From: Paramagnetospirillum magnetotacticum MS-1
GTDB lineage: Bacteria > Pseudomonadota > Alphaproteobacteria > Rhodospirillales > Magnetospirillaceae
Reading direction: 5' to 3'
Assembly (NCBI RefSeq): GCF_000829825.1
Contig: NZ_JXSL01000030.1
Coordinates: forward strand, 131,501 to 195,500
DNA: 64,000 nt
Below, in pieces: positions 1 through 64,000 of the stretch; positions within the stretch are counted from its first letter, which is position 1, and each line of letters starts with the position of its first letter. The position numbers and the translations under genes were made by a program. A model generated the notes under the pieces. That model made no database searches. It worked only from the letters and a program-made list of their open reading frames with translations, and was not told where the DNA came from.

Positions 1-1407
1 ATCATCCTGCTGCCCCTGCCCGACGGTTTGCAGGCGGCGGGACTGCGCATGTTGGCCATCATGGTCTTCGCCGTCATCATCTGGATGACCGAGGCCGTTC
101 CCTATGCGGTCAGCGCCGCCGTGATCGTCTCGTTGATCGCCCTGGCCCTGGGACTAGGGCCAGCCCTGGGCGACCCCACCAAGCTGATGGGGTCGAGCAA
201 GGCGCTGGGCATGGCTCTGTCGGGCTTTTCCAACACGGCCTTCGCCCTGGTGGCGGGCGCCATGTTCATCTCGGCAGCCATGATGATCACCGGATTGGAC
301 AAGCGCATCGCCCTGGTGATCCTGTCGCGCCTGGGAGCGCGTACCGGCCGGGTCCTGGCTGGCGTGATCTTCACCGGCTTCGCGCTCAGCTTCCTGGTGC
401 CATCCACGACCGCCCGCGTGTCGTGCATGGTTCCCATCGTCATGGGCATCATCGTGGCCTTCGGGGTGGACAAGCGCTCGCGCTTCGCCGCCGTGCTGAT
501 GATCGCCACGGCCCAGGCCGATTCCTTGTGGAATGTGGGCATCAAGACGGCCGCCGCGCAGAACATGATCGCCGTGACCTTCATCGAGAAGCAACTGCAC
601 TACACCATCAGCTGGCTGGAATGGTTCATCGCGGCGGCCCCCTTCTCGGCCGTCATGTCGGTCATTTTGTATTTTGTGCTGATGAAGCTGTTGCCGCCCG
701 AAGTGGATGAGATCGAGGGCGGCAAGGCGACCATCGCCGCCAAGCTGGCCGAACTGGGCCCCATGAGTACGGGCGAGAAAAAGCTTCTGAGCATTTCGCT
801 GATCCTGCTCGGCTTTTGGACCACCGAGAAGGTGCTGCATAATTTCGACACCTCGACCACCACCATGGTGGCCATCACCCTGATGCTGGTTCCGCGCATC
901 GGGGTCATGGACTGGAAAGACGCCCAGGCCCGCATCGGCTGGGGAACCCTGATCCTGTTCGGCGTGGGGATCAGCCTGGGTCAGTGTCTGCTCGATACCG
1001 GCGCCGCCGCCTGGATGGCCAAATACATCGTGGCCACGTTCGGGATGGAGAACTTCCCCGCACTTGGCATCATCGCCGTGCTGGCCCTGTTCCTGATCAT
1101 CGTGCATCTGGGATTCGCCAGCGCCACCGGCCTGGCGGCGGCCATGATCCCCATCATCATCTCGGTCCTGCAAAGCATCAAGACGCCGGGAATCAACGTG
1201 GTGGGGCTGACCATGATCGCCCAATACGTGGTGAGCTTCGGCTTCATCCTGCCGGTGAACGCGCCTCAGAACATGGTGGTTTATTGTACGGAAACATTCG
1301 AGTCGAAGGACTTTATCCGTACCGGCATTCCCATCACGATCATCGCCTACATCATGATTTTGGTGATGAGCGCCACCTATTGGCGGTGGCTGGGCCTCAC
1401 GGGATAG
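1..1407 (+). CDS. DASS/SLC13-type anion permease, 5'-partial
   Basis: Inner-membrane carrier resembling the divalent anion:sodium symporter (SLC13/CitT) family, which imports di- and tricarboxylates or sulfate. The frame is open from base 1, so the start lies outside the window; the TTG at 28 is probably internal. The protein is almost entirely hydrophobic segments. An early 'WMTEAVP' stretch matches the W-x-T-E-x-x-P signature of the family, and the C-terminal half has the 'GFILPVNAPQN' substrate/sodium-loop-like motif. It faces the PhnA-like gene across a shared strong hairpin. Substrate cannot be told from the sequence; family assignment is fairly secure. Confidence 0.8.
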   Translation: MILLPLPDGLQAAGLRMLAIMVFAVIIWMTEAVPYAVSAAVIVSLIALALGLGPALGDPTKLMGSSKALGMALSGFSNTAFALVAGAMFISAAMMITGLDKRIALVILSRLGARTGRVLAGVIFTGFALSFLVPSTTARVSCMVPIVMGIIVAFGVDKRSRFAAVLMIATAQADSLWNVGIKTAAAQNMIAVTFIEKQLHYTISWLEWFIAAAPFSAVMSVILYFVLMKLLPPEVDEIEGGKATIAAKLAELGPMSTGEKKLLSISLILLGFWTTEKVLHNFDTSTTTMVAITLMLVPRIGVMDWKDAQARIGWGTLILFGVGISLGQCLLDTGAAAWMAKYIVATFGMENFPALGIIAVLALFLIIVHLGFASATGLAAAMIPIIISVLQSIKTPGINVVGLTMIAQYVVSFGFILPVNAPQNMVVYCTETFESKDFIRTGIPITIIAYIMILVMSATYWRWLGLTG

Positions 1408-1416
1408 AGCCCTTGA

Positions 1417-1446
1417 GGAACGGGGCGGCCGGGGCCGCCCCGTTCC
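1417..1446. terminator. Bidirectional terminator-like hairpin
   Basis: Perfect inverted repeat with 14-bp GC-rich arms (1417-1430 and 1433-1446) and a 2-nt centre. It sits between two convergent genes (stops at 1407 on + and 1455 on -). There is no long T run, so it is either a bidirectional hairpin terminator or a transcript-end stabiliser. Confidence 0.75.
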
Positions 1447-1454
1447 GGCCTGGC

Positions 1455-1805
1455 TCAGGCCTTCTTCACGAATTCCGACTTCAGGTTCATGGCGCCGATG
1501 CCGTCGATCTTGCACGAGATATTGTGGCCGTCGGTGGCATCCACCAGGCGGATGCCCTTGACCTTGGTTCCGCCCTTGACCACCAGGGACGAGCCCTTGA
1601 CCTTCAGATCCTTGATCACCGTGACGCTGTCGCCATCGCTGAGCAGATTGCCGTTGGCGTCGCGCACACCGGATTCGTCGGCCCCGGACGATCCATCGGC
1701 GGTCTCGGGATTCCATTCATGGGCGCAGTCGGGGCAAACCCACAGGCTGCCATCGTGATAGACGTTCTCGGAACTACATTCGGGGCACTTCAAACCACTA
1801 TTCAT
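1455..1805 (-). CDS. PhnA/YjdM-family zinc-ribbon protein
   Basis: Small cytoplasmic protein of about 116 residues, matching the usual PhnA/YjdM length. It has an N-terminal zinc ribbon (CPEC near residue 6 and CPDC near residue 23). The C-terminal half is a compact beta domain typical of the family, including the '[14 protein letters not shown]' segment. The ATG at 1805 is chosen because GGAG lies nine bases upstream; the frame is open nine codons further, without a ribosome site. Despite the historical 'phosphonate' name, no catalytic role is established for this family, and no phosphonate genes are nearby. Confidence 0.8.
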
Positions 1806-1946
1806 TGCTGAGTTCTCCAATTTCGGCGGCATCCTAATGCACCCGCGGCCCGAAAGTCACCATCTGCAGAGGATGACAAGCCCCGGTCCGGCTGCTACCG
1901 TCCTGGAATTGTTGAAATTTACCGTATGGCCGGACGGAAGGGGATC

Positions 1947-3059
1947 ATGAGCCTGTTGCGCATGGCTTTGGCGGTGTGGCTGTTCTGGGGAACGGCGCCC
2001 GCCTGTGCGGCCCCCCTGGACGCGACCTTGGCCGAGGTCGCCGCGCGCTTTCACTTACCTGGCGCCGTCCTGCTGGTCTCGGGTCCTCAAGGGATCGAGA
2101 TCGCCACCAACGGCATGGCCGATCTGGCGACGCGCCGTCCCGTAACCGAGGCGACGCGCTTTCATGTGGCCTCGGTGGGCAAGATTCTGACGGCGGTGGC
2201 CACCATGCAATTGGTGGAGGAAGGGCGGCTGTCCCTCACCGCCCCCGTCCGTCCCTTTCTCGACGCTCAGGAGGCCCAGCGCCTGACCCATGTGGAGGAC
2301 GCCGATATTGCGGCGCTGCTGTCCCACACATCCGGCATTCCCGACTGCCTGCGCAACGGCCCCTTTTCCCTGCCCGAGCATCCGTCCATGACCTGGACCG
2401 CATCGGAGGCCCTGCGGATGGGCCGCTGCCGCGCCGCCACCCAACCGGGGCAGTTCGCCTATTCCAACTCCAATTACATTCTCCTGGGCTATATCCTGGA
2501 AAAGCAGGATGGGGGCGATCTGGCCGAGATCTTAGGGCGGCGCATTCTCACCCCTCTCGGCATGTCCGACAGCGCCGTCAAGGTCGACACATCCGACCCG
2601 CTGCTGGCCCACGGCCATCGCCGAAAGCCGGAGGAGACCGCCCATCGCCCTGCCGGGCTGGTGGCGTGGTCGTCGCGGCTGGGCGACGCCCCCCTGACCA
2701 CCACCGCCCGCGATCTGGAACGGCTGATGGCCAGCCTGTTCCGCCCAAAGCCCCCCCGCGTGCTGCCCGACCGCATGGTGGCCGCCATGAGTATGGAGCG
2801 GGGCCGCAGCGACGGCGAAGGTTATGGTCTGGGGCTGCAGGTGATCGACACGGATCTGGGATATCGCTACGGCCATAGCGGCCGCTTCGGCGGATTCGCC
2901 GCCGAGGCCTGGTACTATCCCGAACAGGACCGCATCGTCATCCTGCTGGCCAATGGCGACGAGTTTTCCGAGCACGATCCCATGGATCTGATCGAGGAAC
3001 GTCTGTTCGCCGCTGCCGAAGCATCCGCATTGCCGAAGAGCACCACTGAAAGGCCGTGA
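1947..3059 (+). CDS. Exported serine hydrolase, beta-lactamase/PBP fold (class C-like)
   Basis: Predicted periplasmic serine hydrolase of the class C beta-lactamase/D-aminopeptidase/esterase superfamily. It has a signal peptide ending near 'APACAAP', then the S-x-x-K nucleophile motif (SVGK), a Y-S-N motif (YSNSNY), and late in the protein 'YGHSGRFGG', equivalent to the K/H-S/T-G motif. The ATG at 1947 follows GGAAGGGG; an in-frame ATG at 1926 has no ribosome site. The next gene starts at its stop codon, so the two are probably co-transcribed. Whether it acts on beta-lactams, peptides or esters is unknown. Confidence 0.8.
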   Translation: MSLLRMALAVWLFWGTAPACAAPLDATLAEVAARFHLPGAVLLVSGPQGIEIATNGMADLATRRPVTEATRFHVASVGKILTAVATMQLVEEGRLSLTAPVRPFLDAQEAQRLTHVEDADIAALLSHTSGIPDCLRNGPFSLPEHPSMTWTASEALRMGRCRAATQPGQFAYSNSNYILLGYILEKQDGGDLAEILGRRILTPLGMSDSAVKVDTSDPLLAHGHRRKPEETAHRPAGLVAWSSRLGDAPLTTTARDLERLMASLFRPKPPRVLPDRMVAAMSMERGRSDGEGYGLGLQVIDTDLGYRYGHSGRFGGFAAEAWYYPEQDRIVILLANGDEFSEHDPMDLIEERLFAAAEASALPKSTTERP

Positions 3060-3061
3060 TC

Positions 3062-4159
3062 ATGGGTCGTTTGCTCTGCCTGCTTTCCCTCCTCCTGCTG
3101 TTTTCCCTTCCCGCCCAGGCGACCGGGCTGATCGAGGAGGACACCACCATCCAGGCGACCTTCAACGGCGAGGTCCTGGGATTGGAAGCCCTGGTGGTCC
3201 GGCCCGATGACGGCCGCAAGCATCCCCTGGTGGTACTCAGCCACGGAGCCCCGCGCAAGCCCGCCGACCGCGAGGGCATGCGGGCCCGCAACAACATCGC
3301 CAATGCCCGTGAATTCGCCCGGCGCGGATGGGTGGTGGTGGCGGTGATGCGCCGCGGCTATGGCGAATCCCAGGGTGAATACGCGGAAAGCTCGGGCCCT
3401 TGCGACAACCCTGATTATGTGAAATCCGGCCGCATCGCCGCCGAGGATATCCGCCAGACCATCCTTCAGATGGCCAAACGGCCCTATGTGGACGGGTCCA
3501 AGGTGGTGGCGGTGGGTCAGTCGGCGGGCGGATTCTCCACGGTGGCCCTGACCGCCGATCCGCCGCCCGGCCTGGTGGCGGCCATCAGCTTTGCCGGCGG
3601 GCGCGGCTCCAACAAGCCCGACAGCGTCTGCACTGAATCCCGTCTTGTGGATGCCTTCCGGACCTTTGGCCGCACATCACGCATTCCCATGATGTGGGTC
3701 TATACCCGGAACGACCATTTCTTCGGCCCATCCCTGTCGCTGCGTTTCCACACGGCGTTCACCGAAGCGGGCGGACAGGCGCAATTCGTCGGCGCCCCCG
3801 ATTTCGGCACCGACGGCCACTTCCTGTTTTCCGCCAGTGGCGCGCCCCTGTGGACGCCCTATGTGGAGACCTTTCTGGCCAGCCGGGGGCTGACCCAGTT
3901 CGAGCGTCCCCTGCCGCCCCGCGACACCTCCGCCATCACCTATCCCAAGGGGCTTACGGAAAACGGCCGCGACGCCTTCGTCAAATATCTGGATGGGGCG
4001 ACTCACAAGGCCTTCGTCATGTCGTCTTCGGGCGCGTTCGGCTGGCGAACCGGCCGCAAGGATGCCGATCAGGCGGTGGAGGAAGCCACCGAATTCTGCG
4101 CCGCTCACAGCAAAAAGCCGTGCTACGCCGTCATGATCGATAACGACATGGTGCAGTGA
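3062..4159 (+). CDS. Exported alpha/beta hydrolase (dienelactone-hydrolase/prolyl-peptidase-like)
   Basis: Predicted periplasmic alpha/beta hydrolase of about 365 residues. It starts with a signal peptide (Leu-rich core, cut near 'LPAQA'). An oxyanion-type 'LSHGAP' follows. The nucleophile elbow is 'GQSAGG', and a C-terminal 'DGHFLF' probably carries the catalytic histidine. The GTG at 3056 is two codons upstream in frame; the ATG at 3062 is an equally good start. It lies between the upstream beta-lactamase-fold gene and the downstream Cache-like gene with overlapping or near-overlapping ends, suggesting one operon. Substrate unknown. Confidence 0.75.
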   Translation: MGRLLCLLSLLLLFSLPAQATGLIEEDTTIQATFNGEVLGLEALVVRPDDGRKHPLVVLSHGAPRKPADREGMRARNNIANAREFARRGWVVVAVMRRGYGESQGEYAESSGPCDNPDYVKSGRIAAEDIRQTILQMAKRPYVDGSKVVAVGQSAGGFSTVALTADPPPGLVAAISFAGGRGSNKPDSVCTESRLVDAFRTFGRTSRIPMMWVYTRNDHFFGPSLSLRFHTAFTEAGGQAQFVGAPDFGTDGHFLFSASGAPLWTPYVETFLASRGLTQFERPLPPRDTSAITYPKGLTENGRDAFVKYLDGATHKAFVMSSSGAFGWRTGRKDADQAVEEATEFCAAHSKKPCYAVMIDNDMVQ

Positions 4160-4623
4160 TGAGGCTAATACGCCTTGCGGCGGCCCTTTGCCTCGGCGCT
4201 GTCATTGTGACGGCACCGGCCTGGGCCCAGACCTGCACCCAAGAGGTGGGGCGCCGTGCCGTTCAACGGGCCGTCGAGACCATCAGCCGCCTGGGCGTGG
4301 AGGCGGCGAAAGGCGTCCTCGAGGCCCGTGACGGCGGCTTCTCCTGCGGTCCCTATACCGTCACCGTCATGGATTATAAGGGAAAATGGCTGATCGCCCC
4401 CGACAGCCGTGACCTGGAAGGCCGCAACGTGGCGTCGTTCAACGATGGCGCCGCCACCAATTTCATGATGGGCCTCATCTCGGCGGCAAGACAGACGCAT
4501 GGAGAAATACAAACCATGCTGACCACGGATTCCGGGCCCGACGGCCCGGTGCACAAGGCCCTGTACTGTGCCGATATTCCGCGCCGCTCCGTCGTGGTCT
4601 ATGGCGCCTTCATCTTGAAATGA
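4159..4623 (+). CDS. Periplasmic single-Cache-like protein
   Basis: Secreted protein of about 154 residues with a signal peptide ending at 'APAWAQ'. The mature part resembles a single Cache sensor domain: helical start, then a 'VMDYKGKWLIAP' strand and 'GRNVASFND' turn like the 'D-x-x-G-x-x-L-x-H/P-P ... G-K/R-N/D' pattern of Cache folds. No transmembrane or output domain is present, so it would act as a free periplasmic ligand-binding protein. The start overlaps the stop of the hydrolase gene (TGATG). A Cache-containing histidine kinase begins 106 bp downstream, which hints at a functional link but does not prove one. Confidence 0.6.
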   Translation: MRLIRLAAALCLGAVIVTAPAWAQTCTQEVGRRAVQRAVETISRLGVEAAKGVLEARDGGFSCGPYTVTVMDYKGKWLIAPDSRDLEGRNVASFNDGAATNFMMGLISAARQTHGEIQTMLTTDSGPDGPVHKALYCADIPRRSVVVYGAFILK

Positions 4624-4729
4624 TCCAGGACCACTTCGCAAATTCATTAACATTGGTCTGGAAATCGGTTCATAGGGTGATGCTATATGGTCATGATCCA
4701 ATCATAATGGGCTATGCGTTAGGTCACAG

Positions 4730-7687
<2,958 letters not shown>

Positions 7688-7692
7688 ACCTC

Positions 7693-9411
7693 TCACGGCC
7701 CCGGATAAAAGCAGCAAACCGCCGTCAGGTCGTCGCGGATGGCGGGGGGTTGGTCTGATCGCGCCAAGATGGCGTTCACCAGCGAGGAGGCATCGGGCGG
7801 ACAGGTCCCCGTGCCCGCCGCCTCGGCCAGGCCGAGGCTTACTCCCGAACAGCCGATGGGCCTGCCGTCGGCCAGCCGGGCTTCGGAAAGCGCGTCCGAA
7901 TGGAGGAACAGCAGGGCGCCGGGCGGAACATCCATGACCCGATTGCCATAAACGGCGTCGCCGCTGACGCCCAAGGGCAGGCCCCTGCCGTCGCCGTCCC
8001 AGGTCCGGCGGCTGGACGGATCCACGGCCAGGGGTTTGGGAAAGGCCGCCGCGGCATAGGTGAACCGGGCGTTTCGCTTGTCCAGAACGCCGTAGACCAT
8101 GGTGCAGTAATGACCCGTCGGCATGATGCGCGACAATTTGCCGTTCAGCCGTGTCAGGAACTTGCCCGGATCGTCCCAATCCTCGTCCTGATGCCGGATA
8201 AGGGTATCGAGACGAAAAGTGTCCAAGGCCGCCGCCACCCCATGCCCCGAACAATCAGCCAGATAGAGGACAACGCGATTCTCATCGAGCGCGGCAGCGC
8301 CCCAGATATCGCCCCCGATCTCGCCCGACGGCTGGAACAGACCGCTGACGTGGAATCCCGTTCGCTGTCTGATGTCGGCCAGGACCGCCTCAGACGGCAA
8401 CAGGCTGGTCTGCATGGCGCGGGCCCGGGCCAGATCGTCCGAGGAAGCCGTATCCTTGTCCTGGGTCACCGCCTCGGGCCCCGCCGCAATGCCCCCCGGC
8501 GCCAATACGGTGCAAACCACTTCATTGCCCCGGCCCACATAGACCACATCGTCGAAATACAGATGCCGCGCCATGGCGATGCCCCGTCCGTGGGACGAAA
8601 AGGCGCGGGCCGGATCGATGTCCAGATATTTGCGCCAGTCGAACCCGTCGCCTTGGTCGCGGATGGTAAAGCGGATCCGTCCCTCCAGCCTTTCCACCTC
8701 CACCGTAACCTGGCGCTCGGCATATGGCGGCAGGGCCATACGGCGGGCGATCTCGGCGTCGCGCCCCCCTTCGCTTAGCAGGCGAGATTTTTCCGCGTAG
8801 TCGATGCCCAGATTGCCATGCTCGACCGCGTTGCAGAACATCTCCGACAGACCAATCACCAGACTGCGGCTGCCAGCGCAGCAACGGGCCAAAGCCACCG
8901 CCAGCATGTTGCCTTCATCCAGGCTGCGGAAGCTAAATACACCACGCTCCATCAGGGTCATGGCCGAGGTCTGGCGGTCGAGATCGCCTTGAAGCCGACG
9001 CAGCGCCTCATACTCCCGCACCGCCTGGGCCACCACCGACATCAGAACCTGAAGGTTCAAGGGCTTGGCCAGATAGTAGGACACACCGGCCTTGATGCCC
9101 TTGACCACGTCTTCGGGTTCGGCATAGGCGGTCTGCATCACCACCGGCAGGTCGCGGAGCCGCTCATCCGCCTTGATCTTGACCAGAAGCTCCATCCCGC
9201 TCATGCGCGGCATGCGCCAATCCAGCAGAATCAGATCAAACCCCGCCGGATCGGCAACGAGAATTTCCCAGCCTGCTTGACCGTCCTCCGCGCTGACCCA
9301 GGCATAGCCGCCATGGTCCAATGCGGTTTCCAGCAAAAGGCGGTTCAGCCGCTCGTCCTCGACGATCAGAATCCGGGTCTGGCCCCTGGATACGGCCGGG
9401 GCATCTGCCAT
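7693..9411 (-). CDS. REC-HATPase-SpoIIE/PP2C phosphatase response regulator
   Basis: Cytoplasmic regulator of 572 residues fusing three modules. A receiver domain comes first, with 'IVEDERLN' and the phospho-Asp in 'LLDWRMPRMSG'. An RsbW-like HATPase follows ('LSEMFCNAVEHGNLG'). The C-terminus is a SpoIIE/PP2C serine phosphatase with metal-binding aspartates in 'GEIGGDIWGAA' and 'ADCSGHG'. Such proteins control partner-switching by phosphorylating and dephosphorylating a STAS antagonist. The gene encoding that antagonist lies directly upstream (stop to start: TGACATG), so the pair is an operon. Which sigma or other target is controlled is not visible here. Confidence 0.9.
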   Translation of the reverse strand: MADAPAVSRGQTRILIVEDERLNRLLLETALDHGGYAWVSAEDGQAGWEILVADPAGFDLILLDWRMPRMSGMELLVKIKADERLRDLPVVMQTAYAEPEDVVKGIKAGVSYYLAKPLNLQVLMSVVAQAVREYEALRRLQGDLDRQTSAMTLMERGVFSFRSLDEGNMLAVALARCCAGSRSLVIGLSEMFCNAVEHGNLGIDYAEKSRLLSEGGRDAEIARRMALPPYAERQVTVEVERLEGRIRFTIRDQGDGFDWRKYLDIDPARAFSSHGRGIAMARHLYFDDVVYVGRGNEVVCTVLAPGGIAAGPEAVTQDKDTASSDDLARARAMQTSLLPSEAVLADIRQRTGFHVSGLFQPSGEIGGDIWGAAALDENRVVLYLADCSGHGVAAALDTFRLDTLIRHQDEDWDDPGKFLTRLNGKLSRIMPTGHYCTMVYGVLDKRNARFTYAAAAFPKPLAVDPSSRRTWDGDGRGLPLGVSGDAVYGNRVMDVPPGALLFLHSDALSEARLADGRPIGCSGVSLGLAEAAGTGTCPPDASSLVNAILARSDQPPAIRDDLTAVCCFYPGP

Positions 9412-9412
9412 G

Positions 9413-9718
9413 TCAGGGGTCGATGGTAAAGAGGGTGTCGAAGCAGGCCAGGGCCAAGAGATCCTTCACATCGCCTCGCGGCTTGGACAGGCGGATCTGA
9501 ACTCCGGCCTTGCCCGCCCGGTCCCGCATGGTCAGCAGCATGCCCAGACCGGCCGAATCCATGTAGTCCAGGCGTTCCAGATCAACGCAGACCGTCTTGA
9601 CGCCCCCGGCCAGAAGTTGGGGAATCACCGTCTCCATGACCGCCCGATCGGCATCGGTCAACTGGTCGCGCAGCACCAGAACACGTTGGCCGCCGGCATC
9701 GGAAAGCTCGTATTTCAT
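9413..9718 (-). CDS. STAS-domain anti-sigma-factor antagonist
   Basis: STAS protein of 101 residues (RsbV/SpoIIAA type). The diagnostic loop is 'LDYMDSAGLGMLL', whose Ser (D-S-A-G-L) is the expected phosphorylation site for an RsbW-type kinase. It is the first gene of a two-gene unit with the REC-HATPase-SpoIIE regulator, one base apart, which would both phosphorylate and dephosphorylate it. The chemoreceptor stop-side neighbour is on the same strand 26 bp upstream, so the three may share transcripts. Confidence 0.88.
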   Translation of the reverse strand: MKYELSDAGGQRVLVLRDQLTDADRAVMETVIPQLLAGGVKTVCVDLERLDYMDSAGLGMLLTMRDRAGKAGVQIRLSKPRGDVKDLLALACFDTLFTIDP

Positions 9719-9744
9719 CGTTGAAGCCCCTCAAGAAAAACCAA

Positions 9745-12009
9745 TCAGGATGCCGCGCGCACACGGCTGCCGAGGAACGCGTCCAATTGCTCGGACTGGC
9801 TCTCGTCCAACTCAAAATGAGCATGGGTATTGTGATCGGTCAACGCCACGACCACACCGCTCCAGGTCCCGAGTTTGGGGATCTCGGCCGTGAATTCGGT
9901 CCCGCGCGGAACGTCTAGGACACGGTCCAGGATACCGGCGCCGATGCGGGCGATATCTTGCAACAGGCAAGGAACGGTCTGGCCATTGAGGGTCAGAACC
10001 ACCGCCAGATTGACGGTGTGGCGTTCGGTGTTGCGGCGGTTGGCGTCGGAATTGGCGTGGATGATGCCGTCGATGGAGCTCTTCATGGTGTGAATGCTCC
10101 CCTGCATGGATTGCGAGGATTGATGCACCTCGGCCGAGCAGCGCCCCGATTCCTCGATGGCATTGGCCACCGTGGCGATCTCGCTCGCCGCCTCCTGGGT
10201 TCCCCGCGCCGCCGACTGGGCCGAGCGGGCGATTTCGTGGGTGGCGGCCGATTGTTCCTCCACCGCCGCGGCGATGGAGGAACTGATCTCGTTGATGCGC
10301 CCGATCGTGCTGCCGATTCCCTGGATGGCCCCCACCGCCTCGCTGGTCGCTTGCTGGATGGAGGAAATCTGTTGGCTGATCTCCTCGGTGGCACGGCCGG
10401 TCTGGTTGGCGAGGTTCTTGACCTCGTTGGCCACCACGGCAAACCCTTTTCCCGCCTCACCGGCGCGGGCCGCCTCGATGGTGGCGTTAAGCGCCAGCAG
10501 ATTGGTCTGAGACGCGATATCGGTGATCAGATTGACCACGGCTCCCACATTGCGGGCCGCCTCGGCCAAGCCCTGGATGATGTGGTCGACCTTGTCGGCC
10601 TCGGCCTCGGCCTCGCCCGCCACCTGGCTGGAAGTCGCCACCTGGCGGCTGATCTCCTGAACCGATGCCGACAGTTCCTCGGCGGCGGCGGCGACGGCGT
10701 CGACGCTGGAATTGGCGGCCTCGGCCGCCCCGGCGGCGCTTTGCGAGCCGTGGCGGCATTCCTCCACCAGTCCCGACATGGTGTTGGTGGTGTTGTTCAT
10801 GGTCTCGGCCTCGTCCACCACCACACTGATGGCAGCGCTCACCTGCTCCTCAATGGCCGAGGTCAGGGCCAGCATCTGGCTTTGCAGCTTGCGGCGGTTG
10901 CGACGCTCCTCGGCGGTCTGGCGCGAGGCCAGTTGCCGCGCCTTCAAGGCGGTCTCGCGGAACACCTCGACCGCCTCGGCCATCTTGCCGATTTCATCGC
11001 GGCGCCCCAGGCCGGGAATGGTGACGGTAAGATCGCCTCCGGCCATGCGCGAAGTCACATCGGTCATGGCGTTGATGGGGGTATAGACCGATCGGGCGAT
11101 AAGGGTGCCGATGACCAGCATGGCGGCAAAGCCGACCAGCATGACTGTGGTCTGGGTCTGGGTAGCCCTTTGGTCGATGCGCTGGGACTCCTCCCTGGCC
11201 GCCACCATGTCCTTGTGTGCATCGGCGACCAGGGACTGGATGGCAGGCTGGACGGCGGCGTAGGTGTCGCTCAGCGTCTGGATATTGGCCTGGACGACCA
11301 TCAGCCCATCGGCGACGGCCTTAAAGTCCCGCTGATAGCGCCCCAGCAGATCGAGAATGACGGACCGTTCCTGCGCTCCGATCTCGGCACTGGCCAAAGC
11401 CTTCTGGAACTCGGCGACCCTCTGGTCCAGTTCTTTCACATATTTCGTGTCGATGCGGGCGAGAAAATCCTTCTCGTGGCGACGCATCATCAGCATCAGG
11501 ACGGTCAGGCGCAGATCGTCATGAGCCTTGAGCGCCGTCTCGATATCGTGGACCGAACTGCGCAGCCCTCCGGTCAGTCCGTCCTTTTCCGTCAGGCCGA
11601 CCCGGACCATGCCGTCCGAAACCGCCCGGAAGGCCTCGGCATAGGACGCGATCCCCTTGCGGATGGGCTCGGCCCGCGGCCGGCGCGAATCGCCATCGCC
11701 CATGGCCTTGACCGTGGCATCCAAGGCGGCCCCGGCCTCACGCATGAGCCCGGCATGCTCGGCCACGTATTTGGCGTCCTTGCGCAGCAGGAAATCCTTT
11801 TCCCGACGCCGCGCCGCGGCCAAGGCCTTGTCCAGCGCCTCCGCCTGATCGCCCACAGCCTCCTCCTTGGCGGCGATGGCGCCGGCCCCATCCGACGCGG
11901 CCTGCCCCACGAGAAGAACACTCAGCAATATCAGCAACACCAGACCCGCCAGGGCGACCAGCGAGCCGATCTGAACCTTGAGCGAAAACCGCGATAGGAT
12001 TTGCTGCAT
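9745..12009 (-). CDS. Methyl-accepting chemotaxis protein with HBM sensor and C-terminal PilZ domain
   Basis: Chemoreceptor of 754 residues. TM1 is at about 12-34. The sensor region has two copies of an 'EKDFL-x-R-x-D-x-KYV' motif, as in helical bimodular (HBM) domains, whose known examples bind organic acids. TM2 (about 285-305), HAMP, and the long coiled-coil signalling domain with the conserved tip '[14 protein letters not shown]' follow. The C-terminal 90 residues form a PilZ-like c-di-GMP domain ('[11 protein letters not shown]' plus a later 'D-x-S/A-x-x-G' type strand, here 'DIARIGAGI'). The fusion would tie c-di-GMP level to chemotaxis. Ligand is inferred only from the HBM class. Confidence 0.9.
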
Positions 12010-12459
12010 GAAACAACACCCAGTCAGAACGAGGAGGAGCAGAGCGGAAGGGGAATCCTAGAATAGACATATTATTATTATGAGAATTTTTTTGCACCTC
12101 ATTGTTACCGCGCAGGAACAACCACGGGGCCCGATCCGAAATCGGGACAGCCGCACAAGCACCATCCCGAGAGGCATGGCGAAGCTGACTACAACTGTGG
12201 TGATTTCTAGTAAGAGATTGGCTAGGGGAGTAGGAATCACGCGATCCTATCGCCAAGCCCTTGAAACCGCTGGACGCGGTCACCGTCCGATTTCGAGGGT
12301 GGCGCAGTCTGGGGCGGCGGGTCCAGCCCGCTGACGCACTTCGCCATGTGGAGTTGGATGGCAAGTTATTGACGGTTGGGTTCCTTGCCCCGCGAACGAA
12401 CAATGGATATGGTCAAACCTTAAAGTGGACATACCGCGAGGGGATTGCTTCAACGGCCG

Positions 12460-12472
12460 TGCATGCAATGCA
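12460..12472. promoter_or_regulatory. Putative GntR operator (TGCATGCAATGCA)
   Basis: Partly self-complementary TGCATGCA-type element about 80 bp upstream of the regulator's start; a related TGCATACA lies at 12524-12531, 20 bp upstream. The same motif recurs between the allophanate hydrolase and transporter genes, which argues for one regulator acting on all three transcripts, including its own. Confidence 0.5.
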
Positions 12473-12523
12473 TCGGCAAATTTCGTTGCCGCCCGCAGGG
12501 CGCCTCCCGATAATAGCGGCACA

Positions 12524-12531
12524 TGCATACA
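12524..12531. promoter_or_regulatory. Putative GntR operator half (TGCATACA)
   Basis: TGCATACA, identical to the left part of the 15348-15359 site, 20 bp before the GntR start codon. It would suit autorepression. A single 8-mer is weak evidence alone; it gains weight from the cluster. Confidence 0.4.
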
Positions 12532-12551
12532 GGCCCCCACGGAATGCGCCC

Positions 12552-13217
12552 ATGAACCGCCCCACCAACAAGGGTACCCGCACAGAAGATCTGCGCCGTC
12601 AGTTGGCGGACGAGATTCTGGATGGACGGCTGGCGCCGGGCCTTCACCTGGACGAACAGGAACTGGCCGCGCGCTTTGGTGTCTCCCGGACCCCGGTGCG
12701 GGAAGCCTTACGCCTGTTGGCTTCCACCGGGCTGGTTCAGGAACGCCCGCGCAAAGGCGCAGTGGTGGCGGTCATCACCCAGGAACGCATGGCCGAAATG
12801 TTCGAGACCATGGGCGAGATCGAGGCGGCCTGCGCCCGCTTTTGCGCCCTGCGGATGAGCGAGGACGAGAAGCGCGCGCTAGCCGAGCTCCATTCCGGCG
12901 CCGCCACGCTGGTGGCGGATGCCGATCCCGGTCTCTACGACCAGTTCAACACCGAATTCCATTCGGCGCTTTATGCCGGTTGCCACAACGGCTTCCTGGA
13001 GGAGACCGCCCGGGCCATGCGCCAGCGGCTGAGGCCCTTCCGCCGCGCCCAGTTCCGCATGACCGGGCGGGTCGAGCATTCCTGGGCCGAGCACGATGCC
13101 GTGGTCCGCGCCATCCTGCGAGGCGATGGAGAAACCGCCTACCACACCATGCGCGCCCACGTATCGGCGGTGGGCGACGCCTCGGCCGATCTGCTCAACC
13201 GCCTTCCGAGGCGATAA
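12552..13217 (+). CDS. GntR-family transcriptional regulator, FCD (FadR-like) subfamily
   Basis: Repressor-type regulator of 221 residues. The N-terminal winged helix shows 'LDEQELAARFGVSRTPVREALRLL', the hallmark of GntR proteins. The C-terminal FCD ligand-binding domain is helical with metal-ligand-like histidines in 'EFHSAL', 'CHNGF' and 'HSWAEHDAV'. The ATG at 12552 is the natural start; the open frame extends 97 codons upstream through sequence with no protein-like character. Its 3' end overlaps that of the convergent allophanate hydrolase gene by 23 bp. It is the obvious candidate for binding the TGCATGCA-like sites around it and before the transporter. Confidence 0.9.
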   Translation: MNRPTNKGTRTEDLRRQLADEILDGRLAPGLHLDEQELAARFGVSRTPVREALRLLASTGLVQERPRKGAVVAVITQERMAEMFETMGEIEAACARFCALRMSEDEKRALAELHSGAATLVADADPGLYDQFNTEFHSALYAGCHNGFLEETARAMRQRLRPFRRAQFRMTGRVEHSWAEHDAVVRAILRGDGETAYHTMRAHVSAVGDASADLLNRLPRR

Positions 13218-15006
13218 AGGCCCGCCAGCCGCCGAAGGCCGAGATCTCCCTCGCCCCTTGGACTGCGCAGGCCTCGCACAGAAAGCCGCTGACCGTGCGC
13301 CCGTCGTCCAGATCCACCTGACCGATCCCCAAAGGCGCCGGAATGGTGGCGACGAACCGACCGAACGCGTCCGGCGTCATCTCCCAGATTTCGCCCTCGA
13401 TGGAGGCACCTGCCCCATCCGCGAGACGCACCAATCCCGGGCGCCGAGGCGTGCCGGGCAGGGCGTAGAACCCATAGACCGGGGCGGTCCGGCAGCTTTC
13501 CACCAGCCTGCCTCCCAGGCCGGTCAACTGCCCGTTCAGGGGCTGGCCGCTCAGATGCCCACCCACAACCAGCATCCGCGCCAGCCCGCCGCGGCCATAT
13601 TCCATGGGACGGGCGGGAGGCGGCAGCCGGGTGCTGCCCATGGGCAGGCCCGACTGCCGATGCAGGGCGCTGGCCGCATCGGCCGCCATGGCCTCGGCGA
13701 AGGCGGGGGCCATCAGGGTGACGCCACAGGGCAGGCCATCCGGCCGCATGGCCGAAGGAATGGCGATGGCGCACAGGTCCAGCAGGTTCACGAAGTTGGT
13801 GTAGGCCCCGAGATTGGTGTTGGTGGCCACGGGATCGGCCATCACCTGATCGATGGTGTAGATGGTGCCGCTGGTGGGCAGCAGCATCAGGTCCATCAGG
13901 GTCCACTGCGCCGCGGCCTTGGCCCGCAATTCCTCCAGACGGTAGGTGGCGCGGAAGGCGTCCACGGCACTCTTCTGGACTCCGCCCATAATGATACCAC
14001 GCGTCACATCCAGGGCGGCGGATGGATGGGCGGCGATGAAGTCGCCCACCGCCGCCGTGCGCTCGGCCACCCAGGGGCCGGAATAGAGCAGATCGGCCAC
14101 CTCGGCGAAGGGGGCGAAATCGATCTCGACCACCTGCCAGCCCAGGTCGCGCGCCCGCCCGACCGCCTGGACATAGCTCTGCTGCGCCGCGTCGTCGCCG
14201 AAGAACCGCAACTGGCCGGAGGCCGGCACCCCCATGCGCCGCCCCCTGGCCGGGGCAGGTGGCATCACCGGAGCATGGCGGCTGAAAGCGTCGCCGGGAT
14301 CGTATCCGGCCAGCACCTCCAGGACGCTCATGCTGTCCTCCACGGTCAGGGTGAAGACCGAGACGCAATCCAGCGAGCGGCAGGCCGGAACCACGCCGCG
14401 GGCACTGACCAGCCCCTTGGTGGGCTTCAGGCCGACGATGTTGTTGAAGCCCGCTGGCACCCGCCCCGAGCCAGCGGTGTCGGTGCCCAGCGAAAAGGAC
14501 ACAAGGCCAGCGGACACCGCCACCGCCGAACCCGAACTGGACCCGCCGGGAATGTAGTCGGCATTAAAGGGGTTGCGGGCCACGCCGTAGGGCGATCGCA
14601 CCCCCACCAGGCCGGTGGCGAACTGGTCCATGTTGGTCTTTCCCACCAGGATCGCTCCGGCGGTCAGTAGGCGGCGAACGGTCTCGGCATCGGCTTCGGC
14701 CGTGTATGCATAATCGGGACAGCCAGCGGTGGTGGGCATTCCGCCCACATCGATATTGTCCTTCACCGCGAACGGAATGCCGTACAGAGGCAGTTCCGCG
14801 CGCCGGGCCTCTGGAACCGCCTCTAGTTCGACCGCGCGCCGCAGCAGGCTCGCCTCATCGCTCTTGGCGATCCATACCTTATCGTCACCGGCGGCCTTGA
14901 TCCGCGCCAGGACCTGCGCCACCACCTGGGATGGGGTGAAGGACCCCGACGCATAGCCGGCGGCAAGGGAGGCGAAATCCAGGCTGGAAGAGAGCGACAG
15001 GGTCAT
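13195..15006 (-). CDS. atzF: Allophanate hydrolase
   Basis: Amidase-signature enzyme of 603 residues that splits allophanate into ammonia and CO2. The catalytic Lys is in 'FAVKDNID', the cis-Ser in 'GGSSSGSA' and the nucleophile Ser in 'DTAGSGRVPA'. The C-terminal portion after about residue 470 fits the extra domain of allophanate hydrolases ('GLGGRLVESCRTAPVYGFYALP') and gives the full-length AtzF/DUR1 size. The ATG at 15006 is preceded by GAAGGA. No urea carboxylase or biuret hydrolase lies in the window, so the source of allophanate is unknown. TGCATGCA sites in its leader and the divergent ABC transporter suggest co-regulation by the adjacent GntR protein. Confidence 0.9.
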   Translation of the reverse strand: MTLSLSSSLDFASLAAGYASGSFTPSQVVAQVLARIKAAGDDKVWIAKSDEASLLRRAVELEAVPEARRAELPLYGIPFAVKDNIDVGGMPTTAGCPDYAYTAEADAETVRRLLTAGAILVGKTNMDQFATGLVGVRSPYGVARNPFNADYIPGGSSSGSAVAVSAGLVSFSLGTDTAGSGRVPAGFNNIVGLKPTKGLVSARGVVPACRSLDCVSVFTLTVEDSMSVLEVLAGYDPGDAFSRHAPVMPPAPARGRRMGVPASGQLRFFGDDAAQQSYVQAVGRARDLGWQVVEIDFAPFAEVADLLYSGPWVAERTAAVGDFIAAHPSAALDVTRGIIMGGVQKSAVDAFRATYRLEELRAKAAAQWTLMDLMLLPTSGTIYTIDQVMADPVATNTNLGAYTNFVNLLDLCAIAIPSAMRPDGLPCGVTLMAPAFAEAMAADAASALHRQSGLPMGSTRLPPPARPMEYGRGGLARMLVVGGHLSGQPLNGQLTGLGGRLVESCRTAPVYGFYALPGTPRRPGLVRLADGAGASIEGEIWEMTPDAFGRFVATIPAPLGIGQVDLDDGRTVSGFLCEACAVQGAREISAFGGWRAFIASEGG

Positions 15007-15031
15007 GGCAGCGATCCTTCGGCGGAAGTTG

Positions 15032-15051
15032 TGCATGCACGCATGCATGCA
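15032..15051. promoter_or_regulatory. Putative GntR operator pair in the atzF leader
   Basis: Two adjoining TGCATGCA-type palindromes (15032-15039 and 15041-15051) lie 26-45 bp upstream of the allophanate hydrolase start, where a bound repressor would block transcription. They belong to the motif cluster seen beside the regulator gene and at the transporter promoter. Confidence 0.5.
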
Positions 15052-15105
15052 AATAGCGCGCCGAACCCCAAAATCCACGCCTTCAGCACGACTGACCGCC
15101 ACATA

Positions 15106-15113
15106 TGCATGCA
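15106..15113. promoter_or_regulatory. Putative GntR operator (TGCATGCA)
   Basis: Perfect TGCATGCA palindrome within a longer ATGCATGCAT, 100 bp upstream of the allophanate hydrolase start in the divergent intergenic region. Another 16-bp perfect palindrome (15249-15264, GGGGCTAGCTAGCCCC) lies further along and does not match this motif. Confidence 0.45.
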
Positions 15114-15324
15114 TTAGCTGGATTATTGATCATTTTCGCACATTTTTTAATCACATCCTGGCTTTTGGTTATTTTTGATGCGCTTGAGCCCCCCTCCCTC
15201 GGCCGTCCACACGAAAAATCGTCAAGGAGCAGCTTAGTTTATAGGCAGGGGGCTAGCTAGCCCCACCCCATTCCGACGGACGCAAAACCACCGTTTTCCA
15301 AAGAATAAATCAGGATATCGCTGC

Positions 15325-15339
15325 TGGCACGGAGATTGC
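15325..15339 (+). promoter_or_regulatory. Sigma-54 (RpoN) promoter for the ABC transporter
   Basis: TGGCACG (15325-15331), four bases, then TTGC (15336-15339). This is the -24/-12 consensus with correct spacing, preceded by the preferred pyrimidine. It would start transcription near 15350, about 50 bp before the substrate-binding-protein start. Nitrogen-limitation control through RpoN is expected for such a system; a clear NtrC site was not found upstream. Confidence 0.75.
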
Positions 15340-15347
15340 CTCTACCT

Positions 15348-15359
15348 TGCATACATGCA
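15348..15359. promoter_or_regulatory. Putative GntR operator at the transporter transcription start
   Basis: TGCATACATGCA, an inverted repeat placed exactly where the sigma-54 promoter would start transcription. Binding there would repress the transporter when the inducer is absent. Same motif family as the sites at 12460, 15032 and 15106. Confidence 0.5.
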
Positions 15360-15400
15360 GGCGGCCCGCCGCCCCGATCTGATCCGCGAGGAGGGAGTTC

Positions 15401-16990
15401 ATGAACGCTTTGCTGCGCACCACAGGACTGGCAATGGCCTTGGCACTTTGCTCCGTGCCCGCCATGGCACAAAGCCGGGACGAGTCCCTCCTTGTCGTCG
15501 TGGAATCCGGGACGAACAGCCTGGACATCCATGCGGTCGGCGCCAATCCCGCCAGCTACGGCGTCACCTGGAACATCTATGACCGTCTGCTGACCTACGG
15601 GACCAAGACCCTGGCCGACGGCACGCTGTCCTACGACTATTCCAACATCAAGCCCGAACTGGCCGAGAGCTGGGCCTTCACCGCCGATGACGAGATTACC
15701 TTCAAGCTGCGCAAGGACGCCAAGTTCCACGACGGCACCCCGATCACCGCCAAGGACGTGAAGTGGTCCTTCGACCGCATGGTGGCGGTGGGCGGCTTTC
15801 CCACCTTCCAGATGAAGGCGGGGTCGCTGGAAAAGGCCGAACAGTTCACCGCCCTGGACGACCACACCTTCAAGATCAAGCTGCTGCGCAAGGACAAGCT
15901 GACCGTGCCGGATCTGGGCGTGCCGGTTCCCATCGTGCTGAACTCCGAACTGGTCAAGAAGCACACCACCGAAAAGGATCCCTGGGGCCTGGAGTGGAGC
16001 AAGAACAATGACGCCGGCGGCGGCGCCTACAGGGTGGAAAGCTGGAAGCCGGGAGAGCAGTTGGTGCTGGTCCGCTTCGACGAATGGAAGAGCGGCCCCC
16101 TGCCCAAGATGAAAAAGATCGTCATCCGCGACGTCCCCTCGTCAGGCAATCGCCGCGCCCTGGTGGAGCGGGGCGACGTGGACCTGTCCTTCGATCTGCC
16201 GCCCAAGGATGCCCAGGAACTGGCCAAGGGCGGCAAGGTCAAGGTGGCGGGCGCCCCCATCGAGAACTCGCTGTGGTATGCGGGCATGGGGGTCAAGCAG
16301 CCGCCCTTCGACAACGTCAAGGTCCGTCAGGCGGTGGCCTATGCCTTGCCCTACCAGAAGATCATGGATGCCGTGGTCTACGGCCGCGCCATTCCCATGT
16401 TCGGCGGCCCCGCCCAGCCGTCCAAGGCCGCGTGGCCGCAGCCCTCGCCCTATAACACCGATATCGCCAAGGCCAAGAAGCTGCTGGCCGAGGCCGGTTT
16501 CCCCAACGGCTTCGAGACGGTCATCCACATCAACCAGGGCGTCGCCAGCCTGTCCGAGCCCATGGCTACCCTGACCCAGGAATCCCTGGCCCAGATCGGC
16601 ATCAAGGCCACCATCAACAAGGTGCCGGGCGCCAATTGGCGGGCCGCCATGCTGAAGAAGGACATGCCGATGTTCATCGACACCTTCGCTGGCTGGCTGA
16701 ACTATCCCGACTACTACTTCTTCTGGGGCTATCACGGGCAGAACGCGGTGTTCAACGTGATGAGCTACCAGAATCCCGAGATGGACAAGCTGATCGACGC
16801 CTCGCGCTTTGAAACCGATCGCGCCAAGTACGAGGAGCAGGTGAAGGGCGTCGTCAAGATCGCCTGGGACGACGTGCCGCGCGCGCCGCTGTTCCAGTAC
16901 TACCTGGACGCCGCCATGGGCAAGAAGGTCCAGGGCTACACCTACTGGTTCCATCGGGCCATCGACTTCCGGTCCATTTCCAAGAATTGA
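15401..16990 (+). CDS. ABC transporter substrate-binding protein, SBP_bac_5 (Dpp/Opp) family
   Basis: Periplasmic solute receptor of 529 residues. It has a signal peptide ending at 'PAMAQ', then the family pattern 'YDRLLTYGTKTL ... LAESWAFTADDEITFKLRKDAKFHDGTPITAKDVKWSFDR' (only part quoted here in spirit: the 'KFHDGTPITAKDV' motif is diagnostic). Length is normal. The GAGGGAGTTC ribosome site precedes the ATG. First gene of a five-gene transporter unit under the sigma-54 promoter. The family binds peptides, nickel or small amides; the divergent allophanate hydrolase suggests a nitrogen-rich ureido or amide compound (inference). Confidence 0.9.
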   Translation: MNALLRTTGLAMALALCSVPAMAQSRDESLLVVVESGTNSLDIHAVGANPASYGVTWNIYDRLLTYGTKTLADGTLSYDYSNIKPELAESWAFTADDEITFKLRKDAKFHDGTPITAKDVKWSFDRMVAVGGFPTFQMKAGSLEKAEQFTALDDHTFKIKLLRKDKLTVPDLGVPVPIVLNSELVKKHTTEKDPWGLEWSKNNDAGGGAYRVESWKPGEQLVLVRFDEWKSGPLPKMKKIVIRDVPSSGNRRALVERGDVDLSFDLPPKDAQELAKGGKVKVAGAPIENSLWYAGMGVKQPPFDNVKVRQAVAYALPYQKIMDAVVYGRAIPMFGGPAQPSKAAWPQPSPYNTDIAKAKKLLAEAGFPNGFETVIHINQGVASLSEPMATLTQESLAQIGIKATINKVPGANWRAAMLKKDMPMFIDTFAGWLNYPDYYFFWGYHGQNAVFNVMSYQNPEMDKLIDASRFETDRAKYEEQVKGVVKIAWDDVPRAPLFQYYLDAAMGKKVQGYTYWFHRAIDFRSISKN

Positions 16991-17001
16991 TTGCCCTAAC
17001 C

Positions 17002-17023
17002 GAGGCGGCCCAATGGCCGCCTC
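17002..17023. terminator. Intra-operon stem-loop after the binding-protein gene
   Basis: Perfect 9-bp stem (17002-17010 / 17015-17023) with a 4-nt loop, 12 bp after the binding-protein stop and 20 bp before the permease start. Such loops typically attenuate or stabilise the upstream mRNA so that the binding protein is made in excess. No T run follows. Confidence 0.6.
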
Positions 17024-17042
17024 CCCTGGCGGGAGCCATCCC

Positions 17043-18065
17043 ATGCCGCCTGTCATCTTGCTGATCGCCAAACGAATCCTGGGCGCCCTGCCCAGTATCG
17101 CCGCCGTGGTGGTCGTCACCTTCGTTCTGACCAGGGCTCTGCCGGGCGATCCCGCCGCCTATTTCGCCGGTCCCGCCGCCGACCAGGAATCGGTCGAGGA
17201 AATCCGCCGCAAGCTGGGCCTGGACAAGCCCCTTCCCGTTCAGTTCATCGCCTATCTGGGCGACCTCGCCCAGGGAAATTTCGGAACCTCGCTGACCACC
17301 GGCCAGCCGGTCGCCGCCGACATCGCCCAGCGCCTGCCCGCTTCGGTGGAGCTGACCCTATGCGGCCTGGTGCTGGCCCTGGTGATCGCCATTCCGCTGG
17401 GTATCGCCGCCGCCACCCGGCCGGGATCCTGGGTCGACCATCTGGCCCGGGTGATCAGCACGGCGGGAGTGTCGCTGCCAGTCTTCTTCACGGGGCTTCT
17501 GCTGGTCTACATCTTCTATTACCTGCTGGGCTGGGCACCCGCGCCCATGGGACGCCTGGACCTATTCGCCACCGCGCCGCCCACCATCACCGGTTTCTAT
17601 CTGGTCGATTCCCTGATCGCCGGAGACGGAGCCGCCTTCCGCGCCAGCGCCGCCCAGTTGGCCCTGCCAGCCCTGACCCTGGGCCTGTTCGCCCTGGCCC
17701 CCCTGGCCCGCATGACGCGCGCCTCCATGCTCGGCGTGCTGTCCTCGGACTTCATTCGCACCGCACGGGCCAGCGGCCTGTCGCGGGGAACCGTGCTGGT
17801 CACCTATGCACTGCGCAACGCCCTGCTGCCGGTGGTGACGACGCTCGGCATGGTCTTCTCGTTCCTGCTGGGCGCCAATGTGTTGGTGGAAAAGGTGTTC
17901 GCCTGGCCGGGAATCGGCTCCTACGCCATCGAGGCGCTGGTGGCCTCCGACTATGCCCCCGTTCAGGGCTTCATCCTCACCATGGCGGTGATGTATGTGG
18001 CCCTCAACCTGATGATCGACATCCTCTACGGCCTGATCGATCCGCGCGTGAGGATCGAGGGATGA
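17043..18065 (+). CDS. ABC transporter permease, DppB/OppB type
   Basis: Inner-membrane permease of 340 residues with about six hydrophobic segments. It has the DppB-type start ('KRILGALPSIAAVVVVTFVLTRALPGDP') and the EAA-loop region 'RTARASGLSRGTVLVTYALRNALLPV' (shown as landmarks). The ATG at 17043 follows GCGGGAG; an in-frame ATG ten codons earlier overlaps the hairpin and is less likely. The stop overlaps the next start (ATGA). Confidence 0.9.
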   Translation: MPPVILLIAKRILGALPSIAAVVVVTFVLTRALPGDPAAYFAGPAADQESVEEIRRKLGLDKPLPVQFIAYLGDLAQGNFGTSLTTGQPVAADIAQRLPASVELTLCGLVLALVIAIPLGIAAATRPGSWVDHLARVISTAGVSLPVFFTGLLLVYIFYYLLGWAPAPMGRLDLFATAPPTITGFYLVDSLIAGDGAAFRASAAQLALPALTLGLFALAPLARMTRASMLGVLSSDFIRTARASGLSRGTVLVTYALRNALLPVVTTLGMVFSFLLGANVLVEKVFAWPGIGSYAIEALVASDYAPVQGFILTMAVMYVALNLMIDILYGLIDPRVRIEG

Positions 18066-18907
18066 GCGAGACAACCCGCCATATCCGCTACGTCCTGGCC
18101 GAGAACCCGGTCACCGCCGGGGCCTTCGCGGGCTTCGCGCTGCTGATCCTGCTGGCGCTGTTCGGTCCCGCTCTTGCCCCCTACGACCCGCTGGTCAGCA
18201 ATACAGATCTGGCGCTCAGCCCCCCAAGCGCCGAGCACTGGTTCGGCACCGATCACCTGGGCCGCGACATCTTGTCGCGCGTCATGGTGGCGGCCCGCCT
18301 GGACATGCAGATCGCCCTGGCGGCGGTGACACTCTCCTTCGCCTTCGGCTCCCTTCTGGGCCTGTTGGCGGGCTGGCACGGCGGCCGCGTCGACCGCATG
18401 ATCGGCCGGGTGGTGGATACGGTGATGGCCTTCCCCCTGTTCGTGCTGGCCATGGGGATCGTCGCCGCCCTGGGCAATACCGTGGGCAACATCATCTATG
18501 CCACGGCCATCATCAACATGCCCTTCTACGCCCGCATGGCCCGCGCCGAGACAGCCGCCCGGCGGGACGCCGGATTCGTCGAAGCGGCGCGGCTGTCGGG
18601 CAATTCCGATCTGCGCATCCTGGCTTTCCAGATCTTCCCCAACATCCTGCCGCCCATGATGGTGCAAGCCTCGCTGAACCTGGGCTACGCCATACTGAAT
18701 GCCGCCGGCCTGTCGTTCATCGGCTTGGGCGTTCGCCCGCCCACGCCGGAATGGGGCATCCTGGTGGCCGAGGGTGCCACCTACATCGTCTCCGGCGAGT
18801 GGTGGGTCGCCCTGTTCCCCGGCCTGGCCCTGATGGCGGCGGTGTTCTGCTTCAACCTGCTGGGCGATGGGTTGCGCGACATCATTGACCCCCGCAGGAG
18901 GACATGA
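18062..18907 (+). CDS. ABC transporter permease, DppC/OppC type
   Basis: Second permease, 281 residues, with an N-terminal OppC-type membrane segment. It has the signature 'HWFGTDHLGRDILSRV' and an EAA-type loop 'FVEAARLSGNSDLRIL'. It overlaps its upstream and downstream neighbours by four bases (ATGA), so translation is coupled. It pairs with the DppB-like protein to form the membrane channel. Confidence 0.9.
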   Translation: MSETTRHIRYVLAENPVTAGAFAGFALLILLALFGPALAPYDPLVSNTDLALSPPSAEHWFGTDHLGRDILSRVMVAARLDMQIALAAVTLSFAFGSLLGLLAGWHGGRVDRMIGRVVDTVMAFPLFVLAMGIVAALGNTVGNIIYATAIINMPFYARMARAETAARRDAGFVEAARLSGNSDLRILAFQIFPNILPPMMVQASLNLGYAILNAAGLSFIGLGVRPPTPEWGILVAEGATYIVSGEWWVALFPGLALMAAVFCFNLLGDGLRDIIDPRRRT

Positions 18908-19875
18908 TGCTGCTGTCCGTCGAGAACCTCTCCCTTTGCTTTCGCACCCGCTCCGGCGTGGTGCGCGCCCTGGAGGATGTCAGCCTGTCCCTGGCCAAGG
19001 GCGAGACCCTGGGCGTGGTGGGTGAATCGGGATCGGGAAAGTCGGTCCTGTCCTTTGCCGTGATGGGGATCTCCGATTCCGCCGCCACGGTGACGGGGGG
19101 CAGCATCCGCTTCGAGGGCCTGGACCTTCTGACCAGCGACGGCGACTCATTGGACGAACTGCGCGGCGCCGAGATGGCGATGATCTTCCAGAACCCGCGC
19201 ACGGCGCTCAACCCCATCCGCCCGGTAGGGCGGCAGATCGCCGACGTCTTGCTGCGCCACGGCGGCGTCACCCATGCCCAGGCCAAGGCCAAGGCCGTGG
19301 AGATGCTGGCCAAGGTGCGGATTCCCGATCCCGAACGCCGCGCCCTGGCCTATCCCTTCGAGATGTCGGGCGGCATGTGCCAAAGGGTGATGATCGCCCT
19401 GGCCCTGGCCTGCGGCCCCAAGCTGCTGATCGCCGACGAGCCCACCACGGGTCTGGACGTGACCACCCAGGCGGCGATCATGGATCTGATCGAAGAACTG
19501 GCGCGGGAAAGCAACATGGCCACGTTGCTGATCACCCATGACCTGGGCCTGGCGGCGGAACGCTGCCATCGCATCGCGGTCATGCATGCCGGTCATGTGG
19601 TGGAGGTGGCTCCGGCGGACGAGCTGTTCGCCAATCCACGCCATCCCTATACCGCGCGGCTGATCGCCACCACGCCGCGGCCAAGCACCAGCCTCGCCGG
19701 TCTGGAGCCCATACCCGGCTCACTGCCGGATCTTCGGGGCGAACTGCCCCCCTGCCGCTACGCCGAACGTTGTGAACGCCGGACTCCGGACTGCGACCGC
19801 CAGCCGTTGCTCCGCCAGGGCGATGCCAGCCGGACCGTCGCCTGCCGCAACCCGATCATGGGAGATGCCGCATGA
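18904..19875 (+). CDS. ABC transporter ATP-binding protein, DppD/OppD type
   Basis: ATPase of 323 residues. Walker A is 'GESGSGKS', the signature is a slightly unusual '[15 protein letters not shown]' and Walker B is '[12 protein letters not shown]'. The C-terminal Cys-containing oligopeptide-transporter tail has 'PPCRYAERC' and a later 'PDC', as in OppD/DppD. It starts at the ATGA overlap with the permease. ATG codons at 18904 and 18907 are both possible. Confidence 0.92.
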
Positions 19876-20822
19876 GGCCGCTTCTCGACGTCGTGGATCT
19901 GTGCCGCCGTTTCCCCGTGGGCAAGGAATCCTTCCTTCACGCCGTGGACAATGTCAGCCTGCACGTTCAAAGGGGCGAGGCGGTGGGGCTGGTGGGTGAA
20001 TCCGGCTGCGGCAAGTCGACCCTGGTGCGCATGCTGACCCGCGTCCTGGACCCCTCGGAGGGCTCCATCCGCTTCGAGGACAAGGAGATCGGCTATATCC
20101 CGGCTGCGCGCTTCACGCACTCGCCCGAGCGGGGCCTGATCCAGATGGTATTCCAGGACCCGACGGAAAGCCTCAACCCCCGATTCACCGCCTTCGACTG
20201 CATCGCCGACCCTCTGAAGCGGCTGAAAGGCCCCTGGACCCAGGCCAGCCTCACGGCGCGGGTGGAGGAACTGGCTTCCATGGTGGGGCTGCCGCTGCCG
20301 CTGCTGACCCGCTTTCCCCACCAATTGTCCGGCGGTCAGAAGGCCCGCGTCGGCATCGCCCGCGCCCTGGGCCCTGAACCGCGCCTCCTGATCCTCGACG
20401 AGCCCACATCGGCGCTGGATGTTTCGGTTCAGGCGGTGATCCTGAAGCTGCTGGACGATCTTCGCCTGCGCCTGAACGTCAGCTATCTCTTCGTCAGCCA
20501 CGATCTCAATGTGGTTCGGCTGCTGTGCAGCCGGGTGGTGGTGATGTATCTGGGCAAGGTGGTGGAAAGCGGCCCAACGGACCGGGTGTTCGACAGCCCG
20601 GCTCATCCCTATACCCGCGCCCTGCTGTCCGCCATCCCCTCGGCACGCGGCGCCCCGCCCCTGCGCTTCCGCCTGTCCGGAGAACCGCGCAGCCCCATCG
20701 ACCCCTCTCCACAGGTTTGCCGCTTCTTCGGCCGCTGCCCGGAGGGACATGCCCGCTGCGAGGCCGAGATGCCGGATCTGCAACAGTTGGGGCCTGATCA
20801 TTTCGCGGCCTGCCATGGATAG
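19872..20822 (+). CDS. ABC transporter ATP-binding protein, DppF/OppF type
   Basis: ATPase of 316 residues and last gene of the transporter unit. Walker A is 'GESGCGKST', signature 'LSGGQKARVGIARAL', Walker B 'LLILDEPTSALD', and the tail again has the spaced cysteines ('VCRFFGRC'). Coupled to the preceding gene by ATGA overlap. A weak 6-bp hairpin at 20940-20956 may mark the transcript end. Confidence 0.92.
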   Translation: MRPLLDVVDLCRRFPVGKESFLHAVDNVSLHVQRGEAVGLVGESGCGKSTLVRMLTRVLDPSEGSIRFEDKEIGYIPAARFTHSPERGLIQMVFQDPTESLNPRFTAFDCIADPLKRLKGPWTQASLTARVEELASMVGLPLPLLTRFPHQLSGGQKARVGIARALGPEPRLLILDEPTSALDVSVQAVILKLLDDLRLRLNVSYLFVSHDLNVVRLLCSRVVVMYLGKVVESGPTDRVFDSPAHPYTRALLSAIPSARGAPPLRFRLSGEPRSPIDPSPQVCRFFGRCPEGHARCEAEMPDLQQLGPDHFAACHG

Positions 20823-21463
20823 CCTTAGCATCCTCTTCCAAGTACACGCCTTGGCTCATGGCCATGCTGTGGTCAGCGAAAGCCGCTTCAGGGATTGCTG
20901 GCCTGGGTGACCGCCTGCCGCGTGAATTCTATGTTCCAACCCCGTGAAAAACGGGGGAATTGCCCTTTTCACGCGCTTACGTAGTTCTTCTTTTGTTCTT
21001 GACATTTTCAGATGAAGCTGGCATGGTCCGCCGGCTCGGCTCTCACAAGTGATGGGCGAGCATTTGGCGCCCGGCATCCGCATTCCCCATCCCGTCATAC
21101 GCACGCGGCTGCGCGGCCTTGGCCTTGCCACCATAAACAGAAAGCTCTCCCAGGCGGACAATTCTTCGTCCGATGACGGCCAGCAATTGGCCTATAATCC
21201 GGCAGCAACCAATCTGCTCGACACGATCTTGCAGCGGAGGTCGAAAGGCGGCGGTGGCGGTGGCAATTCCTGCCCCGGCGACCGGGGGCCGGGGATCGAA
21301 CGAGGATTGCGATAGATTGGCGGAGCTTGATGAGGATATGTGCCGGAGGCTTCCTCCGATTCCGCGCTTGCGTCAGCCGTGCTGGGAATCTGCGAACCAG
21401 CGGAACGCGGCCTGCAAGGCAGGCCGCCCGATGCCGCCGCTCAATACTGGAGATTGGTAACGC
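20823..21463. other. Intergenic region without a supported gene
   Basis: 641 bp between the transporter unit and a small hypothetical gene. Short open frames on both strands have no ribosome site, no family resemblance and overlapping rivals. The only structure seen is the hairpin at 20940-20956 (CCCCGT/ACGGGG). It may contain decayed gene remnants. Confidence 0.5.
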
Positions 21464-21757
21464 ATGGATGAATACGCCGTTGAGGTAAGGGCCAAGGGAG
21501 CCGATAGCTCCCTTGAACCGTTTCACATCTATGTTGGTGCGCCGGAGATCAAGGATGGCGTACATGCCTGCCTGTGGTGGTGCACCGGGTTTAGTGGTGG
21601 TTTTTGGCAGGGCGGAGCGTCACCGGAACAAGCATATCGAGAGGCATTCAAGAATGTCGCCCGGCTGATCCATCACGATGGCTTGACCCTGCTAACGACC
21701 GAGGGCGCCCCCTTCCACCTTCCTGATCCACCTGACGGATGCGAGGAGAAGGGATGA
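21464..21757 (+). CDS. Hypothetical protein, 97 residues
   Basis: Small acidic soluble protein. The 'F-H-I-Y-V-G-A-P' opening, paired cysteine-tryptophan segment and a C-terminal helix ('ASPEQAYREAFKNVARLI') loosely recall DUF6968-like proteins, but the match is by eye and weak. It overlaps the next start by four bases (ATGA), so the two are co-translated. Codon usage is host-like. Confidence 0.6.
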   Translation: MDEYAVEVRAKGADSSLEPFHIYVGAPEIKDGVHACLWWCTGFSGGFWQGGASPEQAYREAFKNVARLIHHDGLTLLTTEGAPFHLPDPPDGCEEKG

Positions 21758-22380
21758 AGCCGTCCACCCTTGCCGCCCCCTTCCTCAAGCGCGTCACCCT
21801 GCTCCCCGAGAAGGTGGAGGCGGGCCGTTTTCCCTTCGGCCATCTGCCGTTCCTCAAAGGGGATGATTTCGTCCTCGATTTCGGATCAGCCATCACCATC
21901 CTGGTGGGCGAGAACGGCAGCGGCAAATCCACCCTGATCGAGGGGATCGCGTCTTGCGCCGGTTTTCCCATGCTGGGCGGCAGCCGGGACCACCGACCGG
22001 CAGAGGACGCGGGCTCGGGTGCATTGGGAAGCGCCTTGCGCCTGTCCTGGCTGCCCAAGGTCTCCAACGGCTTCTTCTTCCGGGCCGAGAGCTTTTTCGG
22101 TCTCGCCGGCTATCTGGACGAGGTGGGCTCCCTGGACCGCCAGGGCGGACGGGCTCTGCACCGTCAAAGCCACGGCGAGGCCTTCATGGCCTTGTTCAAA
22201 AATCGCCTCGACTCAGGCCAGCGCGCCATCTACCTGCTGGACGAACCGGAAGTGGCGCTGTCACCGCGCAGGTCGCAAAGTCGGTTGATGTGTCTGATCC
22301 ATTGTATTGTTGTCATAGCGCGTTTCCTTTCCATGCGTTTTCTGGTGAAAATCGCTGGGGCGGCCTGGAAAACGCAATGA
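21754..22380 (+). CDS. AAA-type ATPase (SMC/RecF-like nucleotide-binding), 3'-truncated
   Basis: The N-terminal part is a clear predicted ATPase: Walker A 'VGENGSGKSTLIEG' near residue 50 and Walker B 'YLLDEPEVALSP' near residue 168. In this family the sequence then runs into a 'Q-x-x-x-L ... T-H-S-P' helix and switch. Here the protein instead becomes 'RRSQSRLMCLIHCIV...' with no family character and stops after 208 residues. The break near 22270 coincides with a drop in GC and the first island palindromes. I read it as an insertion or recombination junction that removed the 3' end. The start has a strong GAGGAGAAGGG site. The product is probably non-functional. Confidence 0.75.
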   Translation: MKPSTLAAPFLKRVTLLPEKVEAGRFPFGHLPFLKGDDFVLDFGSAITILVGENGSGKSTLIEGIASCAGFPMLGGSRDHRPAEDAGSGALGSALRLSWLPKVSNGFFFRAESFFGLAGYLDEVGSLDRQGGRALHRQSHGEAFMALFKNRLDSGQRAIYLLDEPEVALSPRRSQSRLMCLIHCIVVIARFLSMRFLVKIAGAAWKTQ

Positions 22381-22820
22381 AAGAGGCTGTCACTGTTTCC
22401 GTCGAAAGCAGTTAAGCCCCAGCATTGTATTTATGATGGTCGGCGGCCTATCTGCAGCTGATCTGTGAAATAAATTTTCTGCAATTGTCACGGTTTGCTC
22501 CATTGCTGCATAGCACAAACCAGCGCATTCATAATTCATTGATTATACAGCTGAAATTCAACGGATTATCGCCTTGCCGTGTTACACGACACTCGTGCCT
22601 GTAGGTTTAACCTACGCATGGCCCGCGATCATGAAAGGGCCATTTATACCTCTGCATTTTCTGGACTGAATAGATGGCTGGTCGTATATGTAGGTAATAG
22701 AGACGGCGCATCCATGGGCAAAAGTGCAATGACGATACGGCCGTATTAGCGATCGATTATCTCATCGTCCTTGGTCGTGCTGGTGGCCGCCGTTTTCAAG
22801 TGTTCAAGGGAGCCGACCAG
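22381..22820. other. Island intergenic DNA with first palindrome block
   Basis: 440 bp of AT-richer DNA with no supported gene. It contains the 22573-22627 repeat and presumably the promoter of the first bacteriohemerythrin. Confidence 0.5.
22573..22627. repeat. 55-bp direct repeat, copy 1, with two palindromes
   Basis: Matches 23269-23323 at all but two of 55 positions. Each copy contains two odd-centred palindromes: GTGTTACAC extended (centre 22583) and GTAGGTTTAACCTAC (22601-22615). The two copies bracket the first bacteriohemerythrin gene, giving a unit of 696 bp. Confidence 0.85.
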
Positions 22821-23234
22821 ATGGATCTGAACTGGAAGTCGGAGTACGAGACTGGCTATGACCGAATAGACTGGGAGCACAGAGTATTTCTCGATTTGGT
22901 CTCGGAATTTGTATCGGAGGCAGAGGGAGACGGTGAGCACACGCTACTACTGCGCCTCGCTCATGAAGTTTATAAATACGCCGACTTCCACTTTTTCAGC
23001 GAAGAGCGGGTGATGGTGAAGCTAAGCTATCCAGAAGCCGAGCATCATCGCCAAGTGCACAAGGCGCTGCTTGAAGAGTTGAGGGTCTTTATTGATTCCT
23101 TGTCCATCGATCGTTATCAAGCTGAGCCGATGGCTCGCTTTCTTGTTCGGTGGTTTCTGTCCCACACGGCAAATGAGGACCATAAGCTGGCAGACAGTGT
23201 GGTGGAATTCCGAGCTCGAGGCGGTCACATTTAG
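22821..23234 (+). CDS. Bacteriohemerythrin
   Basis: Oxygen-binding di-iron protein of 137 residues, a single hemerythrin domain. The iron ligands are visible: His in 'DWEHRVFLDL', the His and Glu in 'DFHFFSEERVM', the two His in 'EHHRQVHKALL', and the His and Asp in 'SHTANEDHKL'. The ATG at 22821 follows GGGAG by eight bases; a GTG at 22800 in frame lacks one. In related bacteria such proteins deliver or sense oxygen, and they are numerous in magnetotactic spirilla. The gene is flanked by the 55-bp repeats (22573 and 23269). Confidence 0.9.
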   Translation: MDLNWKSEYETGYDRIDWEHRVFLDLVSEFVSEAEGDGEHTLLLRLAHEVYKYADFHFFSEERVMVKLSYPEAEHHRQVHKALLEELRVFIDSLSIDRYQAEPMARFLVRWFLSHTANEDHKLADSVVEFRARGGHI

Positions 23235-23268
23235 CCATATCGACCAGTATGTTTTCCCGATACCAGCC

Positions 23269-23323
23269 TCTTGTCGTGTTACACGACACTCGTGCCTGTA
23301 GGTTTAACCTACGCCTGGCCCGC
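23269..23323. repeat. 55-bp direct repeat, copy 2, with two palindromes
   Basis: Second copy of the 22573-22627 repeat, with GTCGTGTTACACGAC (23273-23287) and GTAGGTTTAACCTAC (23298-23312). It begins 35 bp after the bacteriohemerythrin stop. Confidence 0.85.
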
Positions 23324-23336
23324 GCACACGTCGTCC

Positions 23337-23359
23337 ACTTGTCGGGAAACCCGACAAGT
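23337..23359. repeat. TTGTCGGG palindrome, copy 1
   Basis: Perfect 10-bp arms (ACTTGTCGGG / CCCGACAAGT) around AAA. It lies 14 bp beyond the stop of the minus-strand coiled-coil gene, so it could end that transcript. Related copies at 24400-24424, 24444-24458 and 25109-25129. Confidence 0.8.
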
Positions 23360-23373
23360 TTCAGCCAGCATTG

Positions 23374-23637
23374 CTATTCCTCACCAACCTCAAGAGAATT
23401 GATCTTCGTGACGGTGTCCACCTGAAGATCTCTGATCGCCCTCACTCTTTCTATTGAAAGGCGGAACTCCTCATCTGCTCGATCAAGATCGGCAATGGCA
23501 GATGGGGTTAGCTGCCCAATTGTTTGAAGGCGATGACGAATCAAAATCACGTCGCGCCTTGCAGTGGCCAACTGGTTCAGGAGAGTGCGTGCACCTTCGG
23601 TGAGCCTCTCTACGGAAACAATACCATCTGCAAACAT
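23374..23637 (-). CDS. Hypothetical coiled-coil protein, 87 residues
   Basis: Small soluble protein, almost wholly helical in character and rich in charged residues with heptad-like hydrophobic spacing ('RLTEGARTLLNQLATARRDVILIRHRLQTI', abbreviated landmark 'LLNQLATARRDVIL'). No known domain recognised. It lies 63 bp downstream of a second unknown gene on the same strand and may be co-transcribed with it. Confidence 0.55.
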   Translation of the reverse strand: MFADGIVSVERLTEGARTLLNQLATARRDVILIRHRLQTIGQLTPSAIADLDRADEEFRLSIERVRAIRDLQVDTVTKINSLEVGEE

Positions 23638-23700
23638 TGCATCGCACCTAATGCTATAAAAAAACGATTTAAATTAGCAATTGTTCAAAAATAATCACGG

Positions 23701-24204
23701 TTAGTTGATGCTGGACTCCAGGCTCATTATTGCGCTGCGGGCATCATCTATTGCCGCGATGTCTTCATTTGAAAGGCCATTTCCTCCGTTAGCATACTTC
23801 CCTATATATGCAACCTCTTCAAGTATCTCCAGCGCACTCGAGGCACGCCATTTATTTGCTACGTATTTGCTGCGGGCCGCATTCCTTGCATCATTAACAA
23901 CATCGTGAACGCACTCTATAATAATACTAACAACTGATCCGCCGATGTCTTTATGTATGCCCGCCATTATTGTGCGAATTTCATTTGAGGAGTTTGCTGT
24001 TTTATCTTGATCTAGCCTTGATTCCTGAAGGCAGTCTAGGTTGTATAGTCTTTCTATTGCGCCAACAACATCGCGCTTAATGTCATTGTGCCTCCTGCAG
24101 TCGTTTGGCAACTGCTTGAGGAGAGCGATGTCGGACGCAATCTCTCCAGCGACATCGCGAATGGCTTTAAAAACCAAATTGGTCTGCTGGGCTGAGGTGG
24201 TCAT
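23701..24204 (-). CDS. Hypothetical helical protein, 167 residues
   Basis: Soluble, predominantly helical protein with no signal peptide or membrane segment and no family I recognise. It has a Cys-x-x-x-Asp-Cys-type spread ('CRRHNDIK', 'LDCLQ', 'ECVHDVV') but no clear metal motif. Lower GC than the backbone. The ribosome site is weak (AAGAG). Its reading frame is intact and its neighbours are island genes, so it is probably accessory cargo. Confidence 0.6.
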   Translation of the reverse strand: MTTSAQQTNLVFKAIRDVAGEIASDIALLKQLPNDCRRHNDIKRDVVGAIERLYNLDCLQESRLDQDKTANSSNEIRTIMAGIHKDIGGSVVSIIIECVHDVVNDARNAARSKYVANKWRASSALEILEEVAYIGKYANGGNGLSNEDIAAIDDARSAIMSLESSIN

Positions 24205-24399
24205 GATGCGGAACTCTTAAGGCTGCGTAACTCGCGAGCAGGTTCTCCATGCAGGTGAAATTATACACGGAAATTTTTAATGGGCTTTGCCGTCAGGGAA
24301 AACCAAATGTGAATGAACGGCCGTAGCGACGATACTTACAGCCTATAGCACATGAAAATTTTGCATGACGGCACGCCCGTCGGCTTTCCCTACGCCAGC

Positions 24400-24424
24400 A
24401 ACTTGTCAGGAAACCCGACAAGTT
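24400..24424. repeat. TTGTCGGG palindrome, copy 2 (plus a weaker one at 24444-24458)
   Basis: 11-bp arms with one mismatch around AAA (AACTTGTCAGG / CCCGACAAGTT). Twenty bases on, GTCGG-GAAAA-CCGAC is a shorter relative immediately before the ribosome site of the next gene. Together they are placed like operators or a leader hairpin. Confidence 0.75.
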
Positions 24425-24473
24425 GGCCGCGGCCATAAATACCGTCGGGAAAACCGACAGCAGGAGGGAGCCG

Positions 24474-24689
24474 ATGCGGATGTGGGAGATTGTGGCCGAG
24501 GAGATCAAGGCCAACAGCATCGGGGATAATTTGAAGAAGCAGGCCGACGCGAAGGCGGATCAGGCGAAGAAGCTCAAGCAAGCTGCTTCCGTTCAGAAGA
24601 AGCGCGAACAGGTCAGCAGCGCGAAAGCGTCCATGGCGAAGAAGCAAGGCGATCTGACAAAGCTCATTGCGACTGGAAATCAGCTATGA
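24474..24689 (+). CDS. Small lysine-rich helical protein, 71 residues
   Basis: Very basic, Ala/Lys/Gln-rich helix-forming protein ('KKQADAKADQAKKLKQAASV') with no Cys and one Trp. It could bind nucleic acid or act as a structural helper; no family recognised. The ATG at 24474 is chosen for the excellent AGGAGG site; the frame is open 17 codons upstream through the palindrome region. Followed by an inverted repeat that may end the transcript. Confidence 0.55.
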   Translation: MRMWEIVAEEIKANSIGDNLKKQADAKADQAKKLKQAASVQKKREQVSSAKASMAKKQGDLTKLIATGNQL

Positions 24690-24692
24690 GCA

Positions 24693-24827
24693 AAACATAA
24701 TAAAAGCAGCATTTCATTATGTTTGCAGTTAATCCCTTGATTATCAACGCAGATAATCACCGTAGCGATATCGGCGATTTCACTCATATAATGTTTTACC
24801 TAATGCGATAACTTTTCATTAGGTAAA
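24693..24827. promoter_or_regulatory. Three nested inverted repeats upstream of the recombinase gene
   Basis: Within 135 bp there are three separate inverted repeats: AAACATAAT/ATTATGTTT (24693-24701 and 24716-24724), TGATTATC/GATAATCA (24738-24745 and 24752-24759), and TTTACCTAATG/CATTAGGTAAA (24795-24805 and 24817-24827). The last has 11-bp arms with an 11-bp spacer and ends three bases before the recombinase ATG. The first may be a terminator; the last looks like an operator or a recombinase core site. Confidence 0.7.
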
Positions 24828-24830
24828 GCG

Positions 24831-25400
24831 ATGAAACAGGCAAAGGTACTCAGCGAAGCGGAACTGAAGCGCGTGCTATCGGTGATCGCCAATCAACGCC
24901 ATGCAGCACGCAACCGCATGGCGGTCATGTTGAGTTTCTACGCAGGAATGCGCGTCGGAGAGATCGCCCATTTGAAACTCGGCGACGTTCTTGATGGTGA
25001 TGGCCGCGTAAAGGACCAGATCACGCTGTTGGCCCACTACACCAAGACCGCCGAAGCCAGGGCGGTCTTCGTCAGCGGCAAGCTGCGCCGCGAGCTTGAG
25101 CGGTACATGTTGTCGGGAGTCCCGACAACTGACCGCGCCGCGCCGTTCCTCGTGACGCAAAAGGCCACCGCGTTCTCGGCCAACACGCTGTGCCAGTTAT
25201 TTGGACAGATTTATACGCTGGCCGGAATTGATGGTGCGAGCAGCCACAGCGGTCGGCGGTGGTTTATCACCCAGTTGGCCCACAGCGGCGTGTCCGCGAA
25301 GGTCATCATGACGCTGGCCGGTCATCGCCACTTGTCCACCACGCAGCGTTATATCGAGGTCAACGACCAGATGATGAAAGCTGCCGTGGAGGTGCTGTAG
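24831..25400 (+). CDS. Minimal tyrosine recombinase (phage-integrase family)
   Basis: Site-specific recombinase of 189 residues, essentially a bare catalytic domain; the SAM-like core-binding domain is missing. The active-site set is present: Arg in 'MRVGEIAHLK', His-x-x-Arg in 'HSGRRWFI', His in 'LAGHRHLSTTQ' and the nucleophile Tyr in 'QRYIEV'. Short recombinases of this kind act on plasmid dimers, invertible segments or islands. The gene contains a perfect palindrome at 25109-25129 and is preceded by three inverted repeats. A decayed copy lies at 26455-26560, after the hemerythrin-REC pair. Confidence 0.88.
   Translation: MKQAKVLSEAELKRVLSVIANQRHAARNRMAVMLSFYAGMRVGEIAHLKLGDVLDGDGRVKDQITLLAHYTKTAEARAVFVSGKLRRELERYMLSGVPTTDRAAPFLVTQKATAFSANTLCQLFGQIYTLAGIDGASSHSGRRWFITQLAHSGVSAKVIMTLAGHRHLSTTQRYIEVNDQMMKAAVEVL
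25109..25129. repeat. TTGTCGGG palindrome inside the recombinase gene
   Basis: Perfect 10-bp arms (GTTGTCGGGA / TCCCGACAAC) around one base, within coding sequence. It matches the core of the palindromes at 23337 and 24400, so it may be a conserved binding site. Confidence 0.75.
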
Positions 25401-25412
25401 CTGGCAGAGAGG

Positions 25413-25901
25413 TTAAACCTCAAGTTCATTGCCATCCTCATCAGATAGATAAATTAAAGGGCGGCTGTCTACGTTGTCGTTTGTCAGATAGCCACTGTAT
25501 TGTTTGTCAATAGTTTGAATATGTCCCACGAGCCATCGCTCGACGAGGCCGCTCATTGTTGCCGCAATATCTTTATTTCCATTTCTATAATCTTGAGCGA
25601 TTTGATGCGCCTTCGCGGCAAAAGCTTCATGTGCAGCAAGATGTTCGGCCAAATAGGGATAGTTCACGGCGGCCATTGCCATCTCTTCGCGCAGGAAATG
25701 GCCTTCAACGTATTCTTCAAGTACATTAATCGCCGTTTCGATTAGGTAGTCATTCCCTTCCTCTGGGCCTTCTATAACATCGCGGAGCAGCCCTGCCAGC
25801 CTAAAGAAGGCTTGATGGTCTTCGTCAATGATGTCCACGCCAACGGACAAGTCAGCCGACCATCCATCGGGTACCTTATCCTGTTCTATGTTTTCAGACA
25901 T
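25413..25901 (-). CDS. Bacteriohemerythrin, extended C-terminus
   Basis: Hemerythrin-domain protein of 162 residues with all ligands: His in 'DEDHQAFFRL', His and Glu in 'EGHFLREEMAM', two His in 'EHLAAHEAF', and His and Asp in 'GHIQTIDKQY'. An acidic tail of about 20 residues follows the domain. The ATG at 25901 gives a normal N-terminus; the frame is open to 25970, which would overlap the REC gene. It lies directly downstream of the REC gene on the same strand, suggesting an oxygen-responsive signalling pair. The pair is bracketed by the recombinase and its remnant. Confidence 0.88.
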   Translation of the reverse strand: MSENIEQDKVPDGWSADLSVGVDIIDEDHQAFFRLAGLLRDVIEGPEEGNDYLIETAINVLEEYVEGHFLREEMAMAAVNYPYLAEHLAAHEAFAAKAHQIAQDYRNGNKDIAATMSGLVERWLVGHIQTIDKQYSGYLTNDNVDSRPLIYLSDEDGNELEV

Positions 25902-25956
25902 ATGCGCCACCGTGATGAACGGAAAACAAATACGAATGTATGCGACCTGCTTTCGG

Positions 25957-26343
25957 TCAAGCTGGCCCAAGAATTTTGATTATCCCAGAATGAAGCTTTT
26001 TGATCGAAAATGGCTTTTCCAAGAACAAGTCCACACCTGCCTCGTATGCCTTTTTTTCCGCATCTGCGCCCACCATCCCAGTCAGTAGGACGATTGGAAT
26101 TTTTTGATCAATGCCATCAATCCCTGAGCGAATGCGTTGAGTGCATTCAAGCCCATCCATCACGTCCATCTTCCAGTCCATAATGACTAAGTGAGGAGAC
26201 GTTTCACGGATCTTGGCAATCGCATCTTCACCATTAATCGCCTGGACGATATCCTTGATGCCGATGCCATTAAGGACCTCGAAAATCAAAGTGCGTGTGG
26301 GCGGATTGTCGTCAACAATCACCGCAGTCTTTACCTTATTCAT
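25957..26343 (-). CDS. Single-domain response regulator (CheY-like REC)
   Basis: Stand-alone receiver domain of 128 residues. The acid pocket is in 'VIVDDNPPTRT', the phospho-Asp in 'IMDWKMDVMDG', the Thr in 'LLTGMVG' and the Lys in 'LEKPFS'. The ATG at 26343 has GAGG upstream; the open frame extends 17 codons further. No output domain, so it must act on a partner protein. The downstream gene encodes a bacteriohemerythrin. Confidence 0.9.
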   Translation of the reverse strand: MNKVKTAVIVDDNPPTRTLIFEVLNGIGIKDIVQAINGEDAIAKIRETSPHLVIMDWKMDVMDGLECTQRIRSGIDGIDQKIPIVLLTGMVGADAEKKAYEAGVDLFLEKPFSIKKLHSGIIKILGPA

Positions 26344-26454
26344 TTGCCGCCCTCGAAAAATTGCTGGGCACAAAAATGCCCGCTCTGTGGCCATCGATTT
26401 GCATAAACTCTAAAAGGTTTTTGCTGTCATTTCCAGACCAAGGCAGAGATGCAC

Positions 26455-26560
26455 GCGCATCGCCGTGATGTTCAGCTTATAAGCTGGAATGCTCGTCGGC
26501 GAGATCGCCACTTGAAGGTTAACGACCAGATGATGAAAGCTGCGGTTGAGGTGCTGTAGT
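26455..26560 (+). pseudogene. Decayed, internally deleted copy of the tyrosine recombinase
   Basis: Translating in two frames gives 'RIAVMFSL*AGMLVGEIA', which matches 'RMAVMLSFYAGMRVGEIA' of the recombinase at 24831. This is followed directly by 'VNDQMMKAAVEVL*', identical to that protein's last 13 residues. The central catalytic part is deleted, with an in-frame stop and a frame change at the join. At DNA level the last 40 bases before the stop are nearly identical to 25361-25400. A second copy of the recombinase therefore once lay here, downstream of the REC-hemerythrin pair. Confidence 0.85.
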
Positions 26561-26710
26561 TGGCGAATAGCAAATGCGGACAAATCCGACGATTTAGAGC
26601 TATGCGAAATTATATTGCGGTTCATTCGCAATAATTGTTCTTTGATTACCCCCCCTGTGTGTGTTAAATAGTCAAAACCATTCAATAAGTATGGGTATTT
26701 GGGGGCGGGA

Positions 26711-26908
26711 ATGCTGGCAAGCAACATGGCGGGGACCAAGGCGGCAGCGATGGCCCCGATGGTTGGAAAGACAGTGGCCGTCGGAATTGGCGCGACCGTC
26801 GGATGGGGCGTTTTATCCGTCCTGGCCTTGGCCGCAGTGGGCAGTGTCTATTTCGCAAGGAAATACGCAGGCCCGCTTCATGTGCCAGTTACCGATCTCG
26901 AGGCATAG
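26711..26908 (+). CDS. Small Gly/Ala-rich membrane protein, 65 residues
   Basis: One strongly hydrophobic segment (about residues 21-48) rich in Gly, Ala and Val, a basic 'ARKY' flank and a short acidic tail. The ATG at 26711 follows GGGGGCGGGA. Size and composition recall small magnetosome-type membrane proteins, but no motif proves it. No family recognised. It stands alone between the recombinase remnant and non-coding DNA. Confidence 0.55.
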   Translation: MLASNMAGTKAAAMAPMVGKTVAVGIGATVGWGVLSVLALAAVGSVYFARKYAGPLHVPVTDLEA

Positions 26909-27281
26909 GCCAGCGCCTTTTCGCTCGGCCACGCTGTGCGTGACGATGATCTGGCCGAACTCGCTAAACAAATAGCTCAGGCATGGGCTCGCGGTAGCGG
27001 TCGATCTGAAATTCAGGGGCAGATGCTGGCGAACTGGACAAGCAGTTGGCCGCTGCAAAAGGCCGTTTCGGCAAGAAGCTCGCGTAAGAAGCTTTTCCAG
27101 CCCCACACAAACGGGGCTGGACTCATGAGTGCCGCACTATGCGGTCCCCGGCTTTGAAGCGTGTATGGGGGCTGGCAGCGCGAAAGCTGAGGTGTCCATA
27201 TATAAGGTGTGCGTGCCGTGTAACACGACACTCAGTCGGTCGGCTCGGGCGCAAGACAGGTCAAGATGCTGGCAGAGCGGT
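26909..27281. other. Island intergenic DNA with a palindrome
   Basis: 373 bp without a supported gene. A 73-codon frame at 26936-27157 begins with a helix-like 'DDLAELAKQIAQAWARG' but loses protein character and lacks a good start, so it may be a gene remnant. The palindrome CGTGTAACACG lies at 27217-27227. Confidence 0.45.
27217..27227. repeat. GTGTWACAC palindrome, downstream of bacteriohemerythrin 3
   Basis: CGTGT-A-ACACG followed by ACAC, the same core as at 22578, 23273 and 27841. It lies 55 bp beyond the stop of the minus-strand bacteriohemerythrin; the partner copy is upstream of that gene. Confidence 0.7.
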
Positions 27282-27746
27282 TCAAGTCCGAGCCAGTATC
27301 AGGTGCTTGCTCGGGGGAACGGCCTCCGCAGCCGCTAAAGCGGCGGCGTCTCCTCGGATAGCAACCGCCATTAAAGCATCTAGTCCCGTAATATGGTCAG
27401 CAAGCCAGTTTACGACACCCTTGATCACATCTTCGCCAATGACAGCGTTTTGATCTGAGATGATCTGCTCGCGCAATTTATGGACATGAGCCTCAAAGCC
27501 TTCATGGGCGCGCCTATGAGCCTCCATTCCATTATATGCACATGCGGCCATGGCGCGTTCTTCACGGCGAAAATGATGCTCAACGTAATCACACAGGGAA
27601 TCGATCACGTATATCAGGGTTTTGTGGGGGAAGTTGTACGCGCCCATAGCATGAATATCATTGATCCACGCAACGATATTCCTGTGGTCGGCATCGATTG
27701 ACGGCACTCCAACTTCCAGAGCACTTTCCCAATTGATCAGAGCCAT
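27282..27746 (-). CDS. Bacteriohemerythrin
   Basis: Third hemerythrin-domain protein, 154 residues. Ligands: His in 'DADHRNIVAW', His and Glu in 'EHHFRREERAM', two His in 'AHRRAHEGF', and His and Asp in 'DHITGLDALM'. A 25-residue tail follows the domain. The start has AGGAG nine bases upstream. The gene lies between two copies of the GTGTAACACGAC palindrome (27217 and 27841), the same bracketing seen for the first bacteriohemerythrin. Confidence 0.9.
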   Translation of the reverse strand: MALINWESALEVGVPSIDADHRNIVAWINDIHAMGAYNFPHKTLIYVIDSLCDYVEHHFRREERAMAACAYNGMEAHRRAHEGFEAHVHKLREQIISDQNAVIGEDVIKGVVNWLADHITGLDALMAVAIRGDAAALAAAEAVPPSKHLILART

Positions 27747-27840
27747 TGGCGGTGCTCCTGCGTTGCGTGCGAAATAGGAGCTGGAACTTTAATGCATATG
27801 TCATGCTCAATCCCAGCCCAATAGTACTCCTTTTCAAGCT

Positions 27841-27855
27841 GTCGTGTAACACGAC
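27841..27855. repeat. GTCGTGTAACACGAC palindrome, upstream of bacteriohemerythrin 3
   Basis: Perfect 7-bp arms around a single A, 95 bp upstream of the bacteriohemerythrin start and 16 bp beyond the integrase stop. It differs from the 23273 copy only in the central base. Confidence 0.8.
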
Positions 27856-27871
27856 GGCGACCTGACCAAAA

Positions 27872-29299
27872 TCAGTCCAGCATATCGCTCAATCTGATCT
27901 TCGCTCGCCGCTGCGGCAGATTGGGATCGGGTTCGGCCTCGGGCGCATCAGGGTCAAAGGTCGGGCCTTCGGGCGCTTTCCGTAATAGCGCTTCGGCCAT
28001 CGCAGGATTCTCGGACAGCATGTCCATCCATGTCTTCATATCAAGCTGCTGTTTATCGTGGGTCAGTTCCTCCGAGCGCTGCTGCGGCTCGTCCTGGCCG
28101 TAGTGCTTGCGGATCATCTCCACGCTCGTTCCCATGTTCTTCGCCAACAGCCACACATCCACTCTGCCGTTGATCAGGCGGTCGGTCGCATAGGTATGGC
28201 GCAGGCTGTACGGCGCGAACTTTTCCCCATGCCGATTTGTCACCAAATCGACCGTCTTGAGCAGCGCTTCCATTCCATGGATGAAGCTCTTGATCGGCTT
28301 GCCCGTCGCTCTGTCGGCGAACACAGGATCGCGGGGCTTGGTCCAAGGCGAAAATGACTTGATGTATTGCAGGGCGCTCCATGTGTCCTCGCTGCTGACC
28401 GCGAGCCGTTTGCCTGTCTTCGTGTCATCACGGACATGGACATGGGCGATCTTACGAGTGCCAAACTCAGCCTTGGCCTCGGCCAGTTCGCAATCTTCCC
28501 ACCTGAGTTGCTGGTGCTCTTTCCCAGGGCGCAGGCCAGTCTCGAACATGAACCGCATATAGCCACAGAGCATCTTGCGGTCATGCTGCACCACGGGGCC
28601 GTTAGCACTCTCTATATACGGCCCCATGGCCGCTTCCACGCGCTTCCATTCCGAAGGCGAAAATGCTGGCCGCCGATTGTCCTCGCGGGGGTCTTCCTCA
28701 ATATCGGGGATTTGATCGCGCGTAATCCATTTGCGCTTCAACGCCGCCTTGAAGATGGCCTTGAGAATGAGGATTTCACCCGAGCGCTGCGTCTGCGCTT
28801 TCTTCGGCATTTTGGCCTTGATAAGCCTGCCGCCGCGCATATATTCCCGCGTTTCCTCCTTGGAACCAGGGCCGCTAATCCAGTAGTTCAAGCGCCAAAT
28901 CTTATACGCTTCGATGTGCTCCTGCATGATCGCGTCGATGGCCTTGCTCTTGAAATACGGTAGCAGATAGCGGTCGATGACGGCCTTGTTATCGCGTTGT
29001 GTCCGAGCCGTCTTTTTCCCTGACGCTACAGCAGCAGCGAGGTCTTCAAGGTACGCATCGACCGACCGCTGGAAGGTGCGGCTGTGAATGGCAATGCCGC
29101 GACGGTGATCAGCGGTCAGTTCGTAGAACTTTTCGAGGGCGACTTCCTTGGCCTCGTCCAAGTCGCGCTTGCCCGTCGTTTTGGTCACATAGCCTTTGTG
29201 GCCCTTGATCTTGTAGCGAGCCGTCCAAGTCAACGTCCCCATATAGAGACGCTGGTACAGCGCTATAGCGCCATCGAGAATATGAACAACATTGCCCAT
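27872..29299 (-). CDS. Tyrosine-type integrase
   Basis: Integrase of 475 residues. An N-terminal arm/core-binding region is followed by a catalytic domain with Arg in 'ETGLRPGKEHQQL', Arg-His in 'YSLRHTYATDRL', and the nucleophile Tyr in 'IRKHYGQ'. The ATG at 29299 has GAGGCGGAA upstream; the frame stays open 39 codons further. The start is 155 bp from the 17-bp tRNA-Gln-derived repeat at 29454. The other island integrase starts 149 bp from the intact tRNA. Both may therefore target the same tRNA. Confidence 0.9.
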   Translation of the reverse strand: MGNVVHILDGAIALYQRLYMGTLTWTARYKIKGHKGYVTKTTGKRDLDEAKEVALEKFYELTADHRRGIAIHSRTFQRSVDAYLEDLAAAVASGKKTARTQRDNKAVIDRYLLPYFKSKAIDAIMQEHIEAYKIWRLNYWISGPGSKEETREYMRGGRLIKAKMPKKAQTQRSGEILILKAIFKAALKRKWITRDQIPDIEEDPREDNRRPAFSPSEWKRVEAAMGPYIESANGPVVQHDRKMLCGYMRFMFETGLRPGKEHQQLRWEDCELAEAKAEFGTRKIAHVHVRDDTKTGKRLAVSSEDTWSALQYIKSFSPWTKPRDPVFADRATGKPIKSFIHGMEALLKTVDLVTNRHGEKFAPYSLRHTYATDRLINGRVDVWLLAKNMGTSVEMIRKHYGQDEPQQRSEELTHDKQQLDMKTWMDMLSENPAMAEALLRKAPEGPTFDPDAPEAEPDPNLPQRRAKIRLSDMLD

Positions 29300-29453
29300 T
29301 TCCGCCTCGCAAAGGCCCAATTTATTGCGGTGCAGCACGGCCAAAATGACCAATGAGCAGCGTTGGACCACTGCTAATGTACTGCTAATGCTTTTTTTGG
29401 GCAATGCGACCGCCAAGGCGATCTGCTAACGCATTGTATTTATTGGCAAAAGT

Positions 29454-29470
29454 TGGCTGGGGGACTAGGA
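29454..29470. repeat. Attachment-site copy (17 bp of tRNA-Gln 3' end)
   Basis: TGGCTGGGGGACTAGGA, identical to 38286-38302, which is the 3' end of tRNA-Gln(CTG) including the encoded CCA. Such duplication is the footprint of integrase-mediated insertion at a tRNA 3' end. Flanking bases differ from the tRNA. The 29300-29560 gap holding it also carries the promoter of the integrase at 29299 and no other gene. Confidence 0.85.
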
Positions 29471-29560
29471 CCCCGATTTCGCTCAAAGCGAACAGCCTAA
29501 CCATTTGGAAAAGAAGAGATTTTTCTTCGCTCGATAGGGAGTGTGCGTCATCTTCGGGCT

Positions 29561-30037
29561 TCAGTCCAGCAGTTCATGCTTGGCGAATATCCAGCCGCTC
29601 GTGGGCGCCTTTGCGGATGGGACAGAGGGATCGCTACCACGTCGGCGCCCTACCGCCGGTCTGACGCTGATGGCCGGGCCGTAATACTCCACCAGCACCG
29701 TGCTGGGATGGTCCGCCGTCGCCTCCCGGATGATCCGCGCCCACAGGGCATGGCCGGCATCCATCACCGGCGCCAGCATGGCGGCGGCGCAGGCTGGGAC
29801 GTGGCCGACCTGGGCCTGTGCCGACCATAGGGCAATGGCGTTCTCGTCGTGGAGATTGTCCGGCTCGCGGATCGCCATCAGGATGTCGCCAAAGCCAGCC
29901 CCGTCCATGTGGGCGCCGGGATAGTAGAAGGCACCAGCCACCCGATCCGCCGCCATGGCGGCGTCGGGCCGGGCTACCAACCAAGCCCGGCCCTCGGCGA
30001 CGGCCATCTCCCGCTCCAGCCGTTCGTGGGCACTCAT
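29561..30037 (-). CDS. HIRAN-domain protein
   Basis: Protein of 158 residues with a HIRAN domain: 'VAGAFYYPGA', 'REPDNLHDENAIAL' and 'VGHVPA' follow the family pattern. HIRAN domains are linked to recognition of DNA ends or stalled forks. The start overlaps the stop of the upstream DUF3987-like ATPase (TCAT), so they are translationally coupled. The C-terminal tail ('PSVPSAKAPTSGW') is unlike the family and ends 90 bp from the attachment repeat. Confidence 0.8.
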   Translation of the reverse strand: MSAHERLEREMAVAEGRAWLVARPDAAMAADRVAGAFYYPGAHMDGAGFGDILMAIREPDNLHDENAIALWSAQAQVGHVPACAAAMLAPVMDAGHALWARIIREATADHPSTVLVEYYGPAISVRPAVGRRRGSDPSVPSAKAPTSGWIFAKHELLD

Positions 30038-31332
30038 GCTGCAGCCTTGTCATCGGCCAGGCCGGTGTTGTCATTGGCTCCCGGCAGCGGTGTCATGACC
30101 TCCAACACGAACTCCGCCATGACGTTGTTCTGGATGTCGCGGACGCCGGAGATCAGCTCCCGCTTGCTCGGGCGGTGGCCGATCTTGGCCTGGAAGACCT
30201 CGGCCTTGACGATGACCGCCTCCAGCTTGCTCAGGTTGTAGCCGTCCAGCAGGCGCCGCGCGTCGGTCAGGTGCAGCACCGCCACCCGCATGGCCCAGCC
30301 CACGTCCTCGGCGTCGATCCGAGCGTCGTCCTTGCCCAGCAGGACGTGGTAGATGGCGGCATATTTGAAGACGCGCCACATGACGCGCCGGAAGAAGCTG
30401 GCGGGGATGGCATGGTGCTGTTCGAAGTGGTGGCGGAAGCCGGCCTCGAATTCCGCTTCGGCCTCGGGCGTCACCGTGTAGAGGGAATGCAGCGGCAGGG
30501 CGGCGATGGTCTCCCATGCCGCCTGCAGCGGGGCTAGGTTGCCCGCCTCCTCGACGCGGTAGATCGGGAAGCGATGGGGCGGACGGGCCGGATCCGCTTC
30601 GCCGATGACAATGCCGAACCTCTGCATGAAGCCGTCCAGCATGCTCTCGGCCGAGACGATGGTGGTGAAGGTCTCGAACACCGTGGTGCCCAGGATCACC
30701 AAGGCCGGTTCCTCCACCTCGATGGAGCCCTTGGCGGTGCGCCGGGCCAGCGGCTTCCCGTCATGGGCGCGCAGCAGGTATTCCCTCATCTCCTCGGCAT
30801 AGGACTGGGTCTCGATGCGCCGCAGGAACTGGCCCCATTCATCCTGCAGCCACAGGCCGCGATTGTGCGCAGCCAGCTCCTCAATGAAGCGGGCGGAGGT
30901 GGTGGTCTCGGGGAACAGCCGAACCGGCATGACGCGAGCCAGCACCGAGGCGGTCTTGGTCTTGCCCGCCCCGCTGGGGGCCAGCAGGGTCGACCACAGA
31001 TCCGGCTTCAGCCTGGTGCCCGCCACCTCGATCTCCACTCCCCGATCCAGCAGGTAGGCAGCCATGATGTGCAGCACCATGAAGGCGGGCAGTTCCAGGG
31101 GGAAGTCCGTGGTCCGTTCGAACAGGCTGACCGCCCGGTCCAGCAGGCTCCCTGGCGGCATGATGGTAAGACCCCGCCAGGTGGTCGAGGGCGTCTTGGC
31201 GGCCAGTAGGCCGCGAAGGGCTTCGGTCTGCTCGGCCCCCAACCGCCTCTCGGCGATCAGGTCCAGCAGGCTCAATTGCACCGGCTTGACGGTAGACAGC
31301 GTCCGCTTCCTCGCTCGAATTACCTTCGGCAT
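30034..31332 (-). CDS. DUF3987/YfjI-like P-loop ATPase (element replication or maintenance)
   Basis: Protein of 432 residues with Walker A 'APSGAGKTKTAS' and an acidic Walker B-like 'LWLQDEWGQFL', typical of DUF3987 ATPases found in phages and mobilisable elements, where they resemble primase-helicases. The C-terminal part has a winged-helix-like 'HRPSKRELISGVRDIQN'. The ATG at 31332 has a strong GGGAGGGAGAG site; the open frame continues 250 codons upstream through non-protein-like sequence. It is divergent from the relaxase gene and coupled to the HIRAN gene. Confidence 0.75.
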   Translation of the reverse strand: MPKVIRARKRTLSTVKPVQLSLLDLIAERRLGAEQTEALRGLLAAKTPSTTWRGLTIMPPGSLLDRAVSLFERTTDFPLELPAFMVLHIMAAYLLDRGVEIEVAGTRLKPDLWSTLLAPSGAGKTKTASVLARVMPVRLFPETTTSARFIEELAAHNRGLWLQDEWGQFLRRIETQSYAEEMREYLLRAHDGKPLARRTAKGSIEVEEPALVILGTTVFETFTTIVSAESMLDGFMQRFGIVIGEADPARPPHRFPIYRVEEAGNLAPLQAAWETIAALPLHSLYTVTPEAEAEFEAGFRHHFEQHHAIPASFFRRVMWRVFKYAAIYHVLLGKDDARIDAEDVGWAMRVAVLHLTDARRLLDGYNLSKLEAVIVKAEVFQAKIGHRPSKRELISGVRDIQNNVMAEFVLEVMTPLPGANDNTGLADDKAAA

Positions 31333-31795
31333 GGTTCTCTCCCTCCCTGGGGCGGACGGTCTTGCCCGCTGGTGTCGACCTATGCCCCCGTCGGCGGGTA
31401 TCAAGTCGGGAGGGAAGTTTTTTTGCTGCCGCCGTGCCCCCCCTACCGTCAGCGCCAGCAGATTGGGCGAAACCCTAGGCACACCGCGCCTCTCAGGGCG
31501 ATTTGGGGCCGTCTGCAGTGCGTCTACAGCCCATCGGCACTTGGGTGCGGTGGGCGCGATGTCCGGTCTCGCCGCAATCCTCCATCGTCGATTGGGGGGG
31601 CGATCGGCGCCGCTGGTTGTTCCTGTTTTCTGGGGTCCAGGGCTCTCCCTGGCATACGGTCGGCATTCGCGAAGAGAATCCCGACGGCGTAGGTGCCGCC
31701 TTTTAGGCGAGCTGGCTCTTTTTTGCCTTTTCCCCGTTGACCTTCCCTTTTTTCGCTCGATGTCGACGGCGGGGCGATTTCGCAAGGAGGGCGTC
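31333..31795. other. Divergent intergenic region, likely oriT and promoters
   Basis: 463 bp between the divergent ATPase and relaxase genes. MobV elements usually carry oriT just upstream of mob, so this is the expected place. I did not recognise a convincing oriT inverted repeat. The last 100 bp before the relaxase are T- and C-rich. Confidence 0.5.
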
Positions 31796-33211
31796 ATGGC
31801 GGACAACGACAACAATGGCGGTGGCGGCGGGCCGATGTGTATCCTTCGCCATGGGCGGAAGTCACATACGTGGGGGGAGCTTCGACAGGCTACGCAGCAC
31901 ACCGTCCGGGATCCGGCCGTAAGCTGGTTGGGAGACAATATCGACCCCGAACGGAGCGCCACCAATTTGGTCCTGGTGGGCACTGGCGACGTGGTCGAGG
32001 ACGTGCGGACGCGCTTGGCCGCCGTCGGCCTGGAGCCGAAGGCCGGCCAGGTCGTCGCCCGCGAGTTGCTGGTCACCGCCTCCCACGCCTATTTCGGCGG
32101 CGATGGCCATACCGGCCGAGACGGCGACTGGGACCAGGATCGCCTTACGGCCTGGAGGTCGGCGACCGTCCAGTTCCTCCATGGCGAGTTCGGCGCCAAT
32201 CTCGTCACCGTCACCCTCCATCTCGACGAATCCGTTCCGCACGCCCACGTTTGGGTCACGACGGCGGTCAATGTGCAGAAGAACGGGCGAGGCCGACCCC
32301 GCAAGGATGGCACCAAGGCGGCGCCGGTCATGGGCTGGACCCTCAACCACGACAAGGTGATGGGAAGCGGCAAGGAGGCGTTCGCCGCCCGCCAGGACCG
32401 CTACGCCGACGCCATGGAGCCCCTGGGCCTGAAGCGCGGCCAGCGCCAGAGCAAGGCCCACCACAAGCCGATCCGCAAGTTCTACGCCGAGCTGGAGGAC
32501 CGGGGCGCTGCCGCCGAAGCCGAGCGCCAGGCCGCGCGCGAAACCCGCCTGCAAGCCGAACAGGACGCCATCCGCGCCGATATCCTGCGCCAGGGTGCCG
32601 AGCACGCCACCATGCTGGCCCGACAGGCGCAGCAGGCCGCCGAGGCATCTCGCAAGGCCATCATCGCCGCCAGGACGGAGGCTGAAGAATCGCGGCGCCG
32701 AGCGGTCGAGGCCGAACAGGAACAGATCGCCCTGCTCGCCAATGTCAAAGGCGAGCGGGACACCGTGGAAGATGACAAACGCGCCCTTGGCATTTTTGTC
32801 AAAGCCCATGGCATCGAGAGGGAGTTCGACCAATGGCGGGCCGATACCAAGGCCGTCGCCGCTCTGCGACAAAACAAGGGAGCGGAATGGGGCCAGTATG
32901 AAAAGTCATTGGCGGCTTATGCCACCGACCTCAATCAATACGGCACCCTGCGCGATATCATCGTCCGCCGGGCCGATCGGCATCTGCGGTTCCTGCTGGA
33001 GGTTGGTGCTATGGCCCTGGGGCATTCCTCGATCTTCCGCAATCCCGCCCGCCTCGTCACCGATGGCATTGCCGCCTGGCTGCGGCTCGTCGGCGGGAAT
33101 GATCTTGTCCAGCGTCACCGCACCGTTGTCGGCTGGATGCGGGAGTTCTGGGCCTCCGTGGTCGATGTCGCCATCGAGGAGCCGCAGCGGAACAGAGGGC
33201 GGGAGCGGTGA
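31796..33211 (+). CDS. MobV-family (Pre/Mob) relaxase
   Basis: Plasmid-type relaxase of 471 residues that nicks DNA at oriT for conjugative mobilisation. The diagnostic H-x-D-E-x-x-P-H-x-H motif is present as 'LHLDESVPHAHVW' near residue 145. The C-terminal half is a long charged coiled coil ('RQAARETRLQAEQDAIRAD' region) as in other MobV proteins. Start at 31796 after AAGGAGG. Its presence makes the element mobilisable by a helper conjugation system. Confidence 0.9.
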   Translation: MADNDNNGGGGGPMCILRHGRKSHTWGELRQATQHTVRDPAVSWLGDNIDPERSATNLVLVGTGDVVEDVRTRLAAVGLEPKAGQVVARELLVTASHAYFGGDGHTGRDGDWDQDRLTAWRSATVQFLHGEFGANLVTVTLHLDESVPHAHVWVTTAVNVQKNGRGRPRKDGTKAAPVMGWTLNHDKVMGSGKEAFAARQDRYADAMEPLGLKRGQRQSKAHHKPIRKFYAELEDRGAAAEAERQAARETRLQAEQDAIRADILRQGAEHATMLARQAQQAAEASRKAIIAARTEAEESRRRAVEAEQEQIALLANVKGERDTVEDDKRALGIFVKAHGIEREFDQWRADTKAVAALRQNKGAEWGQYEKSLAAYATDLNQYGTLRDIIVRRADRHLRFLLEVGAMALGHSSIFRNPARLVTDGIAAWLRLVGGNDLVQRHRTVVGWMREFWASVVDVAIEEPQRNRGRER

Positions 33212-33405
33212 CGTTGGATAGTACCTCTCATATGACTGGGTCGTGCAAGACCCAGCTATGTCATCGACCTGAAATATTTTTGCACCTGGCGCAAGGTCAT
33301 GCTCCGCAAGGTGCGGCTTTCAACATTCGGAATATGATTTGGCGCTTCTCCGGGCTCATGATGGAGGCTATTCTTGCCCGGAACCTGAAAGGACTGGCAG
33401 TTCAT

Positions 33406-34377
33406 ATGGGAAATCCGGGCTGTAAAAGCTGCGTAGAAAAAGCCGCGCGGTTGGATCTGGGAGGCACGCTGGCCCAAGCGGTATTTCGGAGCCTGCTCGG
33501 TGTCATGTCAGGCAGTATGGGCATGGCCGCACAGGGTTTGTATTCCATCGGTGACGCCATCACCAAGAGCCTTACTCTCGCCAGCATCCGAATTTCCAAG
33601 ATTCCACCGAGTAAGACTTTTCCATTTGGGGCCGGAAAGATTCTGTTTGTCACCTCGCTTATCATCGGAATATCCCTCATCGGGACAGGCGTCTTTCTGG
33701 CCAGCACGAGCTTCAATGAGCCGAAGACTGTGGAGGCAACAAGCTCCCTGTTTGCCATCGTCGGCGTCATAATCTCCGCAGCTTTCAGCGAACTGATGTC
33801 GCGCTATCTTTCATGCGTCGCCAAGGAAAATGACAACATTGCACTCCGTTCTGCGAGCCGTGACAATCGCATCGATGCGATCACCTCCATCGTCGTATTC
33901 ACCGGAATTGTTCTTTCCGATGCTGGGATTGATGCTGCTGATCACATCGCCGCGCTCCTCGTCTCCGTCATCGTCATGAATATGGGCAGAATCATCGCTT
34001 GGGATGCCATCAAGGGCCTTTTGGACGTCTCTGTTCCGCGCGAAGCCCTTGATGAAATTGCCCGCAAGTCACGGGCGATAAAGGGCGTTAGAGAGATCAA
34101 GCTAATTCGTGGCCGCAGCCTCGGAGAGTTCTGGGAAATATATATGCATGTTTCGGTTGATGAAACGCTGACGGTTGCCGAAAGCAACGCCATCGTTAGC
34201 AGCCTGAGGGAAAATATCCTTGGTAGTTTTCCAGACGTTCAGCATGCTTGGATCATCACGGTGCCAGACAAGAGCCGAAAAGGTGATGTCCCGGATTACT
34301 GGGCGGATCATTTATTCGCGGACGCGATAAACATCGCGGAACAAGAGCCGTCGGCGGTGGGCCTGCCTTCGGAATAA
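33406..34377 (+). CDS. MamB/MamM-like CDF metal transporter
   Basis: Cation diffusion facilitator of 323 residues. Its layout matches the magnetosome iron transporters MamB and MamM: Cys at 6 and 9, 'LLGVMSGSMGMAA' in the first helix, 'LYSIGD' with Tyr46 and Asp50 at the MamM metal-site positions, 'ISK-x-P ... FPFGAGKI', and 'DNRIDAITS', close to MamB's D-N-R-S-D. About five or six membrane segments precede a cytoplasmic C-terminal domain ('IKGVREIKLIRGRSLGEFW'). The ATG at 33406 reproduces the family N-terminus; a GTG at 33208 overlapping the relaxase stop is open but atypical. It is cargo of the mobile element, beside a CZB gene. Confidence 0.85.
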   Translation: MGNPGCKSCVEKAARLDLGGTLAQAVFRSLLGVMSGSMGMAAQGLYSIGDAITKSLTLASIRISKIPPSKTFPFGAGKILFVTSLIIGISLIGTGVFLASTSFNEPKTVEATSSLFAIVGVIISAAFSELMSRYLSCVAKENDNIALRSASRDNRIDAITSIVVFTGIVLSDAGIDAADHIAALLVSVIVMNMGRIIAWDAIKGLLDVSVPREALDEIARKSRAIKGVREIKLIRGRSLGEFWEIYMHVSVDETLTVAESNAIVSSLRENILGSFPDVQHAWIITVPDKSRKGDVPDYWADHLFADAINIAEQEPSAVGLPSE

Positions 34378-34405
34378 TTTTCGCCATAGCCCACGATGAG
34401 GCACC

Positions 34406-34759
34406 ATGATTGACATATCAAAAGCGCGGCTGGTTCACCTTCGATGGCTTCTCCAGCTTGAAAAGAGGATCCGGCACGAATCGGCGCCGACACTTGAATC
34501 CTGTCGGACGTGTGAGCTCGGGAAATGGATATATTCAGAGGCACTCGAAAAATATAGTGCATACCCAGAGATTTCGTTTCTCGAGAAACGTCACCGGCAT
34601 TTTCATGAAACAGCGGATATTCTGGTGAAATTGTTCGGTGACCGAAATTTTGTCGAGGCCGAAGTTGCTCTCGATGAGTTGAAGCGTGATAGCCAAGATC
34701 TCATTTTCATGCTGACAATGTTTGAATATCGCTACACCGGGTTCAATGAGGCCAGCTGA
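34406..34759 (+). CDS. Stand-alone CZB (chemoreceptor zinc-binding) domain protein
   Basis: Soluble protein of 117 residues with the CZB metal-ligand set: His in 'LVHLRWLLQL' (H-x-x-W), Cys in 'CELGKWIY' and two His in 'EKRHRHFHETAD'. CZB domains bind zinc and usually sit at the end of chemoreceptors or cyclases; a free-standing one would act in trans or as a metal buffer. It starts 28 bp after the MamB-like gene and precedes the excisionase-like gene by 13 bp, so the three probably form one operon. Confidence 0.82.
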   Translation: MIDISKARLVHLRWLLQLEKRIRHESAPTLESCRTCELGKWIYSEALEKYSAYPEISFLEKRHRHFHETADILVKLFGDRNFVEAEVALDELKRDSQDLIFMLTMFEYRYTGFNEAS

Positions 34760-34772
34760 GAAGGAGAAACCC

Positions 34773-35078
34773 ATGGCGAAGTCATCAAAGTCGCTAATTT
34801 CTATTGATAAGATTTTAGAAATTTTAGCCTCTGCTATTAGTATCGTTCTTGGGCTATTCGGACTTAGCCAGCACTACGGCTCCAATACGATAAAGCCGGC
34901 GCGTATTTATTCCAGCGGCGATGCCGCTGAATTTTTGGAGATGGATCGTCTGGACGTGCTCAAGCTCATCAAGAGTGGCGCGATCCAAGCCACCAAGGGT
35001 GGCAACGGCAACTATCTGATTGTCGGCCAGTCCCTGATCAATTACCTAGCCTCACCCACGATCTCATCATCCGACTAA
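34773..35078 (+). CDS. Membrane-anchored excisionase-like (helix-turn-helix) protein
   Basis: Protein of 101 residues with one N-terminal hydrophobic segment ('ILASAISIVLGLFGL', about 13-28). A MerR/excisionase-type domain follows ('IYSSGDAAEFLEMDRLDVLKLIKSGAI ... GNYLIVGQSLINYL', landmarks). In that family the domain reads as a small DNA-binding winged helix. The ATG at 34773 has AAGGAG upstream. Its 3' end overlaps that of the convergent FieF-like gene by four bases. A DNA-binding fold tethered to the membrane is unusual. Confidence 0.7.
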   Translation: MAKSSKSLISIDKILEILASAISIVLGLFGLSQHYGSNTIKPARIYSSGDAAEFLEMDRLDVLKLIKSGAIQATKGGNGNYLIVGQSLINYLASPTISSSD

Positions 35079-36034
35079 TCGGTCGCGTCGGCGTATTGGC
35101 CGGGGATAACAGGTCCGGTCATGCCACACCACGAACGGTGTCGCGACATGCCCACCGGCTCCTCGTGAACCTGAACCTCTGCGCTTGGATAGGCGGCGAG
35201 GATAATGTCGATGGTTTCCTCGGTATAGCGATGGGCGTCATGTAGCGACAGGTCGGGGTTCATCTCGACATGGAGTTGTATGAAAATCTGCGGCCCCGCC
35301 GAGCGCGTGCGCAGATCATGAACCCCTTTCACTTCTGGATGGGACAGCGCCAGATCCCGGATCTTGTGCCTCTCTGCATCGGAGAGTTCACGGTCCAGAA
35401 GGATGCCGACGGATTCGCCAAGGATCGTCTTGGCGTTCAAGGCCAGATAAACCGCGACACCAAGGGCGAACGCAGAATCCACCCATGTCATTCCCGCGAG
35501 ACCGGTTAGCAATAGCGATATGATGATGCCGACATGGATTACTACGTCCGTTGTGTAATGGATCGCCTCTGCCCGCACTACAAGTGATCCGGTCAGGCGG
35601 ATCACATGCCGCTGATAAGCAAGCAACCCACCCGTCAGAACGATCACACCCGCCATGGCCCAAGCGCCCCATTCCGTATTGGCAACAGGGTGAGGGTAGC
35701 GGAGCCGATCCACGGCTTCGATGAGGATCATAATGGCGACGCCGAACAGGAAAACTGCTTCGGCCAGAGCCGCCAACGGTTCTATTTTACCGAAACCAAA
35801 CCGATGGGATCGACTGGCTGGGCTAAGTGCCTTGCGAACCGCCATGAAATTGGTCACCCCAACGCTGCAATCGAGGATCGAATCCATCAACGAGGTCAGG
35901 ACGCTCATTGAATCGGTCATGGCCCACGCTCCGATCTTCATGCCGAGCATGACGGTGCCGACAGCTAGGGCCGCAGTCGTCGCCGCCTTCTTCAGCCGAC
36001 CGACTTCTTCAGGCCCGGGAGCATAAGGTGTCAT
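35075..36034 (-). CDS. FieF-type CDF cation efflux transporter
   Basis: Cation diffusion facilitator of 319 residues, the classic iron/zinc/cadmium efflux type. Six membrane helices are expected. Metal-site pairs are seen as D-x-x-x-D in 'SLMDSILDCS' and H-x-x-x-D in 'HYTTDVVIH', the FieF arrangement. The C-terminal cytoplasmic domain has 'HPEVKGVHDLRTRSAG'. It differs from the MamB-like CDF in the same element, which has Y/D and N/D pairs. So the element carries two different CDF classes facing each other. Confidence 0.88.
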   Translation of the reverse strand: MTPYAPGPEEVGRLKKAATTAALAVGTVMLGMKIGAWAMTDSMSVLTSLMDSILDCSVGVTNFMAVRKALSPASRSHRFGFGKIEPLAALAEAVFLFGVAIMILIEAVDRLRYPHPVANTEWGAWAMAGVIVLTGGLLAYQRHVIRLTGSLVVRAEAIHYTTDVVIHVGIIISLLLTGLAGMTWVDSAFALGVAVYLALNAKTILGESVGILLDRELSDAERHKIRDLALSHPEVKGVHDLRTRSAGPQIFIQLHVEMNPDLSLHDAHRYTEETIDIILAAYPSAEVQVHEEPVGMSRHRSWCGMTGPVIPGQYADATD

Positions 36035-36118
36035 GGGGTGTGGTCCTCTGCTGTCGAAAACGCTTGGTGTACACCCTCGATTCGTACCGGCGGTTTAGTT
36101 CATTTGATATTATCACCG

Positions 36119-38137
36119 TTACCTCAGTTTACCGGGCACCAGCTTACGCTTTCTGGCACGCTCTCCGCCAAGTGTCTCGGCGCGAGGAGGGCGTGCCCTT
36201 TCTGGTTTTTCGCGCTGTGAAGTTGTCTCGGCTGAAGCCGCTTCCTCCTGATCGATCCATTCGATCTCCGTCGGAATCGTCCGGGTTGGCTGGGCTTGGC
36301 GATAGAGGTGGCTGAGATCAAGACCCTCGTATGACAATGCCTTGATGGTCGGAACCGTCTCGGCAGGTTCGAACCCGTGGAAATACACCACGTCCATCTC
36401 GTCGGTCTTCCGGTGCCCCATCACCTCGCCGACCATGAGGGGATGCGCCTTCAACTGGCGGATTAGCCTGGTCTTGAAGGTGTGGCGCAGGGAGTGGAAA
36501 TCCCGCCAGCGCTGGTACATGCCGTGCTTGGTCAGGTATTCGCGGAACCACTTGCCGAAAGCCTGGCCCGGCTTTGCCTTCGCCCGCAGATCGGGGAACA
36601 GATGAACGTGACCCTTGACCTTCATAGCGTCACGGAATTCGATCAGACCGATTCTTTCGAGCATCGGGTGGACGGGGATCTTGCGCTGGGCGGCCTTGGT
36701 CTTGCCTGCCCCACGCTCCTGGGCAACAAGGAAGAGCCAGGACTTGTTCCCCTCGTCCCAAACGATGTGGTCTACGTCCAGCATGGCGATCTCGGTCTCG
36801 CGCATGCCGGTGAACAGGCCGATGAGGGGGATCCAGAACTTGCCGTCATCGGCCAGATAGCCGTTCTCCCTTGTGGCAGACCTATTATGGGCGCTGACGC
36901 TGCCGGTCCATACGGGAAGCCTAACCATTCTGTTGAGCTCCATCGTCTCCCAGATCTCGCGGGTATTCGCTTCCACTGCCACGTCCTGCTTCGCGAACAG
37001 GACCCCAGTGAACGGATTGGTCATGGGGTAGCCGCTACGTAGAATGCGCTGGCCAAAGGCATCGCTGAAAAAGGTCAGGTGCTTGTTCACTGTCTTCTTG
37101 GACATGGGCTTGGCCCGTTCCTCCGCCTCGGCCCGTGTCATTTTCATTCCGCCAACGGTAACCACCTCTTTCGGATCGCTACCATTGCCCAGCTTTTTGA
37201 AATCCGCTGCGATGGCCTTGCGTAGTCCGATGGCCTTCGGCAAGTCGACCTCTGCATAGATGGACTTGCCATTCAGGGCCGGCAGGCTGCACAGCCACTC
37301 CCGAAAACCGAAGGCATCGGCCTTCTGAACCTGGGCGAAGGGCAAATCGCTCTTGTAGGCGAGGAACAGGCGGAGCGCCACGCGGGCCTGCTTGGCGGTG
37401 CCGCTGGTCTCCTTCCACTTCCCTTCGGCCTCCTTGGTGGCGATGTTCTTTTCGAACATCTCCGAGACCTTCTCGCGGGCGGCTTCGGCTCCGGTGCCGC
37501 CCGCGCCGATGGCAGGGGCACCGTTATTCGAGACGAAGGGATGGATCGGGGCGCGGTAGATGCCTTGTTCCCGCTCGGATTCGATGTCCAAGGCAGCGCC
37601 CACGGTGGCCATGGCCTTTCGCAGGAACAAGCGCCATTCCGCCTTGTCATGGAGCGGGCGCATCTTCCGCTCCTTCAGCATTCGCTCCACGGCGGGAATG
37701 ACAGGATCGAGGATGTTGTGCCGGAGGTGGACCCGCCAGTTCCAACCGATATCGGGATCGTTTGCAGCCTCCTGTAGCTCCTGCTCTTCTTCGGATGCAT
37801 CACCATCGATGGTCCAGGGCGAATCGCCCGATGGACGGGCGGCGCGGATGACCTCGCCGGTCTCCAGCACCTCGGTGAAAAGGTCGAGGAGGATTCGGTC
37901 GAGGTCCTGCTGGGTCGGAAGCGACAATCCGCTCATGGCACTCGCTTTCAGGTGCTGCGCCACTTCCTCTACCACCGCCGAGAGGCGGCGGGCAAGGCGG
38001 CGTGCGTGCTCAGGTTCGCGAGTGCGGAGAGATCGGGCGAAATGCGACCGCCCAAGGATCTGGCCGAGGGCAACGGGCAATCGGCAACGCCAATAATACG
38101 TCGCCTCACGACGGAACAGATGGTTGGTGTTCACCAT
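36119..38137 (-). CDS. Large tyrosine integrase with DUF6538-like N-terminus
   Basis: Integrase of 672 residues. It begins with the 'LFRREATYYWRCRLP' motif typical of DUF6538 at the N-terminus of many alphaproteobacterial integrases. The catalytic domain has Arg in 'TGMRETEIAMLD', His-x-x-Arg-type 'FHSLRHTFKTRLI', His in 'MGHRKTDEM', and Tyr in 'VYFHGF'. The C-terminal tail is basic. Its start is 149 bp from the tRNA-Gln 3' end, so it is the integrase of the 29454-38302 element. Confidence 0.9.
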   Translation of the reverse strand: MVNTNHLFRREATYYWRCRLPVALGQILGRSHFARSLRTREPEHARRLARRLSAVVEEVAQHLKASAMSGLSLPTQQDLDRILLDLFTEVLETGEVIRAARPSGDSPWTIDGDASEEEQELQEAANDPDIGWNWRVHLRHNILDPVIPAVERMLKERKMRPLHDKAEWRLFLRKAMATVGAALDIESEREQGIYRAPIHPFVSNNGAPAIGAGGTGAEAAREKVSEMFEKNIATKEAEGKWKETSGTAKQARVALRLFLAYKSDLPFAQVQKADAFGFREWLCSLPALNGKSIYAEVDLPKAIGLRKAIAADFKKLGNGSDPKEVVTVGGMKMTRAEAEERAKPMSKKTVNKHLTFFSDAFGQRILRSGYPMTNPFTGVLFAKQDVAVEANTREIWETMELNRMVRLPVWTGSVSAHNRSATRENGYLADDGKFWIPLIGLFTGMRETEIAMLDVDHIVWDEGNKSWLFLVAQERGAGKTKAAQRKIPVHPMLERIGLIEFRDAMKVKGHVHLFPDLRAKAKPGQAFGKWFREYLTKHGMYQRWRDFHSLRHTFKTRLIRQLKAHPLMVGEVMGHRKTDEMDVVYFHGFEPAETVPTIKALSYEGLDLSHLYRQAQPTRTIPTEIEWIDQEEAASAETTSQREKPERARPPRAETLGGERARKRKLVPGKLR

Positions 38138-38285
38138 TGGGCAGGCCCTTCTCTGGGCGCCGTGGCTTCGTCAAGGTGCTACACCTAGGTGTTACACTCG
38201 CCGAAAAGCCCCTGGCGCCGGTCTCGCGACGAGAGAAGAACTCGTTGGTTTCAAATGGTATTTTCCCGCCTTGAAGGGCGGGAAA

Positions 38286-38359
38286 TGGCTGGGGGACTAG
38301 GATTCGAACCTAGACTGGCGGAGTCAGAGTCCGCTGTCCTACCGTTAGACGATCCCCCA
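38286..38359 (-). tRNA. tRNA-Gln (anticodon CTG)
   Basis: Reads on the minus strand as a full cloverleaf. The acceptor stem TGGGGGA/TCCCCCA is perfect. The anticodon stem GCGGA/TCCGC has loop CTCTGAC (anticodon CTG), and the T-arm contains TTCGAAT. The discriminator is G, as usual for glutamine, and CCA is encoded. The 3' 17 bp are duplicated at 29454, the mark of island insertion. Confidence 0.95.
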
Positions 38360-38450
38360 CCAGTCTGGCTGGTGGTCGTTCGAGGCCCCCTAAAGCGGGG
38401 GGTGACCACGAGAGGCGCACCTTCTAACACAGGCTCCCGGCGGGATCAAC

Positions 38451-39587
38451 GTGAAAGATCAAGGCGCGGGAACTCGTGGGAACCGGCGGAAAAGCGGGCG
38501 TTTTCCGCCCCGGGGAGAGGGCGCTTCCCACCAATGCCGGTTTGGGGGTAACATCCGCCGCCCTAAAATTGCTGAGTTTCCGGTTTTGGCTTACGCCTCC
38601 TCGTCCTCGTCCCGCAATGCCCCGCTTTACGCCGCCCTTGATCTTGGCACCAATAACTGCCGGATGCTGGTGGCGCGTCCTCAGGGCCGGGGTTTCAAGG
38701 TGGTCGATGCCTTTTCCCGAGTCACCCGGCTGGGCGAGGGTTTGAGCGCCAGCGGCGTGTTGTCCGAGGCGGCCATGGCCCGGACCCTGGACGCGCTGGA
38801 AGCCTGCGTCGAGAAGCTGGAGCGCAATCAGGTGGGCCGCGCCCGCATGGTCGCCACCGAGGCCTGCCGCCGTGCCGCCAACGGCACCGAGTTCACCACC
38901 CGGATCACCGAGCGCACCGGCCTCAAACCCGACATCATCAGCCCGCGCGAGGAGGCCAGCCTGGCCTTGGGCGGCTGCGCCTCGCTGCTGGACCCCCATG
39001 TACCCTGGGCGCTGGTTTTCGATATCGGCGGCGGCTCCACCGAACTGGTCTGGGTCCAGAATTCTCTTCTGGGCCAGCAGGTGATGGGCGTGCAATCCAT
39101 TCCCACCGGTGTGGTCACCCTGGCCGAGCAATGGGCCCAAGAACTGGCCTCCAACAGCGGCTATGCCCGCGTGGTCGAACGCATCGGCGCGGCCTTCCGC
39201 CCCTTCGAGGCCATGCATACCATCGGCGCCATGATGGCTGGCAACATGGTGCAGATGCTGGGCACCTCGGGGACCGTCACCACGCTGGGCGCCCTGCATC
39301 TGGGGCTGGAGCGTTACGACCGATCGCGGGTGGACGGGCTGGAGCTGGGCTTCGCCGACATCGCCGCCGTCACCCGCAGGCTGGCTGCCATGACCCACGA
39401 GCAGCGGGCCGCCCATCCCTGTATCGGAGAAGAGCGCGCCGATCTGGTGGTGGCGGGTTGCGCCATCCTGGAAGCGGTGTGCCGCTTATGGCCGCTGGGC
39501 AAGCTGCGCGTCGCCGATCGCGGCGTGCGCGAAGGCGTGCTGCTGTCCATGATGCGCGAAGACGGAACCTTGGGGGCGCGCAACTGA
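38451..39587 (+). CDS. Ppx/GppA-family phosphatase
   Basis: Exopolyphosphatase/guanosine-pentaphosphatase-type enzyme of the actin-like ATPase fold. Motifs: '[13 protein letters not shown]' (phosphate loop 1), 'TEACRRA', 'PREEASLAL' and '[11 protein letters not shown]' (phosphate loop 2). It covers only the Ppx core (about 330 residues after the motif), the short form common in alphaproteobacteria. The start is uncertain: GTG at 38451 is open, but the first 45 residues lack family character, and a TTG at 38586 is possible. The stop overlaps the RlmE start, so the two are coupled. Confidence 0.85.
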
Positions 39588-40330
39588 TGGCGACTGGTGG
39601 CAAGAAGAGTTCGGGGCGCACCACCGGGTCGGGCCCTGGCGGCGGTTCGCGCAACCTGACCGTCAAGGTCAAGACCGCCAAGCGGCGCAAGCTGTCGTCC
39701 ACCCTGTGGCTGCAGCGCCAGTTGAACGACCCCTATGTGCACGAGGCCAAGCGCCTGGGCTTTCGTTCCCGCGCCGCCTTCAAGCTGATCCAGCTGGACG
39801 AGCGCTTTCACATCCTGAAACCCGGCCTGCGGGTGGTCGATCTGGGCGCCGCGCCCGGCGGCTGGACCCAGGTGGCGGTGGACAAGGTCGGCGCGCTTCG
39901 CCCCAAAGGCGGCGGCAAGGTGGTGGGCATGGACATTCTGGAATGGGATCCGCTGCCCGGCGCCATCACGCTGCAAGGCGACTTTCTGGCCGACGACGCC
40001 CCTGATCGCCTGAAGGAGGCCCTGGGCGGCCCCGCCGACGTGGTGCTGTCCGACATGGCGGCGCCCACCACCGGGCACCCCTCCACCGATCACCTGCGCA
40101 TCATCGGCCTGGTGGAGGTGGCGCTGCACTTCGCGCTGGAGGTCCTCACCCCCGGCGGAACCTTCGTGGCCAAGGTCTTCCAGGGCGGTACCGAGAAGAC
40201 CCTTCTCGACCAGCTGAAACGGAACTTCACCACGGTGCGCCACGCCAAGCCCCCGGCCTCGCGCCAGGGTTCCGCAGAGACCTATGTGGTCGCCACCGGC
40301 TTTCGCGGGGAAGGTATGAATTCCCCATAA
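39587..40330 (+). CDS. rlmE: 23S rRNA (uridine-2'-O-)-methyltransferase RlmE
   Basis: FtsJ/RlmE-type enzyme of 247 residues methylating 2'-O of U2552 in 23S rRNA. The SAM site is '[15 protein letters not shown]'. The K-D-K-E catalytic set is visible in 'SRAAFKL', 'VLSDMAAP', 'FVAKVF' and 'SAETYVVA'. A basic 35-residue N-terminal extension is usual for alphaproteobacteria. The ATG at 39587 overlaps the Ppx stop (TGATG). Confidence 0.93.
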
Positions 40331-40382
40331 GTAAGCGACCCTTGAGGCCAGCTTGCGAATGTGTATGATGGCGCGCCACTAA

Positions 40383-41867
<1,485 letters not shown>

Positions 41868-41873
41868 AGGGAT

Positions 41874-41890
41874 GCGGGCGCAACGCCCGC
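41874..41890. terminator. Bidirectional hairpin after guaB
   Basis: 7-bp GC stem (GCGGGCG / CGCCCGC) with a CAA loop, between the convergent guaB stop (41867) and the amino-acid-binding-protein stop (41896). Confidence 0.65.
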
Positions 41891-41895
41891 GCCGC

Positions 41896-42801
41896 TTACT
41901 CCTCCGGCCTGAAGGCCTCGGCCGGTTCGTCGCCGGGATATTTCAGCAGACCGGCCAGAACGGGGCTCATGGGAAAGGCCAGGGCGGCATTCATGGGCGG
42001 AATGGGCGACAGGAACCATTTGGCGTAAAGCCGTCCCACCTCGCCCGAGGTCATCATCGCCTTGACCGTCTGATCCACCAGCGCCTTGAAGGCGGGATCG
42101 TTCTTGCGCAGCATGATGGCGATGGGCTCGGTGTTCAGGGTCTGGGCCAGAATCTCGTAGTCCTTGGGCGCGGACGAACTGGCGATCAGCCCGGCCAGCA
42201 GATTGTCATCCATGACGAAGGCGGCGGCCTGGTCGCTTTCCAGCATCTTGAACGATTCGGCGTGGTCGTTTCCGAAAACCTCGATCACATTGATGTCGCG
42301 CCCCTGGACGCGGGCCTTGAGCAGTTGCACGCTGGTGCTGCCCGCGGTGGTGACCACCGCCTTGCCGTCCAACTGGGCCAGTTTGGTGATGCGGCTGGCC
42401 TTCTTTACCGCGATGCGCACCGAGGCCACATAGGTGGTGGGCGCGAAGGCCACCTGGGTCTGGCGCGCCGCATTATTGGTGGTCGAGCCGCATTCCAGAT
42501 CGATGGCGCCGTCCACCATCTTGGGAATGCGGGTCTTGGAGGTCACCACTTCGGTCCGCACCTCCAGGGACGAAAGCCCCAGTTGCGTCTTCACGGCCTC
42601 GGCGATGCGGCGGCAGATGTCCACATGATAGCCGATGGGCTGCCCGGTCTGATCGAGATAGGACAGCGGGTAGGAGGTCTCGCGCACTCCCAACACGATG
42701 GAGCCGGTGCGCTTGACCTTGTCCAGGGTCGGTTCGGCCGCGGCGGGAGCGGCACAAAGCACGGCCAGGGCAAGAAGCAATCGCGGGGCAAAAGAGGTCA
42801 T
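41896..42801 (-). CDS. Amino-acid ABC transporter substrate-binding protein (SBP_bac_3)
   Basis: Periplasmic binding protein of 301 residues with a signal peptide cut near 'APAAAE'. The family-3 pattern follows: 'SIVLGVRETSYPLSYLD', 'GYHVDICRRIAEAV', and the Arg/Asp ligand region 'DLECGSTTNN', most like glutamate/aspartate receptors. No permease or ATPase genes adjoin, so its transporter partners lie elsewhere or it serves a different sensor. Divergent from the RsmB-like gene. Confidence 0.85.
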   Translation of the reverse strand: MTSFAPRLLLALAVLCAAPAAAEPTLDKVKRTGSIVLGVRETSYPLSYLDQTGQPIGYHVDICRRIAEAVKTQLGLSSLEVRTEVVTSKTRIPKMVDGAIDLECGSTTNNAARQTQVAFAPTTYVASVRIAVKKASRITKLAQLDGKAVVTTAGSTSVQLLKARVQGRDINVIEVFGNDHAESFKMLESDQAAAFVMDDNLLAGLIASSSAPKDYEILAQTLNTEPIAIMLRKNDPAFKALVDQTVKAMMTSGEVGRLYAKWFLSPIPPMNAALAFPMSPVLAGLLKYPGDEPAEAFRPEE

Positions 42802-42883
42802 TGACGCGGACCCGTAAGATTATTTCGCGAAAACTAGATACCGGCCTCGCCTCACTGTCAACGTAGCCGAGGGTACAGGGGGT

Positions 42884-44251
42884 ATGCGGGACTTGCGGCG
42901 GGCGATGATTTCCAGCATCTATGCGCTCATGACACCCGCCGCACGCCTTCAGGCCGCCATCGAGGTGCTTTCCGAAATCGAAAAGTCGGCCAAGCCGGCC
43001 GATTCGGTGGCATCGTTCTATTTCAAGCAGCGCCGCTATATCGGCGCCAAGGACCGCCGCGCCGTGGCCGAAACGGTTTGGCGCGTGCTGCGCCGCCGTG
43101 CGCGCCTCGACTGGTGGCTGGAGCATCTGGACCACCCGGAACGCCCCAATGCCGAGGGCAAGGGCGGCGCGCGGGCCCGCGTGCTGGCCGACATGATCTT
43201 CGAAGGCATCAAGCCCGAGCCCGACCTGTTCAAGGGTCCTCATTCGGCCTATCCGCCCGAACCGCCCGAGCGCCGGGTGCTGGACATGCTGGCGGGCCAG
43301 AAAAGCCTGTTCCATCGCGACATGCCGCCCCATGTGCGCGGCGAATATCCCCAATGGCTGACGCCGCGCCTCACCGCCTTGTTCGGCGACAATCTGGATG
43401 CCGAAATGGGCGCCATGCGCGACGAGGCGCCGCTGGACCTGCGGGTCAACACCTTGAAGGCGACCCGCGAAGAGGCCATCCGCGCCTTGGCCAAGGAAGG
43501 CATCAAGTCGCAACCGACGGCGCTGTCGCCCATCGGGCTGCGCCTGGGCACCCGCGTTCCCCTAGTCCAGGTCCAGGCCTGGCGCAACGGGCTGATCGAG
43601 GTTCAGGACGAAGGCTCGCAACTGGTGGCCCTGCTCACCGACCCCAAGCCCGGTCAGGCAGTGGTGGATTACTGCGCCGGAGCCGGGGGCAAGACCCTGG
43701 CCCTGGCCGCCGCCATGCAGAACAAAGGGCGCCTGGTGGCCTGCGACGTGGCGGAATGGCGGGTCGACCGCGCCCAGGACCGCCTGCGCCGCGCCGGCGT
43801 CCACAACGTCACCCGCCGGGTGATCGAGGGCGAATCCGACAAATGGATCAAGCGCTCGGCCGCATCCTTCGACCGGGTCCTGGTGGATGCGCCCTGCACC
43901 GGCACCGGCACCTGGCGCCGCAATCCCGACGCGAAATGGCAGTTCGGCGAGACCGATCTGGAGGAACTGGTGGTGCGCCAGGGCGCCATCTTGGAAAGCG
44001 CGGCACGGCTGACCAAGCCGGGCGGACGGCTGGTTTATGCCACCTGCTCCATCATGCGCGAAGAGAACGAGGACCGCATCGAGGCCTTCCTGGCCGCCCA
44101 TCCCGATTACCGCCCGGTTCCCGTCCCCGAGATCTGGGCGGATCTGGCGGGCACGCCCTGCCCCGTGCCCGGCCCCTGGCTGCGCCTGTCGCCCCAGGCC
44201 CACGGCACCGACGGCTTCTTCGCCGCCGTGCTGGAAAAGGCTTCCGCCTAA
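42884..44251 (+). CDS. RsmB/NOP-family RNA (cytosine-5) methyltransferase
   Basis: rRNA m5C methyltransferase-like protein of up to 455 residues. The SAM site is 'VVDYCAGAGGKTLAL'. The two catalytic cysteines are in 'VDAPCTGTG' and 'YATCSIMREENEDRI', and the 'VQDEGSQLVALL' motif is typical. An N-terminal NusB-like helical part seems to be present ('AARLQAAIEVLSEI'). Alternative starts at 42905 and 42929 exist; 42884 is the longest. Ends before a strong hairpin. Confidence 0.88.
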   Translation: MRDLRRAMISSIYALMTPAARLQAAIEVLSEIEKSAKPADSVASFYFKQRRYIGAKDRRAVAETVWRVLRRRARLDWWLEHLDHPERPNAEGKGGARARVLADMIFEGIKPEPDLFKGPHSAYPPEPPERRVLDMLAGQKSLFHRDMPPHVRGEYPQWLTPRLTALFGDNLDAEMGAMRDEAPLDLRVNTLKATREEAIRALAKEGIKSQPTALSPIGLRLGTRVPLVQVQAWRNGLIEVQDEGSQLVALLTDPKPGQAVVDYCAGAGGKTLALAAAMQNKGRLVACDVAEWRVDRAQDRLRRAGVHNVTRRVIEGESDKWIKRSAASFDRVLVDAPCTGTGTWRRNPDAKWQFGETDLEELVVRQGAILESAARLTKPGGRLVYATCSIMREENEDRIEAFLAAHPDYRPVPVPEIWADLAGTPCPVPGPWLRLSPQAHGTDGFFAAVLEKASA

Positions 44252-44256
44252 GAAAA

Positions 44257-44284
44257 GGGCCGGCTCCCCACAGGGGACCGGCCC
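44257..44284. terminator. Bidirectional terminator hairpin
   Basis: 12-bp GC-rich stem with one bulge (GGGCCGG-c-TCCCC / GGGGACCGGCCC) and ACA loop, between convergent stops at 44251 and 44313. A-rich flank on the left acts as a T run for the minus strand. Confidence 0.8.
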
Positions 44285-44312
44285 AAAGTCTTCCTGGGGG
44301 GAGGAAGAATTC

Positions 44313-44486
44313 TCAGCGGCGCCAAGCCAGATCGGCGATTTCGCGGTGATCGAGGCGGGCCAGCTCGCTTTCCAGACGGCGGGCTGCCAGAAAATCCTGA
44401 ACCCGGATCACGGCGCGGCGCAAGGTCTCGGCAAACGGAAAGCCGAAGTCCAGAGAAGCGGTGTGGGTGAGCTGATGAAGGGTCAT
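44313..44486 (-). CDS. DUF1127 (YjiS-like) small protein
   Basis: 57-residue basic protein ending in the DUF1127 signature 'LESELARLDHREIADLAWRR'. Small DUF1127 proteins in alphaproteobacteria are linked to RNA turnover and carbon or phosphate homeostasis. The ATG at 44486 has a GAGG site nine bases upstream; the frame continues 35 codons but without domain character. Confidence 0.85.
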   Translation of the reverse strand: MTLHQLTHTASLDFGFPFAETLRRAVIRVQDFLAARRLESELARLDHREIADLAWRR

Positions 44487-44863
44487 GGCGGCAACCTCGG
44501 CCTTGGGTGTTTCTTTGCTTGCCCCGACCCTATGCCAGCCCATCCTCTGCGAGAATCGACCAATTCGCATGGGTCGATGCATAATACGCATAACGGTACC
44601 GATTTACCAAATAACCCTAGTTATTTTGGCATTATTCCAATCTGGCCATTTAATGAAGTTTTATGGAATCCGGAGCCATAAATGGACCTTCCAATGACGG
44701 CTGGCAGAATCGTCGGCCCTGATTTTCTGAAGCCCTCCAGCATGAACCGGACAAGAATCGTCGTAACGGGTGGAGCAGGGTTCGGCCGAGACCGACTCCT
44801 TGACGGAACCAAGACCTCGACTCCGACTGCGCCGGGGGGGACCGCCAGCACGAGGGAGAGGTC
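44487..44863. other. Intergenic region upstream of the surface-glycan locus
   Basis: 377 bp, AT-richer than its surroundings. It holds the DUF1127 promoter and an inverted repeat AATAAC-CCTA-GTTATT (44610-44625) followed by TT. The promoter for the glycan locus must lie here or downstream; no consensus recognised. Confidence 0.5.
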
Positions 44864-45946
44864 ATGAGTGTCGTCATCATTACGGGGTCCGGCGGGCTCA
44901 TCGGCGCCGAAGCGGCCCGCTTCTTCGGTCGCCAGGGCATGAGCGTTGTCGGCATCGACAATGACATGCGCAGCTACTTCTTCGGCGAGACCGCCAGCAC
45001 CGCCTGGGCGCGGACCGAACTGGAGCGGACCTTAAGCGACTACACCCATGCCAGCGCCGATATCCGCGACGCAGACGCCATCGACGCCATCTTCGCCCGC
45101 TATGGCAAGGCCATCACGGCGGTGATCCACACCGCGGCCCAACCCTCCCACGATTGGGCGGCGAAAGAGCCGCAGGTGGACTTCACCGTCAATGCCAACG
45201 GCACCCTGGTGATGTTGGAAGCCACCCGCAAGCATTGCCCCGACGCCTGCTTCATCCATTGCAGCACCAACAAGGTCTATGGCGACACGCCCAATCATCT
45301 GCCCCTGGTGGAGTTGGAGACGCGCTGGGAGTTGGACCCGGCCCACGCCTGGGCTCGACACGGCATCGACGAAAGCATGAGCATCGATGCCAGCACCCAT
45401 TCGCTGTTCGGCGTCTCCAAGGTGGCGGGCGATCTGTTGGTCCAGGAATACGGCCGCTATTTCGGCATGAAGACCGCCTGTTTCCGGGGCGGATGCCTCA
45501 CCGGGCCGGGCCATTCCGGCGCCCAGTTGCACGGCTTCCTCAGCTATCTGGTCAAATGCGCGGTGACCGGCGACGCCTATACGGTGTTCGGCTACAAGGG
45601 CAAGCAGGTCAGGGACAACATTCATTCCGCCGATCTGGTCAACGCCTTCTGGCATGTGGTCCAGGCGCCGAAATCGGGCGCCGTCTACAATATGGGCGGA
45701 GCGCGCCACTCGAATTGCTCCATGCTCGAAGCCATATCCATGTGCGAGGAACTGACCGGGCGCCCCATGAACTGGTCCTATTCGGAAACCAACCGCATCG
45801 GCGACCACATCTGGTGGATCAGCAGCGTGGAACGGTTCCGCGCCGATTATCCCGGCTGGGACTTCACTTACGACATCCGCCGCATCCTGGGCGAAATCCA
45901 CCAGGCCATGGCGGAACGGGTCCAGCGGACGCAAAGGACAGCCTGA
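44864..45946 (+). CDS. NAD-dependent sugar epimerase (CDP-paratose 2-epimerase-like)
   Basis: Extended short-chain dehydrogenase of 360 residues. '[12 protein letters not shown]' is the NAD loop; Ser/Thr, Tyr and Lys catalytic residues are seen in 'CSTNKVYGD' and the '[12 protein letters not shown]' region. The strings '[18 protein letters not shown]' and '[13 protein letters not shown]' are typical of CDP-paratose 2-epimerases (RfbE), which make CDP-tyvelose in O-antigens. The partner enzymes of that pathway are not in the window, so its sugar nucleotide could differ. Coupled to the next gene by TGATG. Confidence 0.85.
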
Positions 45947-47160
45947 TGTTCGCCTATGTGGACACCGCCTTGATGAACAATCTCGGGCACCACGCCAATT
46001 CGGCGCGGCACATTTCGACCGAGTTGCGCTCGCGCGGCATTCCCTGCGCCGTGCTGGGTTATGTGGACATGGAACAGGCGCTGAAGGACGAGTTGTCGGC
46101 CACCTCCTGGTTCCGCTGCAACACCTATGGCACCTATGATCGCGACCCCATCTGCGGCTGGCTGAGCAATTACGAGATCGTCTCGCGCACCCTGGCCGAG
46201 GACATGAACCGCATTGGCGGCATCTCGGCCAGCGACACCATCTATGTCAATTCCATCCAGCCTCCCCAGTTCATGGGCATGGTGCGCTGGGCTCAAGGAT
46301 TGCCCGAGGAGAACCGCCCCACGGTGATCATGGAATTCGGCACCGATCCCGGCCTGCAGGCCTATGACACGCCGGAAGGGCTGCGCTTCGCGCCCCAGGA
46401 TACCAGGGTGGATTCGCGCGCCGTCCTGCTGCGCTATACCGCCCGCCACCTGACCGAGGCCGACCGCAAATGGCTGCGCCTGGCCACCTTCGACGCCCAG
46501 TCCTCGGCCATCTTCCAGATGCTGCTGGACTTTCCGGTGGGAACCCTGCCCCTGCCGCAACAGGCGGTGACCTCGTGCCGGGACCGCACGGGACAGCGTC
46601 CCATCACCATCGGCATCCTGGGCCATCAGCGCGGCGAAAAAGGCTTTGACAAGGTCCCCGCCCTGGTCGCCCGTCTGCTGGCCGAGCGAAACGATATCCG
46701 GGTCCTGGTCCATAACGGCTGGCCCGAGGGCATGGTCGCCCAGCAGCAGGAACTGCGCGCCATGGCCGCCGCCGAGTCCCGCCTGATGCTGGACGAGCGC
46801 ACCGCCGACGGCGTGTTGTGGGCGGCGTTGCTGGAGCAGTCGGACCTGATCGTCTGCCCCTATAACCGCAACCGCTTCATCTCGTCCTATTCCGCCGTGG
46901 CCAGCGAGGCCATGGCCAATTCCATTCCCGTGGTCGTCCCCGAAGGGACCACCATGCATGCGGTGATCCGTGAATTCGGAGAACCCGGCACAATATTTAA
47001 GGAAGAGAGCGTAGACTCCATCCTTGCCGCGACCAACGCGGCTCTCGACGACTTCGACCGCCTGGCCGGATTGGCCCGCCAGGCATCCATTCGGTGGGGG
47101 GAAACGCGCGGCGCAAAGTGCCTCGTGGACACCTTGCTGTCCTGGCAGACGGCCTCTTGA
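45946..47160 (+). CDS. Glycosyltransferase (GT4-like fold)
   Basis: Protein of 404 residues. The C-terminal half resembles GT-B transferases: 'ITIGILGHQRGEKGFDKVPALV' opens the nucleotide-sugar domain (landmark 'GHQRGEKGFD'). Later 'LIVCPYNRNRFISSYSAVASEAMANSIPVVVPEG' has the E-x7-E-like donor-binding region. The N-terminal half is unlike common GT4 acceptor domains. No signal peptide or membrane segment. Start overlaps the epimerase stop, so the two are co-translated. Confidence 0.75.
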   Translation: MFAYVDTALMNNLGHHANSARHISTELRSRGIPCAVLGYVDMEQALKDELSATSWFRCNTYGTYDRDPICGWLSNYEIVSRTLAEDMNRIGGISASDTIYVNSIQPPQFMGMVRWAQGLPEENRPTVIMEFGTDPGLQAYDTPEGLRFAPQDTRVDSRAVLLRYTARHLTEADRKWLRLATFDAQSSAIFQMLLDFPVGTLPLPQQAVTSCRDRTGQRPITIGILGHQRGEKGFDKVPALVARLLAERNDIRVLVHNGWPEGMVAQQQELRAMAAAESRLMLDERTADGVLWAALLEQSDLIVCPYNRNRFISSYSAVASEAMANSIPVVVPEGTTMHAVIREFGEPGTIFKEESVDSILAATNAALDDFDRLAGLARQASIRWGETRGAKCLVDTLLSWQTAS

Positions 47161-47175
47161 AGAAGGACTAGGCCC

Positions 47176-48522
47176 ATGAAGGTTCTGTTCAGCAATCCCC
47201 CGTGGTGGGGCGAAAAAGCCCTCTACCCCATGCCCGACGGCAGCCAGAAGCTGGTGCACCGCGCTGGCGTGCGCGCCGGGTCGCGATGGCCGTTCACCTT
47301 CTTCATGGGCAACGGCCCCGACGACTATCAGTTCGGCTCCTACCTGCCCTATCCCTATTTCCTGGGCCATGCCGCCACCTGGGCCAACCGCGAATTGGGC
47401 GGCAACGTCCAATTCCGCGATTCCATCGCGCTCCGGGAATCCTACGACAAGTACTACGAATTCCTGGATGCCGAGCGCTTCTCCCATATCGTCATCGAAT
47501 CCGCCTCGCCCAGTTGGGAACATGACAAGGGGGTGATCGGCGAGATCGCGCGGCGCCTGCCCCATACGCGCTTCATCATCACCGGCCCCATCACCTCGCA
47601 CGGCGAGGCGCTGCTGGACGAAGCCCCGAACATCCAGGCCACCGTGCGCGGCGAATACGAAAAAGGCGTCATCAAGGCGCTGAACGGGGCCAACGGCGTG
47701 GTGGATTTCGATCTGCTGACCGTGGCCGAGATGAATTCGGCCCCCTTCCCCTATTTCGACAGCGTCATCGCGCACCGCTATTGCGACACCAATCCGCGTG
47801 GTCAGCAATTCCCCCACGCCCAGGTGCTGTCCAGCCGCGGCTGCCCCTACAAATGCATCTTCTGCGTGTGGCCGGCGACCATGACCTCCAACGATCCGGA
47901 CGGCGGCGGCAAGCGCATCGTGCGCCAGTACGGAGCCGACTATATGGAGGCCTTCCTGACCGAGCTGGTGCAGAAATACGGCTTCCGCTCCATCTATTTC
48001 GACGACGACACGTTCAACCTGGGCGATCGCCACGTCGAGAAAATGTGCGCGGTGATGCGCAAGGTGGGCGTGCCGTGGTCGGCCATGTGCCGGGCCGACA
48101 CCTCCAGCTTCCATCTGTGGCAGGAAATGAAGGACAGCGGCTGCTTCGGGGTCAAGATCGGCTTTGAAAGCGGCAACCAGGAGGTGGTCGACAACATCGT
48201 CAACAAACGCCTTGATCTGGAAGAGGCCCGCAAGGTCGCCTTCGAAATCAAGCGCGTCGGCATGACGCTGCACGGCACCTTCACCTTCGGCCTGCCCGGC
48301 GAGACGCCCGAGCAGATGCAAGACACCGAAAACTACATGGCCACCCTGCCGCTGGACTCCTGCCAGAAATCCGGCTGCGCCGAGATCGAGGGCGCGCCCC
48401 TTCACACCCTGGGCCGCGTCTCCAATCTCAAGTCCTATCCGGGCGCAAAAATGGACGAAAACTACAGCCGCGAAACCGACGGCCAGATGAAATACGAGAA
48501 GATGAGATCCATACAGGCTTGA
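47176..48522 (+). CDS. B12-binding-type radical SAM enzyme
   Basis: Protein of 448 residues with 'C-x3-C-x2-C' in 'RGCPYKCIFCVWP' near residue 226, which ligates the 4Fe-4S cluster. An N-terminal Rossmann-like region ('LFSNPPWWGEKAL ... HIVIESASP') resembles cobalamin-binding domains of BchE/HpnJ-type enzymes. Such enzymes do C-methylations and ring rearrangements on lipids, sugars or cofactors. It follows the glycosyltransferase by 15 bp, so it may tailor the same glycan. Confidence 0.85.
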   Translation: MKVLFSNPPWWGEKALYPMPDGSQKLVHRAGVRAGSRWPFTFFMGNGPDDYQFGSYLPYPYFLGHAATWANRELGGNVQFRDSIALRESYDKYYEFLDAERFSHIVIESASPSWEHDKGVIGEIARRLPHTRFIITGPITSHGEALLDEAPNIQATVRGEYEKGVIKALNGANGVVDFDLLTVAEMNSAPFPYFDSVIAHRYCDTNPRGQQFPHAQVLSSRGCPYKCIFCVWPATMTSNDPDGGGKRIVRQYGADYMEAFLTELVQKYGFRSIYFDDDTFNLGDRHVEKMCAVMRKVGVPWSAMCRADTSSFHLWQEMKDSGCFGVKIGFESGNQEVVDNIVNKRLDLEEARKVAFEIKRVGMTLHGTFTFGLPGETPEQMQDTENYMATLPLDSCQKSGCAEIEGAPLHTLGRVSNLKSYPGAKMDENYSRETDGQMKYEKMRSIQA

Positions 48523-48748
48523 CCCGACATACTCCCATCCAGGCCCCGGCTGCGGCAGGCAAAAAGTATATGCGCCTGTTTCGCAGCTGGCGGAATCCCG
48601 CAGATTTCAACGAGATCGGCTGAATCCATTAGCCACAAATTCGTTGCGTCCGGGCCTGCATTTTGGTAGTTAATTAACCTGAGTGGCAATATGTTTTAAG
48701 CGAGCGAGCGTCCGAAGCGGCGCGTAAATCTCCAGAAAGGGGGTAGCC
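48523..48748. other. Leader region of the giant repeat gene
   Basis: 226 bp without a gene. It contains GTTAATTAAC (a perfect palindrome near 48669-48678) and ends with AAAGGGGG, the ribosome site for the GTG at 48749. No terminator was found after the radical SAM gene, so read-through into the repeat gene is possible. Confidence 0.5.
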
Positions 48749-51700
48749 GTGGTTTCTTCAGTCACATTCCAGTCGGCCGCTGCGATCGCAGCACTGACGA
48801 CGACGAACATCGCGGCGTGGGACACCACGGACATCGCAGCGCTGGTCTCCACCCAGCTGCAAGCGCTGACCGTCACCCAGATCCAGGCCCTGGAAACCAC
48901 CGACATTGCGGCACTGAGCACCACCCAGCTCAGTGTGCTGAGTTCGACTCAGGTCGCGGCCTTCGACAATACCCAGATCGTGTTCAGCGCAGCCCAGCTC
49001 GGCGTTCTCAACGCCTCGCAGCTTGGCGCCTTCTCGACCTCGGACATTGCCGCCATCACCAGCACGGCCATCAGCGGCCTGACCACCACTCAGATCGGCA
49101 GCCTGGCCAACACCCTGCTGAATTCCATCGACACCACCGACGTCGCTCTGCTCAGCACCACTCAGCTTTCCGTTCTCAAGACCTCGCAGCTCGCCGCTCT
49201 CTCGACCACCAACATCAACGCGCTCTCCACCACCTCTCTCGCTGGATTGAGCGCGGCCCAGGTGGCCGGATTGACCACCACCCAGGTGGCCGGACTGACC
49301 ACCACCCAGACGGCCGCCCTGGCCACCACCGAACTGAACGGCCTGTCCACCACCCAGCTCAACAGCCTGACCACCACCAATCTGGCGGCCCTGACCACCA
49401 CCCAGCTGTCCGGCATTTCCGCGGCCCAGGTATCCGCCCTGTCCACCTCGACGCTGAACGCCCTGTCGACCACCGGACTGGCGGGCCTGACCAGCACCCA
49501 GACCAACAGCCTGACCTCCACCCAGGTCGGCGGCCTGACCACCACCAATCTGAACGCGCTGGAAACCACCGATCTGGCCGCGCTGTCGTCGACCGCCCTC
49601 ACCGGCCTGACCACAACTCAGACGGGAGCTTTGACCACCACCTCGGTCTCGGCCCTGACCACCACCGAGGTCGGCGCCCTGACGGTGACCCTGCTGAACT
49701 CGTTGACCACCACCAATGTGGCGACGCTGACCTCGACTCAGATCACCGGGCTGAATTCCGCGCTTTTGGCCGGTCTGACCACTTCCAATCTGGCATCGCT
49801 GGCCACCACCACGCTGGCCTCGATCACCACCTTGCAGCTGCGCGGCCTGACCACAACCCAGGCGGGAGCTCTGAGTTCCACCCAGGTGACCAATCTGACC
49901 TCCACCCAGGTGGGGGCTTTGGCCGCTTCGGCCATCAACTCGCTGACCACCACGTCGCTGAACACCCTGTCCACCACTCAGCTCAGCAGCATCACCACCA
50001 GCACCCTGAGCAGCCTCAACACCACCACGCTCAACGCGCTGCGGACCACCAGCATCGCCGGCCTGACCACCGGCCAGGTGCGCGGCCTGACCGAGACCCA
50101 GATCGGCGGCCTGACCACCACCCAGATCAACGCCTTCGAAACCACCGATATCGCGGCGCTGTCCACCACTCAGACGGCCACGCTGACCACCACCCAACTG
50201 GCGGCGTTGAACTCCACCAATGCCAGCGCCCTGACCGTCACCGAAATCAAGTCCCTGTCCGCCCAGCAGTTGTCCGCCCTGGCCACCACGGCGGCGGCCG
50301 AACTGTCCACCACCCAGGTGGGTGCCTTCACCAGCGTTCAGCTTCAGGGTCTGTCCACCACCACATTCAACGCTCTGTCCACCACCGCCGTGGCGGGCAT
50401 TTCCGCGACCCAGGCCCAGAGTCTGTCTTCGACCCTGCTGGCCGGGCTGACCACCACCACCCTGGGCGCCATCGAATCCACCGATCTGGCCGCCGTCACC
50501 ACCACCGCGCTGAATTCCCTGACCACCACCAATGTGGCGCAGCTGACCAGCACCCAGCTGGCGGGCCTCAAGGCCAGCCAGGTCTCGGGCCTCACCACCA
50601 CCAAGCTCAACGCGCTGACCACCACCAATGTGGCCGAGTTGCTCGTCACCCAGATCAAGGCGCTGACCACGGCGCAGGTGTCGGGGCTTTCCACCACCCA
50701 GCTCAACGCGTTCGAGACCACGGATTTCGCCACTCTGAGCGCCGCCCAGGTCAGTTCCTTGACCACCACCCAGGTGGCCGGACTGACCACCGCCCTGGTG
50801 GATACCCTGACCATCACCGAGGCCAAGGCGCTTTCCACCACCCAGCTGAACGCCCTGACCACCACCAATGCCGCCGAGCTGTCCACCACCCAGGTGGGGG
50901 CCCTGTCCACGGCCCAGGTGTCCGGCCTCAGCACCACCAATCTCAATTCCTTGTCCACGACCTCGCTGGCGGGCCTGTCGGCCACCCAGGTCAAGTCGCT
51001 GTCCACCACCCAGATCGGCGGGCTTTCCACCACGCAGGTTGACGCGCTGGAATCTGGGGACCTGGCGAACCTGACGGCGACACAGCTCAACGCGCTGTCG
51101 ACCACCAATGTGGCCGAACTGTCGACCACCCAGATCGACGCCCTGACCAAGACCCAGGTGGCGGGCCTGTCCACTACGGTGTTGAACGCCCTGGACACCA
51201 CCGATCTGGCCGAACTCTCGGTCACTCAGGTGCGTTCGCTGACCAGCGCCCAGGTTTCGGGCCTGTCCACCACCCAGCTCAATGCCCTGGAGACCACCGA
51301 CGTCGCCGCCCTGCTCGGCACTCAGGTTTCCGGTCTGACCACGACCCAGGTCTCCAGCCTGACCACCACCCAGGTGAGCAGCCTGTCCAGTTCCGTGGTG
51401 CGCGCCCTGACCGCCACCCAGTTCAATGCCCTGACCACCACCACCCTGGCTCAGTTGACCACGACCCAGGCCACCGCGCTGACCACCACCCAGGTCACCG
51501 GTCTGTCCACCACGGCATTGAACACGCTGAACACCACCACCTTGGCCTCGCTCACCGCGACCCAGGCCAAGAGCCTGACCACCACCCAGGTGGCCGCGCT
51601 CACCACCACTCAGGCGGTGGCTCTGTCCACCACCGAGCTGGCGGCGCTGACCGCCACGACCGTCAATTCGCTGACCACCACCAATACGGCGCTGCTGACC

Positions 51701-54700
51701 ACCGCCCAGATCGACGCCCTGACCAAGACTCAGGTCACCGGACTGGCGACCACCACCCTGAATGCGCTGACCACCACCAATATCGCCGAGCTGTCCACCG
51801 CCCAGGTGCGCTCGCTGACCGCCACCCAGATCGGCGGCCTGACCACCACCAAGATCAACGCCTTCGAGACCACCGATCTGGCGGCCCTGACCGCCGATCA
51901 GGTCGCGGGCCTGACCACCACCCAGATCGCTGCGCTGACCACCACCCAGGTGAGCGCGCTGACCACGGCCGAGGCCAAGGTCCTTACCTCTACCCAGCTG
52001 AACGCGCTGACCACCACCAATGTGGCGACGCTGACCACCACCCAGGTCAGTGGCCTGACCACCAATCAGGTCGCCAATCTCAGCACCACCAACCTCAATG
52101 CCCTGTCGACCACCGCCCTGGCCGGGCTTAACGCCACCCAGGCCACGAGTCTGACCACCACCCAGGCCGCCGCCCTGACCACCACCGCGCTGGGCGCCCT
52201 GGAAACCACCGACCTGTCCAAGCTGTCGGCCACGACGCTGAACGCGCTGACCACCACCAATGTGGCGGCATTGTCCACCACCCAGGTGGCCGGGCTGAGC
52301 AACACTCAGGTGGCGGGTCTGTCCACCACCCAGCTGAACGCTCTCGAGACCACCGACGTGGCGGCGCTGTCCACCGCCCAGGTGCGCAATCTGAACGCCA
52401 CCCAGGTGGCGGGCCTGTCCACGACCCAGCTGAATGCTTTCGAGACCACCGATATCGCGGCCCTGACCGCGACCCAGGCGACCAATCTGACCACCACGCA
52501 GGTGGGCGCATTGACCACCACTTCGGTGGACAATCTGGGCACCGCCCAGATCAAGGCCCTGTCGGTGACCCAGTTCAACGCCCTGTCGACCACCAGCGCG
52601 GCAGAACTGACCACCACGCAGCTCAGCTCGCTGACCCACCACCCAGGTGAGTTCGCTGTCCACCACCAACCTGAATGCGCTGTCGACCACCGCCGTGGCG
52701 GGCTTCAGCGTTACCCAGGCCAAGACTCTGACCACCACCCAGGTGGGGGCGTTGACCACCACCCAGGCGACGTCGCTGTCCACGGCGGAATTGGGCGCGC
52801 TGAACGCCACCGTGTTCAACGCCCTGTCCACCACCAATGTGGCGGCGCTGTCGACCACCCAGCAGAGCGGCCTGTCGGCCACCGTGGTCAGCGGCCTCGG
52901 CACCACCACGCTGAACGCGCTCGACACCACTGGCATCGCGGCACTGACCACCTCCCAGGTGCGTAACCTGACCGCCACCCAGATCGCGGGCCTGACCACC
53001 ACCACGGTCAATGCGCTTGAGACCACCGATATCGCGGCGCTGACCGCGACCCAGGTCACGGGCTTCACCACCACCCAGATCGCCGCACTCACCACCACCA
53101 ACGCGGCGGCGCTCTCCACCGCCGAGATCAGCGCGCTGACCTCGACCCAGCTGAACGCGCTGACCACCACCGACTCGGCGGCGCTGACCAGCACCCAGGT
53201 GGGCAGCCTGACCTCCGCCCAGCTGGGCGCCCTGTCGACCACCAATCTGAATGCCCTGGCCAGCACCGGCATCGCGGTCCTGAACCGCACCCAGGCCCAG
53301 AGTCTGACCACCACTCAGGCGGCGGCCCTGACCACCACGGCCACCAACGCCCTGTCCAGCACCAGCATCGCGGGCGTCAGCGCCACCTTGCTGAACGCGC
53401 TGACCACCACCAATGCCAACGCCCTGTCCAGCACTCAGGTTTCGTCGCTGACCGTCACCCAGGTTTCGGGCCTGTCGACGTCCAACCTCAATGCGCTGAC
53501 CACCACCAACGTGGCGACCCTGACCACGACCCAGGTCAAGAACCTGACCACGGCCCAGGTGGGCGGCCTGACCACCACCCAGGTCAACGCTCTCGAAACC
53601 ACCGATATCTCGGTGCTGACCACCAGTCAGGCCGCGGCGGTCACCACGACCCAGTTGGCCGCGCTGAACTCGACCAACGCCGCGGCGCTGACCACGACGG
53701 CTCTGCGCACCCTGACCGCCACACAGTTGAACGCGCTGTCGACCACCGATGCCGGGTCGCTGACCACCACCCAGGTGTCGTCGCTGACCACCGCTCAGGT
53801 TGCCGGGCTGTCGACCACCAACCTGAACGCCCTGACCACTTCGGCCATCGGCGAACTGAGCTCCACTCAGGCCCAGAGCCTGACCACCACCCAGACCGCG
53901 GCTCTGACCACCACCCAGTTGGGGGCCCTGCAGACCACCGATCTGGCGGCGGTCACCGCGACCTCGTTGAACGCGCTGACCACCACCAATGTGGCGGCCC
54001 TGACCACCACCCAGGCGTCCAGCCTGTCCACCGCCCAGGTCTCTGGCCTGAGCACCACGGTTCTGAACGCCCTGACCACCACCGATGTGGCGGCCCTGAC
54101 CACCACCCAGGTGCGGAGTCTGACCGCGACCCAGATCGGCGGCCTGACCACCACCAAGATCAACGCCCTGGAAACCACCGATCTGGCGGCCCTGACCTCG
54201 GTCCAGGTCGGCGGCTTCACCACCACCCAGTCGGCGGCCCTGGCCACCACCGCGGTGACGGAGTTGACCTCGGCGGAGGTGGGCGCCCTGTCGACCAGCA
54301 ACCTGAACGCCCTGACCACCACCAATACGGCCTTGCTGTCGACCACCCAGGCTGGCGCGCTGAGTTCGGTGACTGTCGGCGGTCTGTCGACCACCAATCT
54401 GAACAGCCTGTCCACCACCACCCTGGCGGGCCTCACCGCCACCCAGTTGCGTGGCCTGACCACCACCCAGACCGGCGCGCTGACCACCACGGCGGCGGCG
54501 GCCCTGAATTCCGCGGTCATCACCATCCTGACCGCGACCCAGCTCAATGCGCTGTCGACCACCAGCCTGGCGGGCCTGACCAGCACCCAGGTGGCCAGCT
54601 TCAGCACCACCCAGGTCAGCGGCCTGAACACCACCACGCTGAACGCCCTGGAAACCACGGATGTTGCGTCGCTCACCACGACCCAGGTCCGGAGTCTGAC

Positions 54701-57700
54701 CACCGCCCAGATCGCTGGCCTCAGCACCACCAATCTGAACGCCTTTGTGACCACCGACGTGGCCGCGCTGACCTCGGCCCAGGTGGCGGCCTTCACCACC
54801 ACGCAGGCCAATGCGCTGACCACCACCGGCGTGGGCGCCCTGACCTCCACCGAAGTGGCGTCGCTCTCCACGTCCCAGATCAACGCGCTGACCACCACCA
54901 ATGTGGCGACGCTGACCACCACCCAGTTGTCCGCCGTCGCCTCCGCGACCGTGGGCGGCCTCAGCACCACCGCTCTCAACGCCCTGGCAACCACGGCCAT
55001 CGCTGGCCTGTCGTCCACCCAGGTGTCGGGCGTGACCTCGACCCAGTCCGCCGGCCTCAACACCACCGCGCTGGGCGCCATCGAGACCACCGATCTGCGC
55101 GCCATCACCGCGACCGCGTTGAACGCCCTGACCACCACCAATGTGGCGGCGCTGTCGACCACCCAGGTGGACAGCCTGACCACCACTCAGGTGTCCTCGC
55201 TGAACACCACCACGCTGAACGCCCTGGAAACCACCGACGTCGCGGCGCTGAATACCACCCAGGTGCGCAACCTGACGGCGGGTCAGATCTCCGGCTTGAC
55301 CACCACCCAGGTCAATGCCTTCGAGACCACGGATATCGGTGCGCTGACGGCGACGCAGGTCACCAACCTGACCTCCACGCAGACGGGGGCGTTGAACACC
55401 ACCGCGCTGTCGGGCATCACCTCGACCCAGGTCAACGCGCTGTCGACCACCCAGGTCAACGCACTGTCGACCACCAATGCCGCGGCCCTGTCCACCGCCC
55501 AGGCAGACGGCTTGTCCGCCAATCAGATCGGCGGTCTGACCACCACCTTGATCAACGCTCTGGCCACCACCACCCTGGGCAGCCTGAGCTCGAGCCAGGC
55601 GGCGGGCCTGACCACCACCCAGGCGGCGGGTCTGACCACCACCTCGGTCACCCAGCTGACCACCACCGAGCTGTCTGGCATCAACGCCACAGTGCTGAAC
55701 GCGCTGACCACCACCGGCGTGGCCAATCTGTCGACCACCCAGGTCGGCCAGTTGACCGCGACCCAGGTCTCCGGTCTCGCCACCACCGCGCTGAACGCCC
55801 TGACCACCACCGACGTCGCGTCGCTGTCCACCACCCAGGCCCGGAGTCTGACCACGGACCAGGTGGCCGGGTTGACCACCACCCAGGTGAACAACCTCAG
55901 CACCACCGATCTCGGCGCCCTGACCAACGCCCAGGTCACCAGCCTGACCACCACCCAGACCGGGGCCCTGAACACCACGGCGCTGTCTGGCATCACCTCG
56001 ACCGGCATCAACCAGCTGTCGACCACCCAGTTGAACGCGCTGACCACCACCAATGCGGCGGCGCTGTCCACCACCCAGTTGGATGGCCTGAGCGCCAACC
56101 AGTTGGGCGGCCTGACCTCGACGACCTTGAATGCCCTGTCCACCACGGGTCTGGACAGCCTGTCCTCGACCCAGGCGGCTGGCATCACCTCGACGCAGTC
56201 CGCGCTTCTGACCACCACCGCGCTGGGCGCCATCGGGACGACCGATCTGCGGGCCATCTCGGCCACGGTGCTGAACAGCCTGACCACCACCAATGTGGCG
56301 GCGCTGTCCACCACCCAGGTCAGCAGCCTGACCACCACCCAGGTGTCCGGCCTCGACACCACGCAGTTGAACGCCCTCGAGACCACCGACGTGGCGTCGC
56401 TGACCACCACCCAGGCGCGTGCACTGACCACGGCCCAGGTCGCGGCCCTGAACACCACCCAGGTCAACAACCTGTCGACCACGGATGTGGGCGCCCTGAC
56501 CAATACCCAGGTCAGCAACCTCACCACCACGCAGACCGGGGCTCTGACCACCACCGCGCTGTCGGGCATCACCTCGACCCAGGTGGGCGCCCTGTCCACT
56601 ACCCAGCTGAATGCGCTGTCGACCACCGACTCGGCGGCTTTGAGCACCACGCAGCTGACCGGCCTGACCGCCACCCAGTTCGGCGGCCTGTCCACCACCA
56701 CGCTGAACGCCCTGTCCACCACCGGCGTGGCCAGCCTGTCCTCGACCCAGGTGGCTGGCATCAGCACCACTCAGGCCGCGGCCCTGACCACCACCCAGGT
56801 CACCGCCATCGAAACCACGGATCTGCGCGCTCTGACCGCCACCGTGCTGAACGCTCTGACCACCACCAATGTGGCGGCGCTGACCACTACCCAGGTTGAC
56901 TCCCTGACCACCACCCAGGTGTCGGGCCTCTCCACCACGCAGCTGAATGCCTTGGAGACCACCGATGTGGCCGTGCTCAGCACGACCCAGGTCCGGAGTC
57001 TGACCACGACCCAGGTCTCGGCGCTGAACACCACCCAGGTCAACGCCCTGACCACCACCGATGTCAGCGCTCTGACCACCACGCAGGTCGGCAGCATCAC
57101 GACCACCCAGACCGGCGGCCTGAACACCACCGCTCTGTCGGGCATCACCTCGACCGAGGTGAACGCGCTGTCGACCAGCCAGATCAACGCGCTGAGCACC
57201 ACCAACGCGGCGGCACTGACGGCCACCCAGATCAGCGGCCTGACCACCACTGTGGTCGCGGGCCTCAACACCACCACCTTGAACGCGCTGTCCACCACGG
57301 GCGTGGCAAGTCTGTCCTCGACCCAGGCGGCCGCCATCACCAGCACCCAGTCGGCAGCCCTGACCACCACCCAGCTCGGCGCCCTCGAGACCACCGATCT
57401 GGCGGCCGTCAGCACCACGGCTCTGAACACCCTCAGCACCACCAATGTGGCGGCGCTGTCCACCACCCAGGTGAGCAGCCTGGCGGTCGGCCAGGTGTCG
57501 GGCCTCGACACCACCCAGCTGAACGCCCTGGAAACCACGGATGTGGCGTCTCTGACCACCACTCAGGCGCGCTCGCTGACCACTACCCAGATCGGCGGAC
57601 TGACCTCGACCCAGGTCAACAACCTGTCGACCACCGATGTGGCGTCTCTGACCACCACTCAGCTCACCGGCGTGACCACCACCCAGGTGTCCAAGCTGAC

Positions 57701-60700
57701 CTCGACCCAGCTCGGCGCTCTGACCACCACCCAGGTGGCGTCGCTGGCGGCCACCCAGGTGGATGCGCTGTCGACCACCAATATCGCGGCCCTGTCCACC
57801 ACCCAGATCGGCGCCCTGACCACCGGTCAGGTCGGCTCGGTCGCCACCACCACCCTGAACGCCCTCGAAACGACCGATGTGGCGGTGCTGTCCACCACCC
57901 AGGTCCGCAGCCTGACCACCACCCAGATCGGCGGACTGACCAGCGTCCAGGTCAACAACCTGTCGACCACCGATATCGCGGCTCTGACCACCACCCAGGT
58001 GACGGGCGTGACCACCACCCAGGTCGGCGCCCTGAACACCACCGCGCTGTCGGGCATCACCTCGACCGAGATCAACGCGCTGTCCACCACCCAGGTGAAC
58101 GCGCTGTCGACCACCAATGCGGCGGCCCTGACCGCGACGCAGCTTGACGGCCTGACCACCACTCAGGTGGGCAACCTCAGCACCACCAACCTGAACGCCC
58201 TGTCCACCACGGGCGTGGCAAGCCTGAGCGCCACCCAGGCGGGGGCCATCACCTCGACCCAGACGGCGGCTCTGAGCACCACTCAGCTGACCAACCTGAC
58301 CACCACCGAGGTCAGCGGGCTGACGGCAACCGCCATCAACTCGCTGTCCACCACCGATGTGGCGGCCATCTCCACCACCCAGTTGAGCGCGCTGACCACC
58401 ACCCAGGTGAGCAACCTCAGCACCACCACGCTGAACGCCCTGACCACCACCGATGTGGCGGCCATCTCCACCACCCAGGTGCGCTCGCTGACCACCACCC
58501 AGATCGCCGGGCTGACCAGCGTCCAGGTCAACAACCTGTCGACCACCGATATCGCGGCGCTGACCACCACCCAGGTGTCCGGCGTGACCACCACCCAGGT
58601 CGGCGCCCTGAACACCACCGCGCTGTCGGGCATCACCTCCACCGAGGTGAACGCGCTGACCACCACCCAGGTCAACGCGCTGACCACCACCAACGCGGCG
58701 GCCCTGTCGGCCACCCAGATCGATGGCCTGACCACCGCCCATGTGGCCGGTCTCAGCACCACCAATCTGAACGCCCTGTCCACCACCGGCGTGGCAAGCC
58801 TGAACTCGACCCAGGTCGCGGCCCTGCTCACCACTCAGATCGCGGCCCTGTCCACCACCCAGCTGGGTGCGGTCGAGACCACCGATCTGACGGCCCTGGC
58901 CGCCACCCAGGTGGATGCGCTGTCGACCACCAATATCGCGGCCCTGTCCACCACCCAGGTGGGCGCCCTGACCACCGCTCAGGTCGGCACCCTGGCCACC
59001 ACCACCCTGAACGCTCTGGAAACCACCGATGTGGCGGTCCTGTCGACCACCCAGGTGCGCTCGCTGACCACCACCCAGGTGGACGGGCTGACCAGTGTCA
59101 AGATCAACGCCCTGTCGACCACCGACATCGCGGCTCTGACCACCACCCAGGTCACCGCCGTCACCAGCACCAACGTCGCCGCCCTGACCACCACCTCGGT
59201 CTCGGCCATCACCTCCACCGAGGTGAGCGCGCTCTCGACGACCCAGATCAACGCGCTGACCACCACCAACGTGGCCACGTTGACCACCACCCAGTTGGAT
59301 GGCCTGACCTCCACCAACGTGTCTGATCTGACCACCACCGTTCTCAACGCCCTGTCGACCACGGGCGTGGACAGCCTGAACGCCACTCAGATCGCGGCTT
59401 TGACCTCGACCCAGACGGCCGGTATCACCTCCGTCAAGCTGGGCGCCCTCAACACCACCGAGGTGGCGGCCCTGTCCGCGACCGCGGTCAACGGCCTGAC
59501 CACCACCAATGTGGCGGCTCTGACCACCACCCAGGTTGGCGCCCTGACCACCACCCAGATCAGCGGCCTCAGCACCACCACGCTGAACGCGCTTGAAACC
59601 ACCGACCTGGCGACCCTGTCCACCACCCAGGCCCGCGCCCTGACCACCACTCAGATCGCCGGTCTGACCAGCGTCCAGGTCAACAACCTGTCGACCACCG
59701 ATATCGCGGCCCTGACCACCACCCAGGTGACGGGCGTGACCACGACCCAGGTCGGCGCACTGAACACCACCGCTCTGTCGGGCATCACCTCGACCGAGAT
59801 CAACGCGCTGACCACCACCCAGGTTAACGCGCTGACCACCACCAACGCGGCGGCCCTGTCGGCCACTCAGATCGATGGCCTGACCACCGCCCATGTGGCC
59901 GGTCTCAGCACCACCAATCTGAACGCCCTGTCCACCACCGGCGTGGCAAGCCTGAACTCGACCCAGGTCGCGGCCCTGCTCACCACCCAGATCGCGGCCC
60001 TGACCAGCACCCAGCTGGGTGCGGTCGAGACCACCGATCTGGCGGCCCTGTCCGCCACCCAGGTGGACTCGCTGTCGACCACCAATATCGCGGCCCTGTC
60101 CACCACCCAGGTGGGCGCCCTGACCACCGCTCAGGTCGGCACCCTGGCCACCACCACCCTGAACGCCCTGGAAACCACCGATGTGGCGGTCCTGTCGACC
60201 ACCCAGGTGCGCTCGCTGACCACCACCCAGATCGCCGGACTGACCAGCGTCAAGGTCAACGCCCTGTCGACCACCGACATCGGCGCACTGACCACCACCC
60301 AGGTGTCCGGCGTCACCACCACCCAGGTCGGCGCCCTCACCACCACGGCGCTGTCGGGCATCACGTCCACCGAGGTGAACGCGCTGACCACCACCCAGGT
60401 CAACGCGCTGACCACCACCAATGCGGCCGCGCTGTCGACCACCCAGGTGTCGGGTCTGACCACCGCCCAGGTGGCCGCTCTCAGCACCACCAACCTGAAC
60501 GCCCTGTCCACCACCAGTGTGGCTGGCCTCAACTCGACCCAGTTGGGCGCTCTGCTCACCACCCAGATCGCGGCGCTGACCACCACCCAGCTGGGGGCGG
60601 TCGAAACCACCGATCTGGACGCACTGGCCGCCACCCAGGTGGATGCGCTGTCGACCACCAATATCGCGGCCCTGTCCACCACCCAGGTGTCCAGCCTGAC

Positions 60701-63062
60701 CACGACTCAGATCAGCACCCTGGCGACCGCCACGCTGAACGCCCTGGAAACCACCGATGTGGCGGCGCTGTCGACCACCCAGGCCCGCTCGCTGACCACC
60801 ACCCAGATCGGCGGACTGACCAGCGTCCAGGTCAACAACCTGTCGACCACCGGTATCGGCTCTCTGACCAACACTCAGGTCGGCGGCATCACCACCACCC
60901 AGGTCGGCGCCCTGAACACCACCGCGCTGTCGGGCATCACCTCGACCGAGGTGAACGCGCTGACCACCACCCAGGTCAACGCGCTGTCCACCACCAACGC
61001 GGCGGCCCTGTCCACCACTCAGCTGTCGGGCCTCACCGTCACTCAGGTGTCCGCTCTCAGCACCACCAACCTGAACGCTCTGTCCACCACCGGCGTGGCA
61101 AGCCTCAGCTCGACCCAGATCGGCGCCCTGCTGACCACCCAGATCGCGGCTCTGACCACCACTCAGCTCGGTGCGGTTGAAACCACGGATCTGGAAGCCC
61201 TCAGCGCCACCCAGGTGAACGCGCTGTCGACCACCAATCTGGCGGCACTGTCCACCACCCAGGTCGGCGCCCTGAGCACCACCCAGGTGAGCGGTCTCAA
61301 CACGACCACGCTGAACGCCCTCGAGACCACCGACGTGGCGATCCTGTCGACCACCCAGGTGCGCTCGCTGACCACCACTCAGGTGGGCGGTCTGACCAGC
61401 GTCCAGGTCAATGCGCTGTCGACCACCGACATCGCGGCCCTGTCCACCACCCAGATCACCGGCCTGACCACCACCCAGGCGGCTGGCCTCAACACCACGG
61501 CTCTGGGCGCCCTGACCACCACCGAGGTGGGCGGCCTGACCGCGACTCAGATCAACGCCCTGACCACCACCAACGCGGCGGCGCTGTCGACCACTCAGCT
61601 GTCCGCTCTCAGCACCACCCAGGTCGCCGGTCTGGCCACCACCACTGTGAACGCCCTGTCGACCACCAATGTGGCCGCGCTGTCGACCACCCAGGCTTCG
61701 GCGCTGACCACCACCCAGACGGCGGGTCTCACCACCACCCAGCAGGCGGTCATCGAGAGCACCGATCTGGCGGCCATCTCCGCCACGTCCCTCAACGCTC
61801 TGACGACCACCAATGTGGCGGCACTGACCACCACTCAGGCCAGCAGCCTGACCACCACCCAGCTCGTCAGCCTCAACACCACGACGCTGAACGCCCTGTC
61901 CACCACTGGCTTGGGCTCGCTGACCACCACCCAGGTGACCAGCCTGACCACCACCCAGGTGGTCGGCCTCAACACCACCACGGTGAACGCCCTGTCCACC
62001 ACGGACATCGCGGGTCTGACCACCACCCAGGTCCAGAGCTTCTCCACCACACAGGTGGCTGGCCTCAACACCACGGCCCTGGGCGCCATCGAGACCACCG
62101 ATCTGGATGCGCTCTCGGCCACGCAGTTGAACGCCCTGACCACCACCAACACGGCCGCGCTGTCCACCACCCAGGTGAGCAGCCTGACCACCACCCAGCT
62201 GTCCGGCCTCAGCACCACCAAGCTGAACGCGCTGGAGACCACCGATCTGGCGACCCTCTCGGTCACCCAGGTGCAGAGCCTGACCTCCACCCAGATCAGC
62301 GGCATCACCACCTCTCAGATCAACGCCCTCAACACCACCGACCTGGCGTCGCTCACCGCCACGCAGATCGATGGCCTGACCACGACCCAGACGGCGGCGA
62401 TCACCACCACCAATCTGGCCTTCCTGACCTCGACCGAGGTGGGCGCGCTGTCCACGTCCAACCTCAACGCCCTGACCACCACCCAGGTGGCGGTCATCAG
62501 CACCACCCAGGTGTCCGGTCTGACCACCACCCAGATCAGCGGTCTGAGCACGACCCAGATCAACACGCTGAACACCACGGATATCGGCGCGCTGACCTCC
62601 ACCCAGGTGAGCGGCATCAGCAACGCCCAGGCAACGGCCCTGACCACCACGACCCTGGGGGCGCTGACCGCCACCGAGATCGGCGGCCTGACCACCACGG
62701 CGGTGAACGCGCTGACCACCGCCAATATCGCGGCTCTGACCACCACCCAGATCGGCGGATTGGTGACGACCCAGATCGGTGGCCTGACCACCACCGCCCT
62801 GGCCGCCATCGAGAGCACCGATATCGGCATCCTCACCACCACCCAGTTCGGGGCCCTGACCTCGACCTCCATCGCGGCACTGGTCACCACCCAGGTTACG
62901 GGTCTGACCGAAACCCAGTTGGGGGCTCTGAGCACTACCCAGCTGACCGGTTTGGAAACCACGGATATCGGTGTCCTGAACACGACCCAGGCCGCCGCCC
63001 TCGGTCCGCTGGCTGGCAACATGACCACGACCCAAAACAACGCTTGGGCCGCCAGGCTCTAA
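48749..63062 (+). CDS. Giant threonine-rich octapeptide-repeat protein (frame-interrupted)
   Basis: About 4,770 residues if one base is removed; as read, frame 1 runs 48749-52966 and frame 2 52647-63062. Nearly all of it is an octapeptide [I/V/L]-x-x-L-[T/S]-T-T-[Q/N/D], about 590 copies. Typical strings are 'VAALTTTQ', 'LNALETTD' and 'VSGLSTTQ'. There is no Cys, few charged residues, no membrane segment and no clear signal peptide. The strict 8-residue beat, regular Leu/Val and Thr-Thr turns suggest an elongated beta-solenoid-like fibre. GTG start follows AAAGGGGG. Possible roles: surface layer, adhesin, ice- or mineral-binding fibre. Function unknown. Glycan genes lie on both sides. Confidence 0.85.
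49454..62462 (+). repeat. 576-bp (24-octapeptide) higher-order tandem repeat
   Basis: The codons for 'LNAL' in the marker octapeptide recur at 49454, 50030, 50606, 51182, 51758, 52334, then 52911 through 57519, and 57855 through 61887. Every interval is exactly 576 bp except two: 577 bp across 52334-52911 (an inserted base) and 336 bp at 57519-57855 (14 octapeptides; ten lost). The 24-bp and 576-bp periods imply growth by unequal recombination of large blocks. Confidence 0.92.
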
Positions 63063-63070
63063 TCCCTGCG

Positions 63071-63098
63071 ACGAGCCGTCCCCCACGGGACGGCTCGT
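63071..63098. terminator. Terminator hairpin after the giant repeat gene
   Basis: Perfect 12-bp stem (ACGAGCCGTCCC / GGGACGGCTCGT) with a 4-nt loop, nine bases after the stop, followed by TCCC. Marks the transcript end. The remaining bases to 63285 hold no gene. Confidence 0.85.
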
Positions 63099-63285
63099 TC
63101 CCAGCCCCGGTCATTTCCACGCCTCAACCGGCGGCGGCGTGCAGCGTCTCGGCCTTTGGTCCGCCTCCGCAGGCCAAGTCGGGACAAGCATCAATCCGTT
63201 AACCATTGTCCGGTCATTATGGGCGGCGTACCGCTCGAAGTGACCGTTCGAGCGGGTTATGGCCCAACCGGAAACGGGACGCTCG

Positions 63286-64000
63286 ATGACCCAGGATGTC
63301 TTTTTATCCGCGGTAAAGGCCCTGACCGAGGGCCGCCTCACCCTTCAGGATGTGTTCGGTACGGCTGAATCGCTCCACCGGGGCGGCGGCACCGATCTGG
63401 CCCTGCAGCTTTATCAGCTGTGGATCGGCCTCAACCGGGATCACCACCTGCTCTACGCCGCCCATTTCAACTACGCCGTGACCCTATCGGCGGCGGGACG
63501 GCCCGAACAGGCCAAGGCCTCGCTGGAAAAGGCCATCGAACTGAACCCCGATTTCTACCCCGCCTATATCAATCTCGGCGGAGCGCTGGAAGCCCTGGGA
63601 ACGCCGGATGCGGCCGTCGATACCTGGAACGGCCTTGTCACCCGCCTGGGCGCCATCACCGGCCACGGCATCCGCATGAAATGCACGGCCCTCAAACAGA
63701 TCGCCCGTGTGCTGGAAGAACGCCAACAGATCGTCGCTGCGGAAAACGTCTTGCGCCAAAGCCTGGAGCTGGACAACACCCAGCGCGAAAATGCCGAGCA
63801 TCTGCTGGCATCGCGCATGGTCCAGTGCCGCTGGCCCGTGATCGAGCCCTTCGACGGCATGGATGCCTCCTTGCAGATGCGCAGCTTCAGCCCGCTCTCC
63901 CTGGCCGCCTATACCGACGATCCGCTGCTGCATCTGGCGTCCAGCTGGGAGCATTGCAACAAGATGTTCGGGCGGCGCATTCCCCGTCTTCCCCCGGTCC
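63286..64000 (+). CDS. TPR protein, probable SPINDLY/OGT-type O-GlcNAc transferase, 3'-partial
   Basis: Open from ATG 63286 to the end of the window (238 codons) with no stop. Tetratricopeptide helices are clear ('AHFNYAVTLSAAGRPEQA', 'AIELNPDFYPAYINLGGALE'). After them comes 'HLLASRMVQCRWPVIEPF' and 'SPLSLAAYTDDPLLHLAS', landmarks I associate with bacterial SPINDLY-like O-linked GlcNAc transferases, whose catalytic GT41 domain would lie beyond base 64000. An ATG at 63259 is an alternative start. If correct, it would glycosylate Ser/Thr of a nearby protein. The catalytic half is not visible, so this is a family call from the N-terminal half only. Confidence 0.7.
   Translation, partial: MTQDVFLSAVKALTEGRLTLQDVFGTAESLHRGGGTDLALQLYQLWIGLNRDHHLLYAAHFNYAVTLSAAGRPEQAKASLEKAIELNPDFYPAYINLGGALEALGTPDAAVDTWNGLVTRLGAITGHGIRMKCTALKQIARVLEERQQIVAAENVLRQSLELDNTQRENAEHLLASRMVQCRWPVIEPFDGMDASLQMRSFSPLSLAAYTDDPLLHLASSWEHCNKMFGRRIPRLPPV

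What the first reader, a model, noticed from the sequence alone, without database searches (positions are those of the whole stretch)
48749..63062. Giant protein of about 590 Thr-rich octapeptides with no recognised family
The whole 14.3-kb coding region is an [I/V/L]-x-x-L-[T/S]-T-T-[Q/N/D] octapeptide. It is not a pentapeptide repeat, RTX, hemagglutinin or LRR motif. With 24 octapeptides per higher unit, a solenoid of three 8-residue faces per turn would give eight turns per unit. Regular Thr-Thr-Gln rows could form a flat Thr-lined face, as in ice- or mineral-binding proteins.
Basis: partly seen in the sequence, partly recalled or inferred. Interest (0 to 1): 0.9.

Follow-up and report, generated by a model that had tools for sequence, protein, structure and literature searches.

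The report
Giant octapeptide-repeat helical screw protein
A relative of magnetotactic bacteria carries a giant threonine-rich protein built from about 590 eight-residue repeats that is predicted to coil into a long screw of tiny helices, and the genes beside it and beside its relatives suggest that a dedicated sugar-adding enzyme decorates it before it is exported.

Summary
The repeat is real: 593 octapeptides over window 48749-63062, with a 24-octad (192-aa) higher unit. Two claims fail. It is not one open frame: the frame changes once near 52.6 kb, while close relatives have unbroken 4,396-4,593-aa frames. And it has a family, Pfam PF20080 'ALTTAQ repeat', on which I found no paper. AlphaFold2 on 22 of the window's own stretches gives short alpha-helices, about one per octad, and no strand (pLDDT 91): a helical screw, not a beta-solenoid. 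A periodicity of about 3.43 octads occurs in 20 of 20 homologues; 24 octads would be seven turns, not eight. New lead: two TPR-Glyco_transf_41 (OGT-like) genes follow directly. A GT41 gene lies within about 5 kb of an ALTTAQ gene in 20 of 23 positive genomes searched, and within 3 kb in 30 of 71 testable named loci; 56 of 59 GT41s from ALTTAQ loci fall on one side of a tree branch. Type I secretion genes flank 17 of 76 named loci. Most likely: a giant rod, O-glycosylated on Thr/Ser in the cytoplasm and exported to the surface. Glycosylation, export and function are inferred, not shown.

The parts
48749..52610 (+). 5' part of the giant ALTTAQ-repeat gene (ORF A frame), GTG start; ends at the frame change near 52.6 kb (approximate end)
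   Evidence: (PF20080 E 5e-182, 44 stretches)
52647..63062 (+). 3' part of the giant ALTTAQ-repeat gene (ORF B frame, from its first GTG), stop at 63062
   Evidence: (PF20080 E 0, 118 stretches)
52610..52660 (+). stretch in which the reading frame changes, inside a repeat; relatives have unbroken frames
48962..48982 (+). seven-residue 'short octad' about 72 residues from the N-terminus, followed by FSxxQL; such a unit near the N-terminus is present in 16 of 20 homologous frames (absent in G232, G328, G033; G013 lacks its N-terminus)
   Evidence: N-terminal model pLDDT 82.5
56688..57407 (+). stretch modelled (240 aa, 30 octads): 29 helices, 28 of them 4-6 residues long, the last 11 residues; no strands
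   Evidence: alignment A1
48666..48685 (+). upstream block with TTAATTAACC, unchanged in that motif in six closely related loci: likely promoter or regulator site
48734..48751 (+). Shine-Dalgarno-like AGAAAGGGGG and GTG start, identical in six closely related loci
63069..63102 (+). strong hairpin just after the stop codon, also seen in the five other closely related loci compared (G010 by eye); terminator or attenuator without a U-run, or mRNA end protector
   Evidence: (-28.1 kcal/mol, z -4.86)
63187..63208 (+). conserved AGCATCAATCCGTTAACCATTG ahead of the first GT41 gene (one base differs in G008); CGTTAACCATTG occurs once in the genome
63259..64000 (+). start of the first TPR-Glyco_transf_41 gene (682 aa, runs past the window to G000:C30:196807); a second, 687-aa GT41 gene overlaps its end (G000:C30:196804-198867)
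   Evidence: (PF13844 E 3.8e-83 and 2.1e-87)
47176..48522 (+). radical SAM gene directly upstream, found beside the giant gene in four related loci too (one only partly held); link to the system uncertain

Best explanation
The gene encodes a giant (about 4,770-residue) Thr/Ser-rich rod of the ALTTAQ-repeat family. Each octad [L]-[T/S]-T-T-[Q/N/D]-[V/I/L]-x-[A/G] is one short helix: position 2 is the N-cap, positions 3-5 the first helical turn, and positions 1, 6 and 8 probably the core. Octads wind into a screw of about 3.43 octads (27 residues) per turn, so the 24-octad higher unit is seven whole turns. The two TPR-GT41 enzymes encoded just downstream bind the rod in the cytoplasm through their TPR part and put sugars on its Thr/Ser rows. 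The rod is then exported without an N-terminal signal peptide through a type I (ABC/HlyD) system and forms a long glycan-covered fibre or coat on the cell surface, probably for attachment or shielding. Shown here: repeat, family, predicted helical model, sequence periodicity, GT41 linkage with a GT41 branch of its own, and type I secretion linkage in some relatives. Inferred: the 3D pitch, that the rod is the substrate, the sugar, export of this copy, and the surface function.
For: Family: PF20080. Fold: AF2 pLDDT 91.0 / pTM 0.83 from 22 own stretches, 29 helices, no strand; N-terminal model 82.5. Periodicity 3.39-3.45 octads in 20 of 20 homologous proteins, each above the largest of 60 octad shuffles; top peak in 18, second to 4.80 in G010 and G013. 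Two further facts fit whole turns: the 248-aa repeat of G260 is 31 octads = 9.04 turns, and the 112-aa steps are 4.08 turns. GT41 linkage: 20 of 23 ALTTAQ-positive genomes searched (of 25 positive) have a GT41 gene within about 5 kb of an ALTTAQ gene. In the named scan 22 of 64 testable genes have a GT41 within 3 kb on the 3' side, 22 of 22 on the same strand, median gap 77 bp (measured to the opening of the frame, so true gaps are larger); on the 5' side 10 of 62; either side 30 of 71 loci. Flanks hold 47 GT41 hits, some cut, in 773 kb, against one weak hit (133 bits) in 20 control stretches, 398 kb. GT41 tree: 59 rows from ALTTAQ loci against 15 others need 2 changes, shuffled mean 13.8, 0 of 500 as low; 56 of 59 lie on one side of a branch. 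The first enzyme aligns along the OGT catalytic part (7yeh E 3e-91). Type I secretion genes in 17 of 76 named loci (16 with both ABC and HlyD, 12 also with GT41), 0 of 20 controls. Thr is commoner beside GT41 (n=40) than elsewhere (n=29) at octad positions 4 (0.652 vs 0.510, p 0.008) and 2 (0.481 vs 0.415, p 0.006), uncorrected. Of 14 control genomes one has PF20080, Caulobacter vibrioides, and it is one of two with GT41.
Against: No glycan, donor or export was measured. Half of the named loci show no GT41: 38 of 76 hold one anywhere in the piece held, and many pieces are cut. G099 has none in the 19 kb read, G054 none listed on its ALTTAQ contigs (lists are capped), G199 no GT41 at all. Neither of the own genome's two paralogues has a GT41 neighbour in the stretches read, and its four type I HlyD genes are not near the giant gene. 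Thr at octad position 3, the other frequent Thr site, does not differ (0.515 versus 0.508); these tests ignore relatedness. Three Magnetococcales GT41s fall outside the main branch. The repeat family is patchy: same-genus G001, G004, G006 and G015 lack it. The copy in this window is split by a frame change.
Confidence: 0.55

Rival explanations
1. The GT41 genes sit beside ALTTAQ genes but act on something else (flagellin, as FlmG does in Caulobacter, or other cytoplasmic proteins); the repeat protein is not glycosylated and the linkage reflects a shared surface-structure gene region.
For: FlmG, a TPR plus GT-B enzyme, modifies flagellins in Caulobacter (PMC7591256, passages seen); flagellin-like ORFs (my reading of the sequence, no family search) lie within 8 kb in 3 loci.
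Against: The gap is short (median 77 bp to the opening of the frame) and 22 of 22 three-prime neighbours are co-oriented. GT41s of ALTTAQ loci fall on one side of a branch, apart from other GT41s of the same genomes, with three exceptions. Flagellin-like neighbours are rare.
Confidence: 0.2
2. An unglycosylated intracellular rod or scaffold: the screw works as a peptide- or protein-binding alpha-solenoid, like armadillo repeats, inside the cell.
For: The model's best structural look-alikes include mesothelin, a phage receptor-binding protein and armadillo proteins, though Z is at most 6.5, within the range the tool calls common; no signal peptide is visible at the N-terminus (by eye).
Against: Type I secretion genes beside 17 of 76 relatives and 0 of 20 controls. 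Octad positions 2-5 are mostly Thr, Ser and Gln throughout, with little of the variety expected of a peptide-binding groove.
Confidence: 0.15
3. One reading: a three-faced beta-solenoid with a flat Thr face that binds ice or mineral.
For: Thr-Thr-Gln rows recur regularly; some carriers belong to magnetotactic groups (named hits in Paramagnetospirillum and Magnetococcales).
Against: No strand in either model; period 3.43, not 3; carriers also include Roseomonas, Hyphomicrobium, Caulobacter, Azospirillum and Gallionella.
Confidence: 0.04
4. The copy in this genome is a freshly broken gene without function, or the frame change is a sequencing or assembly error in a 36-contig draft.
For: One frame change near 52.6 kb; unbroken frames in relatives.
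Against: Over 10 kb of stop-free frame after the break, an octad register kept across it, and a conserved start and upstream block mean that any break is recent. This bears on this copy, not on the family.
Confidence: 0.06

Closest known systems
Pfam PF20080, ALTTAQ repeat
   Same: Same octad and same 38-residue profile; hits far above the curated cut-off. The window protein is a member.
   Different: Pfam names a repeat only. In the held papers the word ALTTAQ occurs in none, and neither HeliScrew nor PF20080 in any (the one hit was for the string 9zem, in an unrelated rice paper). The screw periodicity, the GT41 partner and the secretion link are not part of the name.
HeliScrew4 (PDB 9zem)
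   Same: Best PDB sequence match, E 8e-12 and 2.5e-12; built of octads such as ALTPEQIA. The name fits the helical screw predicted here.
   Different: 120 residues, E/K/P-rich, probably a designed protein (judged from its name and sequence; no paper found). It was not among the rows shown in the fold searches.
FlmG and flagellins of Caulobacter crescentus (PMC7591256)
   Same: A cytoplasmic TPR plus GT-B O-glycosyltransferase whose TPR part binds an export substrate that is modified before secretion (passages seen).
   Different: The substrate is flagellin, exported by the flagellar apparatus, and the sugar is pseudaminic acid. FlmG itself was not placed in my tree. The window's partners lie beside a repeat protein.
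HMW1A/HMW1C adhesin glycosylation, and serine-rich repeat adhesins with GtfAB (recalled)
   Same: A giant surface adhesin glycosylated in the cytoplasm by a dedicated enzyme encoded next door; HMW1C is GT41 (recalled).
   Different: HMW1A is N-glycosylated, a beta-helix and uses two-partner secretion; serine-rich repeats use accessory Sec (recalled). Here: alpha-helical octads, OGT-like GT41 with TPR, type I secretion genes in some relatives.
Mesothelin-type short-helix superhelix (8cx3)
   Same: Best Foldseek PDB hit, E 4e-4.
   Different: TM-score 0.33 and 13% identity. A look-alike at most.

Membership tests
PF20080 ALTTAQ repeat | Score above the curated cut-off (26.4 bits), repeated stretches | tested here: met
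   589.7 and 1580.7 bits, 44 and 118 stretches
PF13844 GT41 / OGT-like enzyme (the downstream partner) | GT41 domain above cut-off with N-terminal TPR | tested here: met
   280 and 294 bits (cut-off 25) plus TPR hits in both genes
PF13844 GT41 / OGT-like enzyme (the downstream partner) | Catalytic and nucleotide-binding residues kept (His of HPTSH, Lys of FNxxxKI, HTT motif; their role is recalled) | tested here: met
   Aligned letters in 7yeh and 5a01: H, K and HTT present in the first GT41; the second gene was not checked residue by residue
GT41 substrate | Carries O-linked sugar | not testable with these tools
   Needs mass spectrometry
Type I secretion substrate | Gene beside ABC/HlyD exporter genes | tested here: inconclusive
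   17 of 76 named loci, but not this gene: own HlyD genes over the cut-off lie on C9, C27, C5 and C30:458 kb
Type I secretion substrate | C-terminal uncleaved export signal | not testable with these tools
   Tail that departs from the repeat seen (LGPLAGNMTTTQNNAWAARL), no predictor at hand
Beta-solenoid ice-binding protein | Beta strands in a regular coil with a flat Thr face | tested here: not met
   No strands in two predicted models
Leucine-rich repeat (PF23952 LRR_EndoS) | Score above cut-off and a strand-turn-helix repeat of 20-30 residues (recalled) | tested here: not met
   Score above cut-off (50.9 and 56.9 against 27.9), but the repeat is 8 residues and the model has no strand: I take it as a look-alike match
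RTX repeat | Gly/Asp-rich nonapeptides, RTX Pfam hit | tested here: not met
   No such family; period 8, Asp 2.1%

The most novel reading that the evidence does not exclude
ALTTAQ proteins, a branch of OGT-like TPR-GT41 enzymes of their own and type I exporters form an undescribed secretion-glycosylation system, spread over at least Alpha- and Betaproteobacteria and Magnetococcales, that builds very long sugar-coated alpha-helical screws on the cell surface; the enzyme reads the screw's fixed pitch, which is why duplication units are whole numbers of turns.
Probability: 0.45. Interest if true: 0.82.

Novelty: new variant of a known kind. Interest (0 to 1): 0.68.

Why it matters
If right, it gives a function and a partner enzyme to a widespread giant repeat family for which I found only a Pfam name, and it gives natural substrates to bacterial OGT-like GT41 enzymes, most of which have none known (recalled). 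The octad screw, with one short helix per eight residues and about 27 residues per turn, would be among the simplest alpha-helical repeat folds and a natural counterpart of HeliScrew4. A linear substrate with more than a thousand near-identical Thr sites would make it possible to test how a TPR glycosyltransferase walks along a protein.

Tried and rejected
Beta-solenoid, pentapeptide, RTX and haemagglutinin readings: no Pfam, NCBIfam or model support. PF23952 LRR_EndoS, CAAP1, DUF4351 and Phage_TAC_7 scored above their cut-offs for ORF A, and PF23952 for ORF B; I take them as chance matches of a low-complexity repeat. The LRR chains in the PDB sequence search (E 4e-6 and weaker) likewise. PHROG 15773 (unknown function, E 1e-31) may hold the same kind of octad; not followed.

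I first took the superhelix to be 4.8 octads per turn, because 24/5 also peaks. It was dropped as the main period because paralogues without a strong 24-unit peak at 3.4 and because the 31-octad unit of G260 fits 3.43 and not 4.8. The 4.8 peak equals one half minus 7/24 in frequency, as an odd/even alternation would give; I did not show that this is the cause. Coordinates of the models were not available, so the turn was never measured in 3D. Helix length in the model also peaks at 3.4 octads (power at 24/7 reached by 0.012 of 2000 shuffles), but its maximum over all periods is below the 95% null. The 20 proteins are related, so they are not 20 independent tests. Both models also hold longer helices where confidence drops: 227-237 in the first, 112-125 and 152-166 in the second.

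Fold searches gave no clear relative: Foldseek PDB TM 0.33, VIA Z at most 6.5, viral TM 0.30-0.35 for the two best.

Limits of the linkage counts. The GT41, HlyD and ABC profiles were built here from linked examples, so they favour such genes. The 47 GT41 hits use a threshold of 100 bits and include cut genes. Control stretches were 20 places that I chose at spaced round coordinates in five genomes, not a random draw. The named scan keeps the best 80 of 102 stretches (76 loci); 74 had an ALTTAQ frame of at least 1200 bases and 71 were testable. Related organisms are not independent. In the genome count, 'within about 5 kb' was read from capped tables plus the loci fetched; G012 and G022, also positive, were left out. 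In the octad spectrum, G199 (L038) and G009 (L048) were missed by my length and composition filter. In the tree, 'from ALTTAQ loci' means anywhere in the piece held, up to about 10 kb away; only frames over 400 bits entered; of 20 stretches fetched for other GT41s, 15 gave rows, L129, L136, L141 and L146 gave none, and L145 was dropped because it repeats a neighbouring gene of G035; L042, L045, L047 and L048 were dropped as duplicates, as. The tree is a quick one with SH-aLRT only, midpoint root, and five rows have long branches. In one search eight positions were tested without correction, and genes with a GT41 3-5 kb away counted as not near.

Literature: ten searches of the open PMC library, listings only except passages of PMC7591256. 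Nothing on ALTTAQ, on HeliScrew, or on a GT41 enzyme with an octapeptide protein; subscription journals are mostly not held and bioRxiv preprints not held.


Full report
WHAT IS THERE. Window 48749-63062 on the + strand is an eight-residue repeat throughout. The two frame segments together hold 4770 residues (1327 Thr, 476 Ser) and parse into 593 octads with two slips, one near each end. Lag-8 identity is 0.415 against 0.148 after shuffling; lag 192 gives 0.635 and is the largest of all lags to 799. Copies of a 24-octad unit recur at 192-residue steps, with one 384-residue gap and two 112-residue steps. Differences between copies are fewest at second and most at third codon positions of the + frame, so the large antisense ORFs are shadows of the repeat.

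CORRECTIONS. The region is not one frame: ORF A and ORF B lie in different frames and the repeat passes from one to the other near 52.6 kb without losing octad register. Same-genus genomes G008, G010 and G016 carry unbroken frames of 4396, 4593 and 4593 aa. Whether the change is real or an error in this 36-contig draft is open. The repeat does have a family: PF20080, ALTTAQ repeat. The own genome has two more members, about 1.5 kaa at C30:565-570 kb and 2.8 kaa at C20:53-62 kb. The family is patchy: 20 of 60 relatives and 6 of 289 genomes of the class hold it, and four same-genus genomes lack it.

FOLD. AlphaFold2 on window 56688-57407, with 22 in-register stretches of the window itself as alignment, gives mean pLDDT 91.0 and pTM 0.83: 29 helices for 30 octads, 28 of 4-6 residues and a last one of 11, no strand. 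The N-terminal 167 residues with 12 homologues give 82.5 and mostly the same pattern, with two longer helices where confidence falls. The helix spans octad positions 3 to 7 or 8, which puts position 2 (Thr, Ser, Asn, Glu or Asp) at the N-cap and Q/D/N/E at N3: the classical capping box (recalled). The best PDB sequence match is HeliScrew4, 9zem (E 8e-12). Fold searches gave only weak look-alikes: mesothelin, a phage receptor-binding protein and armadillo proteins.

PITCH. Octad-by-octad residue use oscillates with a period of 3.39-3.45 octads in 20 of 20 homologous proteins, each above the largest of 60 octad shuffles. In 18 it is the top peak; in G010 and G013 a 4.80 peak is slightly higher. 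Proteins without a strong higher unit (own C20, own C30b, G099, G232b, G033) show it too, so it does not come only from the 24-octad duplication. At 24/7 octads per turn the 24-octad unit is 7.0 turns, the 31-octad unit of G260 9.04 turns, and the 14-octad steps in the window 4.08 turns. I infer a superhelix of about 27 residues per turn whose duplications keep whole turns. No 3D measurement was possible, and the proteins are related.

N-TERMINUS. Many homologues begin like [MV]VSS[VI]S.. (by eye), and 16 of 20 frames hold one seven-residue unit 60-130 residues from the opening of the frame, in the window followed by FSAAQL. G232, G328 and G033 lack it and G013 lacks its N-terminus. No signal peptide is visible (by eye).

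PARTNER ENZYMES. From window 63259, 196 bases after the stop, come two overlapping genes of 682 and 687 aa with TPR and Glyco_transf_41. The first matches solved O-GlcNAc transferases (E 3e-91 to 2e-79, XcOGT among them) and, less well, 5djs and SPINDLY; the His, Lys and HTT positions that I recall as catalytic or nucleotide-binding are present. Of 25 ALTTAQ-positive genomes I searched 23 for GT41: 20 have a GT41 within about 5 kb of an ALTTAQ gene; G099 has none in the 19 kb read, G054 none listed on its ALTTAQ contigs, and G199 no GT41 at all. In 76 named loci from one scan, 38 hold a GT41 hit. Of 64 genes with a testable 3' side, 22 have one within 3 kb, 22 of 22 co-oriented, median gap 77 bp to the opening of the frame; of 62 testable 5' sides 10 have one; either side, 30 of 71 loci, from Rhodospirillales, Hyphomicrobiales, Hyphomonadales, Acetobacterales, Caulobacterales, Burkholderiales, Rhodocyclales, Nitrosomonadales and Magnetococcales, plus three without an order name. 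Twenty control stretches (398 kb) gave one weak hit. In a tree of 59 GT41 domains from ALTTAQ loci and 15 others, the label needs 2 changes (shuffled mean 13.8; 0 of 500 as low); 56 of 59 lie on one side of a branch with SH-aLRT 96, and the three exceptions are Magnetococcales. So a GT41 branch goes with ALTTAQ genes.

EXPORT. HlyB-like ABC genes (TIGR01846, below its cut-off in the four tested) and HlyD genes (TIGR01843, above its cut-off in the three tested) flank 17 of 76 named loci, 16 with both genes, 12 also with GT41; controls 0 of 20. For the window gene itself no exporter is adjacent; the own genome's four HlyD genes above cut-off lie elsewhere. Export of this copy is therefore an inference from relatives.

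CIS ELEMENTS. Six closely related loci share a nearly unchanged upstream block with TTAATTAACC and an identical SD and start. After the stop lies a hairpin of -28.1 kcal/mol (z -4.86), also seen in the five other loci compared, in G010 by eye. CGTTAACCATTG precedes the GT41 gene, with one base different in G008, and occurs once in the own genome. The hairpin plus a separate conserved block suggests that an abundant substrate and a scarce enzyme are expressed at different levels (inference). TTAACC resembles a CtrA half-site (recalled, untested).

MECHANISM. Best reading: translation of a giant rod, TPR-guided O-glycosylation on Thr/Ser in the cytoplasm, type I export, surface fibre. The substrate relation rests on linkage and an enzyme branch of its own. 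Thr is commoner beside GT41 (n=40) than elsewhere (n=29) at octad positions 4 (0.652 vs 0.510, p 0.008) and 2 (0.481 vs 0.415, p 0.006), not at position 3 (0.515 vs 0.508, p 0.74); eight positions tested, relatedness ignored. Precedents by analogy are FlmG and flagellin (PMC7591256, passages only) and HMW1A/HMW1C (recalled).

NOVELTY. The repeat is a named Pfam family. What I did not find in print is its screw periodicity, its GT41 partner branch and its exporter. I rate it a new variant of a known kind: a giant surface protein glycosylated in the cytoplasm before export.

Noticed in passing
window 22000-38400: Stretches of lower G+C (about 0.49-0.57 at 22-29 kb and 33-36 kb, with 30-33 kb at 0.65-0.67) ending in a tyrosine-integrase gene with DUF6538 (36119-38137, -) beside tRNA-Gln (38286-38359): looks like an integrated genomic island. 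Ten of its ORFs scanned against PADLOC gave only three weak matches in two ORFs.
   Followed up: partly
window 63069-63102: Very strong hairpin just after the stop codon, present in six closely related loci, with the stem changed on both sides in L051 (by eye); no T-run follows, so not a textbook terminator.
   Followed up: partly
window 48666-48685 and 63187-63208: Conserved TTAACC-containing blocks ahead of both the giant gene and the GT41 gene in closely related loci; possible CtrA half-sites (recalled), i.e. cell-cycle control.
   Followed up: partly
L110, L114, L085, L098, L125, L120, L068, L075, L092: A sub-type of octad with Thr at position 3 but less often at position 4, mostly in betaproteobacteria (two are Nitrospirillum); the GT41s of L110, L114, L085 and L098 lie outside the tree's 43-row group.
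   Followed up: no
L104, L088 (records titled Candidatus Marinimicrobia) and L087 (Rhodospirillaceae): Their GT41 genes lie close together on the tree, so the MAG label may be wrong or the cluster was transferred recently.
   Followed up: no
G000:C30:214000-218500 (L130): A further GT41 gene (617-aa frame) about 17 kb past the pair, in a separate branch with counterparts in G008, G010 and G016; similar in size to FlmG.
   Followed up: no
L009:4729-6828 (downstream of the window): Chemoreceptor with 4HB sensor, HAMP, MCP signalling and a C-terminal hemerythrin domain, next after the GT41 pair.
   Followed up: no
G000:C20:48000-67000 (L011): The 2.8-kaa paralogue lies between glycosyltransferase and asparagine-synthase genes on one side and IspA, GlmS-like and GlmU-like genes on the other.
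   Followed up: no
   Followed up: partly
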